A DNA stretch of 64,000 bases, taken from Pyrococcus kukulkanii. GTDB lineage: Archaea; Methanobacteriota_B; Thermococci; Thermococcales; Thermococcaceae. Below are positions 1 to 64,000 of this stretch, one piece after another. A model generated the notes under the pieces. The model made no database searches. It worked only from the letters and a program-made list of their open reading frames with translations, and had not been told where the DNA came from. Position 1 is the first letter of the stretch. Each line of letters begins with the position of its first letter. The DNA is taken from contig NZ_CP010835.1 in assembly GCF_001577775.1 (NCBI RefSeq), positions 434,001 to 498,000 on the forward strand, given 5' to 3'. The translations under genes and the position numbers were made by a program.

Positions 1-1239
1 ATCCTCAAAGATTATCTTAGCTCCATCCGTTGTATCCACTGTATAACCTTTTCCCCTCGCCATCTCAGCAACCTTATTGACTATCTCATATCTATCCCCT
101 TCAACGTGCCTCTTGGTCTTTATCTGGTAATACTTGGGGAGCTCATCTATGAGCTCGCTGAACTTCTTTCCGCTCTTTGCGAATATCTCGACTATCTTAG
201 CTACCGTCATTGCACCGTCCCTTCCTAGGACGTGGTCAGGGAATATCACTCCTCCGTTCTCCTCCCCGCCTATCGTTCCGTTGTTCTCTAGGAGTGCTCT
301 AGCAACTACCAGATCACCAACCTTCGTCCTCATTACCCTGGCATTGTTCCTCTTAGCTATGTCATCCAAGAGGTTTGACGTTGCAACCGTTGTAACCAAC
401 AACCCACCACCGTTCTCCCTGAGCACTGCATCAGCTACGAGGGCGAAAGTCTTGTCACCCTGAATGAACCTGCCATTCTCATCTATGAACACCGCCCTAT
501 CGGCGTCACCATCCTGGGCCACTCCAAAGTCCGCTCCTAAGGCTTTAACTATCTCCATGAAGTCCTTCAGGTTCTCCTCATTTGGCTCTGGATTTCTCGC
601 GGGGAAGTGGCCGTCGGGATGGGCGTTAACTGAAACCACCTTACAGCCCAGCTCCCTCAGGAGGTACGGTAAAGTTAGGGAGCCAGCGCCGTTTGAAGTG
701 TCAACAACTACGAAGGGCCTCCTCTTCTTTATCGCCTCAACGTCAACCTTGCTCTTTATCGCCTCAATGTAGTCCTTGATTATGTCCTCCCTCCTTACCT
801 CACCTATCTCCCACCACTTTGCCCTATCGAATTCTTCCTTAAAGAAGAGCTCCTCAACTACTGCCTCTCTCTCCTTCTTTAGGCCCATCCCATTCGGCTC
901 AAGGAGCTTTATGCCATTGTACTCAGGGGGATTGTGGGAGGCAGTAATTACCGCCCCTCCATCGGCGTTGAAGTGCTTGGTCGCCCACTGAACCGCTGGG
1001 GTTGGCGCGATTCCAACGTCTATAACATCGCAACCAACGCTTAGGAGACCGCTTATCAACGCATTCTTGAGCATCTCTCCGCTTACCCTCGTGTCCCTGC
1101 CAACGACAACTAATGGTTTTTTCCTGCCCTCCCTCTTCAGCATCGTCCCAAAGGCCATCCCTATCTTCAGGGCGAACTCTGGGGTTATCTTCTCGTTGGC
1201 GATGCCCCTAACTCCGAACGTTCCAAAGAGCTTCCCCAT
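1..1239 (-). CDS. manB: Phosphomannomutase/phosphoglucomutase family protein (C-terminus beyond the window)
   Basis: An alpha-D-phosphohexomutase, probably interconverting mannose-6-P and mannose-1-P to feed GDP-mannose for mannosylglycerate. I translated it from the minus strand; no stop is reached before the left edge. It starts MGKLFGTFGVRG at 1239 behind a GGAGGTGA site. The phosphoserine loop [11 protein letters not shown] puts the catalytic Ser near residue 101, and a DGDADR metal loop lies near residue 245. It is last in the leftward run mpgS-mpgP-manC-manB, about 40 bp after manC, which supports the mannose role. A phosphoglucosamine mutase role is possible, but a second family member in the window (10694-12049) fits that better. 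Confidence 0.88.
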   Translation of the reverse strand, partial: MGKLFGTFGVRGIANEKITPEFALKIGMAFGTMLKREGRKKPLVVVGRDTRVSGEMLKNALISGLLSVGCDVIDVGIAPTPAVQWATKHFNADGGAVITASHNPPEYNGIKLLEPNGMGLKKEREAVVEELFFKEEFDRAKWWEIGEVRREDIIKDYIEAIKSKVDVEAIKKRRPFVVVDTSNGAGSLTLPYLLRELGCKVVSVNAHPDGHFPARNPEPNEENLKDFMEIVKALGADFGVAQDGDADRAVFIDENGRFIQGDKTFALVADAVLRENGGGLLVTTVATSNLLDDIAKRNNARVMRTKVGDLVVARALLENNGTIGGEENGGVIFPDHVLGRDGAMTVAKIVEIFAKSGKKFSELIDELPKYYQIKTKRHVEGDRYEIVNKVAEMARGKGYTVDTTDGAKIIFED

Positions 1240-1278
1240 TTTATCACCTCCAGTGAATAATAAAGAAAAGTTAAAAGG

Positions 1279-2675
1279 TTATTCCCTCCCGTAATCGTCT
1301 TGTAGCCTGACTATGTCGTCCTCTTCTAAGTACTCTCCGATCTGAGTTTCTATGACCTCCAGAATTACCTTTCCTGGGTTCTCGAGCCTGTGAACTACAC
1401 CTGCAGGGATGAAGGTGCTCTCCCCTGGCCTCAAGATGAACTCCTTGTCCCCGACCCGAACCTTAGCGGTTCCCCTGACAACTACCCAGTGCTCGCTCCT
1501 GTGGTAGTGCATCTGCAGTGATAGCTTCTTCCCTGGGAGAACCGTTATCCTCTTTATCTTGTACCTCTCCCCCTCCTCTAGAACTGTGTAGCTACCCCAG
1601 GGCCTATAGGCAGTTCTATGAACTACCGCCCTCTCGTCCTTCTGCTCTTTAAGCCTCTTGTATACTTCCTTCACCTTCTGGGTCTCTCCCTTCTTTGCAA
1701 CGAGCAGGGCGTCTCCAGTATCTATTATTACTAGGTCTTCAACTCCAACAGTAGCGGTAAGCCTCTCCGTGAGGATTAGATTGTTCCTTGAATCAACGTT
1801 TATGTACTTGGCCTTGAAGCCCCTGACCTTTACCGCGTTCCCGCTTTCATCCTTTTCTAAAGCTTCATAGACCGCATCGAAGCTTCCAAGGTCGTTCCAG
1901 TAGGTGTTCAGTGGAACTACAGCTGCTTTGTCAGTCTTCTCCATTACTCCGTAGTCAACGCTTATCTCTGGGGTGAGCTCATATATTTCCTCTATGTTCT
2001 TTCCATCCTCAAACGCTCTAACAACTTCGGGGGCATGCCTTCTAGCTTCCTCCATGAAAATGGATGTTCTGAACATGAACATTCCGCTGTTCCAGTAGTA
2101 GCCGCTCTCGACGTACCTCTTCGCGGTTTCAAGATCGGGCTTTTCCTTGAATTCATCAACTAAGTACCCCAGGAACTTTCCTTCCACCTCTATCTTCTCC
2201 CCCGGCTTTATGTAACCGTAGCCTGTGTGGGGTTTGGTTGGCTTTATTCCAAAGGTGACGAGGTACTTCTCCGCGAGCTTTTCTGCCTTCTTGAAGGCTT
2301 CGATGTAGTTGTCATTAACTTCAATCGCGTGATCGCTTGGAAGGACGGCAACTATAGAGTCGCCATAGTTTTCATCTATGACTTTAAGGCCCCAATATAT
2401 CGCGGGTAGCGTGTTCTTTCCAACTGGCTCAAGGAGAACGTTTTCCTCAGGAACCTTAACGCCTAGTTCATCGAGGTCATCGAAAACCCTGAACCTGTAC
2501 TCCCTATTTGTCACTATGAATATCTCTTTCGGCTTTGAGAATAGTAAAGCCCTCTCCATGGTTTTTGGAATAGGGACTTCTCGTTGAAGAACTTTATGAA
2601 CTGCTTGGGCATCATCTCTCTGCTTAAGGGCCAGAGCCTCGTTCCTTTACCCCCAGCTAATATCAGGGTTTTCAT
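1279..2675 (-). pseudogene. manC: Mannose-1-P guanylyltransferase / mannose-6-P isomerase, frameshifted near its start
   Basis: A bifunctional type II PMI-GMP: an N-terminal nucleotidyltransferase making GDP-mannose and a C-terminal cupin isomerase (SLQMHYHRSEHW region). The true start is the ATG at 2675-2673, overlapping the mpgP stop as ATGA. From it the frame reads [17 protein letters not shown], the nucleotidyltransferase signature, for about 37 codons. The rest continues in another frame from the in-line MERALLF (2559). The break is at an A5 run (T5 on + at 2562-2566); one extra A restores LFQKTMERALLF. Restored length is about 464 aa, normal for the family. This could be a real single-base loss or a homopolymer sequencing error; without the N-terminus the GTP-binding loop is lost. 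Confidence 0.85.
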
Positions 2676-3403
2676 TCTATCACCTCCAAAACTTCCTCTA
2701 TCGAGGAGACATTTTTTGCCTTTTCATGCCTCAAATTCCCTATGAGAAAGGCCTCATCAACGACATCGAACATGGGGAAGTCATTGTAACCGTCACCAAC
2801 GGCATAGCTCTTAACCTGATCGAGCCTCCTATATAAGTCTAGAAGAATTCTCGCGGCTTTTCCCTTGTCCGAGTGCCCGTGAACGGCATAAAACCTGCTT
2901 CCCATCGTAACGTTAAACCCTCTCCCCTTGAGAATGTCCTGCCAGCCGTCCCTGCTCCAAGTGAATATCGTTTCGCTGTACTCCCTCTCCATCGCTAAGG
3001 GAACTAGATCAAGGGGCATCTTCGTGAACTCTGCAATTTCTTCCTTTGTAGAGTTTGCATAATATTTGAGGCCGTAGGACGTCTCTAGGGCCTTTAGCTC
3101 CTTCCTTATTTCCTCAACCCCAACTCCGAGCTCAACAACTATGTATTCCCTGGTCTCCCTGCCCTGGATTGAAAATGGGAAGTAGCCCTTTGGAATGTAA
3201 ATTGCACTCCCATTTTCCACTATGAAGGGTGTTCCCACCTTAAGGTGCTCCCTATAGTACTCTTGCTCTGCCCTCGTCTTTGATGAGTTGAAGATTATTT
3301 CATAGCCCCTCCTCTTGAGCTCCTTTATTACTGGTTTGGCCGGCTCAGGATCGTACTCTGGGAGTAGGGTTTTATCCAAGTCAAAGAATATAACCCTGAT
3401 CAT
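2672..3403 (-). CDS. mpgP: Mannosyl-3-phosphoglycerate phosphatase
   Basis: A HAD-superfamily phosphatase that dephosphorylates mannosyl-3-phosphoglycerate to mannosylglycerate, the compatible solute used by Pyrococcus against heat and salt stress. It has 243 aa, the usual length. The catalytic DLD motif (FFDLDKT, Asp8 and Asp10) opens the protein, and [10 protein letters not shown] near residue 205 is the C-terminal metal-binding motif of the Cof-like subclass. The start overlaps the mpgS stop as ATGA and the stop overlaps the manC start as ATGA, so translation is probably coupled along the operon. Cytoplasmic. Confidence 0.95.
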
Positions 3404-4584
3404 ATCTCAAACCTCAGCAGGGTTTCTGCGTTGTCTTCAGCTATCTCAAACCACTCCTTTATCGGAATATCCTTAATTGGCCTCATGATTATGGGCTTTG
3501 GAGGCTCTTCGCCCCTCTTAATTATGCCGTGCTCCACCAAGTCCGCGAGGATTCTCTTCTTTAAAGTATTTGAAGCCAGCTTTGAGTGGTAGATTGTTGC
3601 CAAGCTTAGCAGGATCATCTCCTTGACGTGCTCCTGGCCCTTATCCTCATGGAAGTGGGGGTTCAACGTTTCAATTTGGAATATCTCTATTCCTTGATCG
3701 AAGACGTCCTTGAACTCCTCGACATCTTCCCATTTCCCGAATCTCTCTAGGAGGTAGACTATTTCGTAGGGTTCTATTGAATAGCCCGTAGAGAAGGGCA
3801 TTATCTCAGCTAACTTCATAGTCATCGCATGCTCTCCCGCGTTCCCTGTTACCATTATCGTCGTTTCAAATGCTGTCTGCTCGCTTATGAGCATGTTTAA
3901 GTAGTGGTTTGTGATTTCGCTGACCCTTCCCCACTTCTTGAAGTACAGAGTTCCCTTTGTGACTTTAGGCTTGTGTCTCCAGTGAAGCCTTACCATTGTG
4001 TAATCGCTCTCACTCATGAGGAATCCCGCTGCATAATCTTTCACGTACTCGTTTACAGAGCCTGGGATGTAGTTGTCTGCATCAACAAATCCAACGTACT
4101 CGGCTCCAATCACCTTGGCGAGGAGTATTCCAATCAACATGCCTTCTCCCTTTCCATTTCTTATGTTTCCATTGTTGTCAAGAATATCTGTGTAGCCAAC
4201 TTCCTTGAATGCCTTGGCGAGCCCAGGATCCTTCTGATGAACCATTATAACTTTAGAGTGAGTTAAGTTGTAGAAGTGCCTCACCAAGTCAACTTCCATC
4301 TTGTACCTGTTAGGCCCTTCCCTCTTGCTGTTTGAGACTATTATTATTGGACACTTGTGTGGGATTGCCTTAAGAACGCCATCTACCAAGTGAAGCTTCT
4401 CGTTCTTCATTGGTACTATCACTGCCATTTTTCCTAGGGTCTCGTAAATCTTATCTCGCGGGAGGTTAGTTATCGTGTAAATGGGAACTTCCTCAGTTTC
4501 GGTATCCATCTTTATAACTTTTTGTAGCTCATAAATTGTTACAGCACCGAAAATCTCCTTGTAAACCGGAGCCTCCAGAAGCAT
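3400..4584 (-). CDS. mpgS: Mannosyl-3-phosphoglycerate synthase
   Basis: A GT-A glycosyltransferase (family GT55) that joins GDP-mannose and 3-phosphoglycerate, the first committed step of mannosylglycerate synthesis. The start is the ATG at 4584 ([10 protein letters not shown]) just after a GGTGG site; a TTG 12 nt upstream would also be open but sits in the ribosome site. The resulting 394 aa is the family length. Visible landmarks are [10 protein letters not shown] near residue 60 (nucleotide-sugar binding) and [10 protein letters not shown] near residue 165 (DxD metal motif). It is the first gene of the mpgS-mpgP-manC-manB operon. Confidence 0.95.
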
Positions 4585-4611
4585 TTGACCACCCAAAAAT
4601 ATTTCGTGTGA

Positions 4612-4624
4612 TAGTATATAAAGG
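4612..4624. promoter_or_regulatory. TATA element in the mpgS / MoaD-like divergent promoter
   Basis: The 70-bp gap between the divergent mpgS and MoaD-like genes contains the near-symmetric AT run agtatataaa. It is about 30 bp upstream of mpgS on the minus strand and about 35 bp upstream of the MoaD-like ATG on the plus strand, so it could serve either or both. Assigned by position and composition only. Confidence 0.5.
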
Positions 4625-4655
4625 ACTTGCTTACAATATTGGAGGGGGTTGAAGA

Positions 4656-4910
4656 ATGCCCAAGGTCACGGTCAAGGTCTTTGCCACCCTCATAGAAATT
4701 ATAGGAAGAAGGGTGTTTGAGGAAGAAGCTTCAACCGTAAAGGAACTTCTTGAGAAGATCTACGCTAAGTACCCGAAGGTTAGGGAGGAGCTCGAGGAAG
4801 GGTACATTATCTTGGTAAACGGCCATAACATCGAGCACCTCCAAGGCCTAGAAACGCCTTTAAAGGAGGGAGATATAGTAAGCATATTCCCACCGGCTGG
4901 AGGGGGTTAA
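4656..4910 (+). CDS. MoaD/ThiS-family small sulfur carrier (ubiquitin-like)
   Basis: An 84-aa beta-grasp protein ending in PPAGGG, so it has the C-terminal Gly-Gly needed for adenylation and thiocarboxylation. Such proteins donate sulfur to molybdopterin/tungstopterin, or act as archaeal SAMP modifiers. The start follows a GGAGGGGG site. It ends 1 nt before a radical SAM gene assigned to tungsten cofactor maturation, so a role in pterin-cofactor synthesis is more likely than thiamine synthesis or protein tagging. Cytoplasmic. Confidence 0.85.
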
Positions 4911-4911
4911 A

Positions 4912-6033
4912 ATGAAGTTTCATCTTTGGGGGGCTGAAGTTTCGATAGAGCCAAAGCCCGATCTCAAGTACTTATACCTCGAGATAACGAACCATTGCAA
5001 CCTTAAGTGTGAGATGTGCTTCAAGCAATACTGGGAGGATGAAGAAGGGGACATGGACTGGAACCTCTTCTTGAAGATTCTTGACGATGCTGAGGAGTTC
5101 CCTGAGCTAAAGATGATTTACTTTGGAGGAATTGGAGAGCCAGCAGTCCATCCAAGGTTTATGGACATGGTTAGGGAGGTAAAGAGAAGGGGATTTGCCC
5201 TCGGAATGAGTTCAAATGGGGTTCTCCTGACTGAAAGTATCCTTGAGGAGTTTGTAAAGCTCGGCGTTGATATGGTGTACTTCTCCATGGATGCCATACC
5301 AACGGCATCCGATATAATAAAGCTTGGACACGTTACGTCAAAGGTAGTAGAAGACAGGATAAAGACCCTCGTTAAATTAAAAGAGGAGTATAAGGTAGAG
5401 AAACCCATTATTGGCGTTGAGGTAGTCGCAACAAAGGAGAATTATCAGCAACTGCCAGAGATGGCCCTCTACCTCAGGGAGCTTGGCGTTGATTCTATGC
5501 TGGTCTCAAACTTAGTTCCAATGACAAAGGAGCAGGCAAAGTTGATAGTTTACGATGGCAGCGTTGACATGGATCCCATAGTCAAGGAGCTCCAGAGAAT
5601 AGCGAGTGGAGGACCTTTCATGAAGATAGCTGAGTTCAAGCTGAGAACTGAGAGGTACTGCGAGTTCGTTGAGAACAACGTTGCGGTAGTTAGATGGGAT
5701 GGGGAAGTTTTCCCCTGTTACCGATTCCTTCACACTTATCCCGAGGTCATATTCGGAAGAGAGAAAAAAGTTGTAGCTCACTCCTTTGGGAATGTTAAAG
5801 AGAAAAGTCTGAGAGATATATGGATGAGTAGGGACTTTGTATGGTTCAGATTTATAGTTAGAGCTTCAGCCTATCCGTCCTGCATAGACTGTCCGCTAAA
5901 TGATTCGTGCTCATTCGTCTTAGATACAAGGCAGGATTGCTGGAGTAACTCACCAAGCTGTGGTGACTGTCTATGGGGGAGAGGGATAATTCTCTGCCCG
6001 ATTCCAACGGAGTACATGGGGAAGTTCTTATAG
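4912..6033 (+). CDS. Radical SAM protein, tungsten-cofactor oxidoreductase maturase type
   Basis: A 373-aa MoaA-like radical SAM enzyme. The SAM [4Fe-4S] motif CNLKCEMC (CxxxCxxC) is near residues 29-36, followed by GGIGEP. The C-terminal third is cysteine-rich (CEFVE..., FPCYRF, CIDCPLNDSC, SCGDCLW), typical of SPASM/auxiliary cluster domains. The closest family I recognise is the tungsten cofactor oxidoreductase radical SAM maturase group. It sits directly behind the MoaD-like gene. No aldehyde ferredoxin oxidoreductase structural gene is in view, so the partner enzyme is unknown. Confidence 0.82.
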   Translation: MKFHLWGAEVSIEPKPDLKYLYLEITNHCNLKCEMCFKQYWEDEEGDMDWNLFLKILDDAEEFPELKMIYFGGIGEPAVHPRFMDMVREVKRRGFALGMSSNGVLLTESILEEFVKLGVDMVYFSMDAIPTASDIIKLGHVTSKVVEDRIKTLVKLKEEYKVEKPIIGVEVVATKENYQQLPEMALYLRELGVDSMLVSNLVPMTKEQAKLIVYDGSVDMDPIVKELQRIASGGPFMKIAEFKLRTERYCEFVENNVAVVRWDGEVFPCYRFLHTYPEVIFGREKKVVAHSFGNVKEKSLRDIWMSRDFVWFRFIVRASAYPSCIDCPLNDSCSFVLDTRQDCWSNSPSCGDCLWGRGIILCPIPTEYMGKFL

Positions 6034-6329
6034 TTCTGCCAAGGGAAGAGTGGAAAAGGCTGAGGAAGCTCGATGTAGAGATGATTATCAGGGAGAACAT
6101 TGAAAAAGTAGAGGAAACATTGATGGCCGAATACGAGGAGTTCCTGTTGAAGAAGAAGGCAAAGCTGGAGAAGAAGTTAGAGGAACTAGAAAAAGACTTG
6201 GAGAGATTAAGGAGATTCTACGAGAAAGCGTTGCAGGAGAAGGAACTAATGATGAGGGAGAGGGATAGGCTTAGGAAGGAGAACAAGGAGCTAATAGAAA
6301 AATTGAAGCTAAAGAGATCTCGCGGATAG
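5973..6329 (+). CDS. Small coiled-coil protein of unknown function
   Basis: A 118-aa protein whose start lies inside the 3' end of the radical SAM gene (61-bp overlap). From residue about 35 on it is an almost continuous heptad-like, Lys/Glu/Leu-rich coiled coil. I do not recognise a family. The overlap suggests coupling to the radical SAM gene. The only plausible start is the ATG at 5973, because no other in-frame start precedes the conserved-looking VLIVLPREEW segment. It converges with dacZ, overlapping its end by about 20 bp. Confidence 0.6.
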   Translation: MGERDNSLPDSNGVHGEVLIVLPREEWKRLRKLDVEMIIRENIEKVEETLMAEYEEFLLKKKAKLEKKLEELEKDLERLRRFYEKALQEKELMMRERDRLRKENKELIEKLKLKRSRG

Positions 6330-7124
6330 TCTTGGATTGTACTCAAGAACTATCTGTCCATCCTTAAACACCCTAACGGTGCCACTCTCAGAAAGCGTTA
6401 TCGCTATAGCCTTGGTAACTTTCGTAATAGCTGCGGAGGCCAAATGCCTACTTCCTAGTCCCTGGGGGAGTGTTACTTCGAGACTCTTGGGATCCACATC
6501 CAAGTACCTGCCCGCAGCCAATATTCTACCCTTTGAGGTTATTATGAAAGCGCCATCAAGGAAGGAAAATTCCTTTATTATGGGCTTGACTTTTGGATCT
6601 AGGATGTTTAGATTGTGACCCTTGAAGGGGTTTGGAACTATTTGATGTGAGTGTTTCATAACTTCCTTCGTATCTCCTATAACGAAGATGGTACCAACGG
6701 GCTTTCCCTCCCTTCCCTCTATGCTGAGTTCAATCGCTATCTCTAGGGCCCTCTGCACGATCCCTTCATATCTGTCAAAAAGTTCATTACTAACTATGCT
6801 CCTTTCCTCAACCCTCTTAATGCCAAGTGAATCTTCAGTTACGTACACGAATAACTCCCCCTTCTTTATGATCCCCTGTCCCTTTAAGAATGCCGCAACA
6901 AGGTTTAGGAGATTGTTTAACCCTATAGAAAGGGGCAAGGGGAGTTTCTTCACATCCTCACTTTCTATATCAAATTCCCTTCCAACAATTATTACTGGCC
7001 CCCTGAACACAACGCTAACATCCTCAACGGGAGGGTAAACTAAGACAACCGCCTTAGCATTTATTTCCTCAGCAATCTCCTCTGCCTTTCTCAGAAGGAC
7101 ACTATAGGTTTCCACCTTTTGCAC
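6309..7124 (-). CDS. dacZ: Diadenylate cyclase (DacZ-like, DisA_N domain)
   Basis: Synthesises c-di-AMP from two ATP. The 271-aa protein has an N-terminal archaeal domain (residues 1-125) and a C-terminal DisA_N catalytic domain with the diagnostic DGA (FLDGAFII, near residue 190) and RHxxA (SRHLASAAI, near residue 230) motifs. This two-part architecture is typical of euryarchaeal DacZ. It is transcribed leftward and convergent with the coiled-coil gene. c-di-AMP is a second messenger linked to osmotic control, of some interest near the compatible-solute operon, although no direct link is visible. Confidence 0.9.
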   Translation of the reverse strand: MQKVETYSVLLRKAEEIAEEINAKAVVLVYPPVEDVSVVFRGPVIIVGREFDIESEDVKKLPLPLSIGLNNLLNLVAAFLKGQGIIKKGELFVYVTEDSLGIKRVEERSIVSNELFDRYEGIVQRALEIAIELSIEGREGKPVGTIFVIGDTKEVMKHSHQIVPNPFKGHNLNILDPKVKPIIKEFSFLDGAFIITSKGRILAAGRYLDVDPKSLEVTLPQGLGSRHLASAAITKVTKAIAITLSESGTVRVFKDGQIVLEYNPRLSARSL

Positions 7125-7190
7125 CAGTGAACATTCCTCAGTGCAGCTTTATAAGGGTTTACTAAATTTAAACCTCCTATGGTGGAGAGA

Positions 7191-7745
7191 ATGAAAGTAA
7201 TAGTTGCAATAACTGGAGCAAGTGGGGCAATTTATGGGATAGAATTATATAGGACATTAAAATCGATGGGCCACGAAGTTATTCTCTTAGCTTCAGAAAC
7301 CGGGATCAAAGTTGCTAAGTTTGAAACTGGTATCGACGTAAGCCCCGATTATAAGGAGGATGACTTATTTGCACCAATCGCTTCCGGTTCAAATAAATTT
7401 GATGCAATGGTAATAGCACCATGCTCAATGAAAACTCTCTCCGCCATAGCTAATGGATATTCTGACAACCTAATCACGAGGGTTGCTGATGTTGCCCTTA
7501 AGGAGAGACGAAAGCTTATTCTCCTTATAAGGGAGACCCCCCTAAGTTTGGTGCATATCCAAAATATGTTGAAGGTTACCCAAGCTGGAGCTATAGTCAT
7601 GCCAGCATCTCCAGCATTTTACACTAAACCTCGAACACTAGACGACATAGTAAGGTTTATAATTGGGAAAATCCTCGACATATTGGGGATTGACCATAAT
7701 CTTTATCCAAGGTGGGGGGTTGAAAATGTCAAACATTCAGCTTGA
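7191..7745 (+). CDS. ubiX: UbiX family flavin prenyltransferase
   Basis: Prenylates FMN with dimethylallyl phosphate to make the prFMN cofactor of UbiD-type decarboxylases. The N-terminal [16 protein letters not shown] is the flavin-binding signature, and [19 protein letters not shown] (near residue 80) and [11 protein letters not shown] (C-terminal) are family blocks. I place the start at the ATG at 7191, 5 nt after a GGTGGAG site; the ATG at 7179 lies on that site. About 184 aa, normal. No ubiD is in the window. The 3' end overlaps the Lrp gene by about 20 nt. Confidence 0.92.
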
Positions 7746-8214
7746 TGACTTAGATAGGGCAATATTAAGGTTGCTAAAGTCTGATGCTCGGCTCACAATT
7801 GCGGAAATTAGTAATAAAATTGGAAAACCTGAATCAACTGTTCACTTCAGGATCAAGAAATTGCAAGAAAAGGGAATAATTGACAAATATACAATAATTT
7901 TGGGAGAGCCTTTAAAGCCCAAACACTTAGCGTTTATAATCCTTGAAGTTGGGAGACCAATAATTGAGGATTTCTTAGAGAGGTACGTTGAATATATAAC
8001 GAAGACATTGTCTGCCCTACCGGGGGTTCTCTTTGTAGCAAAAAGCGGGCCTGACAAGATAATAGCCCTTGTTGGTAAGAACGATAAGGAGGAACTCCTG
8101 AAGTTTATTGAGGACAACATAAAGAGCATTCCTACCCTTAAGAACGTTGTAGTCCTTCCAGTCTCGGAAATTAGGAAGGGAGAGGACATAGCCGGCTTCC
8201 TAGCGGAGGTCTAA
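7726..8214 (+). CDS. Lrp/AsnC family transcription regulator
   Basis: A 162-aa feast/famine regulator: an N-terminal winged HTH ([18 protein letters not shown]..., residues 5-60) and a C-terminal RAM/ligand-binding domain. The start is the ATG at 7726 behind GGTGGGGGG, inside the end of ubiX. The ligand is unknown. Because it is co-transcribed with ubiX and lies 2 nt before the CYTH gene it may control this small cluster. Confidence 0.9.
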
Positions 8215-8216
8215 GA

Positions 8217-8714
8217 ATGGAGATAGAGGTCAAATTCAGGGTAAACTTCGATGAAATTAAGAAGAAAATTGAGGCCCTTGGCGCACATTTTTCCCATTTT
8301 GAAGAGCAGGAAGACGTGTATTTTAAAGTCCCCAGGCCAAAGCTCCTGCGGGTTAGGGCCATTCACAACCTCAACGAGTACTATATAACATATAAAGAAA
8401 TTAGGGATAAGAGGAACGAGGAGTTCTATGAAATTGAATTCAAGATAGAAAATTTCCAAAAAGCTGTAGAAATGTTCAGGGGGCTTGGGTACGAAGTTGA
8501 AGCGGTGATAAAGAAGAAGAGGTGGGTTTACAAGCTGAACGACGTTACCTTCGAGCTGAATAGAGTTGAGAAAGCCGGAGACTTCTTGGATATAGAAGTG
8601 ATTGCCGAGGATCCCGAAGAGGCAAAGAGAAAGATATGGGAAGTAGCCAAAAAACTTGGATTAAAGGAGGAAGACGTAGAGCCGAGGCTGTACATAGAGC
8701 TTATCAACGAGTAA
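8217..8714 (+). CDS. CYTH domain protein (class IV adenylate cyclase / thiamine triphosphatase superfamily)
   Basis: A 165-aa protein beginning MEIEVKFRV, which contains the ExExK hallmark of the CYTH triphosphate tunnel fold; later strands show RVRAI, YEIEFKI and FLDIEVIAED. Archaeal members are often annotated CyaB adenylate cyclases, but triphosphatase activity is equally possible; sequence alone does not decide. It follows the Lrp gene by 2 nt and overlaps the 3' end of the convergent tyrS by about 10 nt. Confidence 0.85.
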   Translation: MEIEVKFRVNFDEIKKKIEALGAHFSHFEEQEDVYFKVPRPKLLRVRAIHNLNEYYITYKEIRDKRNEEFYEIEFKIENFQKAVEMFRGLGYEVEAVIKKKRWVYKLNDVTFELNRVEKAGDFLDIEVIAEDPEEAKRKIWEVAKKLGLKEEDVEPRLYIELINE

Positions 8715-9831
8715 TCCTAACCTGCTGCATTAGCTCCAAGGGTTCGGGGTGCTTCTCGAAGTACTTTCTCACAGGTTCAAGCAAGTCTATGAGGTACTCG
8801 GCAACGGCATTCTTTAGGTCAAGGGGGTGTAGCTTGCCCTCGGCGAAGTCCTTCTTGAGCTCTTCAAATGTCGTGTAGGTAACATCCCCTCCAAACTTCG
8901 CGGGCCTGTGTATGGTGAACTCCGTAGGCTCTTCGCGGAAGATTATGTATTCGGCCCAATCAAGAACGGGATTGTACCTGACTTCTCTAGCAGGGCAAAA
9001 TGCTTTCCTGAGCTTCTGCTTGATCTCTTCAGGACTGTCGTGTATGAATACAGCTGAGTATGGCTTGCTCTTGCTCATCTTCATCTGAGCTTTTATCTCC
9101 TTGAACTCCTCTTCACTCTCAATGGGCCACTTTGGCGGTTCCTGCAGTCCGAGGAGTAAGTGGTGGTGAACTGCAACTGGCTTAAGCTTCTCCCCGTTGT
9201 GGATGATTGGGTGGTACCTCAGCTTTTGGGCAACTTCAATTGCGATAACGTGGGCTTTTCTCTGGTCCATTCCGGCGTGAGCTATCGTGACGCCCTGATA
9301 GAATATATCGGCAACCTGCATCATTGGATAAATCAGCTTGGCGAAGTCTATTGCCTCACCCATCTGCCTGCCCATTATCGTAATCGAACGCATGACCCTA
9401 CTCAAGGTGACGTTCTTCGAAATGTCAATTACAGTCTGCCAGTAGTCTCCCTTCTCTAGGATTTCACTTGCTAAAACGAATTCTACTTTCTTTGGGTCTC
9501 CACCCATAACCTCAATGCTTCTCTCCATCCCGACCTTGAAGTATTTCAACGCAACCTCTTGGATCGTCTCAAGGTCACCGCCGAGCTTGTCGTTTATCCA
9601 GCTGTGCCAATCAGCAAGGAATACTCTTGTTTTTATTCCAGCCTTTTGGAAGTCAGCTATTTTAGCCCCAGCCATCAGTCCAGTTCCGAGATGAATGTAA
9701 CCGCTTATCTCAAATCCAATGTAGTGCTGAAGGGGAGCACCAACTTCAAACAGGTACCTTAAATTCTCAACGGTCAAAACCTCTTCGGTGGGCTTCTTCA
9801 GCACTAAGTTTATCCTATCCTCGATGTCCAT
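8704..9831 (-). CDS. tyrS: Tyrosyl-tRNA synthetase
   Basis: A class I aminoacyl-tRNA synthetase of the archaeal/eukaryotic TyrRS type, 375 aa from the ATG at 9831 (MDIEDRINLVL). The HIGH-like motif is IHLGTG and the KMSKS motif is MKMSKSKPYS. The catalytic Tyr-binding region GIAHAGMDQRK is present. A start 18 nt further upstream would add six residues. Cytoplasmic, essential. Confidence 0.95.
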   Translation of the reverse strand: MDIEDRINLVLKKPTEEVLTVENLRYLFEVGAPLQHYIGFEISGYIHLGTGLMAGAKIADFQKAGIKTRVFLADWHSWINDKLGGDLETIQEVALKYFKVGMERSIEVMGGDPKKVEFVLASEILEKGDYWQTVIDISKNVTLSRVMRSITIMGRQMGEAIDFAKLIYPMMQVADIFYQGVTIAHAGMDQRKAHVIAIEVAQKLRYHPIIHNGEKLKPVAVHHHLLLGLQEPPKWPIESEEEFKEIKAQMKMSKSKPYSAVFIHDSPEEIKQKLRKAFCPAREVRYNPVLDWAEYIIFREEPTEFTIHRPAKFGGDVTYTTFEELKKDFAEGKLHPLDLKNAVAEYLIDLLEPVRKYFEKHPEPLELMQQVRITR

Positions 9832-9875
9832 AATCACCACCAGCTTCATAAAGGATTATGGATTTAAGGAATTTT

Positions 9876-9935
9876 CGAGGATGATGAACCCTTGCACTGC
9901 TGAGAGGTGATGACGCTGGACCAAGGCTGAGGGTG
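9876..9935 (+). ncRNA. Candidate C/D box sRNA (2'-O-methylation guide)
   Basis: The gap between tyrS and the next gene has all four boxes with archaeal spacing: C ATGATGA (9881-9887), a 12-nt guide, D' CTGA (9900-9903), a 3-nt spacer, C' GTGATGA (9907-9913), a 13-nt guide and D CTGA (9927-9930). Compact double-guide sRNAs of about 55-60 nt are abundant in Pyrococcus. Guide targets cannot be assigned without searching rRNA and tRNA. Confidence 0.75.
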
Positions 9936-9940
9936 AGATC

Positions 9941-10549
9941 ATGATGAGAAGCATACTTATAATCCTCTTGCTGCTTTTCCTGTACATCATAAAATTTATT
10001 ACCTTGTCTTTCAAGCTCGTAGCTAGGATTTTTGCAATTCCTCTGAGGGTAACAGTAGAGGTACCAGATAATAAAAGAAAAAACTTGGAAAGGTTTCTTA
10101 CCTTCCTTAGGTACTTTCTCTCAGTTGTGCTTGCTATAAAAGTTGAGGGGACGCTTAACGGAATCTTCGCGTTTTTAGGATTTAATAGTGGGGTAGGATT
10201 TGCAAGGGACATCATATACACCTTACATGATGTAAGGGTTCTTAAAAACCATGGAGAAGGTCCCCTTATACGTGGATTGGGGATACTTGCCACGGTGCTT
10301 ATGGTTATTGAGATCTCAATTCTCACCAGCTTAACCCTCCTCTCAAAAATTCTGTCGTTAACATTTTCCCCTTCAACGTACTGGGTTCTTGGCCTTGTAT
10401 ATGGAGGGGCGTATTTGTTGGTATCCTATAATAATCCGGGCATCCTTCAGAGAAACTCCCTATTGCTTTTAACGTTCTTTGGCGTTAAGACGGGGAAGGC
10501 TAAAGTAAAAGAGGCACCCCAGCAATTATCGAAGCGGTTTTTACGTTAA
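9941..10549 (+). CDS. Predicted membrane protein, unknown function
   Basis: A 202-aa hydrophobic protein with an N-terminal membrane segment (residues 3-20), further hydrophobic stretches near 55-75, 115-135 and 145-160, and a basic C-terminus. I do not recognise a family. The start is one of two adjacent ATGs (9941/9944), right after the candidate C/D sRNA. Nothing in the context indicates a role. Confidence 0.65.
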   Translation: MMRSILIILLLLFLYIIKFITLSFKLVARIFAIPLRVTVEVPDNKRKNLERFLTFLRYFLSVVLAIKVEGTLNGIFAFLGFNSGVGFARDIIYTLHDVRVLKNHGEGPLIRGLGILATVLMVIEISILTSLTLLSKILSLTFSPSTYWVLGLVYGGAYLLVSYNNPGILQRNSLLLLTFFGVKTGKAKVKEAPQQLSKRFLR

Positions 10550-10693
10550 TGTCTCCTTTCAGAATAAGTTCAAGCAGGTAATACTACCAAGGGGACGCTC
10601 AATGTGTCTGTAGAGGTAGTTTTAAGGCAAGGCTTGCCAAAAATTGGAACAAGGGGGCAAAGAATGCGGATAGCAGAGCGTGGACTATGTGGT

Positions 10694-12049
10694 TCATCCT
10701 TGGGCCTCCCTTATTGCCTCCCTAACGACTCTCTCAGCCTTCTCCATTAGCTCTTTGGCCTTCTCCTGGGTGTGGGCCTCTAAAGTTATCCTCATTATCG
10801 GCTCTGTCCCGCTCGGCCTAAACAGGACCCACCACTCCTCATTTTCTATTCTCACGCCGTCGATATCTATCAGCCTCTTGTACTCGAAACTCTCCAAAGC
10901 TCTCTTCGCTATTATCTCCATTGCCTTCTTTTTCAGCTCGTTTGGACAGGGTATCTTAGCCCTTAACGTTACGTACCTTGGCACCTCCTTTGCGAGCTCG
11001 CTTATTGGGCCAAGTCTATCTATCATCTCAAGAACGAGGGCCCCAGCAAAAATCCCGTCTGGCGTTAAGTTCCACTGAGGCATTATCCACGTTCCACTCG
11101 GCTCTCCGCCGAAGACGCCTCCATGCCTTGCCAGCTCTTCAGCAACCGCAACGTCCCCAACCCTGGTTCTAACTACTTTTCCACCAAGATCCCTAATGTA
11201 GTCATCTAAGGCGAAACCAGCATCCACGGTTGTTACCACTACTCCCTCCCCGTACTTCCTGAGCATGTAGCCTGCAATGAGGGAGAGCATAACCTCGTAC
11301 TCAACGAACCTTCCGGTTTCATCAATAACCCCAATCCTATCAGCATCACCATCGTGGGCTATTCCCACGTCAGCATTCACTACCTTGACAGTTTTGGCTA
11401 GCATGTCAAGGCTCTTCGCGTTTGGCTCGAGCTCCCTAACGAAGAACCCGCTTGGATGAGAATTCAGGCTTATAACCCTGTTCCCGAGCTCTCTCTGGAG
11501 GTAAGGGCTTAAGATTGAACCAGCTCCATTGCCTGTATCAACAACAACGGTGTAAGAACCTTCAAGGCTTATCCTTTTCAGGACTTCCTCTATGTACTCC
11601 TCCCTGGGATCTTCCCTAGTCAGCTTCCCTATCTCATTCCACGGAACCCTCTTAAACTGTCCAGAATCCATTATCCCCTCAAGCTCCCTCTCCTTATCAG
11701 GAGTGTATGCCATTCCGTTCCTGTCCCAGACTTTGATTCCGTTGTACTCTGGAGGGTTGTGGCTCGCCGTTATCGTTATCCCTGCATCAGCTCCATAAAG
11801 CTTAATGGCAAATCCCGTAAGGGGCGTTGGAGCAAGACCTATATCGATCACGTTAATCCCAGTAGCAAGGAGGCCACTTATAACAGCGTTTTTCAGCATT
11901 TCACTACTCGTCCTTGTATCAACTCCAATAACTACCGTTCCCTCCCCAAGGTATGTGCCTAAGGCAAGACCAACTCTTAGGGCAAGCTCTGGAGTTAGCT
12001 TTTCATTAACAACATCCCTTATTCCACTCGTTCCGAAGTACTTACCCAT
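10694..12049 (-). CDS. glmM: Phosphoglucosamine mutase-type phosphohexomutase
   Basis: A 451-aa alpha-D-phosphohexomutase: [12 protein letters not shown] start, phosphoserine loop [11 protein letters not shown] (Ser near residue 96), metal loop DGDADRIG near residue 235, sugar loop GGEPSGTW and phosphate loop RPSGTEP at the C-terminus. The GEPSGT sugar loop resembles archaeal GlmM enzymes (glucosamine-6-P to glucosamine-1-P), unlike the mannose-linked paralogue at the left edge. It is downstream of btpA on the same strand, 13 bp away. Confidence 0.88.
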
Positions 12050-12062
12050 TCTAAACCCTCCA

Positions 12063-12851
12063 TCATTTTATCCTTTGCCTTTGTAAAATATCGTTCCTTA
12101 CCCTAACTAAAGCTTTTGCTCTTTCAACGGAAACGGGGTTTTCGGTGACTCCACCTTCTTTAACCCAAGTCCCAACTATGAATCCGTCCGCGAATTTTGC
12201 AAGTAGAGGCAGATTTCGGGTATTAACTCCAGAACCAACTATAACTGGAACTCTACTTACTTTCTTGGCAGTTTTTAAATCATTTAAGCTGACTTCACTT
12301 CCGGTTCTAGAACCGCTCACTATTATGGCATCTGCCCCTCCCCTCTCCACAGTGTCAAGGAGGGCATCCTCCAAACGGGAGAAGTGAACCGCGTGCTTGA
12401 CGTGAACGTCGGCAAAGACTTTGATCCCAGGAAGTGATCTCCTCATAATGGCAAGATCTCTAGCACATCCCTCTATTATTCCTTGATCGGTGAAGGCAAC
12501 TCCCGTGAGAACGTTCACCCTAATGAACTCAGCCTTCACGGAGTATGCTATTCCATAGGCGGCTATGCAGTCATTCCTCAGCACGTTTATGCCGATTGGT
12601 ATAGACACCCCCCTGCGAACCTCTTTAGCAACAACTGCAAAGGAAGCAACTGTCTCCTTTCCAACCTCCTTGGCAAATGGGTAGTCTCCAAAGTTCTCAA
12701 GTATTACTGCGTCAAAGCCAGCCTCTTCGTACGCCCTTGCATCCCTTATGGCGTTCTCAATGACATCCTCAAGATTCCCTGAGAACCTTGGGGATCCTGG
12801 GAGAGGCCTTAGATGGACGACGCCTATTAGGGGCCTGCTCTCGAAGTTCAT
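12063..12851 (-). CDS. BtpA/SgcQ family TIM-barrel protein
   Basis: A 262-aa protein matching the BtpA family (opening [16 protein letters not shown]; later [13 protein letters not shown] and a [10 protein letters not shown] loop). Cyanobacterial BtpA is needed for photosystem I accumulation; the archaeal role is unknown, and the fold suggests a phosphate-binding TIM barrel. It is transcribed just before glmM, so co-expression is likely. Confidence 0.85.
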
Positions 12852-12898
12852 GGGTTGAATTAAAAAATGAAGGATGTAAAGCTTTTCGGTGATTGAAG

Positions 12899-13657
12899 AT
12901 GATAGATGCTCACGCTCACGTTGAGTTCTACAAAAAGAATCATGAGGAGATAATCAGGGTGGCCCAAGAGAGGCTCAGGGCGATAGTTGACTCAATAACT
13001 GAGTACAGGAAAAACCACGTCTGGAAGAGCTGGGATCTGCTGAAGCCTTATTTCGGTTTTCTCTTACCTACCCTGGGCTACCATCCGAACGAGGCGAGGA
13101 GGGGGAACTGGGAGAAAGTGAGAAGGGTGGAAGAGTTTATCAGGAGTCACACAAAGGAGATATATGCGATAGGTGAGATAGGCCTAGACTACTTCCACGC
13201 GAAAACGGAAAAGGAAAGGGAAAATCAGAGAAGAATATTTGAGCACTTCTTGGAGCTCGCCGTGGAGTTGGATTTGCCCGTTGTAATACATGCAAGGGAT
13301 GCCGAGAGGGAAGCTTACGAGCTCGTGCAAAAGTACGGAGTCAAAGCTTATTTCCACTCTTATACAGGACCGGTAGATGTTGTGAAAGAAATAGCCGAGA
13401 ATGGGCACATAATAGGGATAGTCACTGGCATAGTCTTTATTCCCGAAGTTAGGGAGGTTGCTAAAGTCCTAGATATTGAAAGCTTAGTTGCTGAGACGGA
13501 TTCTCCCTATATGAGCCCCTACAGGGGGGATAGGAATAAGCCCTGGTACGTAAGGGTTGTAATTGAGGAGCTTTCAAAGCTAAAGGAGATTCCAGAATCT
13601 GAAATAGAAAAGATAACAGAGAAAAACACGATAGATTTCTTCTCGCTTCCCTTATAA
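12899..13657 (+). CDS. TatD family metal-dependent hydrolase
   Basis: A 252-aa TIM-barrel hydrolase: the metal motif DAHAHVEF at the start, EIGLDYF near residue 95, VIHARDAE near residue 135, a His-containing strand (YFHSYTG) and ETDSPYMSP near residue 200. TatD proteins are usually 3'-5' exonucleases/DNases. I place the start at the ATG at 12899, 5 nt after GGTGAT, rather than the TTG two codons upstream. Confidence 0.87.
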   Translation: MIDAHAHVEFYKKNHEEIIRVAQERLRAIVDSITEYRKNHVWKSWDLLKPYFGFLLPTLGYHPNEARRGNWEKVRRVEEFIRSHTKEIYAIGEIGLDYFHAKTEKERENQRRIFEHFLELAVELDLPVVIHARDAEREAYELVQKYGVKAYFHSYTGPVDVVKEIAENGHIIGIVTGIVFIPEVREVAKVLDIESLVAETDSPYMSPYRGDRNKPWYVRVVIEELSKLKEIPESEIEKITEKNTIDFFSLPL

Positions 13658-13694
13658 CGAAATTCAAACTTTATTCTTTCGCTTTTCGGACATA

Positions 13695-13740
13695 AGATTT
13701 TTAAGAACTCCCTTCAAAAATTAGGCTGCCCTAATAATAT
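13695..13740 (+). promoter_or_regulatory. feoA promoter with DtxR/IdeR-like palindrome
   Basis: A TATA-like run (atttttaag, about 13697-13705) is followed by TTAGGCTGCCCTAA at 13721-13734, where the transcription start is expected. This is a dyad with TTAGG/CCTAA arms, as in DtxR/IdeR iron operators. The same arms occur before the dtxR-like gene at 55928-55941. Iron-dependent repression of feoAB is inferred. Confidence 0.7.
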
Positions 13741-13755
13741 TGGGAGGTGCCTAAT

Positions 13756-13983
13756 TTGTACGTGCCATTGACGGCATTAAACGAGGGAGAGGCAGGGGTC
13801 GTCGTGGACATTCAGGGAGGGCCCAACGCTAGAGCGAAGCTGGTAGCCATGGGAATAGCCCCAGGAGTCACGGTCAAGGTCATTAAGGGCAGAGGACCTG
13901 GCCCTATGATAATAGCCGTTGGTTCATCAAGGATAGCGATTGGCTGGGGAATAGCGAGGAAGATAATCGTCAGGAGGGTTTGA
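13756..13983 (+). CDS. feoA: Ferrous iron transport protein A
   Basis: A 75-aa SH3-like cytoplasmic partner of FeoB, from a TTG at 13756 placed 6 nt after GGGAGGTG; an upstream GTG overlaps that site. It shows the FeoA pattern: LNEGEAGVVVDIQGG, then LVAMGIAPGVTVKVI and a C-terminal IAIGWGIARKIIV strand. It is followed immediately by feoB. Confidence 0.9.
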   Translation: MYVPLTALNEGEAGVVVDIQGGPNARAKLVAMGIAPGVTVKVIKGRGPGPMIIAVGSSRIAIGWGIARKIIVRRV

Positions 13984-13985
13984 CC

Positions 13986-15971
13986 ATGCTCAAGACGATA
14001 GCCCTCGTTGGGAATCCAAACGTTGGGAAGACCACGATATTCAACACCCTCACGGGATTAAGGCAACACGTGGGCAACTGGCCCGGGGTCACCGTGGAGA
14101 AGAAGGAGGGAATATTCAAGTACAGGGATAAAGAATTTCTGGTGGTGGATCTCCCAGGAATTTACTCAATGACCGCCCACAGCGTCGACGAGCTAATAGC
14201 GAGAAACTTCATCCTTGAGGGGAACGCTGACGTCATAGTAGATATAGTAGATTCTACATGCCTAATGAGGAACCTCTTCCTCACCATGGAGCTATTCGAG
14301 ATGGGAGCTAAGAACGTGATAATAGTCCTCAACAAGTTCGACCTCATAAAGAAGAAGGGTGTTGAGATAGACATAAAGGAGATGCAGAAAGTCCTTGGAG
14401 TTCCCGTAGTTCCCACGAACGCGAAGAGCGGAGAGGGATTAGAAGAGCTGAAGAGGCTAATAGTGATGATGGCTGAGGGCAAGATAACCACCAACCCGGT
14501 TATTCCGAAGTACGATGAGGACATCGAGAGGGAGATAGAGCACGTATCCCAGGTTCTCAAGGGAACCCCACTGGCCGAGAAGTACCCGATAAGATGGCTC
14601 GCCATAAAGCTCCTCCAGAGAGATGAAGAGGTAATAAAGCTCGTTCTCAAGTACCTGGGCCAGTCCAAGATGGATGAGATACTCAAGCACATAGGCGAGC
14701 TTGAGCAGAAGTACAAGAGGTCCCTCGATATAGTGATGGCAAGCCAAAAGTACGACTTCCTTGAGGAGTTGCTGAGGAGGTTCGTGAGGCATCCGGCTGA
14801 AATAAGGGAAACCCTGAGCGATCAACTTGATAAGCTCTTGACTCATCCAGTTTACGGCCTTATCTCCATGGTCATCGTGTTCTACATCTTGTTCCAGTTC
14901 GTGTTCACGCTTGGCGGGCCCCTCCAGGAGTGGCTTGATTCAGCGTTCTCGTGGCTCGGAGAAGCTATAGCTCCGCACATAGCCAATGAAACCCTTAGGG
15001 GCCTCATAGTGGATGGAATAATCGGCGGAGTTGGGGCAGTGCTAAGCTTCTTCCCGCTGGTGTTCCTGCTGTTCGTTGGCATGTCGATACTTGAGGACAC
15101 TGGATATATGGCTAGGATTGCAGCTATGATGGAGAGGTTCCTGAGGGTGTTCAACCTCCCAGGGAAGGCTATAATTCCAATGGTGTTAGCGTTTGGCTGT
15201 AACGTTCCCGCAATAATGGCAACGAGAACCTTAGAGAACGAGAGGGACAGAATATTAACGATGCTCGTGAATCCGCTGGTTCCGTGCGTTGCAAGGATGG
15301 TTGTGATAACTTTCCTAGCCGGAACGTTCTTCCCAGGTAAAGCGGCCCTAGTCGCGATAAGCATCTACGCGATAGCGATAGCCCTGGCATTACTCTCAGC
15401 GTTAATCCTGGGTAAGTTCTTCATCAAGGGCGAGGAGAGCCCGTTCGTTATAGAGCTACCAGAGTACTCGATACCCTCATGGAAGACCGTGATAATCCAC
15501 TCCTGGGAGAGGAGCAAGGAGTTCCTTAGGAAGGCCGCAACGGTAATACTCTTAGGTTCAATTGCAATATGGTACCTATCGAGCTATCCCCAGTCGGTTG
15601 GAACTGGACTGAGCTATGCAGAAAGGCTGGGGAGGGCCTTTGAACCGATAGCTAGGCTGATGGGCCTAGACTGGAAGGCAGCAGTAAGCCTGATCTTCGG
15701 AATAATCGCAAAGGAGAACGTGATAGCAACGTACAGTGTCATCTATGGAGTGAGTGAGGAATCATTGGCCGGAGCAATGGTTCATGCCATGACGCCCCTC
15801 CAAGCCTACGTGCTCGCACTAGTTACAACCCTATACCTGCCATGCATAGCTACGCTTGCCGCTATAAGGGCTGAGGGAGGAATCAAGTGGATGGTAGTGG
15901 CAGCAGTGTACAACCTAACGCTGGCCACCGTTGTAGGTATACTCGCCTATGCTATAGGCTCGGTGATCTAA
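13986..15971 (+). CDS. feoB: Ferrous iron transporter B
   Basis: A 661-aa Fe(II) permease. The N-terminal G domain shows G1 GNPNVGKTT (near residue 10), G3 DLPG, G4 NKFD and G5-like NAKSGEGL. A helical GDI-like region follows, then a polytopic membrane domain from about residue 280 with two Gate motifs (the GCNVPAIMATR region near 400 and the PCIATLAAIRAEGG region near 620). The ATG at 13986 is preferred over a TTG 6 nt upstream. It lies between feoA and a FeoC-like gene, a complete feoABC arrangement in the cell membrane. Confidence 0.96.
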   Translation: MLKTIALVGNPNVGKTTIFNTLTGLRQHVGNWPGVTVEKKEGIFKYRDKEFLVVDLPGIYSMTAHSVDELIARNFILEGNADVIVDIVDSTCLMRNLFLTMELFEMGAKNVIIVLNKFDLIKKKGVEIDIKEMQKVLGVPVVPTNAKSGEGLEELKRLIVMMAEGKITTNPVIPKYDEDIEREIEHVSQVLKGTPLAEKYPIRWLAIKLLQRDEEVIKLVLKYLGQSKMDEILKHIGELEQKYKRSLDIVMASQKYDFLEELLRRFVRHPAEIRETLSDQLDKLLTHPVYGLISMVIVFYILFQFVFTLGGPLQEWLDSAFSWLGEAIAPHIANETLRGLIVDGIIGGVGAVLSFFPLVFLLFVGMSILEDTGYMARIAAMMERFLRVFNLPGKAIIPMVLAFGCNVPAIMATRTLENERDRILTMLVNPLVPCVARMVVITFLAGTFFPGKAALVAISIYAIAIALALLSALILGKFFIKGEESPFVIELPEYSIPSWKTVIIHSWERSKEFLRKAATVILLGSIAIWYLSSYPQSVGTGLSYAERLGRAFEPIARLMGLDWKAAVSLIFGIIAKENVIATYSVIYGVSEESLAGAMVHAMTPLQAYVLALVTTLYLPCIATLAAIRAEGGIKWMVVAAVYNLTLATVVGILAYAIGSVI

Positions 15972-16214
15972 ATGGGGAAGCTTGAGGAGTTACTCGAGCT
16001 CATGCAGAAGGGAACATACACAACAGAGGAGATAGCTAAGAAGCTCAAAGTATCGAGGGAGGAAGTGGAGGGAATGCTCGAGATACTTAGGTCCATGGGC
16101 TATGTAAGGGAGATAAAAACTTCAAGTTGCGAAAGCTGTCCCCTAAGAAAAGTGTGCCCAGGAAAGTGCGTGAGAAGTGGGGTTAAAGCTTACGTTCCTT
16201 CATTTGAAGTCTAA
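15972..16214 (+). CDS. feoC: FeoC-like winged-helix protein with a cysteine cluster
   Basis: An 80-aa protein starting directly after the feoB stop. Residues 1-50 are a winged HTH (EELLELMQKGTYTTEEIAKKL), followed by four clustered cysteines (CESCPLRKVCPGKC) that could bind a Fe-S cluster. Bacterial FeoC has the same HTH-plus-Cys layout and modulates FeoB. The archaeal assignment rests on layout and position. Confidence 0.75.
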   Translation: MGKLEELLELMQKGTYTTEEIAKKLKVSREEVEGMLEILRSMGYVREIKTSSCESCPLRKVCPGKCVRSGVKAYVPSFEV

Positions 16215-16737
16215 CTTCCTCTTTCTCCCCTTTTATTCTGACTTCCTCAAGGCAAAGCTCTTCCCACCCTCTATGCTTCTCTTCACTGAACTTAAGCATA
16301 ACCTCGGGCTTCTCGCCTTCAAACCTTGGAGAAAGCTCAACTCCCCTAACTTCCGCCCTGAAAGTTATCTCAACGTTTTTTCTCACCCTCCTCTCCCTCA
16401 AGTCCTCTACGGTTCCAGATTGTATGAAAGGTAATTCGGTTATCACATCCAAGTTTCCATCAGCAGGGATGTAAAATGTAACACTCTCGGGTATATAAGG
16501 AGAGTCCCTGTAGAAAGCGACCATTATGGAGTCCTCTCTTATCCTCGCCTCTCCCACGTTCCTCTTTCCCTTAACAATTGAGATTTCAAGGTTACTTTCA
16601 GATTCCTGGGATATCTTGATAAGGGTCTCAAGGAGCTTATCTTCCTTTGCCTTAACCCTTACAAGATCCCACTCCCTTCTATACTTGAGGGGCAGCCTTT
16701 TCTTAGGCCACTCGAACACAAGCTGATAGTTTCCCAC
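16183..16737 (-). CDS. Conserved-looking hypothetical protein
   Basis: A 184-aa soluble, charged protein rich in predicted beta strands, starting with GTG at 16737 behind GTGAGGTG. No motif or membrane segment is recognised. It overlaps the end of the FeoC-like gene tail to tail by about 30 bp. A function cannot be proposed from sequence or context. Confidence 0.6.
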   Translation of the reverse strand: MGNYQLVFEWPKKRLPLKYRREWDLVRVKAKEDKLLETLIKISQESESNLEISIVKGKRNVGEARIREDSIMVAFYRDSPYIPESVTFYIPADGNLDVITELPFIQSGTVEDLRERRVRKNVEITFRAEVRGVELSPRFEGEKPEVMLKFSEEKHRGWEELCLEEVRIKGEKEEVRLQMKERKL

Positions 16738-16853
16738 CTCACTTCACCCTTCTTAATTATTTTACCCCCATAAACTGTACTAATCAATTGAGATTTTGTT
16801 AGTGTATGTTAATAAATTTTTCCCTTGTGGGAAATTAACTAAAAAGAATAGTC

Positions 16854-17963
16854 TTAAAAGCGAGAACTTAAGAAACCACTAAGGTTTATTCTCTGCTCAA
16901 GCCATTCCCTTGTGAAACCCGTTATCACAAGGGGTACCTTTCTCAACTCGACGACTGACTTAGCACCCACCAAAAACATGGCATTTCTCAGCTCCTCTGC
17001 GTAGCTTAGGATAATCTTTTTTACACCCTTAACATCTCCCTTAGCGGCTGGCTTAAGAACAGGTAAGGCAATTCCCACCAACGTCGCTCCCATTGCCAGA
17101 GCCTTCGCCATGGTAATCCCGTCCCTAATTCCCCCACTTGCTATTATGGGAAGGTTTGTCCAGTACCTAACCTCAGCTAGGCTTATTGCGGTTTTAATTC
17201 CCCAATCCCAGAATCTCAAGGCTAGTCTCTTTCCAATTTCATCTTTTGCTCTATAATACTCAACGCCGCTCCAGCTCGTTCCTCCAAGACCGCTAATGTC
17301 AATCGCATCAATACCTATTGCCTCCAACTTGACTGCAACTTCCCTCGATACCCCGGCCCCAGTTTCCTTGGCTATGACCGGATAATCTATACTGGATTTT
17401 ATCTCTGCTAAAGCCTCCAGAACACCTGCAAAAGTAGTATCCCCTTCAGGTTGAACGCTCTCTTGAAGGGGATTCATGTGGATAGCTATTGCATCTGCCT
17501 CTATCTTTTCTATCGCGTAGAGGACTTCCTTAACCCCATACCTCTTTCTTGCATTCTTGCCAAATTGAGGGGCCCCTAAGTTACCTACGAGGAAGACGTC
17601 GGGCGCAACGTCTCTGACGTAATAACTCTCCCAAGTTTCGGGTTTCTCGATCATTGCCCTCTGACTTCCAACACCAAAGGGAATGTTTAGTTCTTGGGCA
17701 GCCTGAGCCAAAGTCCTGTTTATCTTCCAAGCGATTTCTCCTTTTCTCGTCCCACCAGTCATTCCCGTAATCATTATTGGGTAATCAAATTTCCTCCCCA
17801 GGAACTTCACTGAGAGGTCTATTTCTTCCTTATCAATCTCAGGGAGGCTCATGTGAATTAAATGAACGTCCTCAAAGCCATTTGAAACGTGAGCCTGGAC
17901 ATTCCGCTTAAGGCAGTGTTCTATGTGCTCAAACTTTCTGAGAACAGTCCTTTCTCCATCCAT
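16854..17963 (-). CDS. fni: Type 2 isopentenyl-diphosphate delta-isomerase
   Basis: An FMN- and NADPH-dependent enzyme interconverting IPP and DMAPP for archaeal isoprenoid lipids. The 369-aa TIM barrel shows MITGMTGGT (near residue 65), [24 protein letters not shown] (near 160), [18 protein letters not shown] and IASGGIRDG, all family blocks. A short C-terminal extension follows the barrel. It is monocistronic and reads leftward away from the accessory region. Confidence 0.95.
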
Positions 17964-18351
17964 GCAAATCCCCAGATAACGGCTCCTGTTGGGAACTTAT
18001 AAGGTTATAGACTCCAATGAGTTATCGCCGAGAGGTCACCACCCGCAAAGGAGCGGTTTTGAGAGGACGCCTATCGGCGTCATTCTTCCCAACACGATGA
18101 AACCCACTCTAAGAGTTGCTTGAGAGTGGCCCCTTTCGGGGCCTTATTACACCAGAGATCAGTTTCGATCTAAAAGAGCTAAACCCTAAAAACATCGGAG
18201 AGATCGTGCTACTGCTTAAGAGGGATTCTCAAAAGGAGACTGAAGGAGAGATATGGTATGAGCCAACAATCCCAAAAATACTTTTCAATTGTTCGGTTTT
18301 CCATGAGAATTTCATCCCCAAGATCACACAACTATACTTAGATTGGCGTGA
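17964..18351. other. Region between IPP isomerase and mcrC; no convincing gene
   Basis: About 390 bp without a supported protein gene. The left half (18020-18150) is GC-rich with several perfect hairpins (listed separately). The right half is AT-rich; an open frame from 18116 runs into the mcrC gene on the other strand and shows no recognisable protein, so it is not called. Confidence 0.5.
18020..18155 (+). ncRNA. Candidate structured RNA of unknown class
   Basis: Four inverted repeats lie within 135 bp: a CGCCGA/TCGGCG closing pair enclosing CCGC-AAAGGA-GCGG; GACGCC-TAT-CGGCGTC-type pairing near 18070-18085; CCACTCT/AGAGTGG near 18105-18130; and GGCCCC-TTTC-GGGGCC near 18130-18145 followed by TTATTA. 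The region is GC-richer than its surroundings, a common sign of structured RNA in hyperthermophiles. H/ACA-type RNA or a strong terminator cluster are possible readings; strand and boundaries are uncertain. Confidence 0.35.
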
Positions 18352-19620
18352 TCACCTGGATAACAAGGCACTTAAACTTTCCTTTATTTCCAAAGGCAAA
18401 AATACCTTTTCTTTATGTTTAGCAATTTCCGAAAGATCAAATGGCAGAATAGTAACTTTATGGCCATCAAAGAATTCCAGCTCTCTTTTAGTTAGCCATT
18501 CATTGAAATTTTCCCGCTTAGGATATATAAGGACAACATCAGCATTACTCCTTCGAGAATATGAGTATATCTGATACAAGTCTCTACTTTCCACAACTTC
18601 ATCCTCCAAAACCTCTTTATATTTGATCTCAATTATGAGTTTTATTTCATTATCCTTCTTAATTACGATATCCGGCCTCAATGAGATGTCTTTGTTTATC
18701 ACTAGCTTCCCAATAGGTTCCTCTTCCCTCACTTCATACTGCGGAAATTCCCTTTTGATTGCTTCGTAAACATATTTCTGAAATAGACGGTTCATATCCA
18801 CAAAGAATCCAAAGGCATTTTCTTCTCCGAAGATACCCCCAAACCCGAACAGTAAAATAAGGGCCAAGTTGAAAGGTACCTTAAACCTCTCATTGAGGCG
18901 AGTGAAATGAACGCGCTCTATGTGGGACTTTAATATTCTCCTTGGAGTAACATCGGCAAATATCAAAGTTAACTGGCTCAGCAATTTCTTGTTGATGTGT
19001 AATTTAGTCTTTCGCAGAGCTAACGAGGTTGCTGCATAGAGAATCTGATTCAGAAGATTATCCTCTGTGAAATCATAATATTCAACGCTAAATGTATGTC
19101 TCCGATGTGGAAGCTTTCTAATTTGCTGTATAAGCAGAAGCTTCCCCCTAAGAAACTTCTCATCGTTTTGTACCTCCACATATTCGCGATAATATCCTCT
19201 CTTTATTTCCTCCAATAGAGTTCTGGCAAAAAGATAGATAAAGACCTCATGGAGGCCGTTTTGAAGACCCATCTGTATGAGCTTCGTCACTTCACTCTTC
19301 CTAATTCCAAGATTATAACTCACGTCGAGCATTTTCAAAAATACTGCAAGTGCCTCTGCCTTCTTTTCTTCCTCTGGCTCCTGTTCATTCCGATATATCT
19401 TAGGCAACACCTGAATTTGTAGCGAATGGAGAAATGCAAAACCAACATAGCTTTTTGCCTTCAAATAATCTGCATAAAGAGTAAAAATACCATTATCTTC
19501 ATTTTTAAAGTTATATTTCCTATTTAGCTCCCTTATTCTCTGAATTACACGTGGATCCTGAAGTTCTTTTCTTGTAGAATAATAAACTCTATCATGCTCA
19601 AAAATAGTCAACGGCTCCAT
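18352..19620 (-). CDS. mcrC: McrC-like subunit of a type IV restriction system
   Basis: A 422-aa protein of the McrC family. The C-terminal PD-(D/E)XK nuclease core is visible as LRPDIVIKKDNEIKLIIEIKYK (Asp, then Glu-x-Lys) near residues 315-335. The N-terminal part contacts McrB. Its ATG overlaps the mcrB stop (TAATG). Together they should cleave DNA carrying modified bases and so defend against modified invaders. AT-rich compared with the flanking core genes. Confidence 0.88.
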   Translation of the reverse strand: MEPLTIFEHDRVYYSTRKELQDPRVIQRIRELNRKYNFKNEDNGIFTLYADYLKAKSYVGFAFLHSLQIQVLPKIYRNEQEPEEEKKAEALAVFLKMLDVSYNLGIRKSEVTKLIQMGLQNGLHEVFIYLFARTLLEEIKRGYYREYVEVQNDEKFLRGKLLLIQQIRKLPHRRHTFSVEYYDFTEDNLLNQILYAATSLALRKTKLHINKKLLSQLTLIFADVTPRRILKSHIERVHFTRLNERFKVPFNLALILLFGFGGIFGEENAFGFFVDMNRLFQKYVYEAIKREFPQYEVREEEPIGKLVINKDISLRPDIVIKKDNEIKLIIEIKYKEVLEDEVVESRDLYQIYSYSRRSNADVVLIYPKRENFNEWLTKRELEFFDGHKVTILPFDLSEIAKHKEKVFLPLEIKESLSALLSR

Positions 19621-21452
19621 TAACCTCCCTCACTACCCTGGTTAGACTGTCTTCGGCCCGCTATTTCTCTGAGAGCTGCAATGAATTCTTCATCACTGAG
19701 ATTTCTCTTTATCTCGTAGATACGTGTCCCGTTAAATGAACCTACTTCCTGAATAAATGGTGAAATAATTTCCCTTAGGCTGTCCCAATCATTGTAGAAG
19801 TATTCTTGAAGTAGTGGTATAACATCGTTGTACCAAACAAAACGAAGATCCTCTAAGCTTTTGACTTTCAAGAAATAGCTGTGGCCAATCCTATGATCTC
19901 TGTCCTTAAGAGCAACAATACGCACGTTTAGCTGTTCTAGCAGATCCCTAAGGACATTATCATCTCCCAACATTCTAAACAACTTATCTATTGCGGCCTG
20001 GATCTTTTCAAATTCTTCCTTTGGGACATATTTTTTCCATAGCCCTGATAACTTATCCTTGGACAAGAGACTTGGATCTGGCTCGAATTCAAAGAAGGCG
20101 AACCTTCTTCTCAGTGCCACATCAAGGAGTGCTATACTCCTATCGGCAGTATTCATTGTTCCAATGATATAAAGATTGGGAGGTACACCAAACGGTTCTC
20201 TAGAGTATGGTAGTGTAGCGATGACCTCATTCTCTTGGCCCAGCCTTTTGTCCTTTTCGAGGAGGGTAATAAGCTCACCAAAGATCCTGCTGATGTTTCC
20301 CCTGTTAATTTCGTCAATGATAAGATAAAACTTTGGAGCTTCTCTGAAGAGATCTTCTCTATTTTTCCTTGCCAGCAAGAATTCCCACACCTTTTCCTTA
20401 AGTTTGTGGTATTGTGTGTAATCCTCAATTTTGGCGTTTGGCTCTAAATAAGCAGAGAGGTCCTCAAGGTCGTGGGCAAGCTCTGCAGGCAGTTCTCCAT
20501 TCTTTTTAAGAGCCTCAACTACAGCTTTAAGAGCCATCTTTTTGAATATTCCATCCTCAACCACATAAATAATGTTTCCCCCTTTGCTAACTGGCCTGTA
20601 CCCTTCGATGAATTCCTCATAACTGTAGGACTGATGGAAAGTAATGATCTCCCATCTATCTCCAGGTTTCTCATTGCCTGTAGCTTTTTTAGCATAATTA
20701 ATAGCAAACCACGTCTTTCCAGTACCCGGTGGGCCATACAGTATCACTTGCCCCTTACTTTCAAGAAGCTCAGTTACTGCTTGGTACTTCTTAAGTGGGA
20801 CATTATTAGCCGAATTCTCAGAGAGATCCCCAGTAAAAGCCAGCTCAGGAGTTTGTAAAAGGATAGAGTTTATTATCGACCTTACGTAATTATATTTTTT
20901 GCTAATAACACTCCCCCTTCCGAAATCATATCTGAGGATCCCCGGACTTTCTAAAATCCCTAGATTTGAGATAATAAATGTCATCCTCTCGCCATCTTTA
21001 GAGTCGTATGCATTTTTCAATTCTCTAAGTTGCTCTTCGGGAACATTTGTAAGTCTCTCAAAGACATCCTGAATTATACCTACAGGTATTATTTTCAGGC
21101 GATACTTCCATACTGTCCTCCTACCAGAATTGAGCATTTCGCCCGGCCAGTACTCTTGATCTTCTTGAAAAATGTCACTCACGATTCCAATCATAAAAAC
21201 ACCATAATACCTTCCACCATTTTTGTTCGTCTTTAATAGAACAACATCACCCTCTCTCAGGTTGCTCCAGTAATTCCTATGAGAATCATTTAGCCCCCAT
21301 ATAACCCATCTTCTCATAGTTTTTCCACTAATATCATATCTCCAGTCTATTAAGCTCCAACTCCAGTGAATCTTCGTGCCCTGGAAGACATGAATCTTCT
21401 CAATTTCCCCATTTTGGAGTCTTGAAATGATCTCTCTAATGTTTACCACCAT
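19620..21452 (-). CDS. mcrB: McrB-like AAA+ NTPase with N-terminal EVE/PUA-like domain
   Basis: A 610-aa motor of a McrBC system. Residues 1-150 look like an EVE/YTH/PUA-like domain (IHWSWSLIDW, GDVVLLKTNKNGGRYYGVF), expected to read a modified base. The AAA+ domain follows with Walker A GPPGTGKTW near residue 243, a Walker B region (FYLIIDEINRG) near 378 and the McrB signature MNTADRS near 428. Bacterial McrB hydrolyses GTP, and that is probable here. It overlaps the MazG-like gene upstream by 17 bp. Confidence 0.9.
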   Translation of the reverse strand: MVVNIREIISRLQNGEIEKIHVFQGTKIHWSWSLIDWRYDISGKTMRRWVIWGLNDSHRNYWSNLREGDVVLLKTNKNGGRYYGVFMIGIVSDIFQEDQEYWPGEMLNSGRRTVWKYRLKIIPVGIIQDVFERLTNVPEEQLRELKNAYDSKDGERMTFIISNLGILESPGILRYDFGRGSVISKKYNYVRSIINSILLQTPELAFTGDLSENSANNVPLKKYQAVTELLESKGQVILYGPPGTGKTWFAINYAKKATGNEKPGDRWEIITFHQSYSYEEFIEGYRPVSKGGNIIYVVEDGIFKKMALKAVVEALKKNGELPAELAHDLEDLSAYLEPNAKIEDYTQYHKLKEKVWEFLLARKNREDLFREAPKFYLIIDEINRGNISRIFGELITLLEKDKRLGQENEVIATLPYSREPFGVPPNLYIIGTMNTADRSIALLDVALRRRFAFFEFEPDPSLLSKDKLSGLWKKYVPKEEFEKIQAAIDKLFRMLGDDNVLRDLLEQLNVRIVALKDRDHRIGHSYFLKVKSLEDLRFVWYNDVIPLLQEYFYNDWDSLREIISPFIQEVGSFNGTRIYEIKRNLSDEEFIAALREIAGRRQSNQGSEGG

Positions 21453-21810
21453 TCTTCATCAACTCCGTATATTTCTTATATTCTCCCCTAACAAGCTCAA
21501 CGGGGTATCTTTTCTCGTTCTTCATCAGCTTTCTCAGTATAGCCTCTCCCAAATTAACGTTCAACTCGTTAGCAAGCAGAAAAATATAAATAGCAACATC
21601 AGCAAGTTCATCTGCAATTTGCTCCTTCTTTTCTGGGATTTTAATGTCCTGTAGTAGTTCTTCATCAGATTTCCACTGAAAATGTTCAAAAAGCTCCCCA
21701 ACTTCAACAACCAAAGAAATGGCTAAGTTTTTTGGCGTGTGATACTTCTTCCATTCTCTTTTATCTCTAAACTCAACAATCTTCTCCGTGAGCTCTTTTA
21801 TAGAGAGCAT
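21436..21810 (-). CDS. MazG-like nucleotide pyrophosphohydrolase
   Basis: A 124-aa all-alpha NTP pyrophosphohydrolase (MazG/RS21-C6 type): EVGELFEHFQW (near residue 36) and EQIADELADVAIYIF (near 62) supply the acidic Mg-binding residues. It starts at the ATG at 21810 and is the first gene of the leftward mazG-mcrB-mcrC operon. Such enzymes clear non-canonical nucleotides. Linkage to McrBC suggests a role in handling modified nucleotides or in defence, which is inference. Confidence 0.85.
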   Translation of the reverse strand: MLSIKELTEKIVEFRDKREWKKYHTPKNLAISLVVEVGELFEHFQWKSDEELLQDIKIPEKKEQIADELADVAIYIFLLANELNVNLGEAILRKLMKNEKRYPVELVRGEYKKYTELMKNGGKH

Positions 21811-22311
21811 AACCCCTCCCTATGGGTTATTTATCTATCTACCAACTTTTATAACTATCGTAACTCTAACCCAGGATCTCCACCCTAATTATGAGAGAAG
21901 CCTAATTTCACTTTTCCACACTACACAGGTTATATCACCAGCTTAGAGTTGGAGGCCATGTCGAGCTTAATAATGAGACTATTGGAGATCGTGCGAGATC
22001 TATTCAACGATTAGCTTAAATCTAATTTTGGCAATGAAACACCGAGATATTCCCTTATTTAGCTTTCTGAGCAGGTAAATCGCTCTGATTAGTTTTATAG
22101 ATGGCAGAGTTCGACTTCTACTATCCTGTTAGGGCTGGCAGAGAGTACCTCCTGCGGAATGTTACGAGTGCTCCGGTAGATTTCATATTGCTCAGGGACA
22201 AGGAGAATATGATTACTGTTCCGAGAAGCCGGTAGTAGATGCTGAGGTTGAAATGGCGGGGAGGTCTTGGAGAGAACTAGAAAATAGGTTCTTGTTGAAA
22301 CACTCAGAGAC
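21811..22311. other. Gap left of the element: possible gene remnants
   Basis: About 500 bp between the mazG-like gene and the left attachment region. It holds a short open frame of 44 codons at 22101-22235 (opens MAEFDFYYPVRAG) and, in another frame, an open stretch ending at 22314. Neither resembles a known family. They may be remains of an older element at this tRNA; otherwise nothing is recognised. Confidence 0.4.
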
Positions 22312-23253
22312 ATGAACCTTCTTAGAAGCGTCCTGTTTGGGGAGGGAAGCATTATGGAAGTTCAGAATAGGATCTGGTGGACCGGGCGGGATTTGAACCC
22401 GCGGCCTCCGCCTTGCGAGGGCTCTCCAAGCCTCTTTTCGCTATCTAGGCTATACAAGGAATTTAGAGAGGGGTTTGCAAGATGGCTCTCTAACAGAGTA
22501 ACAGAAAAAACAACAAGAGACTACTTGAGCGCACTAGACAAGCTATGCGGCCGTTATGAGTTAAAAAATCTCAAAGAGATCAGATTTGCTATTGAGGCCG
22601 TTGGAAGGAGTGAAAAGTACGTCAAGGGGCTTAGGAACTTCATAACCTTCTTGGTTGAAGAGGAAGTATTAGACGAGCAGACGGCTGATTTACTCAAAAA
22701 GCCTCTAAAGCCCAAGAAATCGACTCCTAGACAGGTCTTCATAACTGATGAGGAACTGAGGAAGGCATATTTTGAATTAACAAGGAAGTGGGATTGGAGG
22801 ACAGGAATTCTACTGAAGGTGTTGATATTTTCAGGGATTAGATTAACACAAGCAGTAAATTTCTTGAATTCTCTTGACAAATCACAATTTTACGTGATTA
22901 GCGAGAAGGCGGTTAGATATCCCGCATTGGCATTCAGTAAAGGGCACAAGAGGGCATTCTGGATTTACCTACCTAAGGACTTCGCCGAGTCCTTGGAGAG
23001 AATTAAGATTAGTTATCATGAAGCGAGAAGGAGAACTAGGCTCAGGAGGGTATCGGCAAACACAATACGAAAGTGGCATTATACGTACTTACTAAAGCTA
23101 GGTGTTCCTAGCGAGGTTGCAGACTTCATACAAGGCAGGGCTCAGAAGAACGTGGGAGAACGGCATTATGCTAACTTAACTCTCTTGGCAGATGAGTGGT
23201 ATTCCCGCGTAGTTGATTCTCTCAAAAAGATCCTGGAGGATGAAGAGAGTTGA
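22312..23253 (+). CDS. SSV-type integrase, C-terminal fragment int(C)
   Basis: 313 aa of a tyrosine recombinase cut by integration. Codons up to 22422 read through the attachment repeat (GRDLNPRPPPCEG is tRNA-encoded). From there the catalytic part carries a box I Arg (SGIRLTQ), an Arg/His pair (RKWHYTYLL) and the presumed nucleophile Tyr (ERHYANL). Joined in phase to the right-hand fragment it gives an integrase of about 364 aa. In this orientation the active gene exists only on the excised circle, the usual SSV logic. Whether the fragment is translated alone is unknown. Confidence 0.85.
   Translation: MNLLRSVLFGEGSIMEVQNRIWWTGRDLNPRPPPCEGSPSLFSLSRLYKEFREGFARWLSNRVTEKTTRDYLSALDKLCGRYELKNLKEIRFAIEAVGRSEKYVKGLRNFITFLVEEEVLDEQTADLLKKPLKPKKSTPRQVFITDEELRKAYFELTRKWDWRTGILLKVLIFSGIRLTQAVNFLNSLDKSQFYVISEKAVRYPALAFSKGHKRAFWIYLPKDFAESLERIKISYHEARRRTRLRRVSANTIRKWHYTYLLKLGVPSEVADFIQGRAQKNVGERHYANLTLLADEWYSRVVDSLKKILEDEES
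22321..22422 (+). repeat. Left attachment region: tRNA-Ala core plus int(N)-like sequence
   Basis: 102 bp matching 52607-52708. The last 48 bp (22375-22422) are identical to the 3' half of tRNA-Ala(CGC), including CCA: this is the integration core. The first 54 bp match the integrase N-terminal coding region at the right end but differ at three positions, all synonymous third-codon bases (CAG/CAA, AGG/AGA, ATC/ATT). That flank should be host DNA in a single insertion, so it points to a previous related element. Confidence 0.9.
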
Positions 23254-23291
23254 TTTTGCTATTTGATTAAGATATTTGGGAGGTGTGGGCG

Positions 23292-23498
23292 TTGGCCCAA
23301 AGAGTTGGTAAAAAGGGAGTTATTGTGAGGGGGATTTCAACTGATGTCGATACTGAAATGATGGCGAAAATCCTTGCAATCGTAAAGAAGTCCTCAAAGG
23401 CTCAAGTTTATAGGGAGGCAGTAGCAAAGCTTTTTAGAGAAGAATTTGGAAACAAATCCATCCAGCAGGTGATCAAAGAACTAGGGGTTGAACTATGA
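23292..23498 (+). CDS. Small RHH-like DNA-binding protein
   Basis: A 68-aa protein beginning at a TTG at 23292, 6 nt after GGAGGTG; an upstream GTG lies in that site. A short basic N-terminus leads to a beta strand (GVIVRGISTDV) and two helices (AKILAIVKKSSKAQVYREAVAKLFREEFG), a ribbon-helix-helix-like pattern. It follows int(C) by 38 bp and its stop overlaps the next start (ATGA). A regulator of this end of the element is likely; the operator is unknown, though TTAGCTAA palindromes lie 1.5 kb downstream. Confidence 0.6.
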   Translation: MAQRVGKKGVIVRGISTDVDTEMMAKILAIVKKSSKAQVYREAVAKLFREEFGNKSIQQVIKELGVEL

Positions 23499-25018
23499 AA
23501 AGAATAAGGGCTGATTTAATTTGGCTCTTATTCCTTGCATTTGTTGTTAACTTTATGATTATCTACGGTCGGAAAATGCCTGTTGGAGGGAATGGTGGAG
23601 ATACGATAATCCATATGGGCATGATTAGAGGTATCTACCTCGGCAGAAATCCATTTCTAGATCAGCATTATAATGTCTATCCAAACTGGTACCCCTTCCT
23701 GTACCACTCTTTGATAGCAATTCTCTCAAAGCTTACAGGCGTTTCTATCTGGAACCTCATGATCTGGACTCCCCTAGTTTTTGCCATGCTAATGGTAGCA
23801 TCATGGTACCTGCTTGGGCAAGAACTAAACAAAGATTATGGTGGCTCATTATTGGGCGCTCTCTCCTTTCTCATAATGAAATCGCAACTTTTTCCAAATC
23901 CTAAAGCTTTAATTCCGATATTTCTCCCACTATTTTACCTGGAAATTCTTGAATATCAGAAAAATGAAAGGAATAGACATTTGGTATATGCAGGTATCCT
24001 CTTAGGGTTAATGTTATGGAGTCACTATGGAGTAGCTTTGCCTATTCTTGTTGGAGTTTCCTTGTACTCCCTCCTTAGAAGTTTTAGAGGGGAGAAAGCA
24101 TGGCTATATGTCCCTCTTGTGGCAGGGATAGCATTCTTCCCATTTGTTGTCAATATAGCCTTCAACATTGAACCTGGATCTTCTTTGATGGTGGAAGGAG
24201 GATGGTTAGGTGATCTTTCCTTATCCAGCACAATCAAAAGGGTTCTTCCTCCAGTTTGGGGGATGGTCTTGATGTCTCTAGCTTTCGTTGTGGAGTATAA
24301 AAACAACGAAGATACATTTTGGCATTTTATTTTCTTCGTTGTTGGCATAATGCTAATAGTTAACATCCTTCCTTCCATTATGTTTCTCACTACTGGAATG
24401 AAAATCTTCTCATCTCGATTTAGCATTCCCCTCCATTATACATACCTGTTGTTGTACTTTTACGGAATCGCGAGTATAATCGACTTGATTACCCCAAGAA
24501 AGCTCGTTGTTTATGGAGTCTCAGCAATATTACTTGCCTACGGCTCATTGTCATTTGTCCATTATAACTTTCATAATTCAACTACCCTTTATGCTTCTTC
24601 AACATATACGTACAAGGATTTTGAGGATTTAGCAGGCAACTATACAAAGGGCCTTGTAAAAGTCTCTGAATGGATAAATGAGAATACACAAAAAGACGAC
24701 TATCTAATTGGTCATCCTTATACTCTTGAATGGATTGCAGGTTTTACTGGTCGACCTGTTGTTGCTGTCTCCTATGGACATGGGAATCCCTTCCTAAATA
24801 TGAAGCAAAGGAGACAAGATATCAGAGAGTTTTTCACTGATCCAGAAAAGAGACTTGAAATTATCGAGAAGTACGGAATTAAGTACGTTATTTTGGATCC
24901 TTATGCAGAAGAAAACTATAATGTTACTGTCCAGGACTTTAGAGAAGACTTTGAAATTGTATTCCAATGGTGGAAGTTCTATATCCTGGAAATAAAAGAA
25001 TACCAGGATTCTAATTAA
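23495..25018 (+). CDS. Polytopic membrane protein, GT-C glycosyltransferase-like
   Basis: 507 aa with about ten membrane helices over residues 8-360 and a C-terminal soluble part. The first extracytoplasmic loop contains NGGDTIIHMGMI, an acidic loop of the kind that carries the catalytic Asp in GT-C enzymes. The C-terminus (EWINENTQKDDYLIGHP... IEKYGIKYVILDP) resembles the end domain of archaeal dolichyl-phosphate-sugar mannosyltransferase-like proteins. Sugar transfer to a lipid or protein is inferred. A decayed homologue lies outside the element at 58750-60264. Confidence 0.7.
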   Translation: MKRIRADLIWLLFLAFVVNFMIIYGRKMPVGGNGGDTIIHMGMIRGIYLGRNPFLDQHYNVYPNWYPFLYHSLIAILSKLTGVSIWNLMIWTPLVFAMLMVASWYLLGQELNKDYGGSLLGALSFLIMKSQLFPNPKALIPIFLPLFYLEILEYQKNERNRHLVYAGILLGLMLWSHYGVALPILVGVSLYSLLRSFRGEKAWLYVPLVAGIAFFPFVVNIAFNIEPGSSLMVEGGWLGDLSLSSTIKRVLPPVWGMVLMSLAFVVEYKNNEDTFWHFIFFVVGIMLIVNILPSIMFLTTGMKIFSSRFSIPLHYTYLLLYFYGIASIIDLITPRKLVVYGVSAILLAYGSLSFVHYNFHNSTTLYASSTYTYKDFEDLAGNYTKGLVKVSEWINENTQKDDYLIGHPYTLEWIAGFTGRPVVAVSYGHGNPFLNMKQRRQDIREFFTDPEKRLEIIEKYGIKYVILDPYAEENYNVTVQDFREDFEIVFQWWKFYILEIKEYQDSN

Positions 25019-25033
25019 GGAGTTCACTATGTT

Positions 25034-25075
25034 TTAGCTAACTTTTCGCTAATTTTTAGCTAAATCCTAGCTTAT
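25034..25075. repeat. TTAGCTAA palindromes upstream of the envelope operon
   Basis: The 8-bp palindrome TTAGCTAA occurs at 25034-25041 and 25056-25063, with related CGCTAA (25047-25052) and CTAGCTTA (about 25067) nearby. All lie in the 117-bp gap between the GT-C-like gene and the coiled-coil gene. They may be operator or origin iterons. Confidence 0.4.
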
Positions 25076-25135
25076 ATTGGCTTAAACAAGCTATGCGGGC
25101 TTTTTCTCAGGAGATTTTCCCATGGAGGGGTTACT

Positions 25136-25303
25136 ATGGATTCTGTTGAGAAGATTAGGAGGAGGCTCAGGAGGCTTGAGAAGGAGGAACTGAGGCTCAA
25201 GAAAATCATACATCACGCACAAGAACAGCTCGTAAGAGTTGAACGTGAAAAACTCCAGCTACGCCAAGAACTACACAAATTGGAGAAGGTGATGTCAGTA
25301 TGA
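25136..25303 (+). CDS. Small coiled-coil protein (55 aa)
   Basis: Starts MDSVEKIRRRLRRLEKEE at 25136 behind GGAGGGG and ends in ATGA overlap with the next gene. It is almost wholly a basic/acidic coiled coil with no membrane segment. The overlap and strong ribosome site support it as real despite its length. Function unknown; first gene of the envelope-module operon. Confidence 0.65.
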   Translation: MDSVEKIRRRLRRLEKEELRLKKIIHHAQEQLVRVEREKLQLRQELHKLEKVMSV

Positions 25304-25653
25304 ACGCCAAGAGCCTTCTACAGCTCTTGATATTCTTAGTGATCTTGGGTCTCTGGTATAAAATTGCATGGCCGATCATGGACAAGACTTCCATTGCTAT
25401 AGGTTCTGTTGGAGGTATATTGCTTCATTGGGCTCTTACGAACAAGGGTAACAGGAATATCATTAACATTAGGCCCTTCTCGGCTGGCTGGCGTGTGCTG
25501 ATTTATGACATGCTCTTGTTGAGTTTTCTGTTCGCTCTGTTGAAGCAAAGCAACTTCGCTCTTCTTGAAGCGTTCAAGAACAACGTTCAGAACTTGATTT
25601 TGCTAATGAGTTTGATTGGAGCTATAGGGATTGACTATGGAGTGGAGGGGTGA
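25300..25653 (+). CDS. Small membrane protein of the envelope module
   Basis: 117 aa with three or four hydrophobic segments (near residues 5-25, 30-47, 64-83, 97-113). No family recognised. It overlaps the coiled-coil gene by 4 nt and is 3 nt before the large secreted protein, so co-translation is likely. Confidence 0.65.
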   Translation: MNAKSLLQLLIFLVILGLWYKIAWPIMDKTSIAIGSVGGILLHWALTNKGNRNIINIRPFSAGWRVLIYDMLLLSFLFALLKQSNFALLEAFKNNVQNLILLMSLIGAIGIDYGVEG

Positions 25654-25656
25654 GGG

Positions 25657-27576
25657 ATGAGAAAGTTAAGCGTTATTATAGCTCTATTGGTTGTTTTAGC
25701 GACGGTCAGTGTTGCAGTGAGGGAAGTAAGGGCAGACATTGTTGTAGAGAGCATAGACTTTGTTGGTCTTGTTGATGGGGAGTATCAGAATTCAACTTCA
25801 GCGACGGAATGGATAAAGGTCTGGAATTTCTCAGTGTATCACTATTGTAGTCATGGCGGTGGGGTAACTGTAACGGTATCTAGTGATATGGACACTCAAG
25901 CTACTGTTTTGGAGTTTAGAACTGGTTCTGGCTATTGGCAGGGAATGATTGCTGTTTATGATGAACCAATACCCTACTACAAAAATGCAAGTCTTAAGGT
26001 TACTTTCTCGGTGTCTGGAAATAACTATGGTGTCGGTGCTCTAGTAGTTACGAAATCTGGAGGAAAATATGCAGTAATTCACTTTTATGGGAAGGATGAT
26101 GGACATAACAATAATAATGTAGTTTCCTCATATCCTGGAGCGACTACGATTGTAACAGAGGACTTACAAACTGGAGAGTTCGTCTTTAACCCCGTCCAGG
26201 ACTTAATAAATGCAAATGTTTCTATAACCCCTGATGAGGTTGATTTCATAAAATTCTTCGTTGAAACTAAGGTTGAAGGTCATTACAACGCTAAAACTAC
26301 GTTTACCCTAGTGAAAGTTGAAGTGTTAGCCCCCTCGGGTGTCATAACTTTTGACCTTAATGATGCTTTAAGTGGCCAGTCCCTTAATTCAGTAACAGTC
26401 CGCGAAGGAGATCAAGTTCTCGGCACGATAAATTCAGGAGACAGCATTGAACTCCCCAAGGGGCAACACACACTTGTGTTTGAAAAGCAGGGCTACTGGA
26501 GCGTCACTAAAACAATAGACGTCCAGGGTGACACAAGCATAACAGTAGAAATGTATCCCTCTACAGCAGCATTTCTGTTCAAGAACTTCCCTGAGCAAAT
26601 CAAGATACCAGAGAACACGATTTACGAATTACAGTTTACATTAAGCCCCATAACGACAGAAGCCAGCTATAACACCTACTTGAGCCTTTCAGGGCTTTCT
26701 AATGTGATAGAAGTAAGAAAAGATGGTTCAGTGATATCCGAAGAGAACGGGAAATATTATTTGGGCGATATCTCGGGAGATACGCAAATTAGCATAAAGT
26801 TCAAGGCTGGAAGTGTTGGAACTCACTCCTTTACGATCACGATAACCTCGAATGACGCCATTATGTCAAAAACATACACGACTCAGAAACAAGTTGTCTA
26901 TCAAGTAGAGCCGTTGCCATTTACGCTCCAGATGCCTTCTGAGTTCCAAGTTGGGAAGAATGAGTTGAGGATTTCTGAGAGCTCTGGAAATAGTATCATG
27001 ATAACAGCGATACTAAAAGATAGTCAAGGCATTGAAGTCTGGAGTGATTCTCACGCATTTGGTCCCTATGAGGCATACTCATTCAATGTAAACATTCCAA
27101 GCGAGGGCAAGTACACGCTTGAACTACAATTCAACGGGCAGACGGCAGTTTTCGACATAACGGTAAACCCAAGCATTACCTTGGTCACGAAACAGGTAAG
27201 CGTTAGCAAGGGTGGTGAGGGTTCAATAACCCTCCACTTCAGGAACCCAAGCGATTCCGTAATGTACTATACAATAGTAGTTAGTGGAGGCTTCCTGGCT
27301 AATGAGATCAACAAGACGATATCACTCGCACCACTAAGTGAGAAAGACGTTAGCATAGCCTTCGCTGTGCCAAAAGACCTAACATATGATGCATATGAGT
27401 TGAAAGTTGAAGTACTCCAAGGAAACTCAACCGTGTTCCAGGACAAAGTTGCAGTAATCATAACAGAATCAGGAGGATTCAGCCTCCCAATTGGCGGTAC
27501 TTCTTCATCATCCTGGATATGGATCCTGGCAGGCCTCCTCATTGTGGGAGGAATAATAGCAATTCTGAGGAGGTGA
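25657..27576 (+). CDS. Large secreted, C-terminally anchored beta-rich protein with PEGA-like domain
   Basis: 639 aa. Residues 1-27 are a signal peptide. The body is beta-rich: residues 225-295 resemble a PEGA domain (GQHTLVFEKQGYW), and 500-600 look like a CARDB/Ig-type sandwich (KGGEGSITLHFRNPS). A Ser/Gly linker then leads to a single membrane helix (residues 617-636) and RR. This is the layout of a cell-surface or virion-surface protein. No enzymatic motif is seen. It is the most obvious candidate for an external structural component. Confidence 0.72.
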   Translation: MRKLSVIIALLVVLATVSVAVREVRADIVVESIDFVGLVDGEYQNSTSATEWIKVWNFSVYHYCSHGGGVTVTVSSDMDTQATVLEFRTGSGYWQGMIAVYDEPIPYYKNASLKVTFSVSGNNYGVGALVVTKSGGKYAVIHFYGKDDGHNNNNVVSSYPGATTIVTEDLQTGEFVFNPVQDLINANVSITPDEVDFIKFFVETKVEGHYNAKTTFTLVKVEVLAPSGVITFDLNDALSGQSLNSVTVREGDQVLGTINSGDSIELPKGQHTLVFEKQGYWSVTKTIDVQGDTSITVEMYPSTAAFLFKNFPEQIKIPENTIYELQFTLSPITTEASYNTYLSLSGLSNVIEVRKDGSVISEENGKYYLGDISGDTQISIKFKAGSVGTHSFTITITSNDAIMSKTYTTQKQVVYQVEPLPFTLQMPSEFQVGKNELRISESSGNSIMITAILKDSQGIEVWSDSHAFGPYEAYSFNVNIPSEGKYTLELQFNGQTAVFDITVNPSITLVTKQVSVSKGGEGSITLHFRNPSDSVMYYTIVVSGGFLANEINKTISLAPLSEKDVSIAFAVPKDLTYDAYELKVEVLQGNSTVFQDKVAVIITESGGFSLPIGGTSSSSWIWILAGLLIVGGIIAILRR

Positions 27577-27580
27577 GGTG

Positions 27581-29875
27581 ATGCTCTTCTCCAAAATATT
27601 TTCCTTTTTGAAAAGAGAACGAAAAGACAGAGAAGGAAAGAAGAAAGGAAATGAGCAGAGGAGAGAACGTAAGAAGGCTTTAACAAGTGCGACGTTAATA
27701 CTCATGCTATTAGTTAGCATCTATTCAGAACCTGTCGCGGCCTTGGATTTGAAATCCCTATTCAGTAAGTCCCCTGCAGGTTTTCTCTATAACTTCTGGA
27801 AAGGGTATTTCAGCACAGTGAAAAATAATGGACTTGGGGCAATAGCTGGAGCATGGGCTGGATGTAAGGTTGGAGGTGCGGTTGGAGCAGCAATTGGTTC
27901 CGTTGTCCCTGGAGTGGGAAATGCTGTTGGTGGAGCACTTGGGTGTATCGGAGGGGCAGTTGCTGGAGCATTTTTTGGGGCAAGTGCCGAACAGAAGCTA
28001 AAAGATAAGATAACAAATAGCAGGATATACAAGTGGATTTTTGGCAATAATGATAAAGAGAAGACAAGTTTATCAATTTTACAGCCAAGGAACATCTCAT
28101 ATAACGAGTATGCATCAAAGACCACCCTCCTTGAAGTATTCAACACAACATTTGTCAATATGAGTGAATTGCTACAAGCTGAAGCTAAGGATTTCCAAGA
28201 ACTAATGGCAAGGCTTGCCCCGAAAATCGGCGAGTATGACCTTGAAGAAGCAGATGGTAATGTTGGCGAATTTAAGAATGTGGAAATTGAAGGACCATAC
28301 AACATTTACGGCTTTAGTGCAATCCCAATCAAGTTCACCCTTTCTCCAAGAGGTAACGAGGAGGTAAAGGATCCAATATGCTTGACTAGTGTTTCTATAT
28401 ACGCATACACAAAGGACGGCAGGAAGCTTTGGACAAGAACATGGACATTTAAGCCCGGTGAGAAGTGTGGTGAGGAAGGGACAGTATGGTCATTTGAGAC
28501 TGTTCTAAAAGGGCCAGATCCTTATGTTAATGAGATTGATAAGATCATCAATGGGCTTGCTGATGCTGATACTGTTCAGAAACTCTACCTTGCAACTCCA
28601 GCTGACGAACCATATGAAATTGTTGCCGAGGTCCATGGGATAAGAATGATTTATTACAACAAAGGCGGACAGTGGATTTTTGACCACAATGAAACAATAT
28701 CTGCAAGATGGAGGACTTCTAGTGCATATAAACACCTTGCTGCTGGAAGGATTGAGATTGGTGGCTTTAGGGAAGGAACACTTCCAGTAGATATGAAAGA
28801 TGATCCTAAGGCAAGCATGTTTGTTCCGTATCTAATGAGAGGCTCAGGAGCTGCGTCGAACATAATAGTAAGGGCATGGGCAAATCCCCTCCACATTGTA
28901 AATGCAACATCAACATTCAAGTTCTACGTTGGAGCTAATACTAAATTCTTCGATGAGCTGATAAATGACTTTAAAGTCGAGATAAGCGATGAGTCAAGAA
29001 TTGTTGTTTATAGAATTCTAAAAGATGGCCATTGGGAGCTCGCAGCAACATTACCTATGAATGGATTAGCCTCTTTGGGGGACCTTAGAAGTCCAACGCA
29101 TTTAGAAGGAGCAGTAACGTACCATGAGTCATCAAATGTTGCCTCATATAGAGTGTTCTTTGCAATAAAGGCATATGTGAAGAGAGATGACGGAATAAAG
29201 ATTCCAATTTGGTTACTTATCGAACCAAACATTGCTGTAATGTCAAACGTTGGGAGGGTTGTAAGACTAGACCCAACGTTCAGGCAGATTGAGGATCTTA
29301 CAAGTGACAATGAATGGAGTGCCTATGATGCAGAGCAGGCAAGAGCTCTTGTTGATACCGTGATAAAGCAACTAAAAGACAAAATAGAAACGGCAGAATA
29401 TTGGATTGAGAGAGGGAGCCAGCTTGGGAATAAAGATGTCGTTGAATATGCAAAGAAGGCAAAAGAACATTATGAGGAGGCAATCCGCTATGCTGAGAAG
29501 ATAAAATCTGCAAACAACATAAACGACGTGATAAGGTATCTTGAGATAGTAAGAGATGAAGAGATTGCTGGAGATTATTATCTCGAAGCTGCAAGACAGG
29601 CAAGCTTCAACAACAAAGAGCAAGCAGAAACACTTGCTGAAACTGCAGAGAAGGTATCAAAAGTTGCAAACAAGTATAAAGGAGGAGTTGCAGCACTACC
29701 AATACCTACAGATTGGAGCGACATAAGAGAGCTTGTACCTTTCATCATAAGAATAGTAGTGTCTATTCTAGCAATTTACATTGCAAGACAACTCTTCGGA
29801 ACCGTTGGAGCTCTTGTTGTGGGGATAATAGTTGGACTATGGTGGGTAGGGCCAATGTTCGGGTTCCACTTATGA
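27581..29875 (+). CDS. Large membrane protein with glycine-zipper region
   Basis: 764 aa from the ATG at 27581 (a GTG one codon upstream is part of the GAGGTGAGG site). A strongly basic N-terminus precedes a membrane segment near residues 38-53. Residues 85-130 are a Gly/Ala-rich zipper with small-residue repeats, typical of helices that pack in membranes. A long mixed domain follows, then a helical/coiled-coil part at 580-700 and two C-terminal helices at 720-765. No family name can be given; probably a central envelope or transfer component. Confidence 0.68.
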   Translation: MLFSKIFSFLKRERKDREGKKKGNEQRRERKKALTSATLILMLLVSIYSEPVAALDLKSLFSKSPAGFLYNFWKGYFSTVKNNGLGAIAGAWAGCKVGGAVGAAIGSVVPGVGNAVGGALGCIGGAVAGAFFGASAEQKLKDKITNSRIYKWIFGNNDKEKTSLSILQPRNISYNEYASKTTLLEVFNTTFVNMSELLQAEAKDFQELMARLAPKIGEYDLEEADGNVGEFKNVEIEGPYNIYGFSAIPIKFTLSPRGNEEVKDPICLTSVSIYAYTKDGRKLWTRTWTFKPGEKCGEEGTVWSFETVLKGPDPYVNEIDKIINGLADADTVQKLYLATPADEPYEIVAEVHGIRMIYYNKGGQWIFDHNETISARWRTSSAYKHLAAGRIEIGGFREGTLPVDMKDDPKASMFVPYLMRGSGAASNIIVRAWANPLHIVNATSTFKFYVGANTKFFDELINDFKVEISDESRIVVYRILKDGHWELAATLPMNGLASLGDLRSPTHLEGAVTYHESSNVASYRVFFAIKAYVKRDDGIKIPIWLLIEPNIAVMSNVGRVVRLDPTFRQIEDLTSDNEWSAYDAEQARALVDTVIKQLKDKIETAEYWIERGSQLGNKDVVEYAKKAKEHYEEAIRYAEKIKSANNINDVIRYLEIVRDEEIAGDYYLEAARQASFNNKEQAETLAETAEKVSKVANKYKGGVAALPIPTDWSDIRELVPFIIRIVVSILAIYIARQLFGTVGALVVGIIVGLWWVGPMFGFHL

Positions 29876-29898
29876 TTTAACTTTTTGGAGGTGAGGGT

Positions 29899-30429
29899 AT
29901 GGGGGATAAGCAGGGTGTTGGTGAAAGAGCTGGCAACTACTTCCTCAACAAGATAGGGCTAAGACTAACCATAACTGGCATCATGGCCACAATTGCATGG
30001 TATGCTCAGGAAAAGAGTGTTAGTATAGCAGAATTCAATGCAGCTTATGCATCAATTCCCCTAACGGGGATAATGCTTGCAATGCTCTTTGACTATGGGC
30101 TCGATACTGGTAAACTCTACAACAGAATGCTCGGCAGAGGCAAAAGTCCACTTTCAAAGCTTGCTTTTGCCATAGGTGCAGTTGCAATGTTCTTCCTAGC
30201 ATTTACTTGGCTCTTAGCAGGGACAATCACGCTGAACTTCGCAACAATAACACCAGCAACGCTGATAGCATCAGCTTTTGTAGCCCTCATAATTCTTCTC
30301 CCACACACTGGTACAAGTGAATGGCTCCTATGGCTGTGGATAGCGGAGACAATAGTGACTGGAGGAGCTTACTTGACAATTCTGCCAGCAATTTCCCTGC
30401 TTATTGGAGCACTTTTGGGAGGTGTTTAA
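29899..30429 (+). CDS. Polytopic membrane protein, first of a tandem pair
   Basis: 176 aa with about five hydrophobic helices. The C-terminal half contains AGTITLNFATITPATLIASAF and LWIAETIVTGGAYL, which recur in the next gene, so the two are paralogues. It starts behind GGAGGTGAGG. No known family; lies between the glycine-zipper protein and its paralogue. Confidence 0.66.
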   Translation: MGDKQGVGERAGNYFLNKIGLRLTITGIMATIAWYAQEKSVSIAEFNAAYASIPLTGIMLAMLFDYGLDTGKLYNRMLGRGKSPLSKLAFAIGAVAMFFLAFTWLLAGTITLNFATITPATLIASAFVALIILLPHTGTSEWLLWLWIAETIVTGGAYLTILPAISLLIGALLGGV

Positions 30430-30430
30430 C

Positions 30431-30943
30431 ATGCAGGTACCAAAGAAATTAAACAATGTAAATTACCTGATAAAGCTTGTCCTCGTTGCATTCGTTGGGG
30501 GCTTTGTACTGAAATGGGCTACTGGTCAAAATATAACTATCAATCAATACGTTGAGGCTATTGCCTCAACACCAATTTATGTGATTATAGCAATAGAAAT
30601 CCTAGATAAACTATCAGACAAAGTTGATTACGAATTCTTGGGCTTTGCTTACGGATCAAAGTTCGGAATTAACAGAGTACTCATGAGTTTAATCATTGCA
30701 GGAATTGGATTTGCTGCAGTCCTATACTTCATGGCTGGCACAATAACATTCACAGTAGAAGCCTACAATACCGGAGTACTGTTAGCAGCGGCAACCTATG
30801 CATTATACATAGTAGCTCCAGAAACCGGCGATGATGAGCTAATTTTGTTCTTGTGGTTAGCCGCAACAGTTGCCACGGGAGGAGCTTACCTGTCTAAAGC
30901 ATTTAGCTTGCCCCTTGCTCATTTAATACTTCTTACGAGGTGA
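30431..30943 (+). CDS. Polytopic membrane protein, second of a tandem pair
   Basis: 170 aa from the ATG at 30431, which is 6 nt after GGAGGTG; a start at 30404 would lie in the previous gene. About five hydrophobic helices. AGTITFTVEAYNTGVLLAAATYAL and LWLAATVATGGAYLS align with the preceding protein at the same distance from the C-terminus. An acidic PETGDDE loop matches PHTGTSE there. Function unknown. Confidence 0.66.
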   Translation: MQVPKKLNNVNYLIKLVLVAFVGGFVLKWATGQNITINQYVEAIASTPIYVIIAIEILDKLSDKVDYEFLGFAYGSKFGINRVLMSLIIAGIGFAAVLYFMAGTITFTVEAYNTGVLLAAATYALYIVAPETGDDELILFLWLAATVATGGAYLSKAFSLPLAHLILLTR

Positions 30944-30949
30944 TCAACA

Positions 30950-31288
30950 ATGCTTGGCAGGATTGCAGTAGCTCTCATCGCCTACCTCCTCTGCATTTTC
31001 CATTTCCAGGATAGCGTGATTACTGTGGGTAAACTCTTGGGACTCTCGGGCTTTTGGGCACTATTTGTGCCCTCGACAATTGTAGGGCTCAGCATTTACA
31101 GAATAGCTGACTTAGACAATTGGGGAATTTGGGATGCAATAAGCCTACTCTCCCTCGGAACAATAGCAATGCTCGCAATAACCAGTAATCCAACTGCAAC
31201 TGTCTATGAACTAATCAAGGGAGTTGTTAGCTTCTCAGTAGCCGCTATTCTGGCAGCATTAACAATCAAAGGGGGTAGGAGGGCATGA
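30950..31288 (+). CDS. Small membrane protein of the envelope module
   Basis: 112 aa, about four hydrophobic helices and short loops, ending KGGRRA. No family recognised. It overlaps the next gene by 4 nt (ATGA) within the co-directional operon. Confidence 0.62.
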   Translation: MLGRIAVALIAYLLCIFHFQDSVITVGKLLGLSGFWALFVPSTIVGLSIYRIADLDNWGIWDAISLLSLGTIAMLAITSNPTATVYELIKGVVSFSVAAILAALTIKGGRRA

Positions 31289-31527
31289 ATACTAGCGAGA
31301 TTATCACCCAACTTCAGAATTTTGCAACACAACACCCCTACATTGCCCTTGGAGCAATACTCCTCCTCATAGGAGCCCTAATCAGAGGAAAAACAGCATT
31401 TGTATTTTACATACTTGGGGCCCTTGCATTGATTAAAGCGTTTGGATTATTCGATACTTTCGTTTCTTTCCTAAAACAAGTCCCTGGAATGATTAAAGAC
31501 CTAGCAAGCGTATTTGGGGGTGGTTAG
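31285..31527 (+). CDS. Small two-helix membrane protein
   Basis: 80 aa with two hydrophobic segments (residues 20-34 and 39-60) and an amphipathic C-terminus ending in GGG. Such short proteins occur repeatedly in archaeal virion membranes and secretion systems, but no family is identified. The stop is directly followed by the ATG of the next gene. Confidence 0.6.
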   Translation: MNTSEIITQLQNFATQHPYIALGAILLLIGALIRGKTAFVFYILGALALIKAFGLFDTFVSFLKQVPGMIKDLASVFGGG

Positions 31528-32304
31528 ATGAGGAAGAAGGAAAGGTTGTACGTAACATTTGGTTTAGTCCTGATATTTGCCGCCATAGCCTGGTATGCAT
31601 ACAATGGCTTCCATGGGGGCGGCTTTGTAGACTTGAGTAACATCCTGAAGAACAGCACCAACGAGACTGAAAGCTACAAGCTCGCAATCAGCGATCTTAG
31701 TGCTTCAGTAGATCAGGAAACTGGACATGTGATAGTCAGCTTCAAGCTTGCTAATGAAGAGCACTTCAACATCTCTAGTGTCCAAGTCCTATACGCACTC
31801 AACGTTGCCGATCCAAAGAATGCAACTTACCAAGAACTCAATGCCAACAAGGACAATGAAACCTACAAGGCCGAAATACCAAGTGCATTTGGAGATCTTG
31901 TTTACTACAAGGTCAAGGTTACTTATGACGGCAACAAGACGCTTGAGAGCGACGTAAAGAGCATAACCGTGAAAGACACTACCGCTCCAACAATACAAAA
32001 TATAACAGTCAGTTATAATGCCACTGATGGCAACGTTACCTTCACGATAGCAGCGCTTGACAATGATGCCCTGGACAAGGTAATCCTCTACTATGCAATA
32101 AACCCAACCGAGAACACTACATTCTCCAACATAACTCTAACAGTGAGCCCATACGAGGTCAGAATTCCAGTAAGCCAGAACGATACCATAGTATTCTATG
32201 TTGAGGCCATTGACTTATCAGGAAACAAAGCCAGACTTCCAGGAGAAGGCTACTATGAGTTCCTGGCAAATGAAACTAAGGAATTAGTATTCCAGGAGGG
32301 CTGA
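31528..32304 (+). CDS. Membrane-anchored beta-sandwich protein, glycosylation-rich
   Basis: 258 aa: an N-terminal anchor (residues 8-25), then two Ig/fibronectin-like domains (about 45-145 and 150-245; the second begins DTTAPTIQNITVSYNATDGNVTF). More than ten Asn-x-Ser/Thr sequons suggest heavy N-glycosylation outside the cell. Probably an exposed structural protein of the envelope module. Confidence 0.68.
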   Translation: MRKKERLYVTFGLVLIFAAIAWYAYNGFHGGGFVDLSNILKNSTNETESYKLAISDLSASVDQETGHVIVSFKLANEEHFNISSVQVLYALNVADPKNATYQELNANKDNETYKAEIPSAFGDLVYYKVKVTYDGNKTLESDVKSITVKDTTAPTIQNITVSYNATDGNVTFTIAALDNDALDKVILYYAINPTENTTFSNITLTVSPYEVRIPVSQNDTIVFYVEAIDLSGNKARLPGEGYYEFLANETKELVFQEG

Positions 32305-32309
32305 ACCTG

Positions 32310-32789
32310 ATGAGGCCCTCCTCCTCAACTCCCTCTTTTGCCAAAGTTATTCTGAGAATCTTCATCTTGGTAATAATAGTCATGTTAGGATACCAAGTGC
32401 ATGCAGTCAATAAGCCAGACCCAATCAGGGAGAGATTATATGAGCTTGGATATCCAGACGAAGGCTTCATATTCAGCAATAACACCATAAGATGGTCTGA
32501 TGGCCACCTAACAATCCTGGAGGGTGACTACATAGAGGATTACCCCATTACGGCCACCCAAGCTTATGAGATCCTGAGAAACTACCTCGCTGATTATAAC
32601 CAGAAACTCAAGGAGCATGACATGAGGATAGAGCCAGATCCAAAGTCCTTATCTGAAAAGGAAGAAGATGACAACTACTATTGGGTTTTTGAGGTTTATG
32701 TTTATTCAGGCTCAAGCAAGTTCTTCGCTGGCCTTGCCTACGTGAATAGGCGGACTGGAGCTGTTAAAATCAAGGGGTTACTCGATTAG
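32310..32789 (+). CDS. Membrane-anchored protein with PepSY-like domain
   Basis: 159 aa: one membrane helix at residues 12-32, then a soluble part. Residues 80-157 resemble a PepSY fold (ITATQAYEILRNYL helix, YYWVFEVYVYSG strand, AYVNRRTGAVKIKG end). PepSY domains can inhibit peptidases or bind cell-wall partners, but the role here is unknown. It lies 5 nt after the preceding gene. Confidence 0.6.
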   Translation: MRPSSSTPSFAKVILRIFILVIIVMLGYQVHAVNKPDPIRERLYELGYPDEGFIFSNNTIRWSDGHLTILEGDYIEDYPITATQAYEILRNYLADYNQKLKEHDMRIEPDPKSLSEKEEDDNYYWVFEVYVYSGSSKFFAGLAYVNRRTGAVKIKGLLD

Positions 32790-32802
32790 GAGGTGAGTTT
32801 CT

Positions 32803-33252
32803 ATGAAAAGGATCCTTGCATTAATACTCATATTAGGTATTATTATGGGCGGGGTCGGCTGCATCCAGAAGGAGGGTAACGCCATAATACTTAGCTTTGG
32901 CAACGAAACCTACACCTTCACCCTCCCCGAGAACCTGACCAATACAACAACTCAAACCCAAACCCCCACCACGTACACTTATGAGAAGAGAGTTGAAGCT
33001 GGAAAGATTTTAGTCATCGAGGATCCAAGGATTGAAATCAAAGTTGACTATGAGATCAATAAGGGCAAGTTCGTCTTCTTTGTAACTTACAACAATCAGA
33101 CAAATCACTATTACGAGCCCATGGACATCGAGATCCAGGGAATAAAAATTCATGGGGAAGGCTATTGGGTTGGAACCTCCCTCTACATTGCAACCATTAA
33201 AATCGAGAGTCCAAGAGAACTCTCCTTCTCAGTCAAGGAGGTGAGCCAATGA
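32803..33252 (+). CDS. Putative lipoprotein
   Basis: 149 aa. A signal peptide ends in a lipobox-like GGVGC, so Cys20 could be lipidated. A Thr-rich linker (TNTTTQTQTPTT) precedes a beta-rich domain. Sits on the outer face of the membrane. No family recognised. Overlaps the next start by 4 nt. Confidence 0.65.
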   Translation: MKRILALILILGIIMGGVGCIQKEGNAIILSFGNETYTFTLPENLTNTTTQTQTPTTYTYEKRVEAGKILVIEDPRIEIKVDYEINKGKFVFFVTYNNQTNHYYEPMDIEIQGIKIHGEGYWVGTSLYIATIKIESPRELSFSVKEVSQ

Positions 33253-34025
33253 AACGCCTTCTCCCAATACTCCTTATTATTCTACTAAGCACTCCAGGAT
33301 TTGCTTACTATTCCTGGACTGGCACGGTAGATCCTGGAACAATACTCTATGTTGGCAACCTAACAGTAAAGGTAGATCGAGAAGTCTCAGGAAACAGGAG
33401 CATACTAAGCATTGGGGATACCTATGTCATGGAAGGGCAGAAAAAGACTATACAAGAGCTAACTTTCGAAGTTAAAACCTTCAACAACAAGACTTACGTC
33501 CTTATAACATCAGAAAAGCCATTCGAGGTTAAGTTTTCCAAAGCCACTCTTATTACAGAGAAATTAAAGAAGCAGGTTGAAGAGCTGAAAGCAGAGTTAG
33601 AAAGTGCCAACAAGAAAATAAAAGCACTACAAGATGAGAATGCAAGGCTAAAAAGAAGGCTAAGCGAGTTAGAAAAGCAGAAGCAGACGGCAGACGTGAG
33701 TAAGCTAAAAAGACAGATAGCAAACCTAACGAGAGAAAATAGAGCACTAAGGGAACAAATCGCTAACTTAACCGAGAGAATAAATGCGCTCTTAGGAGAG
33801 AATGAGTTTCTCAAGCAGCAGAATTCAGAATACAAGAAGCTGATCAGCTCGCTTTTAAAAGAACAAGCACAAAGAAGCGAGCAAGACTACTTAGAGAAGG
33901 CGAAAAGAGAGAAGCTCATTGGCTCTATTCTCCTGAAGAGCTTAGTCTTTTCCCTAATGATAGTCATCACAGCAGGTTATTTGCTCTACAGAGCAAAGAG
34001 AAGTTACGAATATGGAGGGCTCTGA
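33249..34025 (+). CDS. Secreted coiled-coil protein with C-terminal membrane anchor
   Basis: 258 aa: signal peptide (residues 1-19), beta-rich head (20-95), continuous coiled coil (about 100-215) and a membrane helix at 228-246. A stalk of about 15 nm with a head outside the membrane is implied. It is the last gene of the envelope operon; about 165 bp follow before the ATPase, including an AT-rich TATA-like segment near 34075-34085. Confidence 0.68.
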   Translation: MKRLLPILLIILLSTPGFAYYSWTGTVDPGTILYVGNLTVKVDREVSGNRSILSIGDTYVMEGQKKTIQELTFEVKTFNNKTYVLITSEKPFEVKFSKATLITEKLKKQVEELKAELESANKKIKALQDENARLKRRLSELEKQKQTADVSKLKRQIANLTRENRALREQIANLTERINALLGENEFLKQQNSEYKKLISSLLKEQAQRSEQDYLEKAKREKLIGSILLKSLVFSLMIVITAGYLLYRAKRSYEYGGL

Positions 34026-34191
34026 AAAATGTATTGTGCGAAAGCAGCAATATTTTGTTTTAAAATTAAATCGTACACTATATAACAACTCTATTCAATG
34101 AAAGAAGCTATGAAACGGGCGTAATTTGTTATAAGTCAAGAATAAGCTGAAATCAAGGTGTTCGTGAAAAGCAGGCGGAGGTGTGGGTTAG

Positions 34192-35493
34192 TTGGGAGTA
34201 GAAATCTACATAGGGAAGAATTCAGAAAAAGAAAAGAGGTATATTGAGTTGAAGGAAAATGAGGCCAACCACATTACTTTTCTCGGCCCAAGTGGAAGTG
34301 GCAAGACCACAGTAATGAGGGCCCTAGCAGAAGAGATATTCGAAAAAGTCCCTGGAGCCCTAGTAATAGTAGTAGAGCAGAAATTCGACAAGAACAAGGT
34401 GAAAGACCTCAATGACTTCATTAAAAAAGTGGCAAGAGTAAAGGGCAGGGACTATGTGAAAGAGAAGTATGGAGAAGTTCTCAACTACCTAATAAAAGTT
34501 GCAAACGACGGAATAAAATACGGGAAAATGGGAGACTTCGCCTTCGGCTGGCCAAACTACCCCTTCTCAATAATTCCAGCATCAGAGAATGACAAACACA
34601 GCATCCTAAGCTACCACGGATTACACCCAAAGAAGTTTCCAGTAAAAAGAATAGTCTTCAGGCCAGTGAGAGATATAGATGCAATCGAGAGAGACAACAA
34701 CTGCGAAGTTGTAGAGGGCAAAATAAGGTACAAAGACATAGACTTCTCATTCATCGAAAAAATCGCTCAAATAAACAGGAATACAATCTACGGGAGAATC
34801 ATTAGGCAAGCATGGGATCTCGAAGGGCTAAGGGATCCAAAACTGCTTGAGAATTTTGCCGAAGAGTGGGAGAGAAAATACCGCCCAAACTCCAACAGCC
34901 CAAGCACAACATACCTATCAATAATGGAAGTAGCCGAGTTATTGAAAAAGGACCGACTGCTAAACAAGGACAAAGATTTTACCTCAGAGCTAACAACTGA
35001 CAAAATAATCGTCATAGACTTCTCTGCAAACAGCGAGCTCTATGGCGAAGAGGAAGCCTGGATAATCAAACACTTAGTTGACTACATAGTAACAAAGTTT
35101 GTCCGCTTCAGGAACACGCCAGTATTCATGCTCTTTGATGAGATCCAAAACATCCTCCAGTACCACTATGGAAGGCTTGCAATCGAGAAACTACATAGAG
35201 AAGGCAGATCCAATTGGGTAAACATAATCGCAGGAACACAATACATGTACGGCCTACCAGCCTTCCTAATCTATGGTGCAGCACACATAGGAATAGTTGG
35301 AAGAATAGCAAGTGCAGACGACGAAGCCCTGTTAAGCAAGGTCATAAGGGATTTTCACAGGATAAAAGAGCCAAGAGCTAAGACTTTTGATGATTATAGA
35401 AAGCTCAAGCCACAACTAAAAGGTAGAGGCTGGTTCTCCTTTGATAAAATGTATACTGAAAGAATGTATTTTCGCCCTCCACAAAGCCTGTGA
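34192..35493 (+). CDS. HerA/VirB4-like P-loop ATPase
   Basis: 433 aa, TTG start 8 nt after GGAGGTG. Walker A is LGPSGSGKTT (residues 31-40), the Walker B region is PVFMLFDEIQNIL (near 310) and a C-terminal sensor-like segment is AGTQYMYGLP. It belongs to the HerA/FtsK/VirB4 superfamily, whose members pump DNA or drive assembly and secretion. Next to a membrane/secreted module it most likely powers DNA packaging or transfer; genome segregation is an alternative. No membrane helix of its own is seen. Confidence 0.82.
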   Translation: MGVEIYIGKNSEKEKRYIELKENEANHITFLGPSGSGKTTVMRALAEEIFEKVPGALVIVVEQKFDKNKVKDLNDFIKKVARVKGRDYVKEKYGEVLNYLIKVANDGIKYGKMGDFAFGWPNYPFSIIPASENDKHSILSYHGLHPKKFPVKRIVFRPVRDIDAIERDNNCEVVEGKIRYKDIDFSFIEKIAQINRNTIYGRIIRQAWDLEGLRDPKLLENFAEEWERKYRPNSNSPSTTYLSIMEVAELLKKDRLLNKDKDFTSELTTDKIIVIDFSANSELYGEEEAWIIKHLVDYIVTKFVRFRNTPVFMLFDEIQNILQYHYGRLAIEKLHREGRSNWVNIIAGTQYMYGLPAFLIYGAAHIGIVGRIASADDEALLSKVIRDFHRIKEPRAKTFDDYRKLKPQLKGRGWFSFDKMYTERMYFRPPQSL

Positions 35494-35502
35494 GGTGATT
35501 TT

Positions 35503-36207
35503 ATGTTCGGGTTCTTAAAAAGGAAGAAAAAGAAGAACGAGCTTGTGGAAAACCTCCCCAAAGCCGTTGAAGATGTGGAGACGATACCAATTGTTGAGGA
35601 CTACGTTTTTGAGAGGGCCAGGAAGCTTAGAGAAATCAATTACAAATCCGCCCAAGTCTTCGAGCCAAAGCAAAAACTCCTCATATGGTTCAACGGGAAA
35701 GAAAGCAAGATAATAGGCTACCCAAGAGGCCTAAGGGTAGATCTAAATGACTACCTAATCCTATACCAAGTCCGCCCACCAAGCTGGCTTGACAGTGTTA
35801 CTTACTCCCTACTAAGGATCCTTGGAAAGCACCCTCCCTTGGCGGTCATTAGGGCCCCAAAAGAGATAGTGAAGTTTGGAGATGAGATAATAACAATCCT
35901 GGCGCATGCCTTCATAATAAATGAATTCCAAGAATACGAGGCAGTGCCACTCTCGCATGACGTTGTTGATGCAAAGCTGTACCTTGCATTGAAGAAAGAG
36001 AATGACATGCTTTGGGATCTCATAGAGATCCTAAGGCACAGGGTTCCAGAAGTTGTTGAGGATGCCATGAAGATGAACCCAAGAATAAAGACCTACATGA
36101 GCACAAAGAGCAAGGACGAAGTTGAGGGAACACAGAGCGAGAAGTTTGGAGGAGTTGAAGTAGAGTTTAGCGATCCATTCACCCGCTTCAGAGGGATCAA
36201 GCTATGA
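35503..36207 (+). CDS. Unknown protein, partner of the element ATPase
   Basis: 234 aa with a lysine-rich N-terminus (FGFLKRKKKKNE) and a mixed alpha/beta body; no membrane helix. It is 10 nt after the ATPase and overlaps the next gene by 4 nt, so the three form one unit. No family recognised; a cytoplasmic adaptor for the ATPase is a reasonable guess. Confidence 0.62.
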   Translation: MFGFLKRKKKKNELVENLPKAVEDVETIPIVEDYVFERARKLREINYKSAQVFEPKQKLLIWFNGKESKIIGYPRGLRVDLNDYLILYQVRPPSWLDSVTYSLLRILGKHPPLAVIRAPKEIVKFGDEIITILAHAFIINEFQEYEAVPLSHDVVDAKLYLALKKENDMLWDLIEILRHRVPEVVEDAMKMNPRIKTYMSTKSKDEVEGTQSEKFGGVEVEFSDPFTRFRGIKL

Positions 36208-36524
36208 GCGAGGCCTTTGAAGTAGTAGATCAGGAACTGCTTGAGGACATAATCAAGGGAGAACATCAAGAACGGCCCCAGGATGTTGATAAAGACGTTG
36301 GCAAAGACAAGAAGCCAGGCAGAATCCCAAAGAAGGATGAGCTAAACAAAATGCTCATAACAGCAATTGTCAGGAGGCTAAAGAAGCTCTACCTTAGTGT
36401 CCCAAAGAGCGAAGATAGAATCCTAATCGAGGAGATTCTGGATGATTTGGCACAACTAATGGTTCTCAACGGGATAGCGGTGGAGTTGCTGTATCCAAGA
36501 ACCAAGCAGAAAGAAAAGAAATAA
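36204..36524 (+). CDS. Unknown small helical protein
   Basis: 106 aa. The first 55 residues are charged and probably disordered; the rest is helical (NKMLITAIVRRLKKLYL, DRILIEEILDDLAQLMV) and ends in a lysine tail. It follows by ATGA overlap. Stops 1 bp before the stop of the convergent nuclease-like gene. Confidence 0.58.
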   Translation: MSEAFEVVDQELLEDIIKGEHQERPQDVDKDVGKDKKPGRIPKKDELNKMLITAIVRRLKKLYLSVPKSEDRILIEEILDDLAQLMVLNGIAVELLYPRTKQKEKK

Positions 36525-37986
36525 TCAGTCTAAAAAGTCGGTTATTAGTTCCTTAGCTTGTTTAATATTTCCCCTCCTTACATTTTGTATAACTTTTAGT
36601 AAATCATCTTGGTCAATAATCTTCACTCTCCGAACATTCTCTTTTGACTCTGTAGCAGAGTTTCCTACAATAATTAAAGGTTCAACCATAATGCCCTTTT
36701 CTCTTAAGCTTTTGGCAATATTTGCGATTACGTCAATATCCCTAGCTTCTGGTGGATTTAGTTTGCAATCTATCACATATAGGGTTTTTGTATCAATGTC
36801 CTCGGCAATAATATCGACATCTCCTATATGAACTCCACTTCTCTCCTTAACAACCCTATACTCTTGATTCCTAACATCACCAAGTTCAACGGTCCTAAAG
36901 CCTATCAAAGATAGCAGGTACACTACTGCCCTCTGGAAATCTTCACTAGGGCTTGGTCGCAGTTCTTTAGATTTTTTACCTTCAAGGATTTCTTTAAGAT
37001 CATCCAAGCTAATGAATTGTGTGAAGGTATTTAGAAACGTGTCTCCAAGATCTTTTTTGCCTATTAGTTGTGATACCTCCACTCCATTATAAGAATTATA
37101 AGAAAGGATTCCCAAGGGATTTGATATCGCCCAATATACCCTATCCTTGTGATTTGGTAAGACATTAAACGGGTATTTTACCTCACAAATCAAAAAACTA
37201 TCGTCCGCACTCTCCCTGCAAGAAAAATGTTCGGCTGAAAAACGTGCGTTCTCTATAGGTGTCCATGATCCTTCTATCTCCCTTCTTAGTGCAATAGTCA
37301 TATTGAGTGTCTGTTTTAGGGACTTATGAACCTTAAACTTAACATGCAACTCATTTCCTCCAACAATCTTTTCTTCGAGGATATTGAGGTATATTGGGAT
37401 AACAATGATCCAGTTCACAGCATAACCTTGAATTCTTGGCATTTTTAACCATATACGAGATATTTCTTCAAGACCTTCGAGAAACCCGAGTAACAAGAGC
37501 TTGTCTTCGATATCCCTATTCACATTGGGAATACTACTTTTGCCTCCTGAATAACTTATAACAGGATATTCACCATACTCTCCAAATCTAATTGTGTCTG
37601 AACCAAGATAAAAATACCCTTTTTCTCCTTTTCCATTGTCTAACTCAATGACATTATTTTGCAATGTTATTCGCCCCTCTTCTATGTGCTTGATGATTGC
37701 TGGAATATCACGAGAGCTAAAAGCATCAAAAAAATATGCCTAGTCCTTCGATTTCAGTGACCTTCAAATTAACGAGTTGCTGGTACTCTTGTTTAAGCTC
37801 CTCTCTAACTTTGTCTACGCTCTTTTTGCTTAAGAATCCTGTAATAAAAATGTTTTTCCAAGTGTCCTGATCTTTTATAGCAATACAGCGAAGAGCCAAG
37901 GAGTTGTAGCACTCTCCAAAATATCTCCAAAACTCATCGAACTCTAATTCTCTCCTTATCTTCATCTCCACCTTTAACACCCCCAC
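36525..37986 (-). pseudogene. PD-(D/E)XK nuclease-like protein, reading frame broken at a T7 run
   Basis: Two adjacent frames belong together: 37986-37726 (86 codons, ending GLGIFF) and a frame that continues DAFSSRDIPAIIKHIEEG and runs to 36525. The break is at seven T's on the coding strand (A7 near 37718-37724 on +); six would give one protein of about 485 aa. The C-terminal 130 residues look like a PD-(D/E)XK fold: GDVDIIAEDIDTKTLYVIDCK with Asp and D-x-K. The upstream 300 residues are unrecognised. Could be an authentic mutation, slippage-dependent expression or a sequencing error. If start-only translation is used, the downstream part begins at a TTG at 37664. Confidence 0.6.
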
Positions 37987-39036
37987 TCACCTTTCAGTCA
38001 CATTTTCCATCCACTCCAAAAATTCTCTTTGGCTTCCTTCAAACCTCTTTATGGGGCCGTACTCATCAATACTATAAACTTCGATCTTATCAAAGGGCTC
38101 CTCTATTCTCTCCATATATTCATTCCAAGCCTCCCTAACAGGCTTTGCTTCAATAGTTGGGATTCCTAAAACCTCCCCCCACAAGCTCTTACCAGTCCAA
38201 TAGGCGGAGCCAGTAGCATCAAGGACAGTCATTTTACCTCCCTGAACTGGAAGGATGACAAACAAATGCCCGCCTCCCTCCTCCTTGTAACCAACAACCA
38301 AGTAGAGGGCATAATCCTCCCCATAGAAGTCCTGCATATAGAACCTGATCATCGCATAGAGCAAAGTGTTGATATCATCACAATCCCCATATCCCCTTTC
38401 GAGGGTTTCAGAGGGAGTCATAAAAATATTAGCAGCAGGTGCTGGAATATAATAACTCTCCTCCATGATGATGGGGTGTGGTGGTGCTGGAACTTCGGGA
38501 TCGGCAGCATACTTTACATGATCAGCAACGTACTCAGTTATCTCAGCAATTGACTTCGCAAAATCAGACGGATCCGAGACGGCCGCAGCAATATGAGGCC
38601 TAAGCTTCTTTCTCTCAGTATCGGTGATCACATGCTTTAGGAACTCCCCAAGCTCAAAGTATCTCCTTGAATAATTGTAGTACAGCTCATAATTCTTCTT
38701 AAGGTTCCTCAATGGATAAACCTCATTCTTCAGGCTTTGATACTTCTGCCTCAGCTTATACAGCTCATCAGCCAACTCCTCATTAGACTTCCTAAGAGTC
38801 TCAACCATCCTTTCATAAGTATCAATACCTGATTTCAACCTTGTAACGTTATACTCCAGATCCTTAATCTGACCCTTGAGGGTTATGATCTCACGCTCAT
38901 ACTGAGATTTTACCTTGGAGACCTCAGAAGTTGCCTCGGAGTACATGGTGTATAGGAAGAAGTTACCAACTAGCGAAAGAGCTAAAAGGACAACTAACAC
39001 AGTAACTCCAGCCCTACCCACTTCTAAGCCCCCCAT
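37987..39036 (-). CDS. Membrane-anchored transglutaminase-like cysteine peptidase
   Basis: About 349 aa if started at the ATG at 39036 (MGGLEVGRAG); an open frame continues upstream to 39198 but without a good ribosome site. A membrane helix (residues 8-28) is followed by a coiled coil (about 35-110) and a transglutaminase-like domain with a Cys-His-Asp triad: GYGDCDDI, GGGHLFV and LDATG. Papain-like members cleave or crosslink protein or cell-wall peptides. It ends 1 bp before the nuclease-like gene on the same strand. Confidence 0.72.
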   Translation of the reverse strand: MGGLEVGRAGVTVLVVLLALSLVGNFFLYTMYSEATSEVSKVKSQYEREIITLKGQIKDLEYNVTRLKSGIDTYERMVETLRKSNEELADELYKLRQKYQSLKNEVYPLRNLKKNYELYYNYSRRYFELGEFLKHVITDTERKKLRPHIAAAVSDPSDFAKSIAEITEYVADHVKYAADPEVPAPPHPIIMEESYYIPAPAANIFMTPSETLERGYGDCDDINTLLYAMIRFYMQDFYGEDYALYLVVGYKEEGGGHLFVILPVQGGKMTVLDATGSAYWTGKSLWGEVLGIPTIEAKPVREAWNEYMERIEEPFDKIEVYSIDEYGPIKRFEGSQREFLEWMENVTER

Positions 39037-39209
39037 CCCGTTTTTAAAGCCCCTTAACTCTCGCCTTACAAAAATAAAACCCTTTCCCTCCCTTTTGCCA
39101 AGTTCATGACAATTTGAAATTTTGACTATCATTATATGTAATAAAAATGCATGAGAGTGCAACACATAGTTTATAATTAATCTGATACATTTATACACGG
39201 AAGGGATTT

Positions 39210-40244
39210 ATGAATGAAAATGAAATCCCCAACATAATTGAACGACGTCATATGATCTTGCAGATAATCATTAGTGCGATTTTTATGGCTATAGCCGCGG
39301 GTATAATTTCAACTTCACTTGTCGAACTCATGAACACCATTAATTTATCCGTTGGAGTTAAGGTGGCTATCTCTATTTTAATAATAACACTTTCAATGTT
39401 ATGGCTGGCAACCTACTATTTAGGAGAAACCGTCACTATTGATTTTCCAATGACGTTATTAGTAAATAAAGAATCTGGAGAATTTTATCCCCATGACTAC
39501 TTTCCATGTTATACAGCACATATGGTGGGGTATAGTTTTAAACAGGAGGCCTTTAATACAAAATTCGACCTCAATAGCCCTATCCTCCAGGATTTAATAG
39601 AGTGGATCTTAATAAAATACCTACAACGAATACATGTAACACAAATCATAAGTCCGACAGTTGGGAGAAAATCTCCTGTCATGTTTCCTGGCCCAATGTC
39701 CTATGTGGATCTATCAACAGTATTCAGAGATAATACATTCATAAAAGAATTCAAGAAACAAGTAAAAGGCAATGAAGCGTTTTTTCACACTCCGATGCCA
39801 AAAGAAGTGACTATAGAACAAGGAAAAAATAGTAGAGATCCAATTACTGCAAGAGCAGAGGTCGTATTTAAGGGAAGATTTTCAACTCCCTTGGCTTTTC
39901 TCTCGATAACAATTACTGTTGAAGGAACATGGTTCGGAGCTCCCCTGTTGTTATGGTTAAATGGATACACTCCAAAGAGTATTGACATTGGTGGGGATAG
40001 GATAATCTGTAAAGAAAAAATTATTTCTGGAAAAGAGGCGAAAGAACTTATGAAATGGCTAGAAATTAGATGCATAGTGACAATTAAGTATAAAATGCGT
40101 GGATGGATGTTTTTCCATCCAAAATTTAAAAATTGGTACCTGTGGGCACAGGACTTAGTTTCACATGCGAAGAGCCATCTAGACTTTAATGAATATCTTA
40201 AAGAAAAGAGGAACAGAAAACTCTATGGTTGTTCCTCTCCATGA
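39210..40244 (+). CDS. Membrane protein of unknown function
   Basis: 344 aa. Two membrane helices at residues 15-38 and 48-66 are followed by a long soluble domain (VTIDFPMTLLVN..., WLEIRCIVTIKYKMRGW) with no known motif. Divergent from the transglutaminase-like gene; a TATA-like atttatac lies about 20 bp before the start. Confidence 0.6.
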   Translation: MNENEIPNIIERRHMILQIIISAIFMAIAAGIISTSLVELMNTINLSVGVKVAISILIITLSMLWLATYYLGETVTIDFPMTLLVNKESGEFYPHDYFPCYTAHMVGYSFKQEAFNTKFDLNSPILQDLIEWILIKYLQRIHVTQIISPTVGRKSPVMFPGPMSYVDLSTVFRDNTFIKEFKKQVKGNEAFFHTPMPKEVTIEQGKNSRDPITARAEVVFKGRFSTPLAFLSITITVEGTWFGAPLLLWLNGYTPKSIDIGGDRIICKEKIISGKEAKELMKWLEIRCIVTIKYKMRGWMFFHPKFKNWYLWAQDLVSHAKSHLDFNEYLKEKRNRKLYGCSSP

Positions 40245-40487
40245 TAACTAAATAACCTATGATAAAGGGAGGAGAGAGCGAAAAATTGCCGAAAATTCCT
40301 CTCAAGACTTGGGGTGCCTTCATCCACACCGTGGAACCTTTTTGCTCGTTTTTAACCAACGCTAAACGAGTATTCCGCTCAAATTATGAAAAGTCCTGGC
40401 TAACAAAAAAAATTCGCAAACGCTATAAGTTGAAGCTACATACGAGTAGTTGATTAGAGATAATGAAATGCTAATTTGGTGATCACT

Positions 40488-41531
40488 ATGGTGCCAACTC
40501 CTGAGAAGCCACTACGGAGGATATGGCTCAAGGTAAGAGGAGAATACGTCAAGGATCATAAAATCCAAGCGCTTCTCTTGGCGGACCTTTTAGAGAACTT
40601 CCAGAGACTACTCTATGAGCTCTCAACTAAAAAGTCCATTAAAAAGGAGCACTTAACCCTTTATGTTGAAACAATTCAAGAAGGAAGTTCCGCAATAGGA
40701 TTGCTACCCTATTCAGGTTTTACGTACTTAGATGGGAGTGGCCCAGCCTATCGTATTGTGGAAGATCAAATAATGAATTATCTAACTAAGATAACAAACG
40801 AAAAGGAGCTCTTGGAATGGTTACTAACCCAACATACCGAAAAAGAAGCACTTAATATCCTAAAGAGACTCATGAAACTATGGTCCGATGAAGAAAAAGA
40901 AATAGAGATCGGCATTGGAGAAACTCCAACTCAAGGGAAGTTCTCAAAGTTCAACCCACAAAAAAAGAGAATAGTCGAAACTGCCTATGAGACCCTAATG
41001 AAAAAATTCTCCAAGGAAATTGCAGGAGCAATCACTAGGGTGTCTTTGGATCAGCACCCGCCACGATTTGCAGTATATACTGAAGACGGGCGGATTGTGT
41101 GGGGTAAATTTGATCCAATAAAACAGCCAGAGCTTAAAGAGAAAATCAAAAACAACCTCGAGCGTCCTGTTATTGTGAGAGGTGTCTTAAATGAAGCTAA
41201 AAACGAATTTGAATTAGTGGAGAACATAGAACCATTAGACGAAGTACCCATTGAGGATTTGGATGGACTATCCCTCAAGAAGCCGATTCCCCTCAAAGTC
41301 ACTTTTGAAATAATACCCGAACCTGAAGGAAAGAAAGAAATCAAGGTATGGTGCTTGGAAAACGATGAACTCAACATAGTGGGTTGCGGACGAACTCTCA
41401 ATGAAGCATTGGAAAGGGCCAAAGAAAACCTAGGCATCCTAATTGAGGAGTACTTAACAAAAGATGATGAACAACTCCATGAATCGGCACTCCAAGTCAA
41501 ACGGAAGCTTAAAGAACTCGTGGAGGTCTGA
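40488..41531 (+). CDS. Large protein with C-terminal HicB-like domain
   Basis: 347 aa from the ATG at 40488, behind GGTGATC. Residues 1-260 are unrecognised. Near residues 285-330 KVWCLENDELNIVGCGRTLNEALERAKENLGILIEEYL shows the HicB antitoxin pattern: a strand, a G-x-G-x-T turn, EALERAKENL helix and IEEYL. The downstream gene, 2 nt away, is HicA-like, so this is proposed as an unusually long antitoxin. Normal HicB is 70-150 aa. The long N-terminal region may be a DNA-binding or second effector domain. Confidence 0.55.
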   Translation: MVPTPEKPLRRIWLKVRGEYVKDHKIQALLLADLLENFQRLLYELSTKKSIKKEHLTLYVETIQEGSSAIGLLPYSGFTYLDGSGPAYRIVEDQIMNYLTKITNEKELLEWLLTQHTEKEALNILKRLMKLWSDEEKEIEIGIGETPTQGKFSKFNPQKKRIVETAYETLMKKFSKEIAGAITRVSLDQHPPRFAVYTEDGRIVWGKFDPIKQPELKEKIKNNLERPVIVRGVLNEAKNEFELVENIEPLDEVPIEDLDGLSLKKPIPLKVTFEIIPEPEGKKEIKVWCLENDELNIVGCGRTLNEALERAKENLGILIEEYLTKDDEQLHESALQVKRKLKELVEV

Positions 41532-41533
41532 AA

Positions 41534-41845
41534 ATGCGCAAGACATACAAAGGACGACAAATAATAAGTTCATTAAAGAAAAAGGGATTCAAAGAAGAAA
41601 ACCGCGATCACGTTTACCTCACCCTACTCATTGGTGGCAAAGAGACAAAAATCAAAACCAAAATAAGCCACAGCCACAAATCCAAACAACTCCCTCCCTG
41701 GATTCTAATAGAAATAGCAAAACAACTCGGCTTTAAAGATCCTAAAACACACAAAGTAGATTGGCAAGCATTTTATAACTTCATAGACTGCCCAATGGAT
41801 TATAATCAGTACATCCAGTACTTACAACAAAAAGGCATCATATAG
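41534..41845 (+). CDS. HicA-like small protein (candidate mRNA interferase toxin)
   Basis: 103 aa. The opening (GRQIISSLKKKGFKEENRDHVYLTLLIGGKETKIKTKISHSHKSKQLPP...) follows the HicA layout: helix, strand with the position of the catalytic His (RDHVYL), two strands, basic SHSHKSKQL loop, then the WILIEIAKQLGF helix. The C-terminal 35 residues exceed the usual HicA length. Coupled to the HicB-like gene. Assignment by pattern only. Confidence 0.55.
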   Translation: MRKTYKGRQIISSLKKKGFKEENRDHVYLTLLIGGKETKIKTKISHSHKSKQLPPWILIEIAKQLGFKDPKTHKVDWQAFYNFIDCPMDYNQYIQYLQQKGII

Positions 41846-42568
41846 AGGGCTAATAACTATCCATTAATCGTCACTAAAGTAGAAACACAAAGTTAGGAAA
41901 TTTCTGTACGCGTTTTTTATTTATTAAATAACTAACCCCAAAAAGGAAGGAAATTAGGCGAATAATGTGAGTTTCAAGCCCTCTCAGACGAGCTCAGAAA
42001 TGACCATAGTTTTCTAATAAGAAACCCTTAGAAATTACTATAAGTAATTGGAATTAAGCTGACTTAACTGTACAATGAATTCAACCCTCCAAAACCAACA
42101 CTCTCACCCACAAACAAAAAGAATACTGCCCCATGATCTCTCCTTTTTCCAAGGTTAAATTGTATGTATAAACAATTCCTCCCCCTAAAAATTAATGCTA
42201 AAAAGGGAGTCAATTTTGGCGCAAATATGATGTTCACCTTAAGACGTGTAACTATTTGTAATAGTAATCAGAAATATTTTGTCTGCATATTAATTACCCA
42301 TCCAGAAAACAAGCCCTCTCAGCCGCCAGAAGTATTGAAAGATACTCTTAGATCGCTCAGAATTTCAGAGATTAATAATTAATACTAATTATTAAACCCG
42401 AACAAAACAAGCTCACTAAGCCCTTACCCCTAGACAACATTCATCCACCCTATTCATTACTCTATCTAAAAGTAATTCATTTGCATGCTCACGCAAAAGT
42501 TAAGACGTTTAAAAACGTTTTAAACAAAGAACACGTTAGAAAACATAAGGAGCAAAGGCGGTGAGCAC
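41846..42568. other. Long AT-rich gap with short repeats; possible control or origin region
   Basis: About 720 bp with no convincing gene. CAAGCCCTCTCAG occurs twice (41975-41987, 42310-42322). AAGCTGACTTAACTG at 42056-42070 recurs with one mismatch at 48193-48207. A 72-codon open frame at 42164-42382 has no recognisable features and is not called. Such a gap in a compact element suggests a regulatory or replication function. Confidence 0.45.
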
Positions 42569-42629
42569 ATGGACACTAACAAAGAACAGGGAAAAGAAAC
42601 AAGAGAACCATTAGCGAAGTTTCAGGCTA
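42557..42629 (+). repeat. 73-bp direct repeat, copy 1 (5' end of abrB-like gene)
   Basis: Identical over 73 bp to 47690-47762. It covers the ribosome site GGCGGTGAG, the ATG and the first 20 codons (MDTNKEQGKETREPLAKFQA). The sequences differ at once on both sides. The copies bracket 5.1 kb and are in the same orientation. Confidence 0.95.
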
Positions 42630-42817
42630 AATTAGACAAAGAAGGGAGAGTAATGATACCAAAAGCAGTTAGAGAAGCCTTTGAAGCACTTGCGAATGCC
42701 TATGACCTCGCCTTCCTTGACGAGCAGAGGCAAGAAATCCTAACGGCGTACAAACTGCTAAAAGCAGCACTATTACAAATAGATGGGGGGAAATACTTGC
42801 CACAAAAAGTTAAGTAG
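42569..42817 (+). CDS. AbrB-like protein, chimeric or truncated
   Basis: 82 aa. The first 20 residues are identical to the second AbrB protein. Residues 20-40 follow the AbrB/SpoVT strand pattern (AKLDKEGRVMIPKAVREAF), but the second half of the swapped-hairpin domain is missing and replaced by a helical tail (LANAYDLAFLDEQRQEILTAYKLLKAALLQ). It may not bind DNA. It overlaps by 8 bp the end of a convergent gene. Confidence 0.6.
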   Translation: MDTNKEQGKETREPLAKFQAKLDKEGRVMIPKAVREAFEALANAYDLAFLDEQRQEILTAYKLLKAALLQIDGGKYLPQKVK

Positions 42818-43136
42818 CATGCTTTGATACAATTGATATAAGATACCCTGCTATTGTTCCCATCAGGAAAGTGAATGCATCCCCACTAACTTTGTTAATG
42901 GCAGTAAGAACCGCAGAAACAATAACTATGAACACCATCATCCAATAGACAGGTGTTGTCACCTTTACAACTTTATCAACATTATACCTGTAGAAAGTAT
43001 CCGCCAAAAGCTTTCCTATATTTTCCCATTTTTCCTTATCGCTTTTGATTCTCTCCCTCTCAACGTCAGCCCACATCTTCTGAACTTCCGCCCAAGTTTT
43101 CGGATCAAGATTTTGAGGAATATTATACACAATCAT
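42810..43136 (-). CDS. Small membrane protein
   Basis: 108 aa: a charged helical N-terminus (DPKTWAEVQKMWADVERERIKSDKEKWENIG) and two membrane helices at about residues 65-82 and 88-105. No known family. Last gene of the leftward 44.7-42.8 kb run. Confidence 0.6.
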   Translation of the reverse strand: MIVYNIPQNLDPKTWAEVQKMWADVERERIKSDKEKWENIGKLLADTFYRYNVDKVVKVTTPVYWMMVFIVIVSAVLTAINKVSGDAFTFLMGTIAGYLISIVSKHAT

Positions 43137-43187
43137 AGGAGAGCTTTTCCCTTCTCCTCCGCCATCACGGCCACCCTCCTATACTCT

Positions 43188-43589
43188 CTACATAATATTC
43201 TGAGTTTCTTTTGATATTCTGATAAATAAAGCCAAGAGCAAAATCATTGCATTTATTAAAGAGAACTTTACATCAAACCCTACTTTTGAAAATATCTGGT
43301 AAGCATAAAAGTAACCAAATATCCTACCTATAACGTACATTATTGGTTTTACAAATCCTAATTCACCGAGGCCAAATACGCTAATCAAATCAACTATACC
43401 AACTACCCCAACATATAAACTCCACACTTCTAGTGTCCAAGAGGCAACATCTACAGCACCTAACTCATATCCAATCTTAATCATTATGGATATAATGAAT
43501 CCAAAGATTGATATCATGAGTGACAACAAAATAGACCCTATAACATCTTCCAAACTATCCCCTATTCCTGAAGAAAAATCCATACTCAT
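43188..43589 (-). CDS. Polytopic membrane protein
   Basis: 133 aa with about four membrane helices. Starts by ATGA overlap with the end of the preceding gene (43586). No family recognised. Confidence 0.6.
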   Translation of the reverse strand: MSMDFSSGIGDSLEDVIGSILLSLMISIFGFIISIMIKIGYELGAVDVASWTLEVWSLYVGVVGIVDLISVFGLGELGFVKPIMYVIGRIFGYFYAYQIFSKVGFDVKFSLINAMILLLALFIRISKETQNIM

Positions 43590-44161
43590 TTTGTATCACC
43601 TTTTTTATTAATTACTTTAACATCATCCTCATAGATTACCTTCCCATCACCTTCAAACAACCTTTGACTGTCGTACTTGATTATCTTCAAGTTTTTAAGG
43701 TACAAAAAACTCCCAAATCCAACCTTAAAACAGGATTCAGTTGGATCCATGCTAGTAAAATCAAGAACAGGCGTGCCTTCTATTCCCACTATCACCAAAT
43801 TCTGATAGCTCCCAAGTTTTATTGACTTGGATATATTGTAAACTGCAAGTGACCCATCCTTCTTGTTAGTCCCACTTATTGCTATCTTCTTAAAATGTTC
43901 GTTGAACCATTGGGGCTTATTTTTCTTTTTCTCTTCTATTTGAGGTTTTATTATTTTATCATATACATAAGCACTAACTATTCCTGCGCCAATTTGTACA
44001 AGTATGTCTTTAACTAACTCTGGAGGTAATGCTAAATAAAGGGCAGCATTCTCTGGCAAGATGTCTTTGAATTCTATTTCATACACTGCTGCCCTGATAG
44101 TAGACTCTATAGATATAGGCGGCTCTCTTGATTGCTTAAATGACCAATTGTCATCTTTCAT
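43586..44161 (-). CDS. Unknown protein with one possible membrane segment
   Basis: 191 aa. A hydrophobic stretch at about residues 50-68 is followed by a basic segment (IIKPQIEEKKKNKPQW) and a beta-rich C-terminal half. No motif recognised. Lies in the same leftward transcription unit as its neighbours. Confidence 0.58.
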   Translation of the reverse strand: MKDDNWSFKQSREPPISIESTIRAAVYEIEFKDILPENAALYLALPPELVKDILVQIGAGIVSAYVYDKIIKPQIEEKKKNKPQWFNEHFKKIAISGTNKKDGSLAVYNISKSIKLGSYQNLVIVGIEGTPVLDFTSMDPTESCFKVGFGSFLYLKNLKIIKYDSQRLFEGDGKVIYEDDVKVINKKGDTK

Positions 44162-44173
44162 AATTTCACCTCC

Positions 44174-44719
44174 TTAAAATCTCCGCTTAATTTTTTCTTC
44201 AACTTCTTTCATTTCCTTCTCTAATTCTTCTATTTCAGCCTCTTTCTCAGCCTTAAACCTCTCCAACTCATTGAGCAGGGATTTCTTTAGCTTGTTAAAA
44301 GCCCCAATCTGCTCCCTGGAGGCTACCTTGTATTTCCAAGCCCACTCCTTCACTTGGTCAAGACTCATCTTAGAAGCCATATATTCAACAAGTTCATCCT
44401 TCCTCCTAGTGGAGGGACAACCAAGCCCCAAGGCAGTACAAATAGCCTTCAATTGAGACATCTTTAGCTTCATCAGAATATCAACCTTAACTCTGAACTC
44501 AGCTTCACTTATCGTTCTTTCAACTTCGGCCTCTTTCCTCTCAATCTCCTCACTAATCTCGGCAATTCTCATCTCAATTTCCCGCTTCCTTCGCTTAGCA
44601 ACCTTCCACTCATCAAGTTCGCCACTCATTTCGGCCTCTTTAACCTTAAGGAAAAACCAGAGGATCGCCGCAACAACAATAATCCCTAGTATCTGTGAAA
44701 AATCAACCACAAGGATCAC
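44174..44719 (-). CDS. Membrane-anchored coiled-coil protein with SAP-like motif
   Basis: 181 aa: an N-terminal helix (residues 5-24), coiled coil (about 28-75), a central SAP-like segment (LKAICTALGLGCPSTRRKDELVEYM, residues about 95-120) and a second coiled coil to the end. SAP motifs bind DNA, so this could tether DNA to the membrane. The rest of its operon is membrane proteins. Confidence 0.58.
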   Translation of the reverse strand: MILVVDFSQILGIIVVAAILWFFLKVKEAEMSGELDEWKVAKRRKREIEMRIAEISEEIERKEAEVERTISEAEFRVKVDILMKLKMSQLKAICTALGLGCPSTRRKDELVEYMASKMSLDQVKEWAWKYKVASREQIGAFNKLKKSLLNELERFKAEKEAEIEELEKEMKEVEEKIKRRF

Positions 44720-44927
44720 CCCCTAGAAAAGCGAAAACCTTATCTAACCTAGCGATTACACTAACCACTGACCCGCACCCCCACCCAAGCCTTTTAAACT
44801 AATTTTCCTTTACGGGCAACGAGATAAAAGTCTTTTTCTCTTTGATTGACGTGTTTTGGTTAATTTTATTTAGTTTTGAGGGGTGGTGGTAAGGTTTTTG
44901 CGTGTTGGTGCATTTGCTTTTGTAAAG

Positions 44928-44968
44928 GTTTATATTCCGCGCGTGATAGTTACTTTTTGGTGAGTGTT
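44928..44968 (+). promoter_or_regulatory. Promoter of the LSm-like gene
   Basis: AAAGGTTTATATTCC near 44927-44940 combines a purine-rich BRE-like element with a TATA box about 30-35 bp before the ATG at 44969, so the mRNA would be nearly leaderless. Confidence 0.55.
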
Positions 44969-45168
44969 ATGGCAATGGGGGGGGGGCAGACAGGAATGAT
45001 AAATTCACCCTAGATAACATTGTCGGCATAATCAAAGTCCTCTCAGGAGAAGTCATCATCGGCAAAATAAAATGCCTCGACGAGAACTTCATCCTCGTAA
45101 AAACAAAAGACGGAAAACACTTCATAGTCAACAAAAAAGCCATCTCATACATAGAAATAGAAGAATAG
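44969..45168 (+). pseudogene. Small LSm-like protein gene interrupted at a G10 tract
   Basis: After ATGGCAATG there is a run of ten G's (44977-44986). In the ATG frame a stop follows within about ten codons. In the frame reached by two fewer (or one more) G, the sequence reads ADRNDKFTLDNIVGIIKV and GKIKCLDENFILVKTKDG, ending SYIEIEE: a small beta-barrel pattern like LSm/Hfq proteins, about 65 aa. No alternative start exists in the good frame. The tract may switch expression, mark a dead gene or be a miscount in sequencing. Confidence 0.55.
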
Positions 45169-45277
45169 AAAGAGTTCATCTTTGCCCTATTATCCCTCCC
45201 AACCTTTACAGGGGAAACATTAGACTTCTAAGGTTTCTATTTATTTACAAACTAAATTCTAATCTAAATTGTAGGAC

Positions 45278-46204
45278 TTATTCAGGTACCAGCTTGGCTC
45301 CAATTGTGTGGTTACGAACTATGCCATTTTCGAACTCGATTCTAATTGTAATAACTCCAGTTTTCTTTATATCTCCGCGATATATAGGAATTAATTTAAT
45401 TTCAACAAAGGGGGTTTTATAAGAAAGTTCAATATTTTTTGAGAACTCCTGCTTTTTTATTAACTCATTGAAAATACTACCTTCGTAAAATTCAATATCT
45501 TGTGGAAATCTAACAAATACTTTTCCTCGTATTTTTACATCTTTTTTAGGAGAAACGTCTTGAATAATTATGTCTACACTTTCAGTTTTATAAGGATCTT
45601 TGCTTATCCTAATAAATGGAGGATAAACCGTTATCCAGATATCACGAAGGAAATGATCATAAGAATCCATGAGCTTATATACCGGCTTCATAATTCTCTC
45701 CCACAAACAATATGAGATTAATACAGCTAATAAAGGTTTGCCTAGTATCAGAATCCACTTTGTAGAAAAAACTCTATTTAAATATTTAATGCTAATGACT
45801 TTATATCCCAAAAAGTATAAAATATTATCACTAATAAAGTAATTCATAACTACAAGTAATACTGTTGAGCTCATAGATATTGAAATAATCTTAAATAACT
45901 TATTAGTTCTTTCCTCGACATCTTTTGGAAGATTAACCACAAGCGTCTCGATATCTTTTGAACTAACAAGTAGGTGACTATGGACTTTGTTAAAGACTAA
46001 CAAAATAGCGTTTGTTATTAAAATATATAAAAGGGCTATAATAAAAAATGTAAGAACTACAACTCCTAGAACATACATTGATTCTTTCGAATTATTATTT
46101 ACAATAAAATTCACTGAAAACAAAGCAAGCACTAGAAGAACTATATTAATTACATGCTGACTATATTCCATTACTCTCATGATAGCTCTCACCAGTTTGG
46201 TCAT
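45278..46204 (-). CDS. Membrane protein of unknown function
   Basis: 308 aa with four membrane helices near residues 15-32, 42-70, 108-126 and 150-168, then a beta-rich soluble domain. No known family. Its start is 2 nt after the stop of the 397-aa gene, so the pair forms one transcript. AT-rich. Confidence 0.6.
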   Translation of the reverse strand: MTKLVRAIMRVMEYSQHVINIVLLVLALFSVNFIVNNNSKESMYVLGVVVLTFFIIALLYILITNAILLVFNKVHSHLLVSSKDIETLVVNLPKDVEERTNKLFKIISISMSSTVLLVVMNYFISDNILYFLGYKVISIKYLNRVFSTKWILILGKPLLAVLISYCLWERIMKPVYKLMDSYDHFLRDIWITVYPPFIRISKDPYKTESVDIIIQDVSPKKDVKIRGKVFVRFPQDIEFYEGSIFNELIKKQEFSKNIELSYKTPFVEIKLIPIYRGDIKKTGVITIRIEFENGIVRNHTIGAKLVPE

Positions 46205-46206
46205 AA

Positions 46207-47400
46207 TTAAACAAAAACAAAATGTTTCTCAACTAATTTTCTCAACATCTCCCTAACTTCTCTGAATTCTTCAGTAGTGGGAGGTACTCTTCCTTTTGGT
46301 TTAATAGAGAATTTTACATGGTTTACAGTTTTAAGGCCTTCTGTATATCCGGCACTGAATTTGTATTCATGCTCTACATATTCAAATTCACCTCTAACCC
46401 CTATAACCTTTCCACCATCATCCATATATTGTTTAACAACAGGATAACTATATAGATCAGCGTTTCTTCCTTTTACAGATATTCTTTTTGTATTTGCATA
46501 TAGGTTAATAGGATTTCCATTTGCATCCTTAATGATATTTCCCTCCTGATCTTTTAAGAATCTCGTTGCAAGTTTGGTAGATATGTAAACATCTTCGATC
46601 CAAAGAGGAGGTACCGAGGATTCATTGAGGTTTGTATTTCTTGCACTTTCTATAATCTGCTCAAGCTCTAAAAGGAATTTATTGAAAATGTCATTAGCCT
46701 CTTTTGGAGGTTTATTCTTTAGGCCAGTATCTGCTAGTTGAATTCCAAGAATTTCTCTTAGTATTCTTTTTGCTAGCTCTACATCAGCAGCTGTCCTTGA
46801 GTATATATAAACCAAAACATTGGGAGACCTGTTAATTACCTTTATTTTAATTGGGATATACATTCTATAAGAAATTTCTTGAATGTCAAAGGCTTCTGTC
46901 AGAATTTTCTTACTTTTTAGATACCAGTATCTAAATTCTAAGTATCTATTTCCATCTGTTCTATTATCTTTAGAGAACTCTACAATTTCAAATCCAGGTA
47001 AAGAGTTAGCATCTTCCATTGAATAAAGATTTTCTTCAATTGCCATTTTTATCTGATTCAAATCAATTTTCCCTGATTTTGCTAAGTTAACACGAAGTAT
47101 ATTAACAGTTCGAGGTTTTTTAATTTCCCGTTCTATTTTTACCCGATTTATTATTTCATTAATTTCGAAAGTCCGCCAAGATATATCAGGAGATTCTAGG
47201 GATTTCAAAAGATTTTTAATAAGGATTTTTGAAGACCGCTGATCTCGTGGAAGATGTCCTAATTTAGTTTTATATAATCTTACCAAATAGCTGTATGAGA
47301 CATTTTCTAGATATACCTCCAATGTGTCCCTAATTTTTTGTCTTTCTTCAAGAGTTAATTCTCTATCCTCACTAAATTCCAACATCATTATCACCACCAA
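46207..47400 (-). CDS. Large soluble protein of unknown function
   Basis: 397 aa, start either the first codon or the MMLEFSEDRE methionines 12-15 nt in. Mixed alpha/beta and charged, without membrane helices. Contains a VRGEFEYVEHEYKF segment and a helical N-terminus (LTLEERQKIRDTLEVYLENV). No family recognised. First gene of a two-gene leftward unit with the membrane protein at 45278. Confidence 0.6.
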   Translation of the reverse strand: MVVIMMLEFSEDRELTLEERQKIRDTLEVYLENVSYSYLVRLYKTKLGHLPRDQRSSKILIKNLLKSLESPDISWRTFEINEIINRVKIEREIKKPRTVNILRVNLAKSGKIDLNQIKMAIEENLYSMEDANSLPGFEIVEFSKDNRTDGNRYLEFRYWYLKSKKILTEAFDIQEISYRMYIPIKIKVINRSPNVLVYIYSRTAADVELAKRILREILGIQLADTGLKNKPPKEANDIFNKFLLELEQIIESARNTNLNESSVPPLWIEDVYISTKLATRFLKDQEGNIIKDANGNPINLYANTKRISVKGRNADLYSYPVVKQYMDDGGKVIGVRGEFEYVEHEYKFSAGYTEGLKTVNHVKFSIKPKGRVPPTTEEFREVREMLRKLVEKHFVFV

Positions 47401-47701
47401 AAATGTTATCCCTTAATCCATAGTAAGGCGATCATACATAATTATCAATTTGGGATAACACCTAATAATCCTCTAGGATGTACTCTTTCCTATTTAAATA
47501 ATTTTCGGACGTAATTATTACCCCTATTTATCGTGTTAGAATTTTACTCCTCTAGCTCGGCTTTTCTAGCCAGACGCTAAAACATAAACTAATCAAGTAA
47601 TTCAAATGTCACAATCCCAATAACCTTATGAGGGTCAAACCCCACATATAACCAAAACCTGTAAATGATAACAGAAATTGGTTATAATGGGCGGTGAGCA
47701 C
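47401..47701. promoter_or_regulatory. Intergenic control region with two inverted repeats
   Basis: About 300 bp between the divergent 397-aa gene and the second abrB gene. TGTTATCCC (47404-47412) pairs with GGGATAACA (47452-47460) just upstream of the leftward gene. TATAACC (near 47647) pairs with GGTTATA (near 47680) just before the abrB start. Both are placed as operators would be; no protein gene is seen. Confidence 0.45.
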
Positions 47702-47762
47702 ATGGACACTAACAAAGAACAGGGAAAAGAAACAAGAGAACCATTAGCGAAGTTTCAGGCTA
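47690..47762 (+). repeat. 73-bp direct repeat, copy 2 (5' end of abrB gene)
   Basis: Identical to 42557-42629. Here the repeat leads into a complete two-domain AbrB protein, so this is probably the parental context. Confidence 0.95.
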
Positions 47763-48076
47763 GGATAGATAGAGATGGAAGGCTAATTATCCCGAGGTAC
47801 ATCAGAGATGCCTTGAATATCGAACAGGGCGATTATGTCAAGATAATACTAAGAAAAATCAATGTAAACCTTGAGGAAAGGACTATATATGTACTTAACC
47901 AGGCTCAGGTAATTTCAAAAGTTGGAAGAAAAGGAGCAGTTCACATCCCAAATGACCTTAGGAGGGACTTAAACATTCAGCCAGATGAACTTGTTGAGGT
48001 TATACTACTTGACTTCTACAAGAGAAAAGTTCCTGATGAAAACACTCAATTCAAGTATGTTTTTTTGAACGTTTAA
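47702..48076 (+). CDS. AbrB/SpoVT-type regulator with two domains
   Basis: 124 aa from the ATG at 47702. Two swapped-hairpin units are visible: residues 20-48 (FQARIDRDGRLIIPRYIRDALNIEQGDYV) and 78-110 (AQVISKVGRKGAVHIPNDLRRDLNIQPDELVEV). Tandem AbrB domains in one chain are common in archaea. Probably a DNA-binding regulator of the element. It shares its first 20 codons with the truncated gene at 42569. Confidence 0.8.
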   Translation: MDTNKEQGKETREPLAKFQARIDRDGRLIIPRYIRDALNIEQGDYVKIILRKINVNLEERTIYVLNQAQVISKVGRKGAVHIPNDLRRDLNIQPDELVEVILLDFYKRKVPDENTQFKYVFLNV

Positions 48077-48231
48077 TATATACATGTATATATTAATTCG
48101 AGAAAAAGAAGAAAGAAGAAAGTATTTTGCCAATGTTTTCTTCCCTCAGACAGGCGATTTTTTGCGAAGTTAATTCATGTATCCAAAAATTCAAGCTGAT
48201 TTAACTGCCTAAAGTAATGCATATTTTGTAG

Positions 48232-48258
48232 AAAAAAGCCCTCTGAAGGGTTTTTATT
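48232..48258 (+). terminator. Hairpin plus T-run
   Basis: AAAAAGCCCT-CTGA-AGGGTTTTT forms a short stem extended by A/T pairs and is followed by TATTTTT. It lies 155 bp after the abrB gene and may end its transcript. Confidence 0.45.
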
Positions 48259-48393
48259 TTTGTTCATCCTATTACGCTAAAAAGTTGTATATCGGACTTG
48301 ATGAAATTATCTTGCCTAATAGTGTTTGTTCTGATTTTGTGTATCCAAAAATTTGAGCAATTATGTTCATTATGCAACAAGTTTGACTACAAC

Positions 48394-48409
48394 AAAGCTT
48401 ATAAGCTTT
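48394..48409 (+). promoter_or_regulatory. Promoter TATA element of the right-hand module
   Basis: AAAGCTTATAAGCTTT is a perfect 16-bp palindrome centred on CTTATAAG. It lies about 25-30 bp upstream of the tandem operators, where a TATA box is expected. Confidence 0.55.
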
Positions 48410-48423
48410 CCTTCCGTATGGTT

Positions 48424-48461
48424 TATGGAACTAAGTTCCATATATGGTCTTTAGTTCCATA
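48424..48461. promoter_or_regulatory. Two abutting 19-bp palindromic operators
   Basis: TATGGAACTAAGTTCCATA (48424-48442) is a perfect dyad with a one-base centre. TATGGTCTTTAGTTCCATA (48443-48461) follows without a gap and keeps both outer TATGG/CCATA arms. They cover the expected transcription start and end 17 bp before the gene for an RHH-like protein. Cooperative autorepression is the simple reading. Confidence 0.8.
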
Positions 48462-48478
48462 ATTTCAAGGTGATGAAA

Positions 48479-48640
48479 ATGGCAAGGAGAAGGAAATATG
48501 AGGCAATAAGGCGCGTTGAATTCTTACTTCCTCCAGATAGAGTTGCTGAGATGGAAAAAGCCAAAGGAAAGAAGTCCTGGGGCGAATTTATTTGGGAACT
48601 CTGGACGTTTTGGAAAAGCCACTTTAGGAACGGTGTCTAA
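48479..48640 (+). CDS. Small RHH-like regulator (53 aa)
   Basis: Starts MARRRKYEAIRRVEFLLPPD at 48479 behind AAGGTGATG. A basic N-terminus and beta strand (RRVEFLLP) precede a short helix and a Trp-rich C-terminal helix (WGEFIWELWTFWKSHF). It is the first gene after the tandem palindromes, which fits a dimeric RHH autorepressor. Below usual gene-length cut-offs, but well positioned. Confidence 0.68.
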   Translation: MARRRKYEAIRRVEFLLPPDRVAEMEKAKGKKSWGEFIWELWTFWKSHFRNGV

Positions 48641-48641
48641 A

Positions 48642-49337
48642 ATGAGGTATAGCAGGCGCCCTGGGCCAGGAAGGCCTCGAAAGTATGGAGAGGATCTAAA
48701 GAAACTTCAAGCCCATGTACCTGAATCTACTTATGACGCCTTATATGAGATGAAAGAGACTCTTGGAGTTTCATTACCTGAGCTTCTCACATGGCTCGTT
48801 AGGTTGGCAAAGGGGAACATTGAAAAATTGAAAATTCTGGCTCAGTACACACACCTTAGGGAGTATATATCTAAACTTGAGAAAAAGTATTCTGAGCTTG
48901 AGGCTAAGTTTCTGAAGCTTCAGGATGATTATGAGAGGGTTTTGAAAGAGCGTGATGCTCTTCGCGAGGAAGTGAAGGCTCTGAAGGCCGAGCTGGCTGA
49001 ACTCAAGAGACAGCTAAAGATGAGTGCAAGAGAGCGCCAGGCTGAGGATCTCAGGCTCGAAATCTACGAAATCCTCGACAAGTATGGTAGAGATGGCAGT
49101 ATAAAGATGTTAGATCTTCTCAAGAGGCTTGGTTATTCTGGTGATTACTTGAGGCATGCTAAGGAGTTCCTGGAGCGCTGGTTTGTAGATCAGGGCAGGA
49201 TTCTAGTCTCTGAGGAGTTGGGGCTTGTAGTTGAGAAGGATTTGAGGTTTAGGGAGCTCGGTTGGATTGTTAGGGTTGCAAAACGGGATGAGGAGAAATT
49301 TCGCTCATCAGGAATAACTGAGGGGGTGGTTGCATGA
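48642..49337 (+). CDS. DNA-binding coiled-coil protein with AT-hook-like N-terminus
   Basis: 231 aa from the ATG at 48642, one base after the preceding stop. The N-terminus RRPGPGRPRKYGE contains an AT-hook core GRPRKYG, then a short helical segment (ESTYDALYEMKETLGVSLPELLTWLVRLA) of RHH-like type. A coiled coil covers residues about 75-145, and a C-terminal winged-helix-like part (SIKMLDLLKRLGYSGDYLRHAKEFLERW) follows. It may be the DNA-binding core of the element's replication or partition system. Confidence 0.62.
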   Translation: MRYSRRPGPGRPRKYGEDLKKLQAHVPESTYDALYEMKETLGVSLPELLTWLVRLAKGNIEKLKILAQYTHLREYISKLEKKYSELEAKFLKLQDDYERVLKERDALREEVKALKAELAELKRQLKMSARERQAEDLRLEIYEILDKYGRDGSIKMLDLLKRLGYSGDYLRHAKEFLERWFVDQGRILVSEELGLVVEKDLRFRELGWIVRVAKRDEEKFRSSGITEGVVA

Positions 49338-49804
49338 CTGAGGTTGTGGCGGTTGTATTGACGGACATTGGAAGCTGGAGAAAAGGGGATTATATCTCTT
49401 TGGATATTGAAAGCTTCAGGGAGCTTTTCAAGAAGGGTGTCGTTGATTTTGCGAATTTGAGTGATTTCATTAATGAAGTGGCAAAGCTAAGGTATTTGGA
49501 GGCTAAATCTACTGAGTTGCAGGAGCTTGAGGATGACTTCTATGAGAAAGTCAAGCTTGTTGAGGAAGTTTTGTTGGCAAGGGCTAGGAGGGCTGATGCT
49601 TATGCCTTGGACACTCTTGGCAGGTTTAGGCTTCATGTTAGGAAGCTCAAGATGACTCGTTTAGAGAAGATCTTCTATGCTGCTCTCATCAGGCCAAATA
49701 GTCTCGAAATCGAGAATAAGCTAACAAAAGAGGAGAGGGTGTTCTATAGGAGGTGGAGTGAGGAGTTACGCGGATTTCTCGATGGGGGTGTTGTGAATGA
49801 GTGA
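49334..49804 (+). CDS. GINS-like protein (Gins23 architecture)
   Basis: 156 aa. The first 40 residues form a small beta domain ending GDYISLDIESFRELFKKGVVDFA, like the GINS B-domain. The rest is helical with ELEDDFYEKVKLVEE, LHVRKLKMTRLEKIFYAALIRP and LTKEERVFYRRW, matching the GINS A-domain (FYE motif, R-x-x-K-I helix, L-T-x-E-E helix). B before A is the order of archaeal Gins23/eukaryotic Psf2-Psf3. A mobile-element copy could recruit or replace host GINS at the MCM helicase. Overlaps the upstream gene by ATGA. Confidence 0.62.
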   Translation: MTEVVAVVLTDIGSWRKGDYISLDIESFRELFKKGVVDFANLSDFINEVAKLRYLEAKSTELQELEDDFYEKVKLVEEVLLARARRADAYALDTLGRFRLHVRKLKMTRLEKIFYAALIRPNSLEIENKLTKEERVFYRRWSEELRGFLDGGVVNE

Positions 49805-50027
49805 GGCTGAGTTTTAGGAGTGGGTTGCTCGGGAGATTAGGGCTGAGAGGCTTGAGGAGGGTAGGAGGGCGGTTGTGGAGTTGCTTGAGAGGGAGGTCAG
49901 GAATGCTGAGAGGTTCAAGTGGCGCTTCCTCAGTGAGGGGAACACTGAATCCTTCAACTATTGGGAGGGGTTTGAGGACGGGGTTAGACTCGCATTAAAC
50001 CTACTCAGAAAATTCGGGGTGGTTTGA
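49797..50027 (+). pseudogene. Small acidic/basic helical protein with in-frame TAG at codon 7
   Basis: The ATG at 49797 overlaps the GINS-like stop. The frame reads MSEAEF, then TAG (49815-49817), then continues EWVAREIRAERLEEGRRAVVELLERE and ends GVV at 50027, directly before the next ATG: 77 codons in all. The uninterrupted helical sequence and exact fit between neighbours show this is the coding frame. Downstream GTG/TTG starts could yield a shorter protein. Another open frame here (Arg/Gly-rich) is not believed. Confidence 0.55.
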
Positions 50028-50351
50028 ATGCCTGTTTACGTGGTTGAGGCTAATGAAGTCTGGCTTGTTGAGGCTGAGGATGCTATGGAAGCCATTGATG
50101 CATATCTCATGAAGAAGCTTGCTGAAGCACTCTTGGAAGGCAGGGATGCTGAGATTGGGGGTGAGGTTACTGCAACCCTCCTCCCCCTCCACCCCCACCA
50201 TTTACGTCTAATGTACGAGAATATTGGGAGGGTGGAAAAGGCTAAGGATGTCATGAGGTGGGCTAGGAGGGTGTGGGAGGAGAAGAGGAGGGAATTCTTG
50301 ATGAAAAAACAGGAGAAACAACTCACTCTTGCGGAAGTGGGGGTGGTGTGA
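50028..50351 (+). CDS. Unknown small protein
   Basis: 107 aa: an N-terminal strand/helix unit (VVEANEVWLVEAEDAMEAIDAYLMKKLAEALLEG), a Leu/His-rich turn and a basic C-terminal helix. No family recognised. Stop overlaps the next start (GTGATGG). Confidence 0.58.
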   Translation: MPVYVVEANEVWLVEAEDAMEAIDAYLMKKLAEALLEGRDAEIGGEVTATLLPLHPHHLRLMYENIGRVEKAKDVMRWARRVWEEKRREFLMKKQEKQLTLAEVGVV

Positions 50352-50872
50352 TGGTTTCTCGGGTTTCGATGATTAGGCAGGCGGTTCGTTATGGCCCCTC
50401 CATCTACAAACCCTTCTTTGATTACATGAAGAGGGAGGTAAAGTCGGCTGAGAACAGGTACCTCTTCAGTAGTCTTGTTGAACAGTTATTCCCTGGCAAG
50501 TTCGCCCTCTATGATCTGGATTCAATAATCTTTGACAAGGAGTCTAATACTCCCATTGCAGCTTTTGAATTGAAGTTCAAGAGTTGGTTTACTGCGGAGG
50601 AGGCTTGGTTGAACAAGGAGTTGGAGGTTAATGGCAGGCAGTTCCTCAGGCTCAGGATCCTAGCAAGGAGGATGGAAATTCCAATCTACTACTTCGTACA
50701 AGTTGGGAAGTACTTCGTCATGTTCAACGTCCTCAGGGTAGGTTATGAGTTGGAGGAGAGGCACGAGGGCCCTGCAAAGGACTTGTATGCCATCATAAAC
50801 TTGGATGACGCAATTGTATCAAGATCCCTGGAGGACCTGAAGACTGATCTTTCACTACTTCTAAGGTGGTGA
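50351..50872 (+). CDS. PD-(D/E)XK nuclease-like protein
   Basis: 173 aa from the ATG at 50351. A conserved-looking Glu helix (SAENRYLFSSLVEQLFPG), then LYDLDSIIFDKESNTPIAAFELKFKSW, gives Asp and E-x-K at nuclease-fold spacing; a further helix carries QFLRLRILARRME. This resembles archaeal resolvase/RecB-type nucleases. Position in the replication-like module suggests DNA processing. Length is close to Hjc/Hje resolvases, but their other motifs are not clear. Confidence 0.62.
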   Translation: MVSRVSMIRQAVRYGPSIYKPFFDYMKREVKSAENRYLFSSLVEQLFPGKFALYDLDSIIFDKESNTPIAAFELKFKSWFTAEEAWLNKELEVNGRQFLRLRILARRMEIPIYYFVQVGKYFVMFNVLRVGYELEERHEGPAKDLYAIINLDDAIVSRSLEDLKTDLSLLLRW

Positions 50873-50874
50873 AA

Positions 50875-51066
50875 ATGAAACTGATCAAGAGGGTTGTTGT
50901 GGTGGTTGAGACGGTGGATGGGGAGAAAAGAACGGTGTTGGAGCATGATGGGGAGGTTAGGCTCAGGGATTTGAAGTATAGAGAACTCGACATGTTTGAT
51001 ATTGCCCTAAGACTACACAGGCTCTCAAAAGAGGCAATGGAACTACAGTTTAGCATGGAGGGGTGA
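50875..51066 (+). CDS. Unknown small protein (63 aa)
   Basis: Starts MKLIKRVVVVVETVDGEKRTVLEHDGE at 50875 after GGTGGTG. A beta hairpin precedes a helical C-terminus. No family recognised. Part of the tightly packed operon. Confidence 0.55.
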   Translation: MKLIKRVVVVVETVDGEKRTVLEHDGEVRLRDLKYRELDMFDIALRLHRLSKEAMELQFSMEG

Positions 51067-51068
51067 AA

Positions 51069-51335
51069 ATGGGTTGGTGGGTCTTTGTTATTGCAAGGAA
51101 GGAGGTCAAGGATGGGAGGGAGATAGAGAGGCTTGAGAGGAAAGTCAAGGAGCTCTTTGGGAACGATTGTAAGTTCATTGTTTCAACAAGGAGCGCTGAT
51201 GGAAGGCAATCTCATGTTGATGCGAGGCTGGTTGAAGCAACATACGAGGCAGTGCGTTTCATTGACGTGTTGAACGATAAATTAGACAGACTCTACGATA
51301 AACTCTTCGAGGAGCGTGAGGGTGGTGAACATTGA
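51069..51335 (+). CDS. Unknown small protein ending in EREGG-type tail
   Basis: 88 aa from the ATG at 51069 behind GGAGGGGTG. Starts MGWWVFVIARKEVKD and is mainly helical; ends EEREGGEH. The tail is encoded by the repeated junction GGAGCGTGAGGGTGGTGA that also starts the next gene. Confidence 0.55.
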   Translation: MGWWVFVIARKEVKDGREIERLERKVKELFGNDCKFIVSTRSADGRQSHVDARLVEATYEAVRFIDVLNDKLDRLYDKLFEEREGGEH

Positions 51336-51540
51336 CGCTTTACTCTTGACTATGTTTAAGGTTGTAGGGGCATTTACACTTACTGGTCTTATAGCATGGT
51401 TGGGTATTGAAGCATGGCTGGAGTTCTTTGACAAGACAAAGACGGCACGTATGATCAAGGAGTTCATTAGGGAGAATAGGGGGTATGTTGAGGAGTGGTT
51501 CTTGAAAAAGTATGGAGAGGAGCGTGAGGGCGGTGAGTGA
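51325..51540 (+). CDS. Small protein with one membrane helix, GTG start
   Basis: About 71 aa; I start it at the GTG at 51325 inside the junction repeat, by analogy with the next two genes. A membrane helix covers residues 8-28, then a charged tail ending EEREGGE. No ATG is available until residue 10. Function unknown. Confidence 0.5.
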   Translation: MNIDALLLTMFKVVGAFTLTGLIAWLGIEAWLEFFDKTKTARMIKEFIRENRGYVEEWFLKKYGEEREGGE

Positions 51541-51721
51541 GGAGAAAGAATATATTGTGTTTACAAAGGAGGGCATTCCTTTCAGACTGCAAGCATATAA
51601 CATAGATCAAGCAAGAGGCTTGGCCGAGGAGCTTTGTAGTGAGATGGGATTGCACGTGCATAGTATTCTAGAATGCAAAAAGGAGCGTGAGGGTGGTGGT
51701 TCAGAAGACTCTCTTTCCTGA
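51533..51721 (+). CDS. Unknown small protein, GTG start
   Basis: 62 aa from a GTG at 51533 (MSEEKEYIVFTKEGIPF). A short strand and helix (AYNIDQARGLAEELCSEMG) are followed by a tail KEREGGGS encoded by the third copy of the junction repeat. No family recognised. Confidence 0.52.
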   Translation: MSEEKEYIVFTKEGIPFRLQAYNIDQARGLAEELCSEMGLHVHSILECKKEREGGGSEDSLS

Positions 51722-51851
51722 ATATGTTATTGAGCTTCAGAAGCTTGATAAGAAGCTCTCAAAGCTTGAGCGTAAAGTGTTGTCGTTGAGTTCAGAGTTT
51801 AAGATGCTTGATCATGAAGTAAATATGCTGAGGGTGGTGAACCATGAATAA
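51696..51851 (+). CDS. Small coiled-coil protein (51 aa)
   Basis: GTG start at 51693 or 51696 in the third junction repeat. Reads VQKTLFPEYVIELQKLDKKLSK, then a leucine heptad pattern to NHE. Overlaps the next ATG by 8 nt. Probably oligomeric; function unknown. Confidence 0.5.
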   Translation: MVQKTLFPEYVIELQKLDKKLSKLERKVLSLSSEFKMLDHEVNMLRVVNHE

Positions 51852-52020
51852 TAACACCACCCGTATATTATCCATCTTTCCAAATTCTTTCCCTTGGGTA
51901 AGCAACCTTACATGCAGGAAACCCGCCGATAATATACAAGACCTGTTACTATGGAAGGCTGCATCTTGGAGGACCTCCTTGGGGAAATATACAAGTGTGG
52001 GAGAATTAGTATATGGGTGA
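51844..52020 (+). CDS. Possible small protein (58 aa)
   Basis: Starts MNNNTTRILSIFPNSFPW at 51844 behind GAGGGTGGTG, a good ribosome site. Composition is unlike a known family, and support is only its start signal and operon position. It ends 6 nt before the winged-helix gene. Confidence 0.4.
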   Translation: MNNNTTRILSIFPNSFPWVSNLTCRKPADNIQDLLLWKAASWRTSLGKYTSVGELVYG

Positions 52021-52026
52021 TGTATA

Positions 52027-52380
52027 ATGCCAAGGCGGAGAAAGATCCCTGGAGAGGTTATGATGAAGATTCCAACTATGGCTCCACCAGATACTGCCTT
52101 GGAATTGCTGTTTGAGGGTAAGACCTTGGAGATCGCCAGGAAGGTTGTTGAGTACTTGAAGAAGAACAAGGCCCTCTGGAAGGATGAATATGAAGAAGCA
52201 CTTGGGATATCGGGAAGTGATAGGATTCTGTATTTTAGAGTCATAAGAAAGATGCTTGCAGCGGGTATGATTTACGAGGACAGGGGGACATACAGATTAA
52301 GCAAAAAGTTTGCTGAAAGAATGGAAAACCTAGCAAAACTCTGGCTCTTCGAGATCGGGAAGGTCGAAGAAATCTGGTGA
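52027..52380 (+). CDS. Winged-helix DNA-binding protein
   Basis: 117 aa. Residues 35-95 form a winged HTH (ARKVVEYLKKNKALWKDEYEEAL, DRILYFRVIRKMLAAGMIYEDRGTYRLSKKF). A basic N-terminus (PRRRKIPGE) may add DNA contacts. Last gene before int(N); may control integrase expression or copy number. Confidence 0.68.
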   Translation: MPRRRKIPGEVMMKIPTMAPPDTALELLFEGKTLEIARKVVEYLKKNKALWKDEYEEALGISGSDRILYFRVIRKMLAAGMIYEDRGTYRLSKKFAERMENLAKLWLFEIGKVEEIW

Positions 52381-52444
52381 TTCTCCAGGTGGTCCCCATG
52401 GAAGTTAATATACTCCCTGGAGCACAAACTCTTGGTGCCAAAGT

Positions 52445-52726
52445 ATGCGCAAAATACACAAAATACACACTAATGAAAGAGGCAAGCATAGAGGAGATTC
52501 AGCCAAAAGGAGGAGAAAGAGACGGCTTAATATCATGGTTGATTGGGAAGTGGGCGAGGCGCTGGATAAACTGTACCTCAACAAATCTAGATTTATTAAT
52601 GATCTCCTTAGAAGCGTCCTGTTTGGGGAGGGAAGCATTATGGAAGTTCAAAATAGAATTTGGTGGACCGGGCGGGATTTGAACCCGCGGCCTCCGCCTT
52701 GCGAGGGCGGCGCTCTCCCAGGCTGA
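52445..52726 (+). CDS. SSV-type integrase, N-terminal fragment int(N)
   Basis: 93 codons. Begins MRKIHKIHTNERGKHRGD, then an RHH-like segment (LNIMVDWEVGEALDKLYLNKSRFINDLLRSVLFG) and the tRNA-encoded GRDLNPRPPPCEG up to 52708. The last residues beyond the core are host tRNA. Joined to the left fragment at the core it regenerates an integrase of about 364 codons in phase. An N-terminal RHH region fits SSV-type enzymes. Confidence 0.82.
   Translation: MRKIHKIHTNERGKHRGDSAKRRRKRRLNIMVDWEVGEALDKLYLNKSRFINDLLRSVLFGEGSIMEVQNRIWWTGRDLNPRPPPCEGGALPG
52607..52708 (+). repeat. Right attachment region
   Basis: Partner of 22321-22422. The 48-bp core 52661-52708 lies in the complete tRNA-Ala gene. The left 54 bp are coding sequence of int(N). 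Integration preserved an intact tRNA at this side. Confidence 0.92.
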
Positions 52727-52737
52727 GCTACCGGCCC
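52661..52737 (-). tRNA. tRNA-Ala(CGC)
   Basis: 77 nt with encoded CCA. Reverse strand reads GGGCCGGTAGCTCAGCC..., acceptor GGGCCGG/CCGGTCC with one G-U pair, anticodon loop CTCGCAA giving CGC, and T arm GCGGGTTCAAATCCCGC. It is the integration target, and its 3' 48 nt are duplicated at 22375-22422. Confidence 0.95.
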
Positions 52738-52833
52738 ACCCTCAATAACCCATAAACCGTGAATGGCTTTAAAAGCTTTTGGAAGGTAATTATATTTTTA
52801 AGGAGTAATACCACCACCAAGTGGGGTTTAAGG

Positions 52834-53715
52834 ATGGTGGCCATAAAATCGTTCGGCGAAGCAGTTTCCTTCTTAACATCCAATCCCAGGGTAATCCTAG
52901 TCCCTTTAATTTTCCTCCTAATCCTAGCCCCAATAAACACGTACGTCCAGAAGGACAACGTTCTCAAATCCCTAGAAAATCTTGAAAAAGGAAGCATAAT
53001 ACTGGAAGAGCATGGAGCAAATGAAGAATTAACTTCAGAGCAACTAAGGGCCCTCTTGATAGTCGCCCTTCTTTACATGCTTTTCCTCTCAGCCGCCCAA
53101 TATTCAGTAACAATATACACCCACCGTAGGCGTTTAGGGGAAGACCTAGGCATTGGAGATGCCCTGATATCCGGGCTGGAGAACGTGATTCCAGCATTCA
53201 TAGTGACTCTAATATCAGTAATCATCCTGGGTCTCATTGCCATTATCATTGCTGTGCCCTTCAGCATAATCATTGGAATTGGTGCCATTGGAGGATCAGA
53301 GGGCATGATAACTGTAGGAATGCTGGCCCTCCTAGCGGTTGAATTTTTCGCAATTACATTTTTTGGAGGGGCGGCATCAGTTATATTCCCTGCGTACGTT
53401 GTAAACAACTCCATAAGGAGGGGCATAGAAGAGTTCCTGCTACCCCTTCGAAAGCCAAAGTCGACGCTGGGCTTTGGTCTGCTCCTGATGCTAACGGTAT
53501 TCACACTCTACATAGTCGCCAGCATCTTCGTCTTCCTCCCGCTTATATTCTCCAGATCGTTGGCGGGCCTACTCCTTGGAGCGCTCCTTCAGGCCCCAGT
53601 GATGGCCCTACTTCATGCCTTCACGTCAGTGGCATCACTGTCATTCTACGAGAACCTAAGGGAAGAGCTTTTAAACCAAGCTCAGAGCATCATGACAGAT
53701 GTACGAACTTACTGA
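52834..53715 (+). CDS. Predicted polytopic membrane protein
   Basis: 293 aa from the ATG at 52834 ([14 protein letters not shown]). Hydrophobic helices near residues 20-38, 70-90, 115-165, 170-200 and 215-270, with a Glu-rich loop at 40-70. Resembles the DUF4013-type integral membrane proteins of Thermococcales. Function unknown. It overlaps the start of the radical SAM gene by 17 bp. Confidence 0.65.
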
Positions 53716-54775
53716 AGACCTAAAGCTGAGGAAGATAACTAAGTACGAGCTCGACGGTATCGATGAGAGGGAGGATCTTTTGGTTATTCCCCCTTCCTCT
53801 AAGGCCGGACCGTGTGGAAATGGCTGTGTATTCTGCTACCTCCTTCAAAACCCTTCGGATATGGTATACAAGGTTCCCAGGCATGACACGTTGAATGATC
53901 CAGAACTTGAAAATAGGATAAGGTACGCAAGAGAGCACTATGATCTCTGGATAAGGGTAACGGACACCTCAGGGAACGTGAAGTTCGACAAGGACAGAGT
54001 TGAGAGCCTGTACTCGGCGGGCCTTGATGAGATCCAGATCTCGGTTCACACAACGAAGAAGGATGTAAGAGCTAGATTAATGAGAAACAGACATGCAGGA
54101 AAGCTTATAGATCTTCTCCCCTTTGTAGCGGAGCACTTTAGGGTGATAGCGGACATAATTCTGACCCCAGGATACAACGTAGATGACATAGGCGAGATAA
54201 TTGAAGATCTCGATTCAATGGGAATCAATGAGGTGAGGCTATTCCCCGTGGGGGTTACTAGGTACAACAGATTTGGTGTTAGGCCACTAACCAAGGAAGA
54301 GCTGATGTTCGTGAAGAGAGTGGCCCTTGAAAAGGACAAGGAGCTTGATATCAAGGTAGTGATCCCACCAATATTCCTAGCGCTGCTAGGTGAATTTACA
54401 ACAGGAGTCGAGCCATTCGATATAGAGCCCAACATTCCAACTTATATCCTAACGGGGGAGCTGGCCTACCCTGAGATGAGGAGGCTATTTCCCAGGGTAA
54501 ACGTTGTCATGGTCAAAAACGAGTTCTTCGGAGGGAACATAGGAACGGCAGGCCTGCTTACAGGTAGGGACGTTCTCAAGGAAGTTGAAAAGCTGCCGGA
54601 GGTTGACATAGGCCTAATCATATTGCCCGAGCTCATGTTCTACGGTGACATGACCCTTGATGGGTGGAGGAGACAGGATCTATTCACCAGGATACTAGTG
54701 GAGAAGGGTTATATAGTTGAGACGGCACTTGAACCCCAGGAGATACCGAAGGTAATTGAGAAGGTGGCCCTATGA
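53699..54775 (+). CDS. Radical SAM protein with DUF512-like C-terminus
   Basis: 358 aa. The cluster motif [12 protein letters not shown] (CxxxCxxC) lies near residues 36-48. The C-terminal part ([20 protein letters not shown] and [14 protein letters not shown]) has the DUF512 pattern. The PDZ domain that usually precedes it is absent. Substrate unknown. Start overlaps the membrane protein gene; the stop is part of a candidate C/D sRNA. Confidence 0.8.
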
Positions 54776-54826
54776 TGAGAGAGCTGTTAAATGATTTGGT
54801 GATTAGAGGATGGCTGGCTGAGGGGG
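54767..54826 (+). ncRNA. Candidate C/D box sRNA between two radical SAM genes
   Basis: C ATGATGA (54772-54778), 12-nt guide, D'-like ATGA (54791-54794), 4-nt spacer, C'-like GTGATTA (54799-54805), 12-nt guide, D CTGA (54818-54821), flanked by CCCT and GGGG that can pair as a terminal stem. D' and C' deviate from consensus, so confidence is lower than for the 9.9-kb candidate. Confidence 0.5.
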
Positions 54827-54831
54827 TTTGA

Positions 54832-55914
54832 ATGAGAGAAACCCCGTACTATTCCTACGTTGTCGGGGAACTTCCGGAGGGGTGCAAGTACTGCGTTAGG
54901 GGAGAAAAGCTCGTCCTCTTCGTCACCGGTGTGTGCCCTAGGAACTGTTTCTATTGTCCTTTAAGCCCTTGGAGGAGAAAAGACGTTGTTTATGCCAATG
55001 AGAGGCCAGTTAAGTCCATAGAAGACATAATAGAAGAGGCAAAGATTCAAGATGCCAGGGGAGCAGGAGTTACAGGAGGAGACCCCCTAGCGAGGCTCTC
55101 AAGGACCGTCGAATATATAAAAGCCCTCAAGGATGAGTTTGGGAGAAAGTTCCACATCCACCTCTACACTACAGGAATTCTAGCTGACGAAAAAGCCCTG
55201 CAAAGACTTTATGATGCCGGATTGGACGAGATAAGGTTTCATCCGGACTTGTTTGAGCTAAATTCAAAGTTCCTTCAGAGAGAAATTGAAAACATGAAGA
55301 AAGCCTTTGACTTTTCCTGGGACGTTGGAGGAGAGGTTCCAGCTGTTCCTGGCTTTGGAGACAGGATAAAGTGGTTCGCAAGTCTCTTAGACAACATGGG
55401 AGGGAAGTTCCTGAACATAAACGAGCTTGAGTTCAGCGAGACCAATCTAAGGAATCTGCTTACAAGAGGGTACAAGCCGATAAGTGATGAGAGCTCGGCG
55501 ATAAAGGGTTCACTTGAGCTGGGCCTTGAAATCTTGGAGTGGGGCGAGAAGAATACCTCACTAAATTACCACCTCTGCACGGCAAAGCTAAAGGATGCAG
55601 TCCAGCTCAGGAACAGGCTTAGGAGGATGGCCAAGAACGTTGCAAGGCCCTACATGGAGATAACTGAGGATGGAACTCTAAGGTTTGGTATAGCTGAGTA
55701 CGAGGATCTTGAGGAGCTGTATGAGCTACTCGTTGAGGAGGCAGGAGTTCCCGAGGAGTGGCTCTATATTAATTGGGAGAAGGAGAGAATAGAAATGCCC
55801 GTCGAAGTTGCAGAGGAACTCGCGGATGCAATCGAGGGCGACGTTAAGTTCTATATAGTGGAGGAGTATCCAACCTGGGACAGGGTCGAAGTTGAGAGGA
55901 TCCCTCTCAATTAA
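54832..55914 (+). CDS. Radical SAM protein, PflA-like
   Basis: 360 aa. TGVCPRNCFYCPLS (CxxxCxxC) near residues 35-48 is the SAM cluster, followed by VTGGDPLARL (the GGD variant of the GGE loop). An earlier Cys pair (CKYC, residues 18-21) and the C-terminal domain are unassigned. Resembles activase-like proteins of anaerobic archaea, but the substrate cannot be named. Starts behind GAGGGGG. Confidence 0.78.
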   Translation: MRETPYYSYVVGELPEGCKYCVRGEKLVLFVTGVCPRNCFYCPLSPWRRKDVVYANERPVKSIEDIIEEAKIQDARGAGVTGGDPLARLSRTVEYIKALKDEFGRKFHIHLYTTGILADEKALQRLYDAGLDEIRFHPDLFELNSKFLQREIENMKKAFDFSWDVGGEVPAVPGFGDRIKWFASLLDNMGGKFLNINELEFSETNLRNLLTRGYKPISDESSAIKGSLELGLEILEWGEKNTSLNYHLCTAKLKDAVQLRNRLRRMAKNVARPYMEITEDGTLRFGIAEYEDLEELYELLVEEAGVPEEWLYINWEKERIEMPVEVAEELADAIEGDVKFYIVEEYPTWDRVEVERIPLN

Positions 55915-55945
55915 TTATTTAAATTCTTTAGGCTAGTCTAACTTT
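55910..55945 (+). promoter_or_regulatory. Promoter of the DtxR-like gene with DtxR-type palindrome
   Basis: AT-rich TATA-like ttatttaaat at about 55914-55923 is followed by TTAGGCTAGTCTAA (55928-55941). Twelve of 14 bases match the feoA site. This suggests autoregulation. Confidence 0.65.
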
Positions 55946-55950
55946 GGTGG

Positions 55951-56415
55951 GTGAAGGTGGTTTCAAAGAGGGAAGAGGAGTACCTAGAGGTCATGTACCT
56001 TCTCCAGAAGAATAAGGGCGTGATTAGGGTTAAGGACATAGCGAGAATCCTGCACGTTAAGCCCCCAAGCGTTGTTGATGCACTGAAAAAGCTCGCTGAG
56101 AAAGGTTTGGTTGAGTATGAGAAATACGACAGGATACTCTTAACGGAAGAGGGTAGGAAGATCGCGGAGAAAACATATTCTAAGCACCTCCTCCTTACCG
56201 AGTTCTTTACCAACGTCCTGGGGATCCCTCCGGAGATTGCCGAAGAAGATGCCTGCCAGTTTGAGCACTACGTCCATGACATAACGATCCAGAGGATAAA
56301 GGAGTTCATAAGCTACATCCAAGAGCACTGTCCTTACGTCCTAAAACAGTTCCTAAAAAAGGTAATGGAAGAATCAGGCAGTGGCAAGGTAGGCGAAGTA
56401 GCCGACGAACACTAG
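55951..56415 (+). CDS. DtxR/MntR-family metal-dependent regulator
   Basis: 154 aa. N-terminal winged HTH (REEEYLEVMYLLQKNKGVIRVKDIARILHVKPPSVVDALKKL, residues 6-50) and dimerisation/metal domain with SKHLLLTEFF, EEDACQFEHYVHD (DACxxEH is the metal signature) at about 115-130. The SH3-like third domain is absent. Start is a GTG at 55951 or 55957. Probably senses Fe(II) or Mn(II) and controls feoAB. Its C-terminus overlaps the permease gene by about 40 bp, tail to tail. Confidence 0.88.
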   Translation: MKVVSKREEEYLEVMYLLQKNKGVIRVKDIARILHVKPPSVVDALKKLAEKGLVEYEKYDRILLTEEGRKIAEKTYSKHLLLTEFFTNVLGIPPEIAEEDACQFEHYVHDITIQRIKEFISYIQEHCPYVLKQFLKKVMEESGSGKVGEVADEH

Positions 56416-57702
56416 GGCCAAGATGTACATCAGTGGGTGTACCTCCTTCCACCTTCCGGTGAATACCTTGAGTAGGGTGTAGCTTATGAAGCCAACCCCA
56501 ATTCCATCGGCTATTGAGTAGGTGAACGGTATCGTTATCAACACTAGAAATGCTGGAATAGCCTCGGTTGGATCGCTGAAGTCAACCTCCTTGAAGGCGC
56601 TCATCATGTAGTAACCGACTATCACTAGGGCAGGAGCCGTTGCAAAGGCTGGAATTGCCTTTGCTACTGGAGCAATGAAGAGACCTATGGCTAGGAATAG
56701 GAGACCAACTACAACCGCCGTGAATCCCGTTCTACCGCCCTCCTCTATACCCGCGGCACTCTCTATGTAAGTTGTGACAGTCGAAGTACCGAGTATTGCA
56801 CCGAACGTAGTTCCTATCGCATCTGTGAGGAGAACCTTTTCTGCATCTGGGATTTTGCCTTCCTTGGTTAGAAAGCCAGCCTTGGCGCTCAAACCGGTGA
56901 CCGTTCCAAGGGTGTCGAAGAAGTCCACCATGAAGAACGCGAATACAACTCCGAGGGCACCCGCGTTCAGCAGACCGTGAAGGTCAAGCTTCATGAAGGT
57001 GTAGCTTATTGTTGGCATTGAGAACAATTTCTCTGGCCAGGGGGCAACCCCTGTTATCCATCCGACTATACTCGTAGCCAAGATCGAGATCAGTAGTGCA
57101 CCCTTGATTCTCAGGCCGATGAGAATTGCCGCAACGAATAGACCGAAGAGGAACAGTAGTGTTTCGGGCTTTGCCAATGCAGGAGCGTTAAGGCCCGTGA
57201 GCTGGAGAACTCCCTCCTTTGTGGTTACCGCCGTGAGTAAGCCAACGTCATTGAGCCCTATGAACGTCAGGAAAAGACCAATTCCAGCACCAACGGCGTA
57301 CTTCTGGCTCAGGGGAATCGCGTGAATTATAGCACTTCTGACCTTAGTGATGCTCAGAATTATGAAGATTATACCCTCAACGAACACCGCGGCTAATGCA
57401 ACTTTCCATCCGTACTTAGGAGCTACGGTAAAGGCAAAGTATGCGTTGAGACCCATTCCCGGAGCGAGGGCGAATGGTTTCTTTGCGTAGACACCCATTA
57501 GTATTGTCGTGAGACCTGCAGCTAGGGCCGTTACAGCAACAAGTGAATCGAACGCCTCCTGTCCCATCGCTGCACTAAGGATAGAGGGATTCACGAAGAG
57601 AATGTAAGCCATCGTCATGAACGTAGTCAATCCTGCAAGGACTTCAGTCTTGAGATCAGTGCCATACTTTTCGAACTCAAAATATCTCTCTATCCAGCCC
57701 AT
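56374..57702 (-). CDS. AzgA-type purine permease (NCS2/NAT superfamily)
   Basis: 442 aa from the ATG at 57702 (MGWIERYFEFEKYGTD); an upstream extension lacks a ribosome site. About 12-14 membrane helices; signature stretches are TFMTMAYILFVNPSIL, APGMGLNAYFAF and FVDFFDTLGTVTG-like VDFFDTLGTVTGLS. Transports hypoxanthine/guanine/adenine by proton symport in characterised relatives. Adjacent MTA phosphorylase supports purine salvage. Confidence 0.88.
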   Translation of the reverse strand: MGWIERYFEFEKYGTDLKTEVLAGLTTFMTMAYILFVNPSILSAAMGQEAFDSLVAVTALAAGLTTILMGVYAKKPFALAPGMGLNAYFAFTVAPKYGWKVALAAVFVEGIIFIILSITKVRSAIIHAIPLSQKYAVGAGIGLFLTFIGLNDVGLLTAVTTKEGVLQLTGLNAPALAKPETLLFLFGLFVAAILIGLRIKGALLISILATSIVGWITGVAPWPEKLFSMPTISYTFMKLDLHGLLNAGALGVVFAFFMVDFFDTLGTVTGLSAKAGFLTKEGKIPDAEKVLLTDAIGTTFGAILGTSTVTTYIESAAGIEEGGRTGFTAVVVGLLFLAIGLFIAPVAKAIPAFATAPALVIVGYYMMSAFKEVDFSDPTEAIPAFLVLITIPFTYSIADGIGVGFISYTLLKVFTGRWKEVHPLMYILALVFVGYFAYLATA

Positions 57703-57807
57703 CTGGGCACCTCCAATTGCCTTTGTTTTGTCAAAGAAAAGGGTATTTTTAAGATTTATTTTACAAACACATGACAAAACTTCAAAGAATTGAAAGGATT
57801 GGAGAAT

Positions 57808-58605
57808 TTATCCAGTAGCTCCCTTGAGGGCATCCTTGCATGGGCAATTTCTTTCCTTGGGGATGAGGGGAATCGCATGAACTATTAGTGAGACTATCTC
57901 CTTCGTCTTCTTCTGCATTAACTCTACAACTTCAATATGGGTTAACTTTTGATGACTTATTCCTGCAGCGTAATTGGTAACTATCGCAACGCTGGCGTAG
58001 CACATCTCTAGCTCCCTTGCGAGTATCGCCTCAGGGCATTGAGTCATTCCCACCACGTCACCACCCAGGATTCTGTAAGCTCTGATTTCGGCAGCTGTTT
58101 CAAATCTTGGACCTTCAGTGCAGACGTAAGTTCCCCGGGGGTGGTAGGGGAGGGCTAGGTTCTTTGCGGCAGTTATTAGTGCCCTCCTTATCTCGGGGCA
58201 GTAGGGTTCCGTAAAGTCAACGTGGGCAACGAACTTCCTATCGTGGGGACTTTCCTCCCCATCATAAAACGTCCTGGGCCTTGAAACCGTAAAGTCCATG
58301 AGTTGATCCAGAATTACGAAGTCCCCAGGCTTCATGTTCGGATTTAAGGAACCAACTGCTGAGGTGGCAATAATCCTCTCAACGTCAAGCTCGTAGAGGG
58401 CCCAAATGTTGGCCCTATAGTTTATCTTGTGAGGTGGAATCGAGTGACCCTTCCCGTGCCTGGCGAGAAAGGCTACCTCCTCTCCACCTATCCTTCCAAG
58501 GGTTACGGTTACTTCACCGTAGGGAGTCTTCACTACTTCCTCCCTTTTATTCTCTGCAGGGAAGTCGTAGACTCCAGAACCTCCTATGACGGCTATCCTG
58601 GGCAT
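57808..58605 (-). CDS. mtnP: S-methyl-5'-thioadenosine / purine nucleoside phosphorylase
   Basis: 265 aa. MPRIAVIGGSGVYDF (phosphate-binding Gly/Ser loop), LARHGKGHSIPPHKINYRAN, YVCTEGPRFETAAEIR and GMTQCPEA are MTAP/PNP blocks. The C-terminus carries CPC, matching the CXC that stabilises hyperthermophilic MTAPs by disulfide. Releases adenine or hypoxanthine and pairs with the neighbouring permease. Confidence 0.93.
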   Translation of the reverse strand: MPRIAVIGGSGVYDFPAENKREEVVKTPYGEVTVTLGRIGGEEVAFLARHGKGHSIPPHKINYRANIWALYELDVERIIATSAVGSLNPNMKPGDFVILDQLMDFTVSRPRTFYDGEESPHDRKFVAHVDFTEPYCPEIRRALITAAKNLALPYHPRGTYVCTEGPRFETAAEIRAYRILGGDVVGMTQCPEAILARELEMCYASVAIVTNYAAGISHQKLTHIEVVELMQKKTKEIVSLIVHAIPLIPKERNCPCKDALKGATG

Positions 58606-58654
58606 GATACCACCAGTAAGAAATTTAAGCTAACTCCTTAAAAGGGAAATGGGT

Positions 58655-58732
58655 GGGCCGGTAGTTTAGCCAGGATAAAACGCCGGCCTCCGGAGCCGGA
58701 GATCCCGGGTTCAAATCCCGGCCGGCCCGCCA
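58655..58732 (+). tRNA. tRNA-Arg(CCG)
   Basis: 78 nt including encoded CCA. Acceptor GGGCCGG/CCGGCCC, anticodon stem CCGGC/GCCGG with loop CTCCGGA giving CCG, T arm CCGGGTTCAAATCCCGG. It lies directly before the decayed GT-C gene, so it could have been a past integration site. Confidence 0.95.
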
Positions 58733-58749
58733 TTTCCTAAAACCACGTT

Positions 58750-60264
58750 TTAATTCTCTACTTGCAAGATATAAAATTCCCACCAGTGAAACACGATCCT
58801 AAAATTTCTACCCTCTTCAAAATCTTTAATTGTGACATTGTAGGCCCATTTTACATAGGGGCCCAAAATTACGTATTTGACCTCATATTTCTCGATAATC
58901 TTTGATCTTTCGCTAGGATTTGTGAAAAATAATTCAATATCCTTTCTTCTCTGCTCCATGTTCAAAAAGGGATTTCCGTGCCCAAATGTTACAGCCACTA
59001 CAGGCCGTCCAGTAAAGCCCGCAATCCATTCTAGAGTGTAGGGATGACTAATTAAACAGTCATCACGATTAGTATTTTCGCTGATCCATCTGGAGACCTT
59101 TACCAAGCCTTTTGTGTAGTTTCCAGCTAATTTCTCGAAATCTACATAAGTGTACGTCGGGAAGGCATAGAAAGTGCTTGGATTGTGAAAGTTGTAGTCA
59201 ACAAAGGAAATTGAACCATAAGTCAAGAGTATTGCCGAAATTCCAAACACTACAAACTTTCCAGCTTTAATTTCCTCAAGAATGCCCCACGATTCCGCAG
59301 AAATACGCAAGTAAGTAAGTGTAGTGAAGGGGAATCACAAATCGAGATGGAAATATCTCGATTCCAGTAAAGATGAACAGAATCGATGGAAGCACGTTAA
59401 CTACTCCCACGATTCCGAGCATGAAAAATGTGAAATCCCGGGGCTCACATTTCCTGCCCTTCCACAACGCCAGTATCAAGAGAGCTATCCCCCAAACTGG
59501 AGGGAGAACCCTTCTTATTGTGGCATATGGGGAGAGGGAGCTTAGCCAGTTGCCCTCCACCATTAGAGATGCTCCATGTTCGATATGCAGAAAAACATTA
59601 ACTACAAATGGTGAAAATATTAAACCGCCTACGAGAGGGAGAAGCAACCAGGATTTGTTCTCTCTGTTCTCTCTGGATTTAAGGAGGGCATAGAAAAACA
59701 ATCCAATGAAAACCGGCATAGCACCCCCATAGTGGCTCCACAGCATTAGACCCAGCAACAAGCCTGCATAGAGGAGGTATTTTCTTTTTCCAGTCTTTTG
59801 GTATCTAAGGACTTCCAAGTACAACAAGGGAAGGAAAATTGGAATTAAGGCCTTAGGATTTGGGAAAAGTTGCGAGTTCATTATCAGAAATGAAAGCGGA
59901 ACCCAACAAAACTCCACCATATCTCTTGTCAATTTCTTCCCCGAGCTTGTACCATGCAAAGACTATCAACACGGCAAAGACCAGCGGAGTCCAGATCATG
60001 AGGGTCCAGATAGAAACGTGAGTAACTTTTGCTAAGAATGCCATAAGAAAGTGGTAAAGGAAGGGGTACCAGTTTGGATAGACCTTGTAGTGCTGGTCGA
60101 GGAAAGGATTTCTGCCAAGGAAAATCCCCCTAATCATTGCCATGTGGATTATAGTATCTCCACCGTTAGCCCCCGACTGGCATTCTCCTGTCATGGATAA
60201 CCATAAAGTTCACAACAAATAAAATCAGTAAAAGCCAAAGCAACTCTGGTTTTATCCTCTTCAT
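58750..60264 (-). pseudogene. Decayed GT-C-like membrane protein gene
   Basis: Homologue of the element-borne protein at 23495, aligning over the full length (NGGDTIIHM, NPKALIPIFLPL, HPYTLEWIAGFTGRP blocks, most residues identical). It is broken at least three times: an extra G at 60170-60174, a shift near 59898 and an extra G at 59285-59288. The start ATG is at 60264 (MKRIKPELL). The three surviving frames lie end to end. Probably non-functional unless the sequence is wrong at homopolymers. Confidence 0.82.
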
Positions 60265-60314
60265 GGTTTTATCCCAAGCCCTTCCTACTACCTTTGCATT
60301 TTAAAAATACAATG

Positions 60315-61745
60315 TTAGAGCGACCCCAGAGGATTCCTATCTAACACTATATACTCAGCCTTGAACCCAGGCTCTAGTTTTCCTATATCCCTAGCCAGTG
60401 ATATGCTGGCTGAGCCGTAGGTATAGAAGTGCAATGCTTCACTTACGGAGAGAGACTCATCTTTTGTCAACTCATACAGCTTAACATTATCTCTACCCCT
60501 GTTCACTGCGGCATCTACGGTTAACCATGGATCAGCAGGCTCTATTGGTGCATCCGTACTGAACCCGAGCTCGGCGTACCTGCTTAGGGTTTTTAACCTG
60601 TAGACCCATTTAGCCCTCTCTTCTCCCACCCTCTCAACGACCCACCAGTCGCTTATTATGAAGTGGGGCTGAACCGAGAGCCTAATACCTAAATCTTTAA
60701 TCCTCTCAAGCTGATCATCCCTAACTACCGATGCATGCTCTATCCTCCCCGCGAATTCAGCTTCCTCAAACGCATCCAAGGCAACGTCAAGGGCCTTATC
60801 ACCTATGGCATGGATAGCAACGTCCAAGCCTAAAGCTTTGGCCCTTTCGATCACTTCCACAAGCTCCTTTTTCTCCGTGACGAGTTGGCCTGAGGTTGAG
60901 GGGTCATCCGAATACGGCTCGCTCAGAAGGGCGGTTCTAGCCCCTAAGCTTCCGTCCGTGAACAGCTTAACACCAGCTATTACCAACCTTTTTCCCTCAA
61001 ACCTTCCCAGGCCAAGAGACTCGAGCTTGCCCAGCAACTCCGGATTTATGTAGGCGAAAACATTAAGCCTCAGCTTCCCTTCCCTCTCAAGCCTGAAAAG
61101 GGCTTTAAGGGCCTTCTCGTTAACGCTCATGAAGTCCACGGAGTGAACTCTTAGGTTAAGTAGGTGATCCTGGGCCTTTAGAATGTAGTGGGCGTAATCA
61201 TCAACCGATAAGACTTTCTCGTTTATCACCTTCCTAGCCTCTTCAAGGGCTTTCTCCTTTATTAACCCTGTAGATTCATCGAAATCCTTTGAAGGTTTCA
61301 AGTTCAAGAGCTCAAGCATCTTAGAGTTGGCTATGGCAACGTGAAAGCACTTCCTGTATATGAAGACTGGCCTATCTATGGCATCAAGATCCTCCCTTGT
61401 GGGCCACCTGCCAAGCTCATCCTGATCCCAGCCAAAGCCAAAGATTATCCTAGCATTAGAGGCTTTCAGCCTATTCACGAGTTCCTCTATGGATGTAACT
61501 CCTCTTAGATTGACCATTTCAAGGCTCATCCCAAGTTCGTCCAAGTGCAAGTGAGAATCAAAGAACGCTGGCATGACGAACTTACCTTTGAGGTCAACTA
61601 CTTCACCACCGGCCAATTCAACGATTCTCCTCGCCACTTCGCTATCCCCAGCAAATATAACCCTATCATTTGCTATCACCAAGCCCGAGATCTTCCTAAC
61701 GGGATTAAATGATGTATAAATTATGCCGTTGACTAAGGCCTTCAT
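60315..61745 (-). CDS. Amidohydrolase family protein (YtcJ-like)
   Basis: 476 aa from the ATG at 61745 (MKALVNGIIYTSF). The metal motif DSHLHLDEL is near residue 65, IHAIGDKALD near 300, and FSTDAPIEPADPW near 400, all matching Amidohydro_3/YtcJ. Substrate unknown. Single gene reading away from iorA. Confidence 0.87.
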   Translation of the reverse strand: MKALVNGIIYTSFNPVRKISGLVIANDRVIFAGDSEVARRIVELAGGEVVDLKGKFVMPAFFDSHLHLDELGMSLEMVNLRGVTSIEELVNRLKASNARIIFGFGWDQDELGRWPTREDLDAIDRPVFIYRKCFHVAIANSKMLELLNLKPSKDFDESTGLIKEKALEEARKVINEKVLSVDDYAHYILKAQDHLLNLRVHSVDFMSVNEKALKALFRLEREGKLRLNVFAYINPELLGKLESLGLGRFEGKRLVIAGVKLFTDGSLGARTALLSEPYSDDPSTSGQLVTEKKELVEVIERAKALGLDVAIHAIGDKALDVALDAFEEAEFAGRIEHASVVRDDQLERIKDLGIRLSVQPHFIISDWWVVERVGEERAKWVYRLKTLSRYAELGFSTDAPIEPADPWLTVDAAVNRGRDNVKLYELTKDESLSVSEALHFYTYGSASISLARDIGKLEPGFKAEYIVLDRNPLGSL

Positions 61746-61815
61746 ATTACCACCAAACATGTTATATGATGAAAATTTTTAACTTTCATGAATACAATCA
61801 GACGGGTGGTTTAAC

Positions 61816-63663
61816 GTGAAGAAGTTACTCATGGGAAATGAGGCCATAGCCCACGGTGCATTAGAGGCTGGAATCGCGTTCGCTACCGGTTATCCTGGGA
61901 CCCCCTCAACTGAGGTTATCGAAACTATAGCGAGGTTAAAACCAGAGGTTTTTGCTGAATGGGCGCCAAACGAGAAGGTGGCGTTAGAGGAGGCCGCCGG
62001 AGTTTCGTACGCTGGACTTAGGAGCTTAGTAACTATGAAGTGCGTGGGCTTAAACGTTGCTGCAGACCCCTTGATGAGCCTCGCCTATTCCGGTGTAGAG
62101 GGAGGTCTTGTAATCCTTGTAGCGGATGATCCTGGGCCACATACGAGCCAGACCGAACAGGATGACAGGTACTACGGCAAGATATCCCTCCTACCAGTTC
62201 TAGAACCATATGATCCCCAGGAGGCTCACGATTTAATAATCTATGCCTACGAGCTAAGTGAGAAGTACAAGGTCCCTGTTATATTTAGGACTACCACGAG
62301 GGTTAACCACACAACAGCTGACGTTGAAGTTGGGGAGTTCAAGGAATTAAAGAGGGAGCCGAAGTTCAAGAAGGACATAGAGAGGTACGTTAGGGCGAGC
62401 ATGGAGGGCAACAGGAAGAGGCATCAATGGCTGAATGAGACCCTAAGGAAGATCGAGGAAGAGTTTAACTCGATGCCCTTCAACTGGATTGAGGGTGATG
62501 GAAAAGTCGGAATAGTTGTCGAGGGAGCGCCGTACAATTACGTTAAGGAGGTAATTCCATCCCTGGGAGAGGACTTTAAGATACTCAAGCTCTCAACCCC
62601 GCATCCACTCCCAAGAAAGCTCGTTCTTGACTTCCTTAAGGACGTCGAGAAAGTGATAGTAATCGAAGAGGGGGCACCCTTCCTGGAGGAGGAGATAAAG
62701 GTTGTTGCTTATGAGGCCGGACTTCACGTCCCAATATACGGGAAGAGGACCGGGCATCTGCCCTTAGAGGGAGAACTAAATCCAAGGCTAGTGAAAAATG
62801 CCATGTTGAAGATCCTTGGAAAGGAGAAGGAAGAAGTGGAGATGCCCCAGGAGGTCAGAGAGGCGGAAGCGTTAGCCCCCAAGAGACCTCCAGTTATGTG
62901 CCCCGGCTGTCCCCACAGGGGTAGCTATAGGGCATTGTTGGATGCCCTAAGAGAGCTTGGCTTCGGAAAGTTCGACGTTCCGGTTCACGGCGACATAGGC
63001 TGTTATGCCCTCTCCCTATTGCCGCCCCTCGAAGCAATATGGACTGAGTTCGTCATGGGTGCCAGCATAAGCCTTGCCAATGGACAAAGCGTGGCAATGG
63101 GCAAGAAGATAGTTGCAACGATAGGAGACTCAACTTTCTTCCACAACGGAATTCAGCCGTTGATAGATGCGGTCTATAAGAACCTCGACGTTCTAGTGCT
63201 AATTCTCGATAATAGAACGACGGCAATGACGGGTCATCAGCCCCACCCAGGAACCGGGGGCAGCGAAACTGGAAGGAAGTTCCAGGAGATTGATATCGAG
63301 GCCTTGGTTAAGGCAATTGGAGTTAAGTACGTTAAAACCGTTGATCCCTACGATCTCAAGGCGACGAAGGAAGCGATAAAGGAGGCCATGAAGGTTAAGG
63401 GACCCGCGGTAATTATAGCCAAGAGGGAGTGCGTAATTCCGGTGATAAGGAGGGGTGAAATCGGAGAGATACCACTGGTAATAGAGGACAAGTGTACGGG
63501 CTGTAAGGCATGTATTCTCCTGACTGGCTGTCCAGCGTTGGTCTACGACCCAGAAACGAGGAAGGTAAGAATTGACAATCTGATATGCACGGGCTGTGGA
63601 ATCTGCAACCAGACCTGTCCATTTGACGCTATAAAGTTCCCAAGTAAAACCGAAAAATCTTAG
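61816..63663 (+). CDS. iorA: Indolepyruvate ferredoxin oxidoreductase, alpha subunit
   Basis: 615 aa, GTG start. Oxidatively decarboxylates aryl pyruvates from aromatic amino acids to aryl-acyl-CoA, reducing ferredoxin. N-terminal FATGYPGTPSTEV; TPP-binding region GDIGCYAL and GDSTFFHNG near residues 395-440; two [4Fe-4S] motifs at the end, CTGCKACILLTGCP and CTGCGICNQTCP. The first motif is a variant spacing. The beta subunit gene iorB is not found in the next 340 bp. Confidence 0.93.
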   Translation: MKKLLMGNEAIAHGALEAGIAFATGYPGTPSTEVIETIARLKPEVFAEWAPNEKVALEEAAGVSYAGLRSLVTMKCVGLNVAADPLMSLAYSGVEGGLVILVADDPGPHTSQTEQDDRYYGKISLLPVLEPYDPQEAHDLIIYAYELSEKYKVPVIFRTTTRVNHTTADVEVGEFKELKREPKFKKDIERYVRASMEGNRKRHQWLNETLRKIEEEFNSMPFNWIEGDGKVGIVVEGAPYNYVKEVIPSLGEDFKILKLSTPHPLPRKLVLDFLKDVEKVIVIEEGAPFLEEEIKVVAYEAGLHVPIYGKRTGHLPLEGELNPRLVKNAMLKILGKEKEEVEMPQEVREAEALAPKRPPVMCPGCPHRGSYRALLDALRELGFGKFDVPVHGDIGCYALSLLPPLEAIWTEFVMGASISLANGQSVAMGKKIVATIGDSTFFHNGIQPLIDAVYKNLDVLVLILDNRTTAMTGHQPHPGTGGSETGRKFQEIDIEALVKAIGVKYVKTVDPYDLKATKEAIKEAMKVKGPAVIIAKRECVIPVIRRGEIGEIPLVIEDKCTGCKACILLTGCPALVYDPETRKVRIDNLICTGCGICNQTCPFDAIKFPSKTEKS

Positions 63664-64000
63664 ATACCCTTCCTGCTCTCTTGTTATTTTTATTAACCCT
63701 ACATGAGCTGTGGAAAAGAGAAAATATTTGTTCTACGCTGATTGGAAGTGTTTAGTAATTCTTCGTTATTAAATGGCAGTAAGTTACACGAATTGGATGA
63801 TAATGTTACGAAAATTTTTCGATGAAAATTAGAAATGTTTTTAAGAGTAGATTCACGCTAGAATACCGAGAAAAATTGTTAGAACGCAAAGAAAAGCTAA
63901 TTTTATCTTATTATAAGTAAAACGTCCTTTATAATGGCGTAGCTTCTAGAATTAAGCGAAAATAAAAGTGGACAAGAAAACGTCTTACAAGCCTTTTTGC
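63664..64000. other. Terminal intergenic stretch
   Basis: About 340 bp, AT-rich, without a supported gene or recognisable RNA. iorB, often adjacent to iorA, does not begin here. Confidence 0.6.

Follow-up and report, generated by a model that had tools for sequence, protein, structure and literature searches.

A coiled-coil protein and a plasmid-encoded Gins23 occupy the Rep slot of an integrated pT26-2 family element in Pyrococcus kukulkanii: a candidate replication module

The question raised by this locus is what could initiate replication of an archaeal element that carries no recognised replication gene. A first-pass annotation of the window (the whole 64,000-nucleotide stretch of P. kukulkanii DNA analysed here) had proposed that a compact group of genes at 48479-52380 may form an uncharacterised replication system containing the initiator. 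Its statement that the element lacks a known Rep, polymerase, MCM and Orc1 holds for the ORFs scanned against Pfam (all but w25300, w30431, w30950, w43188 and some shorter ones), and agrees with Table 3 of Badel 2019. The genes that it named (RHH, AT-hook/coiled-coil/wHTH, GINS-like, PD-(D/E)XK-like, several tiny proteins and a wHTH) are all present, and the operon does overlap tightly, by 4 nt between the genes for the AT-hook/coiled-coil protein (hereafter CC) and the GINS-like protein, and by 1 nt between the 107-aa and PD-(D/E)XK genes (Table 1).

The element spans window positions 22318-52708, is integrated in a tRNA-Ala gene and is the known PkuNCB100_IP1 of the pT26-2 plasmid family, which was reportedly described by Soler in 2010. 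With an offset of 434,000 between window and published coordinates, it corresponds to the entry at 456,321-486,708 with a 102-bp att in Table 2 of Badel 2019 (PMC6972569); that study publishes it with 'Replication: -'. Between 25657 and 36207, 12 proteins of the window have counterparts in pGE2 that follow the same gene order (870 bits for the HerA-like ATPase), and T26-6p Pfam domains are found in 27578-29875. The seven core genes of the family are present in conserved order, HerA-like ATPase included, together with a type I (SSV-like) integrase that was split through integration into a tRNA gene. No recognised Rep (t26-22p, MCM or MCM-like) came to light, t26-22p being absent from G000 and MCM from the element ORFs scanned; such a Rep according to Badel 2019 (PMC6972569) is present in 15 of 29 members and hence does not define the family.

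Related elements have the common order AbrB - gap - RHH - [slot] - Y - PD-(D/E)XK - wHTH - integrase. The module should be drawn wider than 48479-52380, leftwards to AbrB (47678) and a gap of ~400 nt and rightwards to the N-terminal integrase half (52445). Many other elements carry it too. The earlier idea of an uncharacterised replication system stands in so far as this is a replication/integration module, but one recurrent in the known pT26-2 family and no lone system. The core block, the split type I integrase, the tRNA target and the order AbrB - origin gap - RHH - Rep slot - PD-(D/E)XK are shared with the family; what differs is the slot, filled here by CC and Gins23 instead of t26-22p or MCM. 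We lean towards the view that the stretch belongs to a pT26-2 family plasmid that now sits in tRNA-Ala and is its module for replication and integration, in which CC would be the initiator and the plasmid Gins23 would recruit host MCM.

Table 1. Features of PkuNCB100_IP1 and its replication-and-integration module (window coordinates).
Feature	Position	Strand	Basis or remark
C-terminal part, SSV-type (type I) tyrosine integrase	22312..23253	+	PF16795 E=4.6e-49; pGE2 integrase homologue, 418 bits
Left att copy, 105-nt direct repeat	22318..22422	.	Inside C-terminal integrase half; 96% identical to 52604-52708
Core block of the pT26-2 family, with T26-6p-like protein, membrane proteins and HerA-like ATPase (34192-35493)	25657..36207	+	
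AbrB/MazE-type DNA-binding protein; upstream border of module	47678..48076	+	PF04014 E=2.7e-14; homologues at equivalent place in relatives
Candidate replication origin / operator region	48077..48478	.	Repeats, conservation, position
Small RHH-type protein, 53 aa	48479..48640	+	Family profile relation to CC N-domains
CC protein (231 aa) with AT-hook/RHH N-domain, coiled coil and wHTH-like C-domain	48642..49337	+	In Rep slot; proposed initiator
Plasmid Gins23 paralogue, 156 aa	49334..49804	+	Would recruit host MCM
Y protein, 50 aa (in other elements about 73-145 aa)	49875..50027	+	Kept after slot in all slot types
107-aa protein, common to pGE2	50028..50351	+	62 bits; DNA match to pGE2 too
PD-(D/E)XK nuclease, Holliday-junction-resolvase-like	50351..50872	+	Accessory; also in free plasmids
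Five small ORFs (66, 90, 74, 69, 54 aa)	50866..51851	+	ORF list
117-aa wHTH protein adjoining integrase	52027..52380	+	PHROG 'transcriptional regulator' E=2.9e-51
N-terminal part of split integrase	52445..52726	+	Right border of module
Right att copy	52604..52708	.	Overlaps tRNA-Ala
tRNA-Ala	52661-52737	-	Overlapped by right att

The main new evidence for CC as the initiator comes from comparing the slot across relatives. Among 34 modules anchored by the PD-(D/E)XK gene (E below 1e-40; 11 weaker rows excluded), the slot holds CC in 25, t26-22p in three and a long MCM in three, is unreadable at contig ends in two and is empty in one (G025, L112); exactly one of CC, t26-22p and long MCM is found in 31/31 readable filled modules. 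In PkuNCB100_IP1, CC and Gins23 hold the place of the relatives' t26-22p or MCM in one overlapping operon. An MCM of 672 aa that lacks the usual N-terminal extension lies directly 3' of CC in the element that matches PspNA2_IP1 by coordinates, in the position taken by Gins23 here. Matched by coordinates, CC is present in eight of the ten Thermococcales members that lack Rep in Table 3 of Badel 2019 (the remaining two, TbaCH5_IP1 and TspJCM11816_IP1, were not located). The text of that study (PMC6972569) leaves open whether Rep-less members possess a Rep of a new kind or no longer replicate, and for these eight the slot now names a specific, testable gene. AbrB, Y, PD-(D/E)XK and the 117-aa wHTH are also found beside t26-22p or MCM and can thus be set aside as accessory, which leaves CC and, optionally, Gins23 as the only variable replication part; of the genes among which the first-pass annotation had placed the initiator, CC is the likeliest. 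The annotation would be refuted by a recognised replication gene elsewhere on the element or by absence of the module from freely replicating relatives. This test goes half against it: no recognised Rep turned up elsewhere on the element, but both free relatives inspected, pGE2 and pT26-2, have t26-22p where CC and GINS sit here.

The CC protein contains a GPGRPRK motif, which we take to be an AT-hook core, and has a weak RHH_1 match (E=0.011). Its predicted structure contains a coiled coil at about residues 60-160 and, with low confidence, a C-terminal helix and three strands (mean pLDDT 64; residues 179-231 below 50). The wHTH and RHH folds are tentative, given the weak matches and the low confidence of the model. 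The CC proteins are chimeras, the N-domain going with the AbrB/intergenic DNA upstream and the C-domain being inherited separately: across 27 loci the N-domain, AbrB and the distal upstream DNA co-vary (r 0.64-0.78), and co-variation between N-domain and C-domain is slight (r 0.07-0.12). This set excluded lone or near-duplicate loci (L090, L081, L086, L087 and L121) and those without AbrB within 1500 nt. An N-domain that co-varies with the DNA upstream would be expected just as much of an autoregulatory repressor, and in part from linkage. The CC, GINS and PD-(D/E)XK genes are all under purifying selection. The ideas that CC is a detached MCM extension or a piece of t26-22p were rejected, as it has no detectable homology to either.

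The region between AbrB and RHH is our origin candidate and lies at the place of the published pT26-2 origin, between AbrB (t26-20) and RHH (t26-21) as given in Badel 2019 (PMC6972569). It contains a perfect 24-nt palindrome at 48073-48096, a direct repeat (TGTATCCAAAAATT) at 48178 and 48340, and tandem palindromes at 48423-48462. The ~400-nt region can be aligned end to end in six elements, and the second copy of TGTATCCAAAAATT is invariant in all six. The minimum of the element's detrended GC skew falls at 47660.

Sequence comparison identifies the 'GINS-like' gene as a genuine homologue of Gins23. It matches the solved T. kodakarensis Gins23 (3ANW chain B) at E=6.7e-14, a significant full-length similarity, and NCBIfam Gins23 at E=4.7e-13, where its 49 bits lie below the equivalog cutoff of 120 and mark it as a paralogue and no orthologue. 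Homology spans the N-terminal B-domain and the C-terminal A-domain, and the RPxS and EExxxY positions are kept. The host genome has its own Gins23, the plasmid gene being an additional copy with 26-29% identity to three chromosomal Thermococcaceae copies and a dN/dS of 0.13, which points to purifying selection; unlike archaeal Gins23 it is plasmid-encoded, with no plasmid Gins51 alongside. A single-sequence model (pLDDT 50) is too poor to stand alone, and its top Foldseek matches are both archaeal GINS, at TM-scores of only 0.40 and 0.35. Plasmid Gins23 occurs in at least five Thermococcaceae genomes, with 27-36% identity to chromosomal copies for at most four of the five plasmid copies. We do not claim that these copies form one clade, the support being 51/79 on long branches in a tree with 13 chromosomal copies and one strand's loci only. 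Two further GINS matches were rejected as plasmid copies, one being Gins51 (G086:C82) and the other a TPR protein (G108:C1:248490). The gene sits beside CC in five modules, in four of them directly after CC and translationally coupled to it; by our own arithmetic the association is not significant (5/5 with CC, but 30/38 modules have CC). Most CC modules have no Gins23, and CC can therefore do without it.

In the proposed mechanism, the AT-hook/RHH N-domain of CC would recognise its origin in the DNA between AbrB and RHH, the coiled coil would oligomerise the protein, and the C-domain and a partner would act on the replisome. A Gins23 would be expected to form a 2:2 tetramer with Gins51 and to bind MCM. 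Paired with host Gins51, plasmid Gins23 would deliver or activate the host's MCM (and primase) at the origin of the plasmid, which would therefore not have to encode a helicase or polymerase itself. Copy number or expression may be under the control of RHH and AbrB, while the PD-(D/E)XK protein could resolve junctions and the 117-aa wHTH would serve the integrase.

No record of the plasmid collection matches CC (types A and B) or Gins23, the phage collection gave no Gins23 match beyond a chance-level Streptomyces phage row (E=0.6), tblastn did not recover the PHROG family of the 117-aa wHTH from phage records, and among viral contigs no relative of CC, Gins23 or PD-(D/E)XK was found. One scan of genome contigs gave a single CC locus; contig G031:C8, considered as a free CC plasmid, lacks CC. 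Reads across an attP junction are implied for one CC-only element, that of G058; they would show excision and not replication.

These elements may be integrated remnants that have lost replication. CC would then be a transcriptional regulator or partition protein and Gins23 a passenger, the Rep having been lost and the element surviving by integration only. An N-domain that travels with its cognate DNA upstream is what a repressor and its operator would show, an empty module exists, and loss of replication in Rep-less members is a published view (Badel 2019, PMC6972569). An extra regulator would, however, have no need to exclude t26-22p and long MCM throughout, as CC does, and the purifying selection on PD-(D/E)XK, GINS and CC and the implied excision of a CC-only element also argue against this explanation, which we consider unlikely, if far from negligible.

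It is less probable still that Gins23 acts as a host-takeover factor, poisoning or diverting the host CMG helicase to the element's benefit with no role at a plasmid origin. The divergence of Gins23 from the host copy and the dispensability of Gins23 in most CC modules would suit such a factor; its translational coupling to the slot protein in four modules, and the MCM found in its place in another element, would not. The host might also copy the excised circle without any plasmid initiator, by recombination-dependent or origin-independent replication, leaving the module to integration, excision and regulation only. T. kodakarensis is said to be able to replicate without Cdc6 and origin (work attributed to Gehring, 2017), but a dedicated Rep or MCM is kept in the slot of free relatives, and we give this last explanation very little credence.

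Iteron or modular plasmid initiators bind their origin specifically, have a DNA-binding part that travels with its cognate DNA, and recruit the host helicase. CC as initiator is proposed to work alike, with no homology to them, and recruitment via GINS would differ in being archaeal/eukaryotic in logic. The Thermococcales MCMs encoded by mobile elements, described in PMC12934983 with an N-terminal DNA-binding extension, occupy the same slot and likewise join a DNA-binding part to a CMG part, in one fusion versus two coupled genes here; GINS and no MCM is supplied here, and CC has no homology to the extension. As described in the same source, an RHH-domain helical protein replaces MCM in some 'Yamaviridae' and PAV1 has a DUF7845-wHTH protein, and by these descriptions both resemble CC as non-enzymatic DNA-binding proteins in a replication locus. 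Its authors also argue functional substitution from position, and its main text mentions GINS zero times. According to an authors' response of 2012 (PMC3307487), no viral genome had been found to carry GINS; the mobile element here has one in its replication slot.

Such a module could possibly, though we rate this below even, represent a new class of archaeal plasmid replicon, in which a modular, domain-swapping coiled-coil initiator binds its own origin and a plasmid GINS assembles the host CMG, bypassing Orc1/Cdc6 with no plasmid helicase, primase or polymerase. A CC/GINS replicon, if true, would explain most Thermococcales pT26-2 members listed without a replication protein. Should GINS delivery prove able to start replication, the module would offer a simple system for studying archaeal and eukaryotic CMG helicase assembly and a compact replicon for hyperthermophile vectors.

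Among the remaining genes, the five small ORFs have no homologue among the matches listed for the compared loci. The 53-aa RHH-type protein has no Pfam match, but profile comparison by hhalign relates its family, with a probability of 88.5, to the RHH-type N-domains found in CC proteins, and it probably binds the palindromes just 5' of its gene. The 117-aa wHTH probably regulates integration and excision. The PD-(D/E)XK protein matches the PHROG 'Holliday junction resolvase' (E=1.7e-37) and keeps its motif, with D57, E73, K75 and Q97 invariant in 18/18 aligned members.

The mobile element in the window (bases 434001–498000 of a 1,977,126-bp genome) is bounded by a direct repeat, and its genes match the core of the free plasmid pGE2 in the same order. 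By coordinates it is the published PkuNCB100_IP1 of P. kukulkanii NCB100 (456,321–486,708, 102-bp att, tRNA-Ala; Badel 2019, PMC6972569, Tables 2 and 3). Table 3 lists no replication protein (Rep) for it; for such members that paper proposed either a novel Rep or loss of replication.

Features and their coordinates (window positions unless a fetched module locus, L, or compared genome, G, is named)
Feature	Position	Details
Element borders	22318-22422; 52604-52708	105-nt direct repeat, 96% identity; one end in tRNA-Ala
pGE2-like core	25657-36207	
AbrB–RHH gap	48077-48478	
Coiled-coil protein (CC)	48642-49337	
Plasmid Gins23	49334-49804	156 aa
Chromosomal Gins23	647957 (genome)	retained besides plasmid copy
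125-nt repeat	42557-42681; 47690-47814	84% identity; reflects the second AbrB-like gene
Second AbrB-like gene	42569	truncated, 82 aa; upstream of module
Coiled-coil protein, weak HeH/LEM (SAP-like) match	44174-44719	several related elements have ~345-aa homologues directly before AbrB
Mrr-like restriction endonuclease (weak)	36525-37664	on element
McrBC-like AAA+ and partner gene (by eye)	18352-21452	chromosomal, immediately left of element
Long MCMs, 884-929 aa	L109 (11237); L114 (9415); L115 (8434)	three elements, same slot; first ~230 aa precede MCM homology
Module remnant	L112 (G025), about 1180362-1182500	AbrB, PD-(D/E)XK, wHTH and integrase end present; slot without gene

The two free relatives inspected, pGE2 (NZ_MN477947) and pT26-2 (GU056179), share the order AbrB, gap, RHH, t26-22p (the putative Rep of pT26-2), small genes and PD-(D/E)XK. 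The window reads AbrB, gap, RHH, CC, Gins23, a small protein Y, a 107-aa protein, PD-(D/E)XK, a 117-aa wHTH protein and the N-terminal part of the integrase, so that CC and Gins23 stand in place of t26-22p. Annotation with profiles built in this analysis covered the window, pGE2 and 58 fetched loci. The contents of the slot were tallied from a PD-(D/E)XK search of 94 Thermococcaceae genomes (34 rows with E < 1e-40), which avoids picking loci by CC. CC fills the slot in 25 of the 34 modules (including L100, cut by a contig start), t26-22p in three (G044:500424, G063, G036) and a long MCM of 884–929 aa in three (G042, G044:84441, G114); the slot lies at a contig end in two (G067:C118, G104:C26) and is empty in one (G025). 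Exactly one of these three proteins is thus present in all 31 readable filled slots. Eight of the ten Thermococcales members listed without a Rep were found among the loci, their names being inferred from position, and all eight carry CC: PchGC74_IP1 (L063), PHV1 (L064) and PkuNCB100_IP1 (the window) together with Gins23, and PyaCH1_IP16 (L077), TliDSM5473_IP1 (L084), TguDSM11113_IP1 (L069), TGV1 (L105) and TKV2 (L082) outside the Gins23 group. Some genomes that lack the pT26-2 core ATPase (G022, G049, G068, G075, G092) likewise contain a CC module, and the module is therefore not confined to this plasmid family.

Common to CC proteins are an N-domain of AT-hook and/or RHH type and a coiled coil; the C-domain that follows is of type A (wHTH-like, as in the window), B or C. 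Types B and C are mutually related (hhalign 99.9%); hhalign detected no relation of type A to either beyond the coiled coil. The window is unrelated to G026 up to about 48870 and then 85–100% identical across coiled coil and C-domain, whereas its identity to G031 (L075) is 96% over 47690–48774, spanning AbrB, gap, RHH and N-domain; the breakpoint of the chimera falls within the coiled coil. Across 27 loci, N-domain similarity correlates with that of AbrB (r 0.72) and of the DNA just after AbrB (r 0.64; 0.78 when N-domain DNA is compared instead), each with a permutation p of 0.0005, the lowest attainable with 2000 shuffles. The N- and C-domains of the same gene give r 0.12 (DNA 0.07); AbrB lies ~490 nt away, yet the N-domain tracks it better than its own C-domain. 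Such co-variation with upstream DNA is the pattern that a recognition domain and its cognate DNA would show; it is equally expected of a repressor and its operator, and physical linkage contributes.

The gap, a candidate replication origin, is where the pT26-2 origin was published (PMC6972569). It can be aligned over its full length with five other elements, some with other C-domains, and conserved within it are a palindrome downstream of AbrB, a block rich in A and the TGTATCCAAAAATT repeat. The 27 upstream regions together contain 11 perfect palindromes with 9-nt arms; 200 dinucleotide shuffles gave 0.3 on average and never more than 3. Detrended GC-skew minima, which are confounded by gene orientation, fall at 47660 in the window element, at 5848 in pGE2 (inside the equivalent gap) and, by our own calculation, at 16719 in pT26-2, inside t26-22 and not the gap.

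For the plasmid GINS-like protein, searches gave the Gins23 of T. kodakarensis (3ANW_B; E=6.7e-14, residues 6–143) and the NCBIfam Gins23 family as matches, and only E=1.3 for the Gins51 chain. Gins23-like matches occur in 92 of 115 class genomes, mostly as the one chromosomal copy. Five genomes have an extra copy beside CC: that of the window, G026 (87% identical; dN/dS against the window copy 0.13), G027 (60%), G113 (37%) and G078. It directly follows CC, with overlapping ends, in four of the five modules, and follows Y in G113. A viral PHROG family of unknown function, phrog_35510, weakly matches plasmid Gins23 over its full length (E=9e-5, G078 copy) and is possibly, on this similarity, a virus-encoded GINS. 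Two P. horikoshii GINS23 homologues already appear in a figure legend of a 2014 review (PMC3984812), in passages that do not connect the second with PHV1, and the authors' response in Makarova 2012 (PMC3307487) states that up to then no viral genome was known to contain GINS. Our literature search, with most subscription papers outside its reach, found no report of a plasmid or virus GINS, and a text search for "GINS" gave no occurrence in PMC6972569 or PMC12934983.

Slot exclusivity and the linkage of N-domain and candidate origin suggest CC as a putative initiator at the plasmid origin. Plasmid Gins23 may act as a recruiter, given its homology, the coupling of the genes and the presence of a 672-aa MCM at the corresponding position of a PspNA2_IP1-like element. 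By analogy with Sulfolobus, where a passage of the 2014 review has primase contacting MCM via GINS23 (PMC3984812), this contact would offer a plausible route.

Contig C4 of G058 is a CC-only element with the 44-nt att at its borders; C2 ends 83 nt inside the element and C3 begins 83 nt before its end, with overlaps of 127 each, and joining the ends of C4 makes the integrase reading frame continuous. Since such breaks in a k=127 graph (assembler assumed) need attP junction reads, an excised circle was probably present, which means excision, not replication. Contig C8 of G031 (L124; 16,557 bases) is a 16,480-bp circle with a 77-nt end overlap, carrying pT26-2 core genes without CC or integrase. 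It encodes a 546-aa DUF7845-wHTH protein, of a kind likewise found in PAV1 (PMC12934983), which may be its replication protein.

Follow-up and report, generated by a model that had tools for sequence, protein, structure and literature searches.

A diverged Gins23 paralog in an integrated pT26-2-family plasmid of Pyrococcus kukulkanii

The 64,000-nucleotide stretch of the chromosome of the heat-loving archaeon Pyrococcus kukulkanii NCB100 analysed here (the window, which begins at base 434001 of the 1,977,126 bp genome) contains an integrated plasmid of the pT26-2 family, and one gene of this element almost certainly encodes a paralog of Gins23. The claim, as judged from sequence and a predicted structure, is for a Gins23 paralog and not for a working GINS subunit. 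The explanation we favour, tentatively and at not quite even chances, is that a captured and diverged Gins23 serves as an accessory adaptor that would favour host MCM on the origin of the element.

A Gins23 fold encoded in the window

The original prediction had placed a GINS (Gins23)-like protein of 156 residues at this locus, and both the profile search and the comparison of a predicted structure with a Thermococcus GINS that were proposed along with it speak in its favour. The coordinates and strand of the reading frame were correct (Table 1), and it shares 4 bp (ATGA) at its start with the end of the gene before it, here called RHH-CC. The NCBIfam Gins23 model NF053565 gives a significant match to residues 17-144 (E=4.7e-13), with a score below the 120-bit cut-off of the model, a cut-off that no chromosomal Gins23 passes in any of 94 Thermococcaceae genomes. 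The PDB sequence match is to Gins23 of T. kodakarensis (3anw_B, E=6.7e-14), and the match to Pfam Sld5 is marginal (E=0.071).

The AlphaFold model of the protein (pLDDT 91.3, pTM 0.81) has strands at residues 3-8, 20-24 and 37-39 and then helices at 69-85, 89-119 and 132-151, that is, a small beta domain followed by a helical A domain, which is the B-then-A order predicted at the outset. The top Foldseek match is T. kodakarensis (Tko) Gins23 (3ANW chain B; E=2.7e-10, TM 0.81), followed by Sso GINS and human Psf2; matches to viral structures were partial and non-significant. The three signatures read from the translation are real and lie at residues 69-71 (FYE), 109-113 (R-x-x-K-I, here RLEKI) and 130-134 (L-T-x-E-E, here LTKEE). 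At least 90% of chromosomal Gins23 sequences share R109, K112, L130, E133 and E134, and all five element copies described below keep them.

Table 1 Features of the element and of the operon around the Gins23 paralog, in window coordinates
Feature	Position	Strand	Basis
Tyrosine integrase, C-terminal part, split by integration	22312-23253	+	ORF; 73% identical to PHV1 integrase
Integrated pT26-2-family element, PkuNCB100_IP1	22321-52708		Genome 456,321-486,708, P. kukulkanii NCB100
Left attachment repeat, within split integrase gene	22321-22422	+	44 + 48 bp exact matches to 52607-52708
HerA/FtsK-like ATPase in pT26-2 common gene block	34192-35493	+	PF01935 E=1.3e-7
Cumulative GC skew minimum of element; possible origin region	47321-47570		Weak
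SpoVT/AbrB-type DNA-binding protein, first module gene	47702-48076	+	MazE_antitoxin PF04014 E=2.7e-14
TATA-like box	~48398-48405		Sequence reading
Tandem palindromes just upstream of operon	48423-48462		Repeat search
Small ribbon-helix-helix-like protein	48473-48640	+	Translation
RHH-CC, putative origin/operator binder	48642-49337	+	Weak ribbon-helix-helix N-terminus, long coiled coil, winged-helix-like C-terminus
Gins23 paralog, 156 aa	49334-49804	+	ORF, profile and PDB sequence matches, AlphaFold, Foldseek
Small helical protein	49797-50027	+	In-frame TAG at codon 7; intact in L064:11056-11328 and L065:8419-8769
107-aa protein, same operon	50028-50351	+	ORF; family search without significant match
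Holliday-junction-resolvase-like nuclease	50351-50872	+	phrog_27407 E=1.7e-37; conserved in related modules
Winged-helix-type transcriptional regulator	52027-52380	+	phrog_32591 'transcriptional regulator' E=2.9e-51
Right attachment repeat, overlaps tRNA-Ala	52607-52708		Direct-repeat match
tRNA-Ala	52661-52737

The host element

Carriage by a mobile element had also been predicted, and the gene does lie within an integrated plasmid of the pT26-2 family. Together, the terminal direct repeats of about 102 bp, the tRNA-Ala gene and the split integrase give limits equal to those of Badel et al. 2019 (PMC6972569), so the element is PkuNCB100_IP1, which their table includes in this family. Fourteen ORFs (22312-36207) are matched by syntenic homologs in the regions of PchGC74_IP1 and PHV1, the block with the HerA/FtsK-like ATPase being syntenic in PyaCH1_IP16 and the element of genome G092 as well, and the integration shows a tRNA gene target, end repeats and a type I integrase that has been split. 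One gene of the element (23495-25018), for a large membrane protein, has a homolog in several broken frames beside a tRNA-Arg gene (58750-60194), and two genes judged by eye to be of McrC and McrB restriction-like type, followed by a small MazG-like gene, occupy 18352-21810, just outside the left end.

The family Rep types are MCM, MCM-like and t26-22p, and no Rep was reported for PkuNCB100_IP1 (Badel 2019, PMC6972569); the Rep column of Table 3 in that paper has '-' for this element and likewise for PchGC74_IP1 and PHV1. A search with PF00493 detected no MCM within the element, and any replication role of the Gins23 paralog must therefore use host MCM. In the family, origins have mostly been predicted close to Rep genes (PMC6972569). 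In PkuNCB100_IP1 the minimum of the cumulative GC skew is found about 1.8 kb upstream of the Gins23 paralog gene, which is weak evidence for an origin because gene direction flips there too. The element is integrated, and a gene neighbouring that of Gins23 in the operon is broken by a stop codon, so that its autonomous replication today is at most putative.

The operon and its distribution

A second full-length Gins23 is present in five of the 94 Thermococcaceae genomes, namely that of the window, G005, G006, G092 and G057. The coordinates in G005 match PchGC74_IP1 (P. chitonophagus GC74) and those in G006 match PHV1 (P. horikoshii OT3), both species names being inferred from these matches. 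At least four of the five copies reside in pT26-2 elements, the core gene block being present in G092 too; the G057 contig is 3.6 kb long. All five lie in one operon type, downstream of RHH-CC, in the order AbrB-type gene, usually a small ribbon-helix-helix protein, RHH-CC and Gins23, with two genes between RHH-CC and Gins23 in G092. The position of the AbrB-type gene is conserved at all five loci, several related loci have small proteins like the ribbon-helix-helix one ahead of the RHH-CC gene, and the small helical protein and the resolvase-like nuclease are found near Gins23 in the longer loci.

RHH-CC is assigned its ribbon-helix-helix N-terminus on a match to RHH_1 below the cut-off (E=0.02); its model has a pLDDT of 76 and a coiled coil at residues 45-125, and the fold search gave a C-terminal wHTH resemblance without significance. 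At the corresponding position, L064, L065 and L066 have palindromes of other sequence, which makes four loci with that of the window; these palindromes are likely to be operators for the ribbon-helix-helix proteins. The N-terminal stretch of the AbrB-type protein (MDTNKEQGKETREPLAKFQA...) is duplicated in the window (42569-42817 and 47678-48076), the copy at 42569 having another C-terminus. The TAG at codon 7 of the small helical protein corresponds to tryptophan in related elements, and the remaining frame is intact.

The same operon occurs without Gins23 in other elements, e.g. TGV1 and PyaCH1_IP16, which implies that Gins23 is optional and not the sole missing Rep, and that replication cannot generally depend on it. 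Unrelated small proteins follow RHH-CC in several other elements; a Gins23 HMM found no divergent Gins23 in this variable slot of sister elements, and there was no MCM beside the RHH-CC modules examined, those of sister elements included. RHH-CC is a candidate initiator for the Rep-less group that includes TGV1 and PyaCH1_IP16. A module of AbrB-type protein, RHH-CC, small protein and nuclease is seen in Rep-less elements at L164 15075-18480 (TGV1 region) and L138 7358-9965 (PyaCH1_IP16). In genome G010 (contig C5, L136 7698-9781) the AbrB gene is 99% identical, RHH-CC is cut to its first ~60 residues and is followed by sequence resembling the PchGC74_IP1 nuclease, and no Gins23 is found there; this locus looks like a deletion or recombination of the AbrB/RHH-CC module.

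Divergence and selection

The host Gins23 gene is situated immediately upstream of mcm, and its product is about 29% identical to the element copy; a second, weaker match to the Gins23 profile in the host genome is taken to be the putative Gins51. Tko GINS has two contact areas between Gins51 and Gins23, one in the B domain and one at the C-terminal A-alpha5 helix (Oyama et al. 2011, PMC3114041). Trp30 of Tko Gins23 takes part in the B-domain contact and is conserved in human Psf2 (Trp47) and Psf3 (Trp71) (PMC3114041). Trp30 was located in our alignment by its residue number in that paper and the sequence of the 3ANW chain; every one of the 61 chromosomal sequences has tryptophan there, and all five element copies lack it.

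The EDWK block is likewise missing from all five element copies, as are several residues in the final helix. Residues lost in every copy make up 10 of 18 in the two contact segments and 5 of 56 otherwise, a difference (Fisher p=1e-4) that is indicative only, the segments having been delimited after alignment and four of the five copies belonging to one clade. The A-domain residues that are kept comprise L95, L105, R109, K112, R120, P121, S123, L130, E133, E134, Y138 and S142. With the Trp30 equivalent and C-terminal helix residues gone from every copy, a plain swap into host GINS is doubtful, and the paralog is probably not a plain interchangeable version of the host protein.

Four of the element copies, those of the window, P. 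chitonophagus, PHV1 and G092, group as a single clade (99/96) that excludes the chromosomal sequences, in a tree for which the outgroup Gins23 of other Thermococci scored too low to provide a useful root. The placement of the G057 copy is uncertain: one tree sets it apart, and the second joins it to the clade with support of 54/82. The AU test does not reject a Pyrococcus-specific origin for this clade (p=0.40). Between the window and P. chitonophagus copies dN/dS is 0.13, and on this basis the paralog is a maintained protein under purifying selection; the comparison with PHV1 gives a similar value (~0.13) at saturated synonymous sites, and the host Gins23 gene gives 0.04-0.07.

The viral family phrog_35510 shows weak similarity over most of the element Gins23 (E=3.2e-6 with the P. 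chitonophagus copy) and scores higher against element copies than against chromosomal ones, and viral relatives may therefore exist. A tblastn search for element-type Gins23 in plasmids, phages, IMG/VR viral contigs and GTDB contigs gave no significant match with the queries tried, a weak negative because sequences close to the window may be absent from these collections.

Possible roles of the paralog

That the paralog recruits or rewires host MCM, as was suggested originally, is a fair hypothesis. In the adaptor explanation that we tentatively favour, the operon would be an origin-binding and control module of the element, in which RHH-CC may bind near the AbrB/RHH intergenic region. Next to RHH-CC, Gins23 would serve as an adaptor, whether by itself, as a homo-oligomer or paired in a modified way with host Gins51, so that host MCM (with GAN) would be assembled or activated preferentially on the element and not on the chromosome. 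It would be an optional accessory to the module and not its only initiator. A more far-reaching version, which we regard as somewhat unlikely, is a takeover based on GINS, where the DNA-binding protein marks the origin and a captured Gins23, its Gins51 interface remodelled, assembles a GINS or CMG specific to the element around host MCM; if this were true, some pT26-2 plasmids would need no helicase of their own.

The combination of retained core A-domain residues and altered Gins51-contact segments would also suit a decoy or modulator that engages host MCM, GAN or Gins51 but forms no productive CMG, so that host replication is slowed or gated in favour of the element, and such a role agrees with the optional occurrence of Gins23 across related elements. 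However, its operon partners are DNA-binding proteins and a resolvase, not known counter-host genes, and elements of this kind have persisted in integrated form in three named Pyrococcus species, so that we consider this reading unlikely. The loss of Gins51-contact residues from every copy, together with a variable slot that holds unrelated small proteins in other elements, could alternatively mean that the Gins23 fold has been reused as a structural partner of RHH-CC or of the small helical protein, for instance in partition, integration or transcription control, with no role in CMG. This is distinctly unlikely in our estimation: the motifs common to all Gins23 are retained under purifying selection, and Gins23 is occasional where RHH-CC is common, hence it is not an obligate partner of RHH-CC.

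It is very unlikely that the gene is a passenger, i.e. a decaying duplicate of the host gene without present function. The stop codon in the adjacent small protein gene would fit decay, as would the shortened RHH-CC with no adjacent Gins23 in the related genome G010, but dN/dS is 0.13 in two comparisons and an intact frame is common to the elements of P. kukulkanii, P. chitonophagus and P. horikoshii.

Comparison with known systems

PkuNCB100_IP1 shares with the pT26-2 family (PMC6972569) the conserved gene block, the type I integrase and the tRNA-Ala target; it differs in the Gins23/RHH-CC operon, which is not presented as a replication module in the main text of Badel 2019. GINS is nowhere mentioned in that main text, in keeping with the original prediction that such a gene is not a standard feature of the family. 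A 2026 study of Thermococcales viruses describes MCM, primase and rolling-circle modules, and GINS is absent from its main text (PMC12934983). We found no report of an element-borne GINS in the open-access literature searched.

Compared with chromosomal Thermococcales Gins23 (3ANW chain B), the element copy has the same B-A order, the same fold (TM 0.81) and the motifs R109, K112, RP-S and L-x-x-E-E, whereas it is only 29% identical, lacks the Trp30 equivalent, EDWK and parts of the C-terminal helix, and is encoded in a plasmid operon instead of adjoining mcm. Elements of the order Thermococcales carry MCM, often with extra DNA-binding domains that have been proposed to combine origin recognition with helicase function (PMC12934983, PMC6972569), and MCM is carried by TKV1, pTN3, TPV1 and pMEFER01 among Thermococcales/Methanococcales elements (Krupovic 2010, as cited in Badel 2019, PMC6972569). 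The paralog resembles these helicases in being a captured CMG component that has diverged from the host copy, and differs from them in that an accessory GINS subunit has been captured by an element without MCM. Elements are already known to capture one CMG part, MCM, and the present case of GINS suggests that in some plasmids the captured component of the host replication machinery is not the helicase itself but another. A diverged and selected Gins23 in elements described as Rep-less is a candidate route to the host replisome, and it offers a natural variant for testing the importance of individual GINS contacts in the archaeal CMG.
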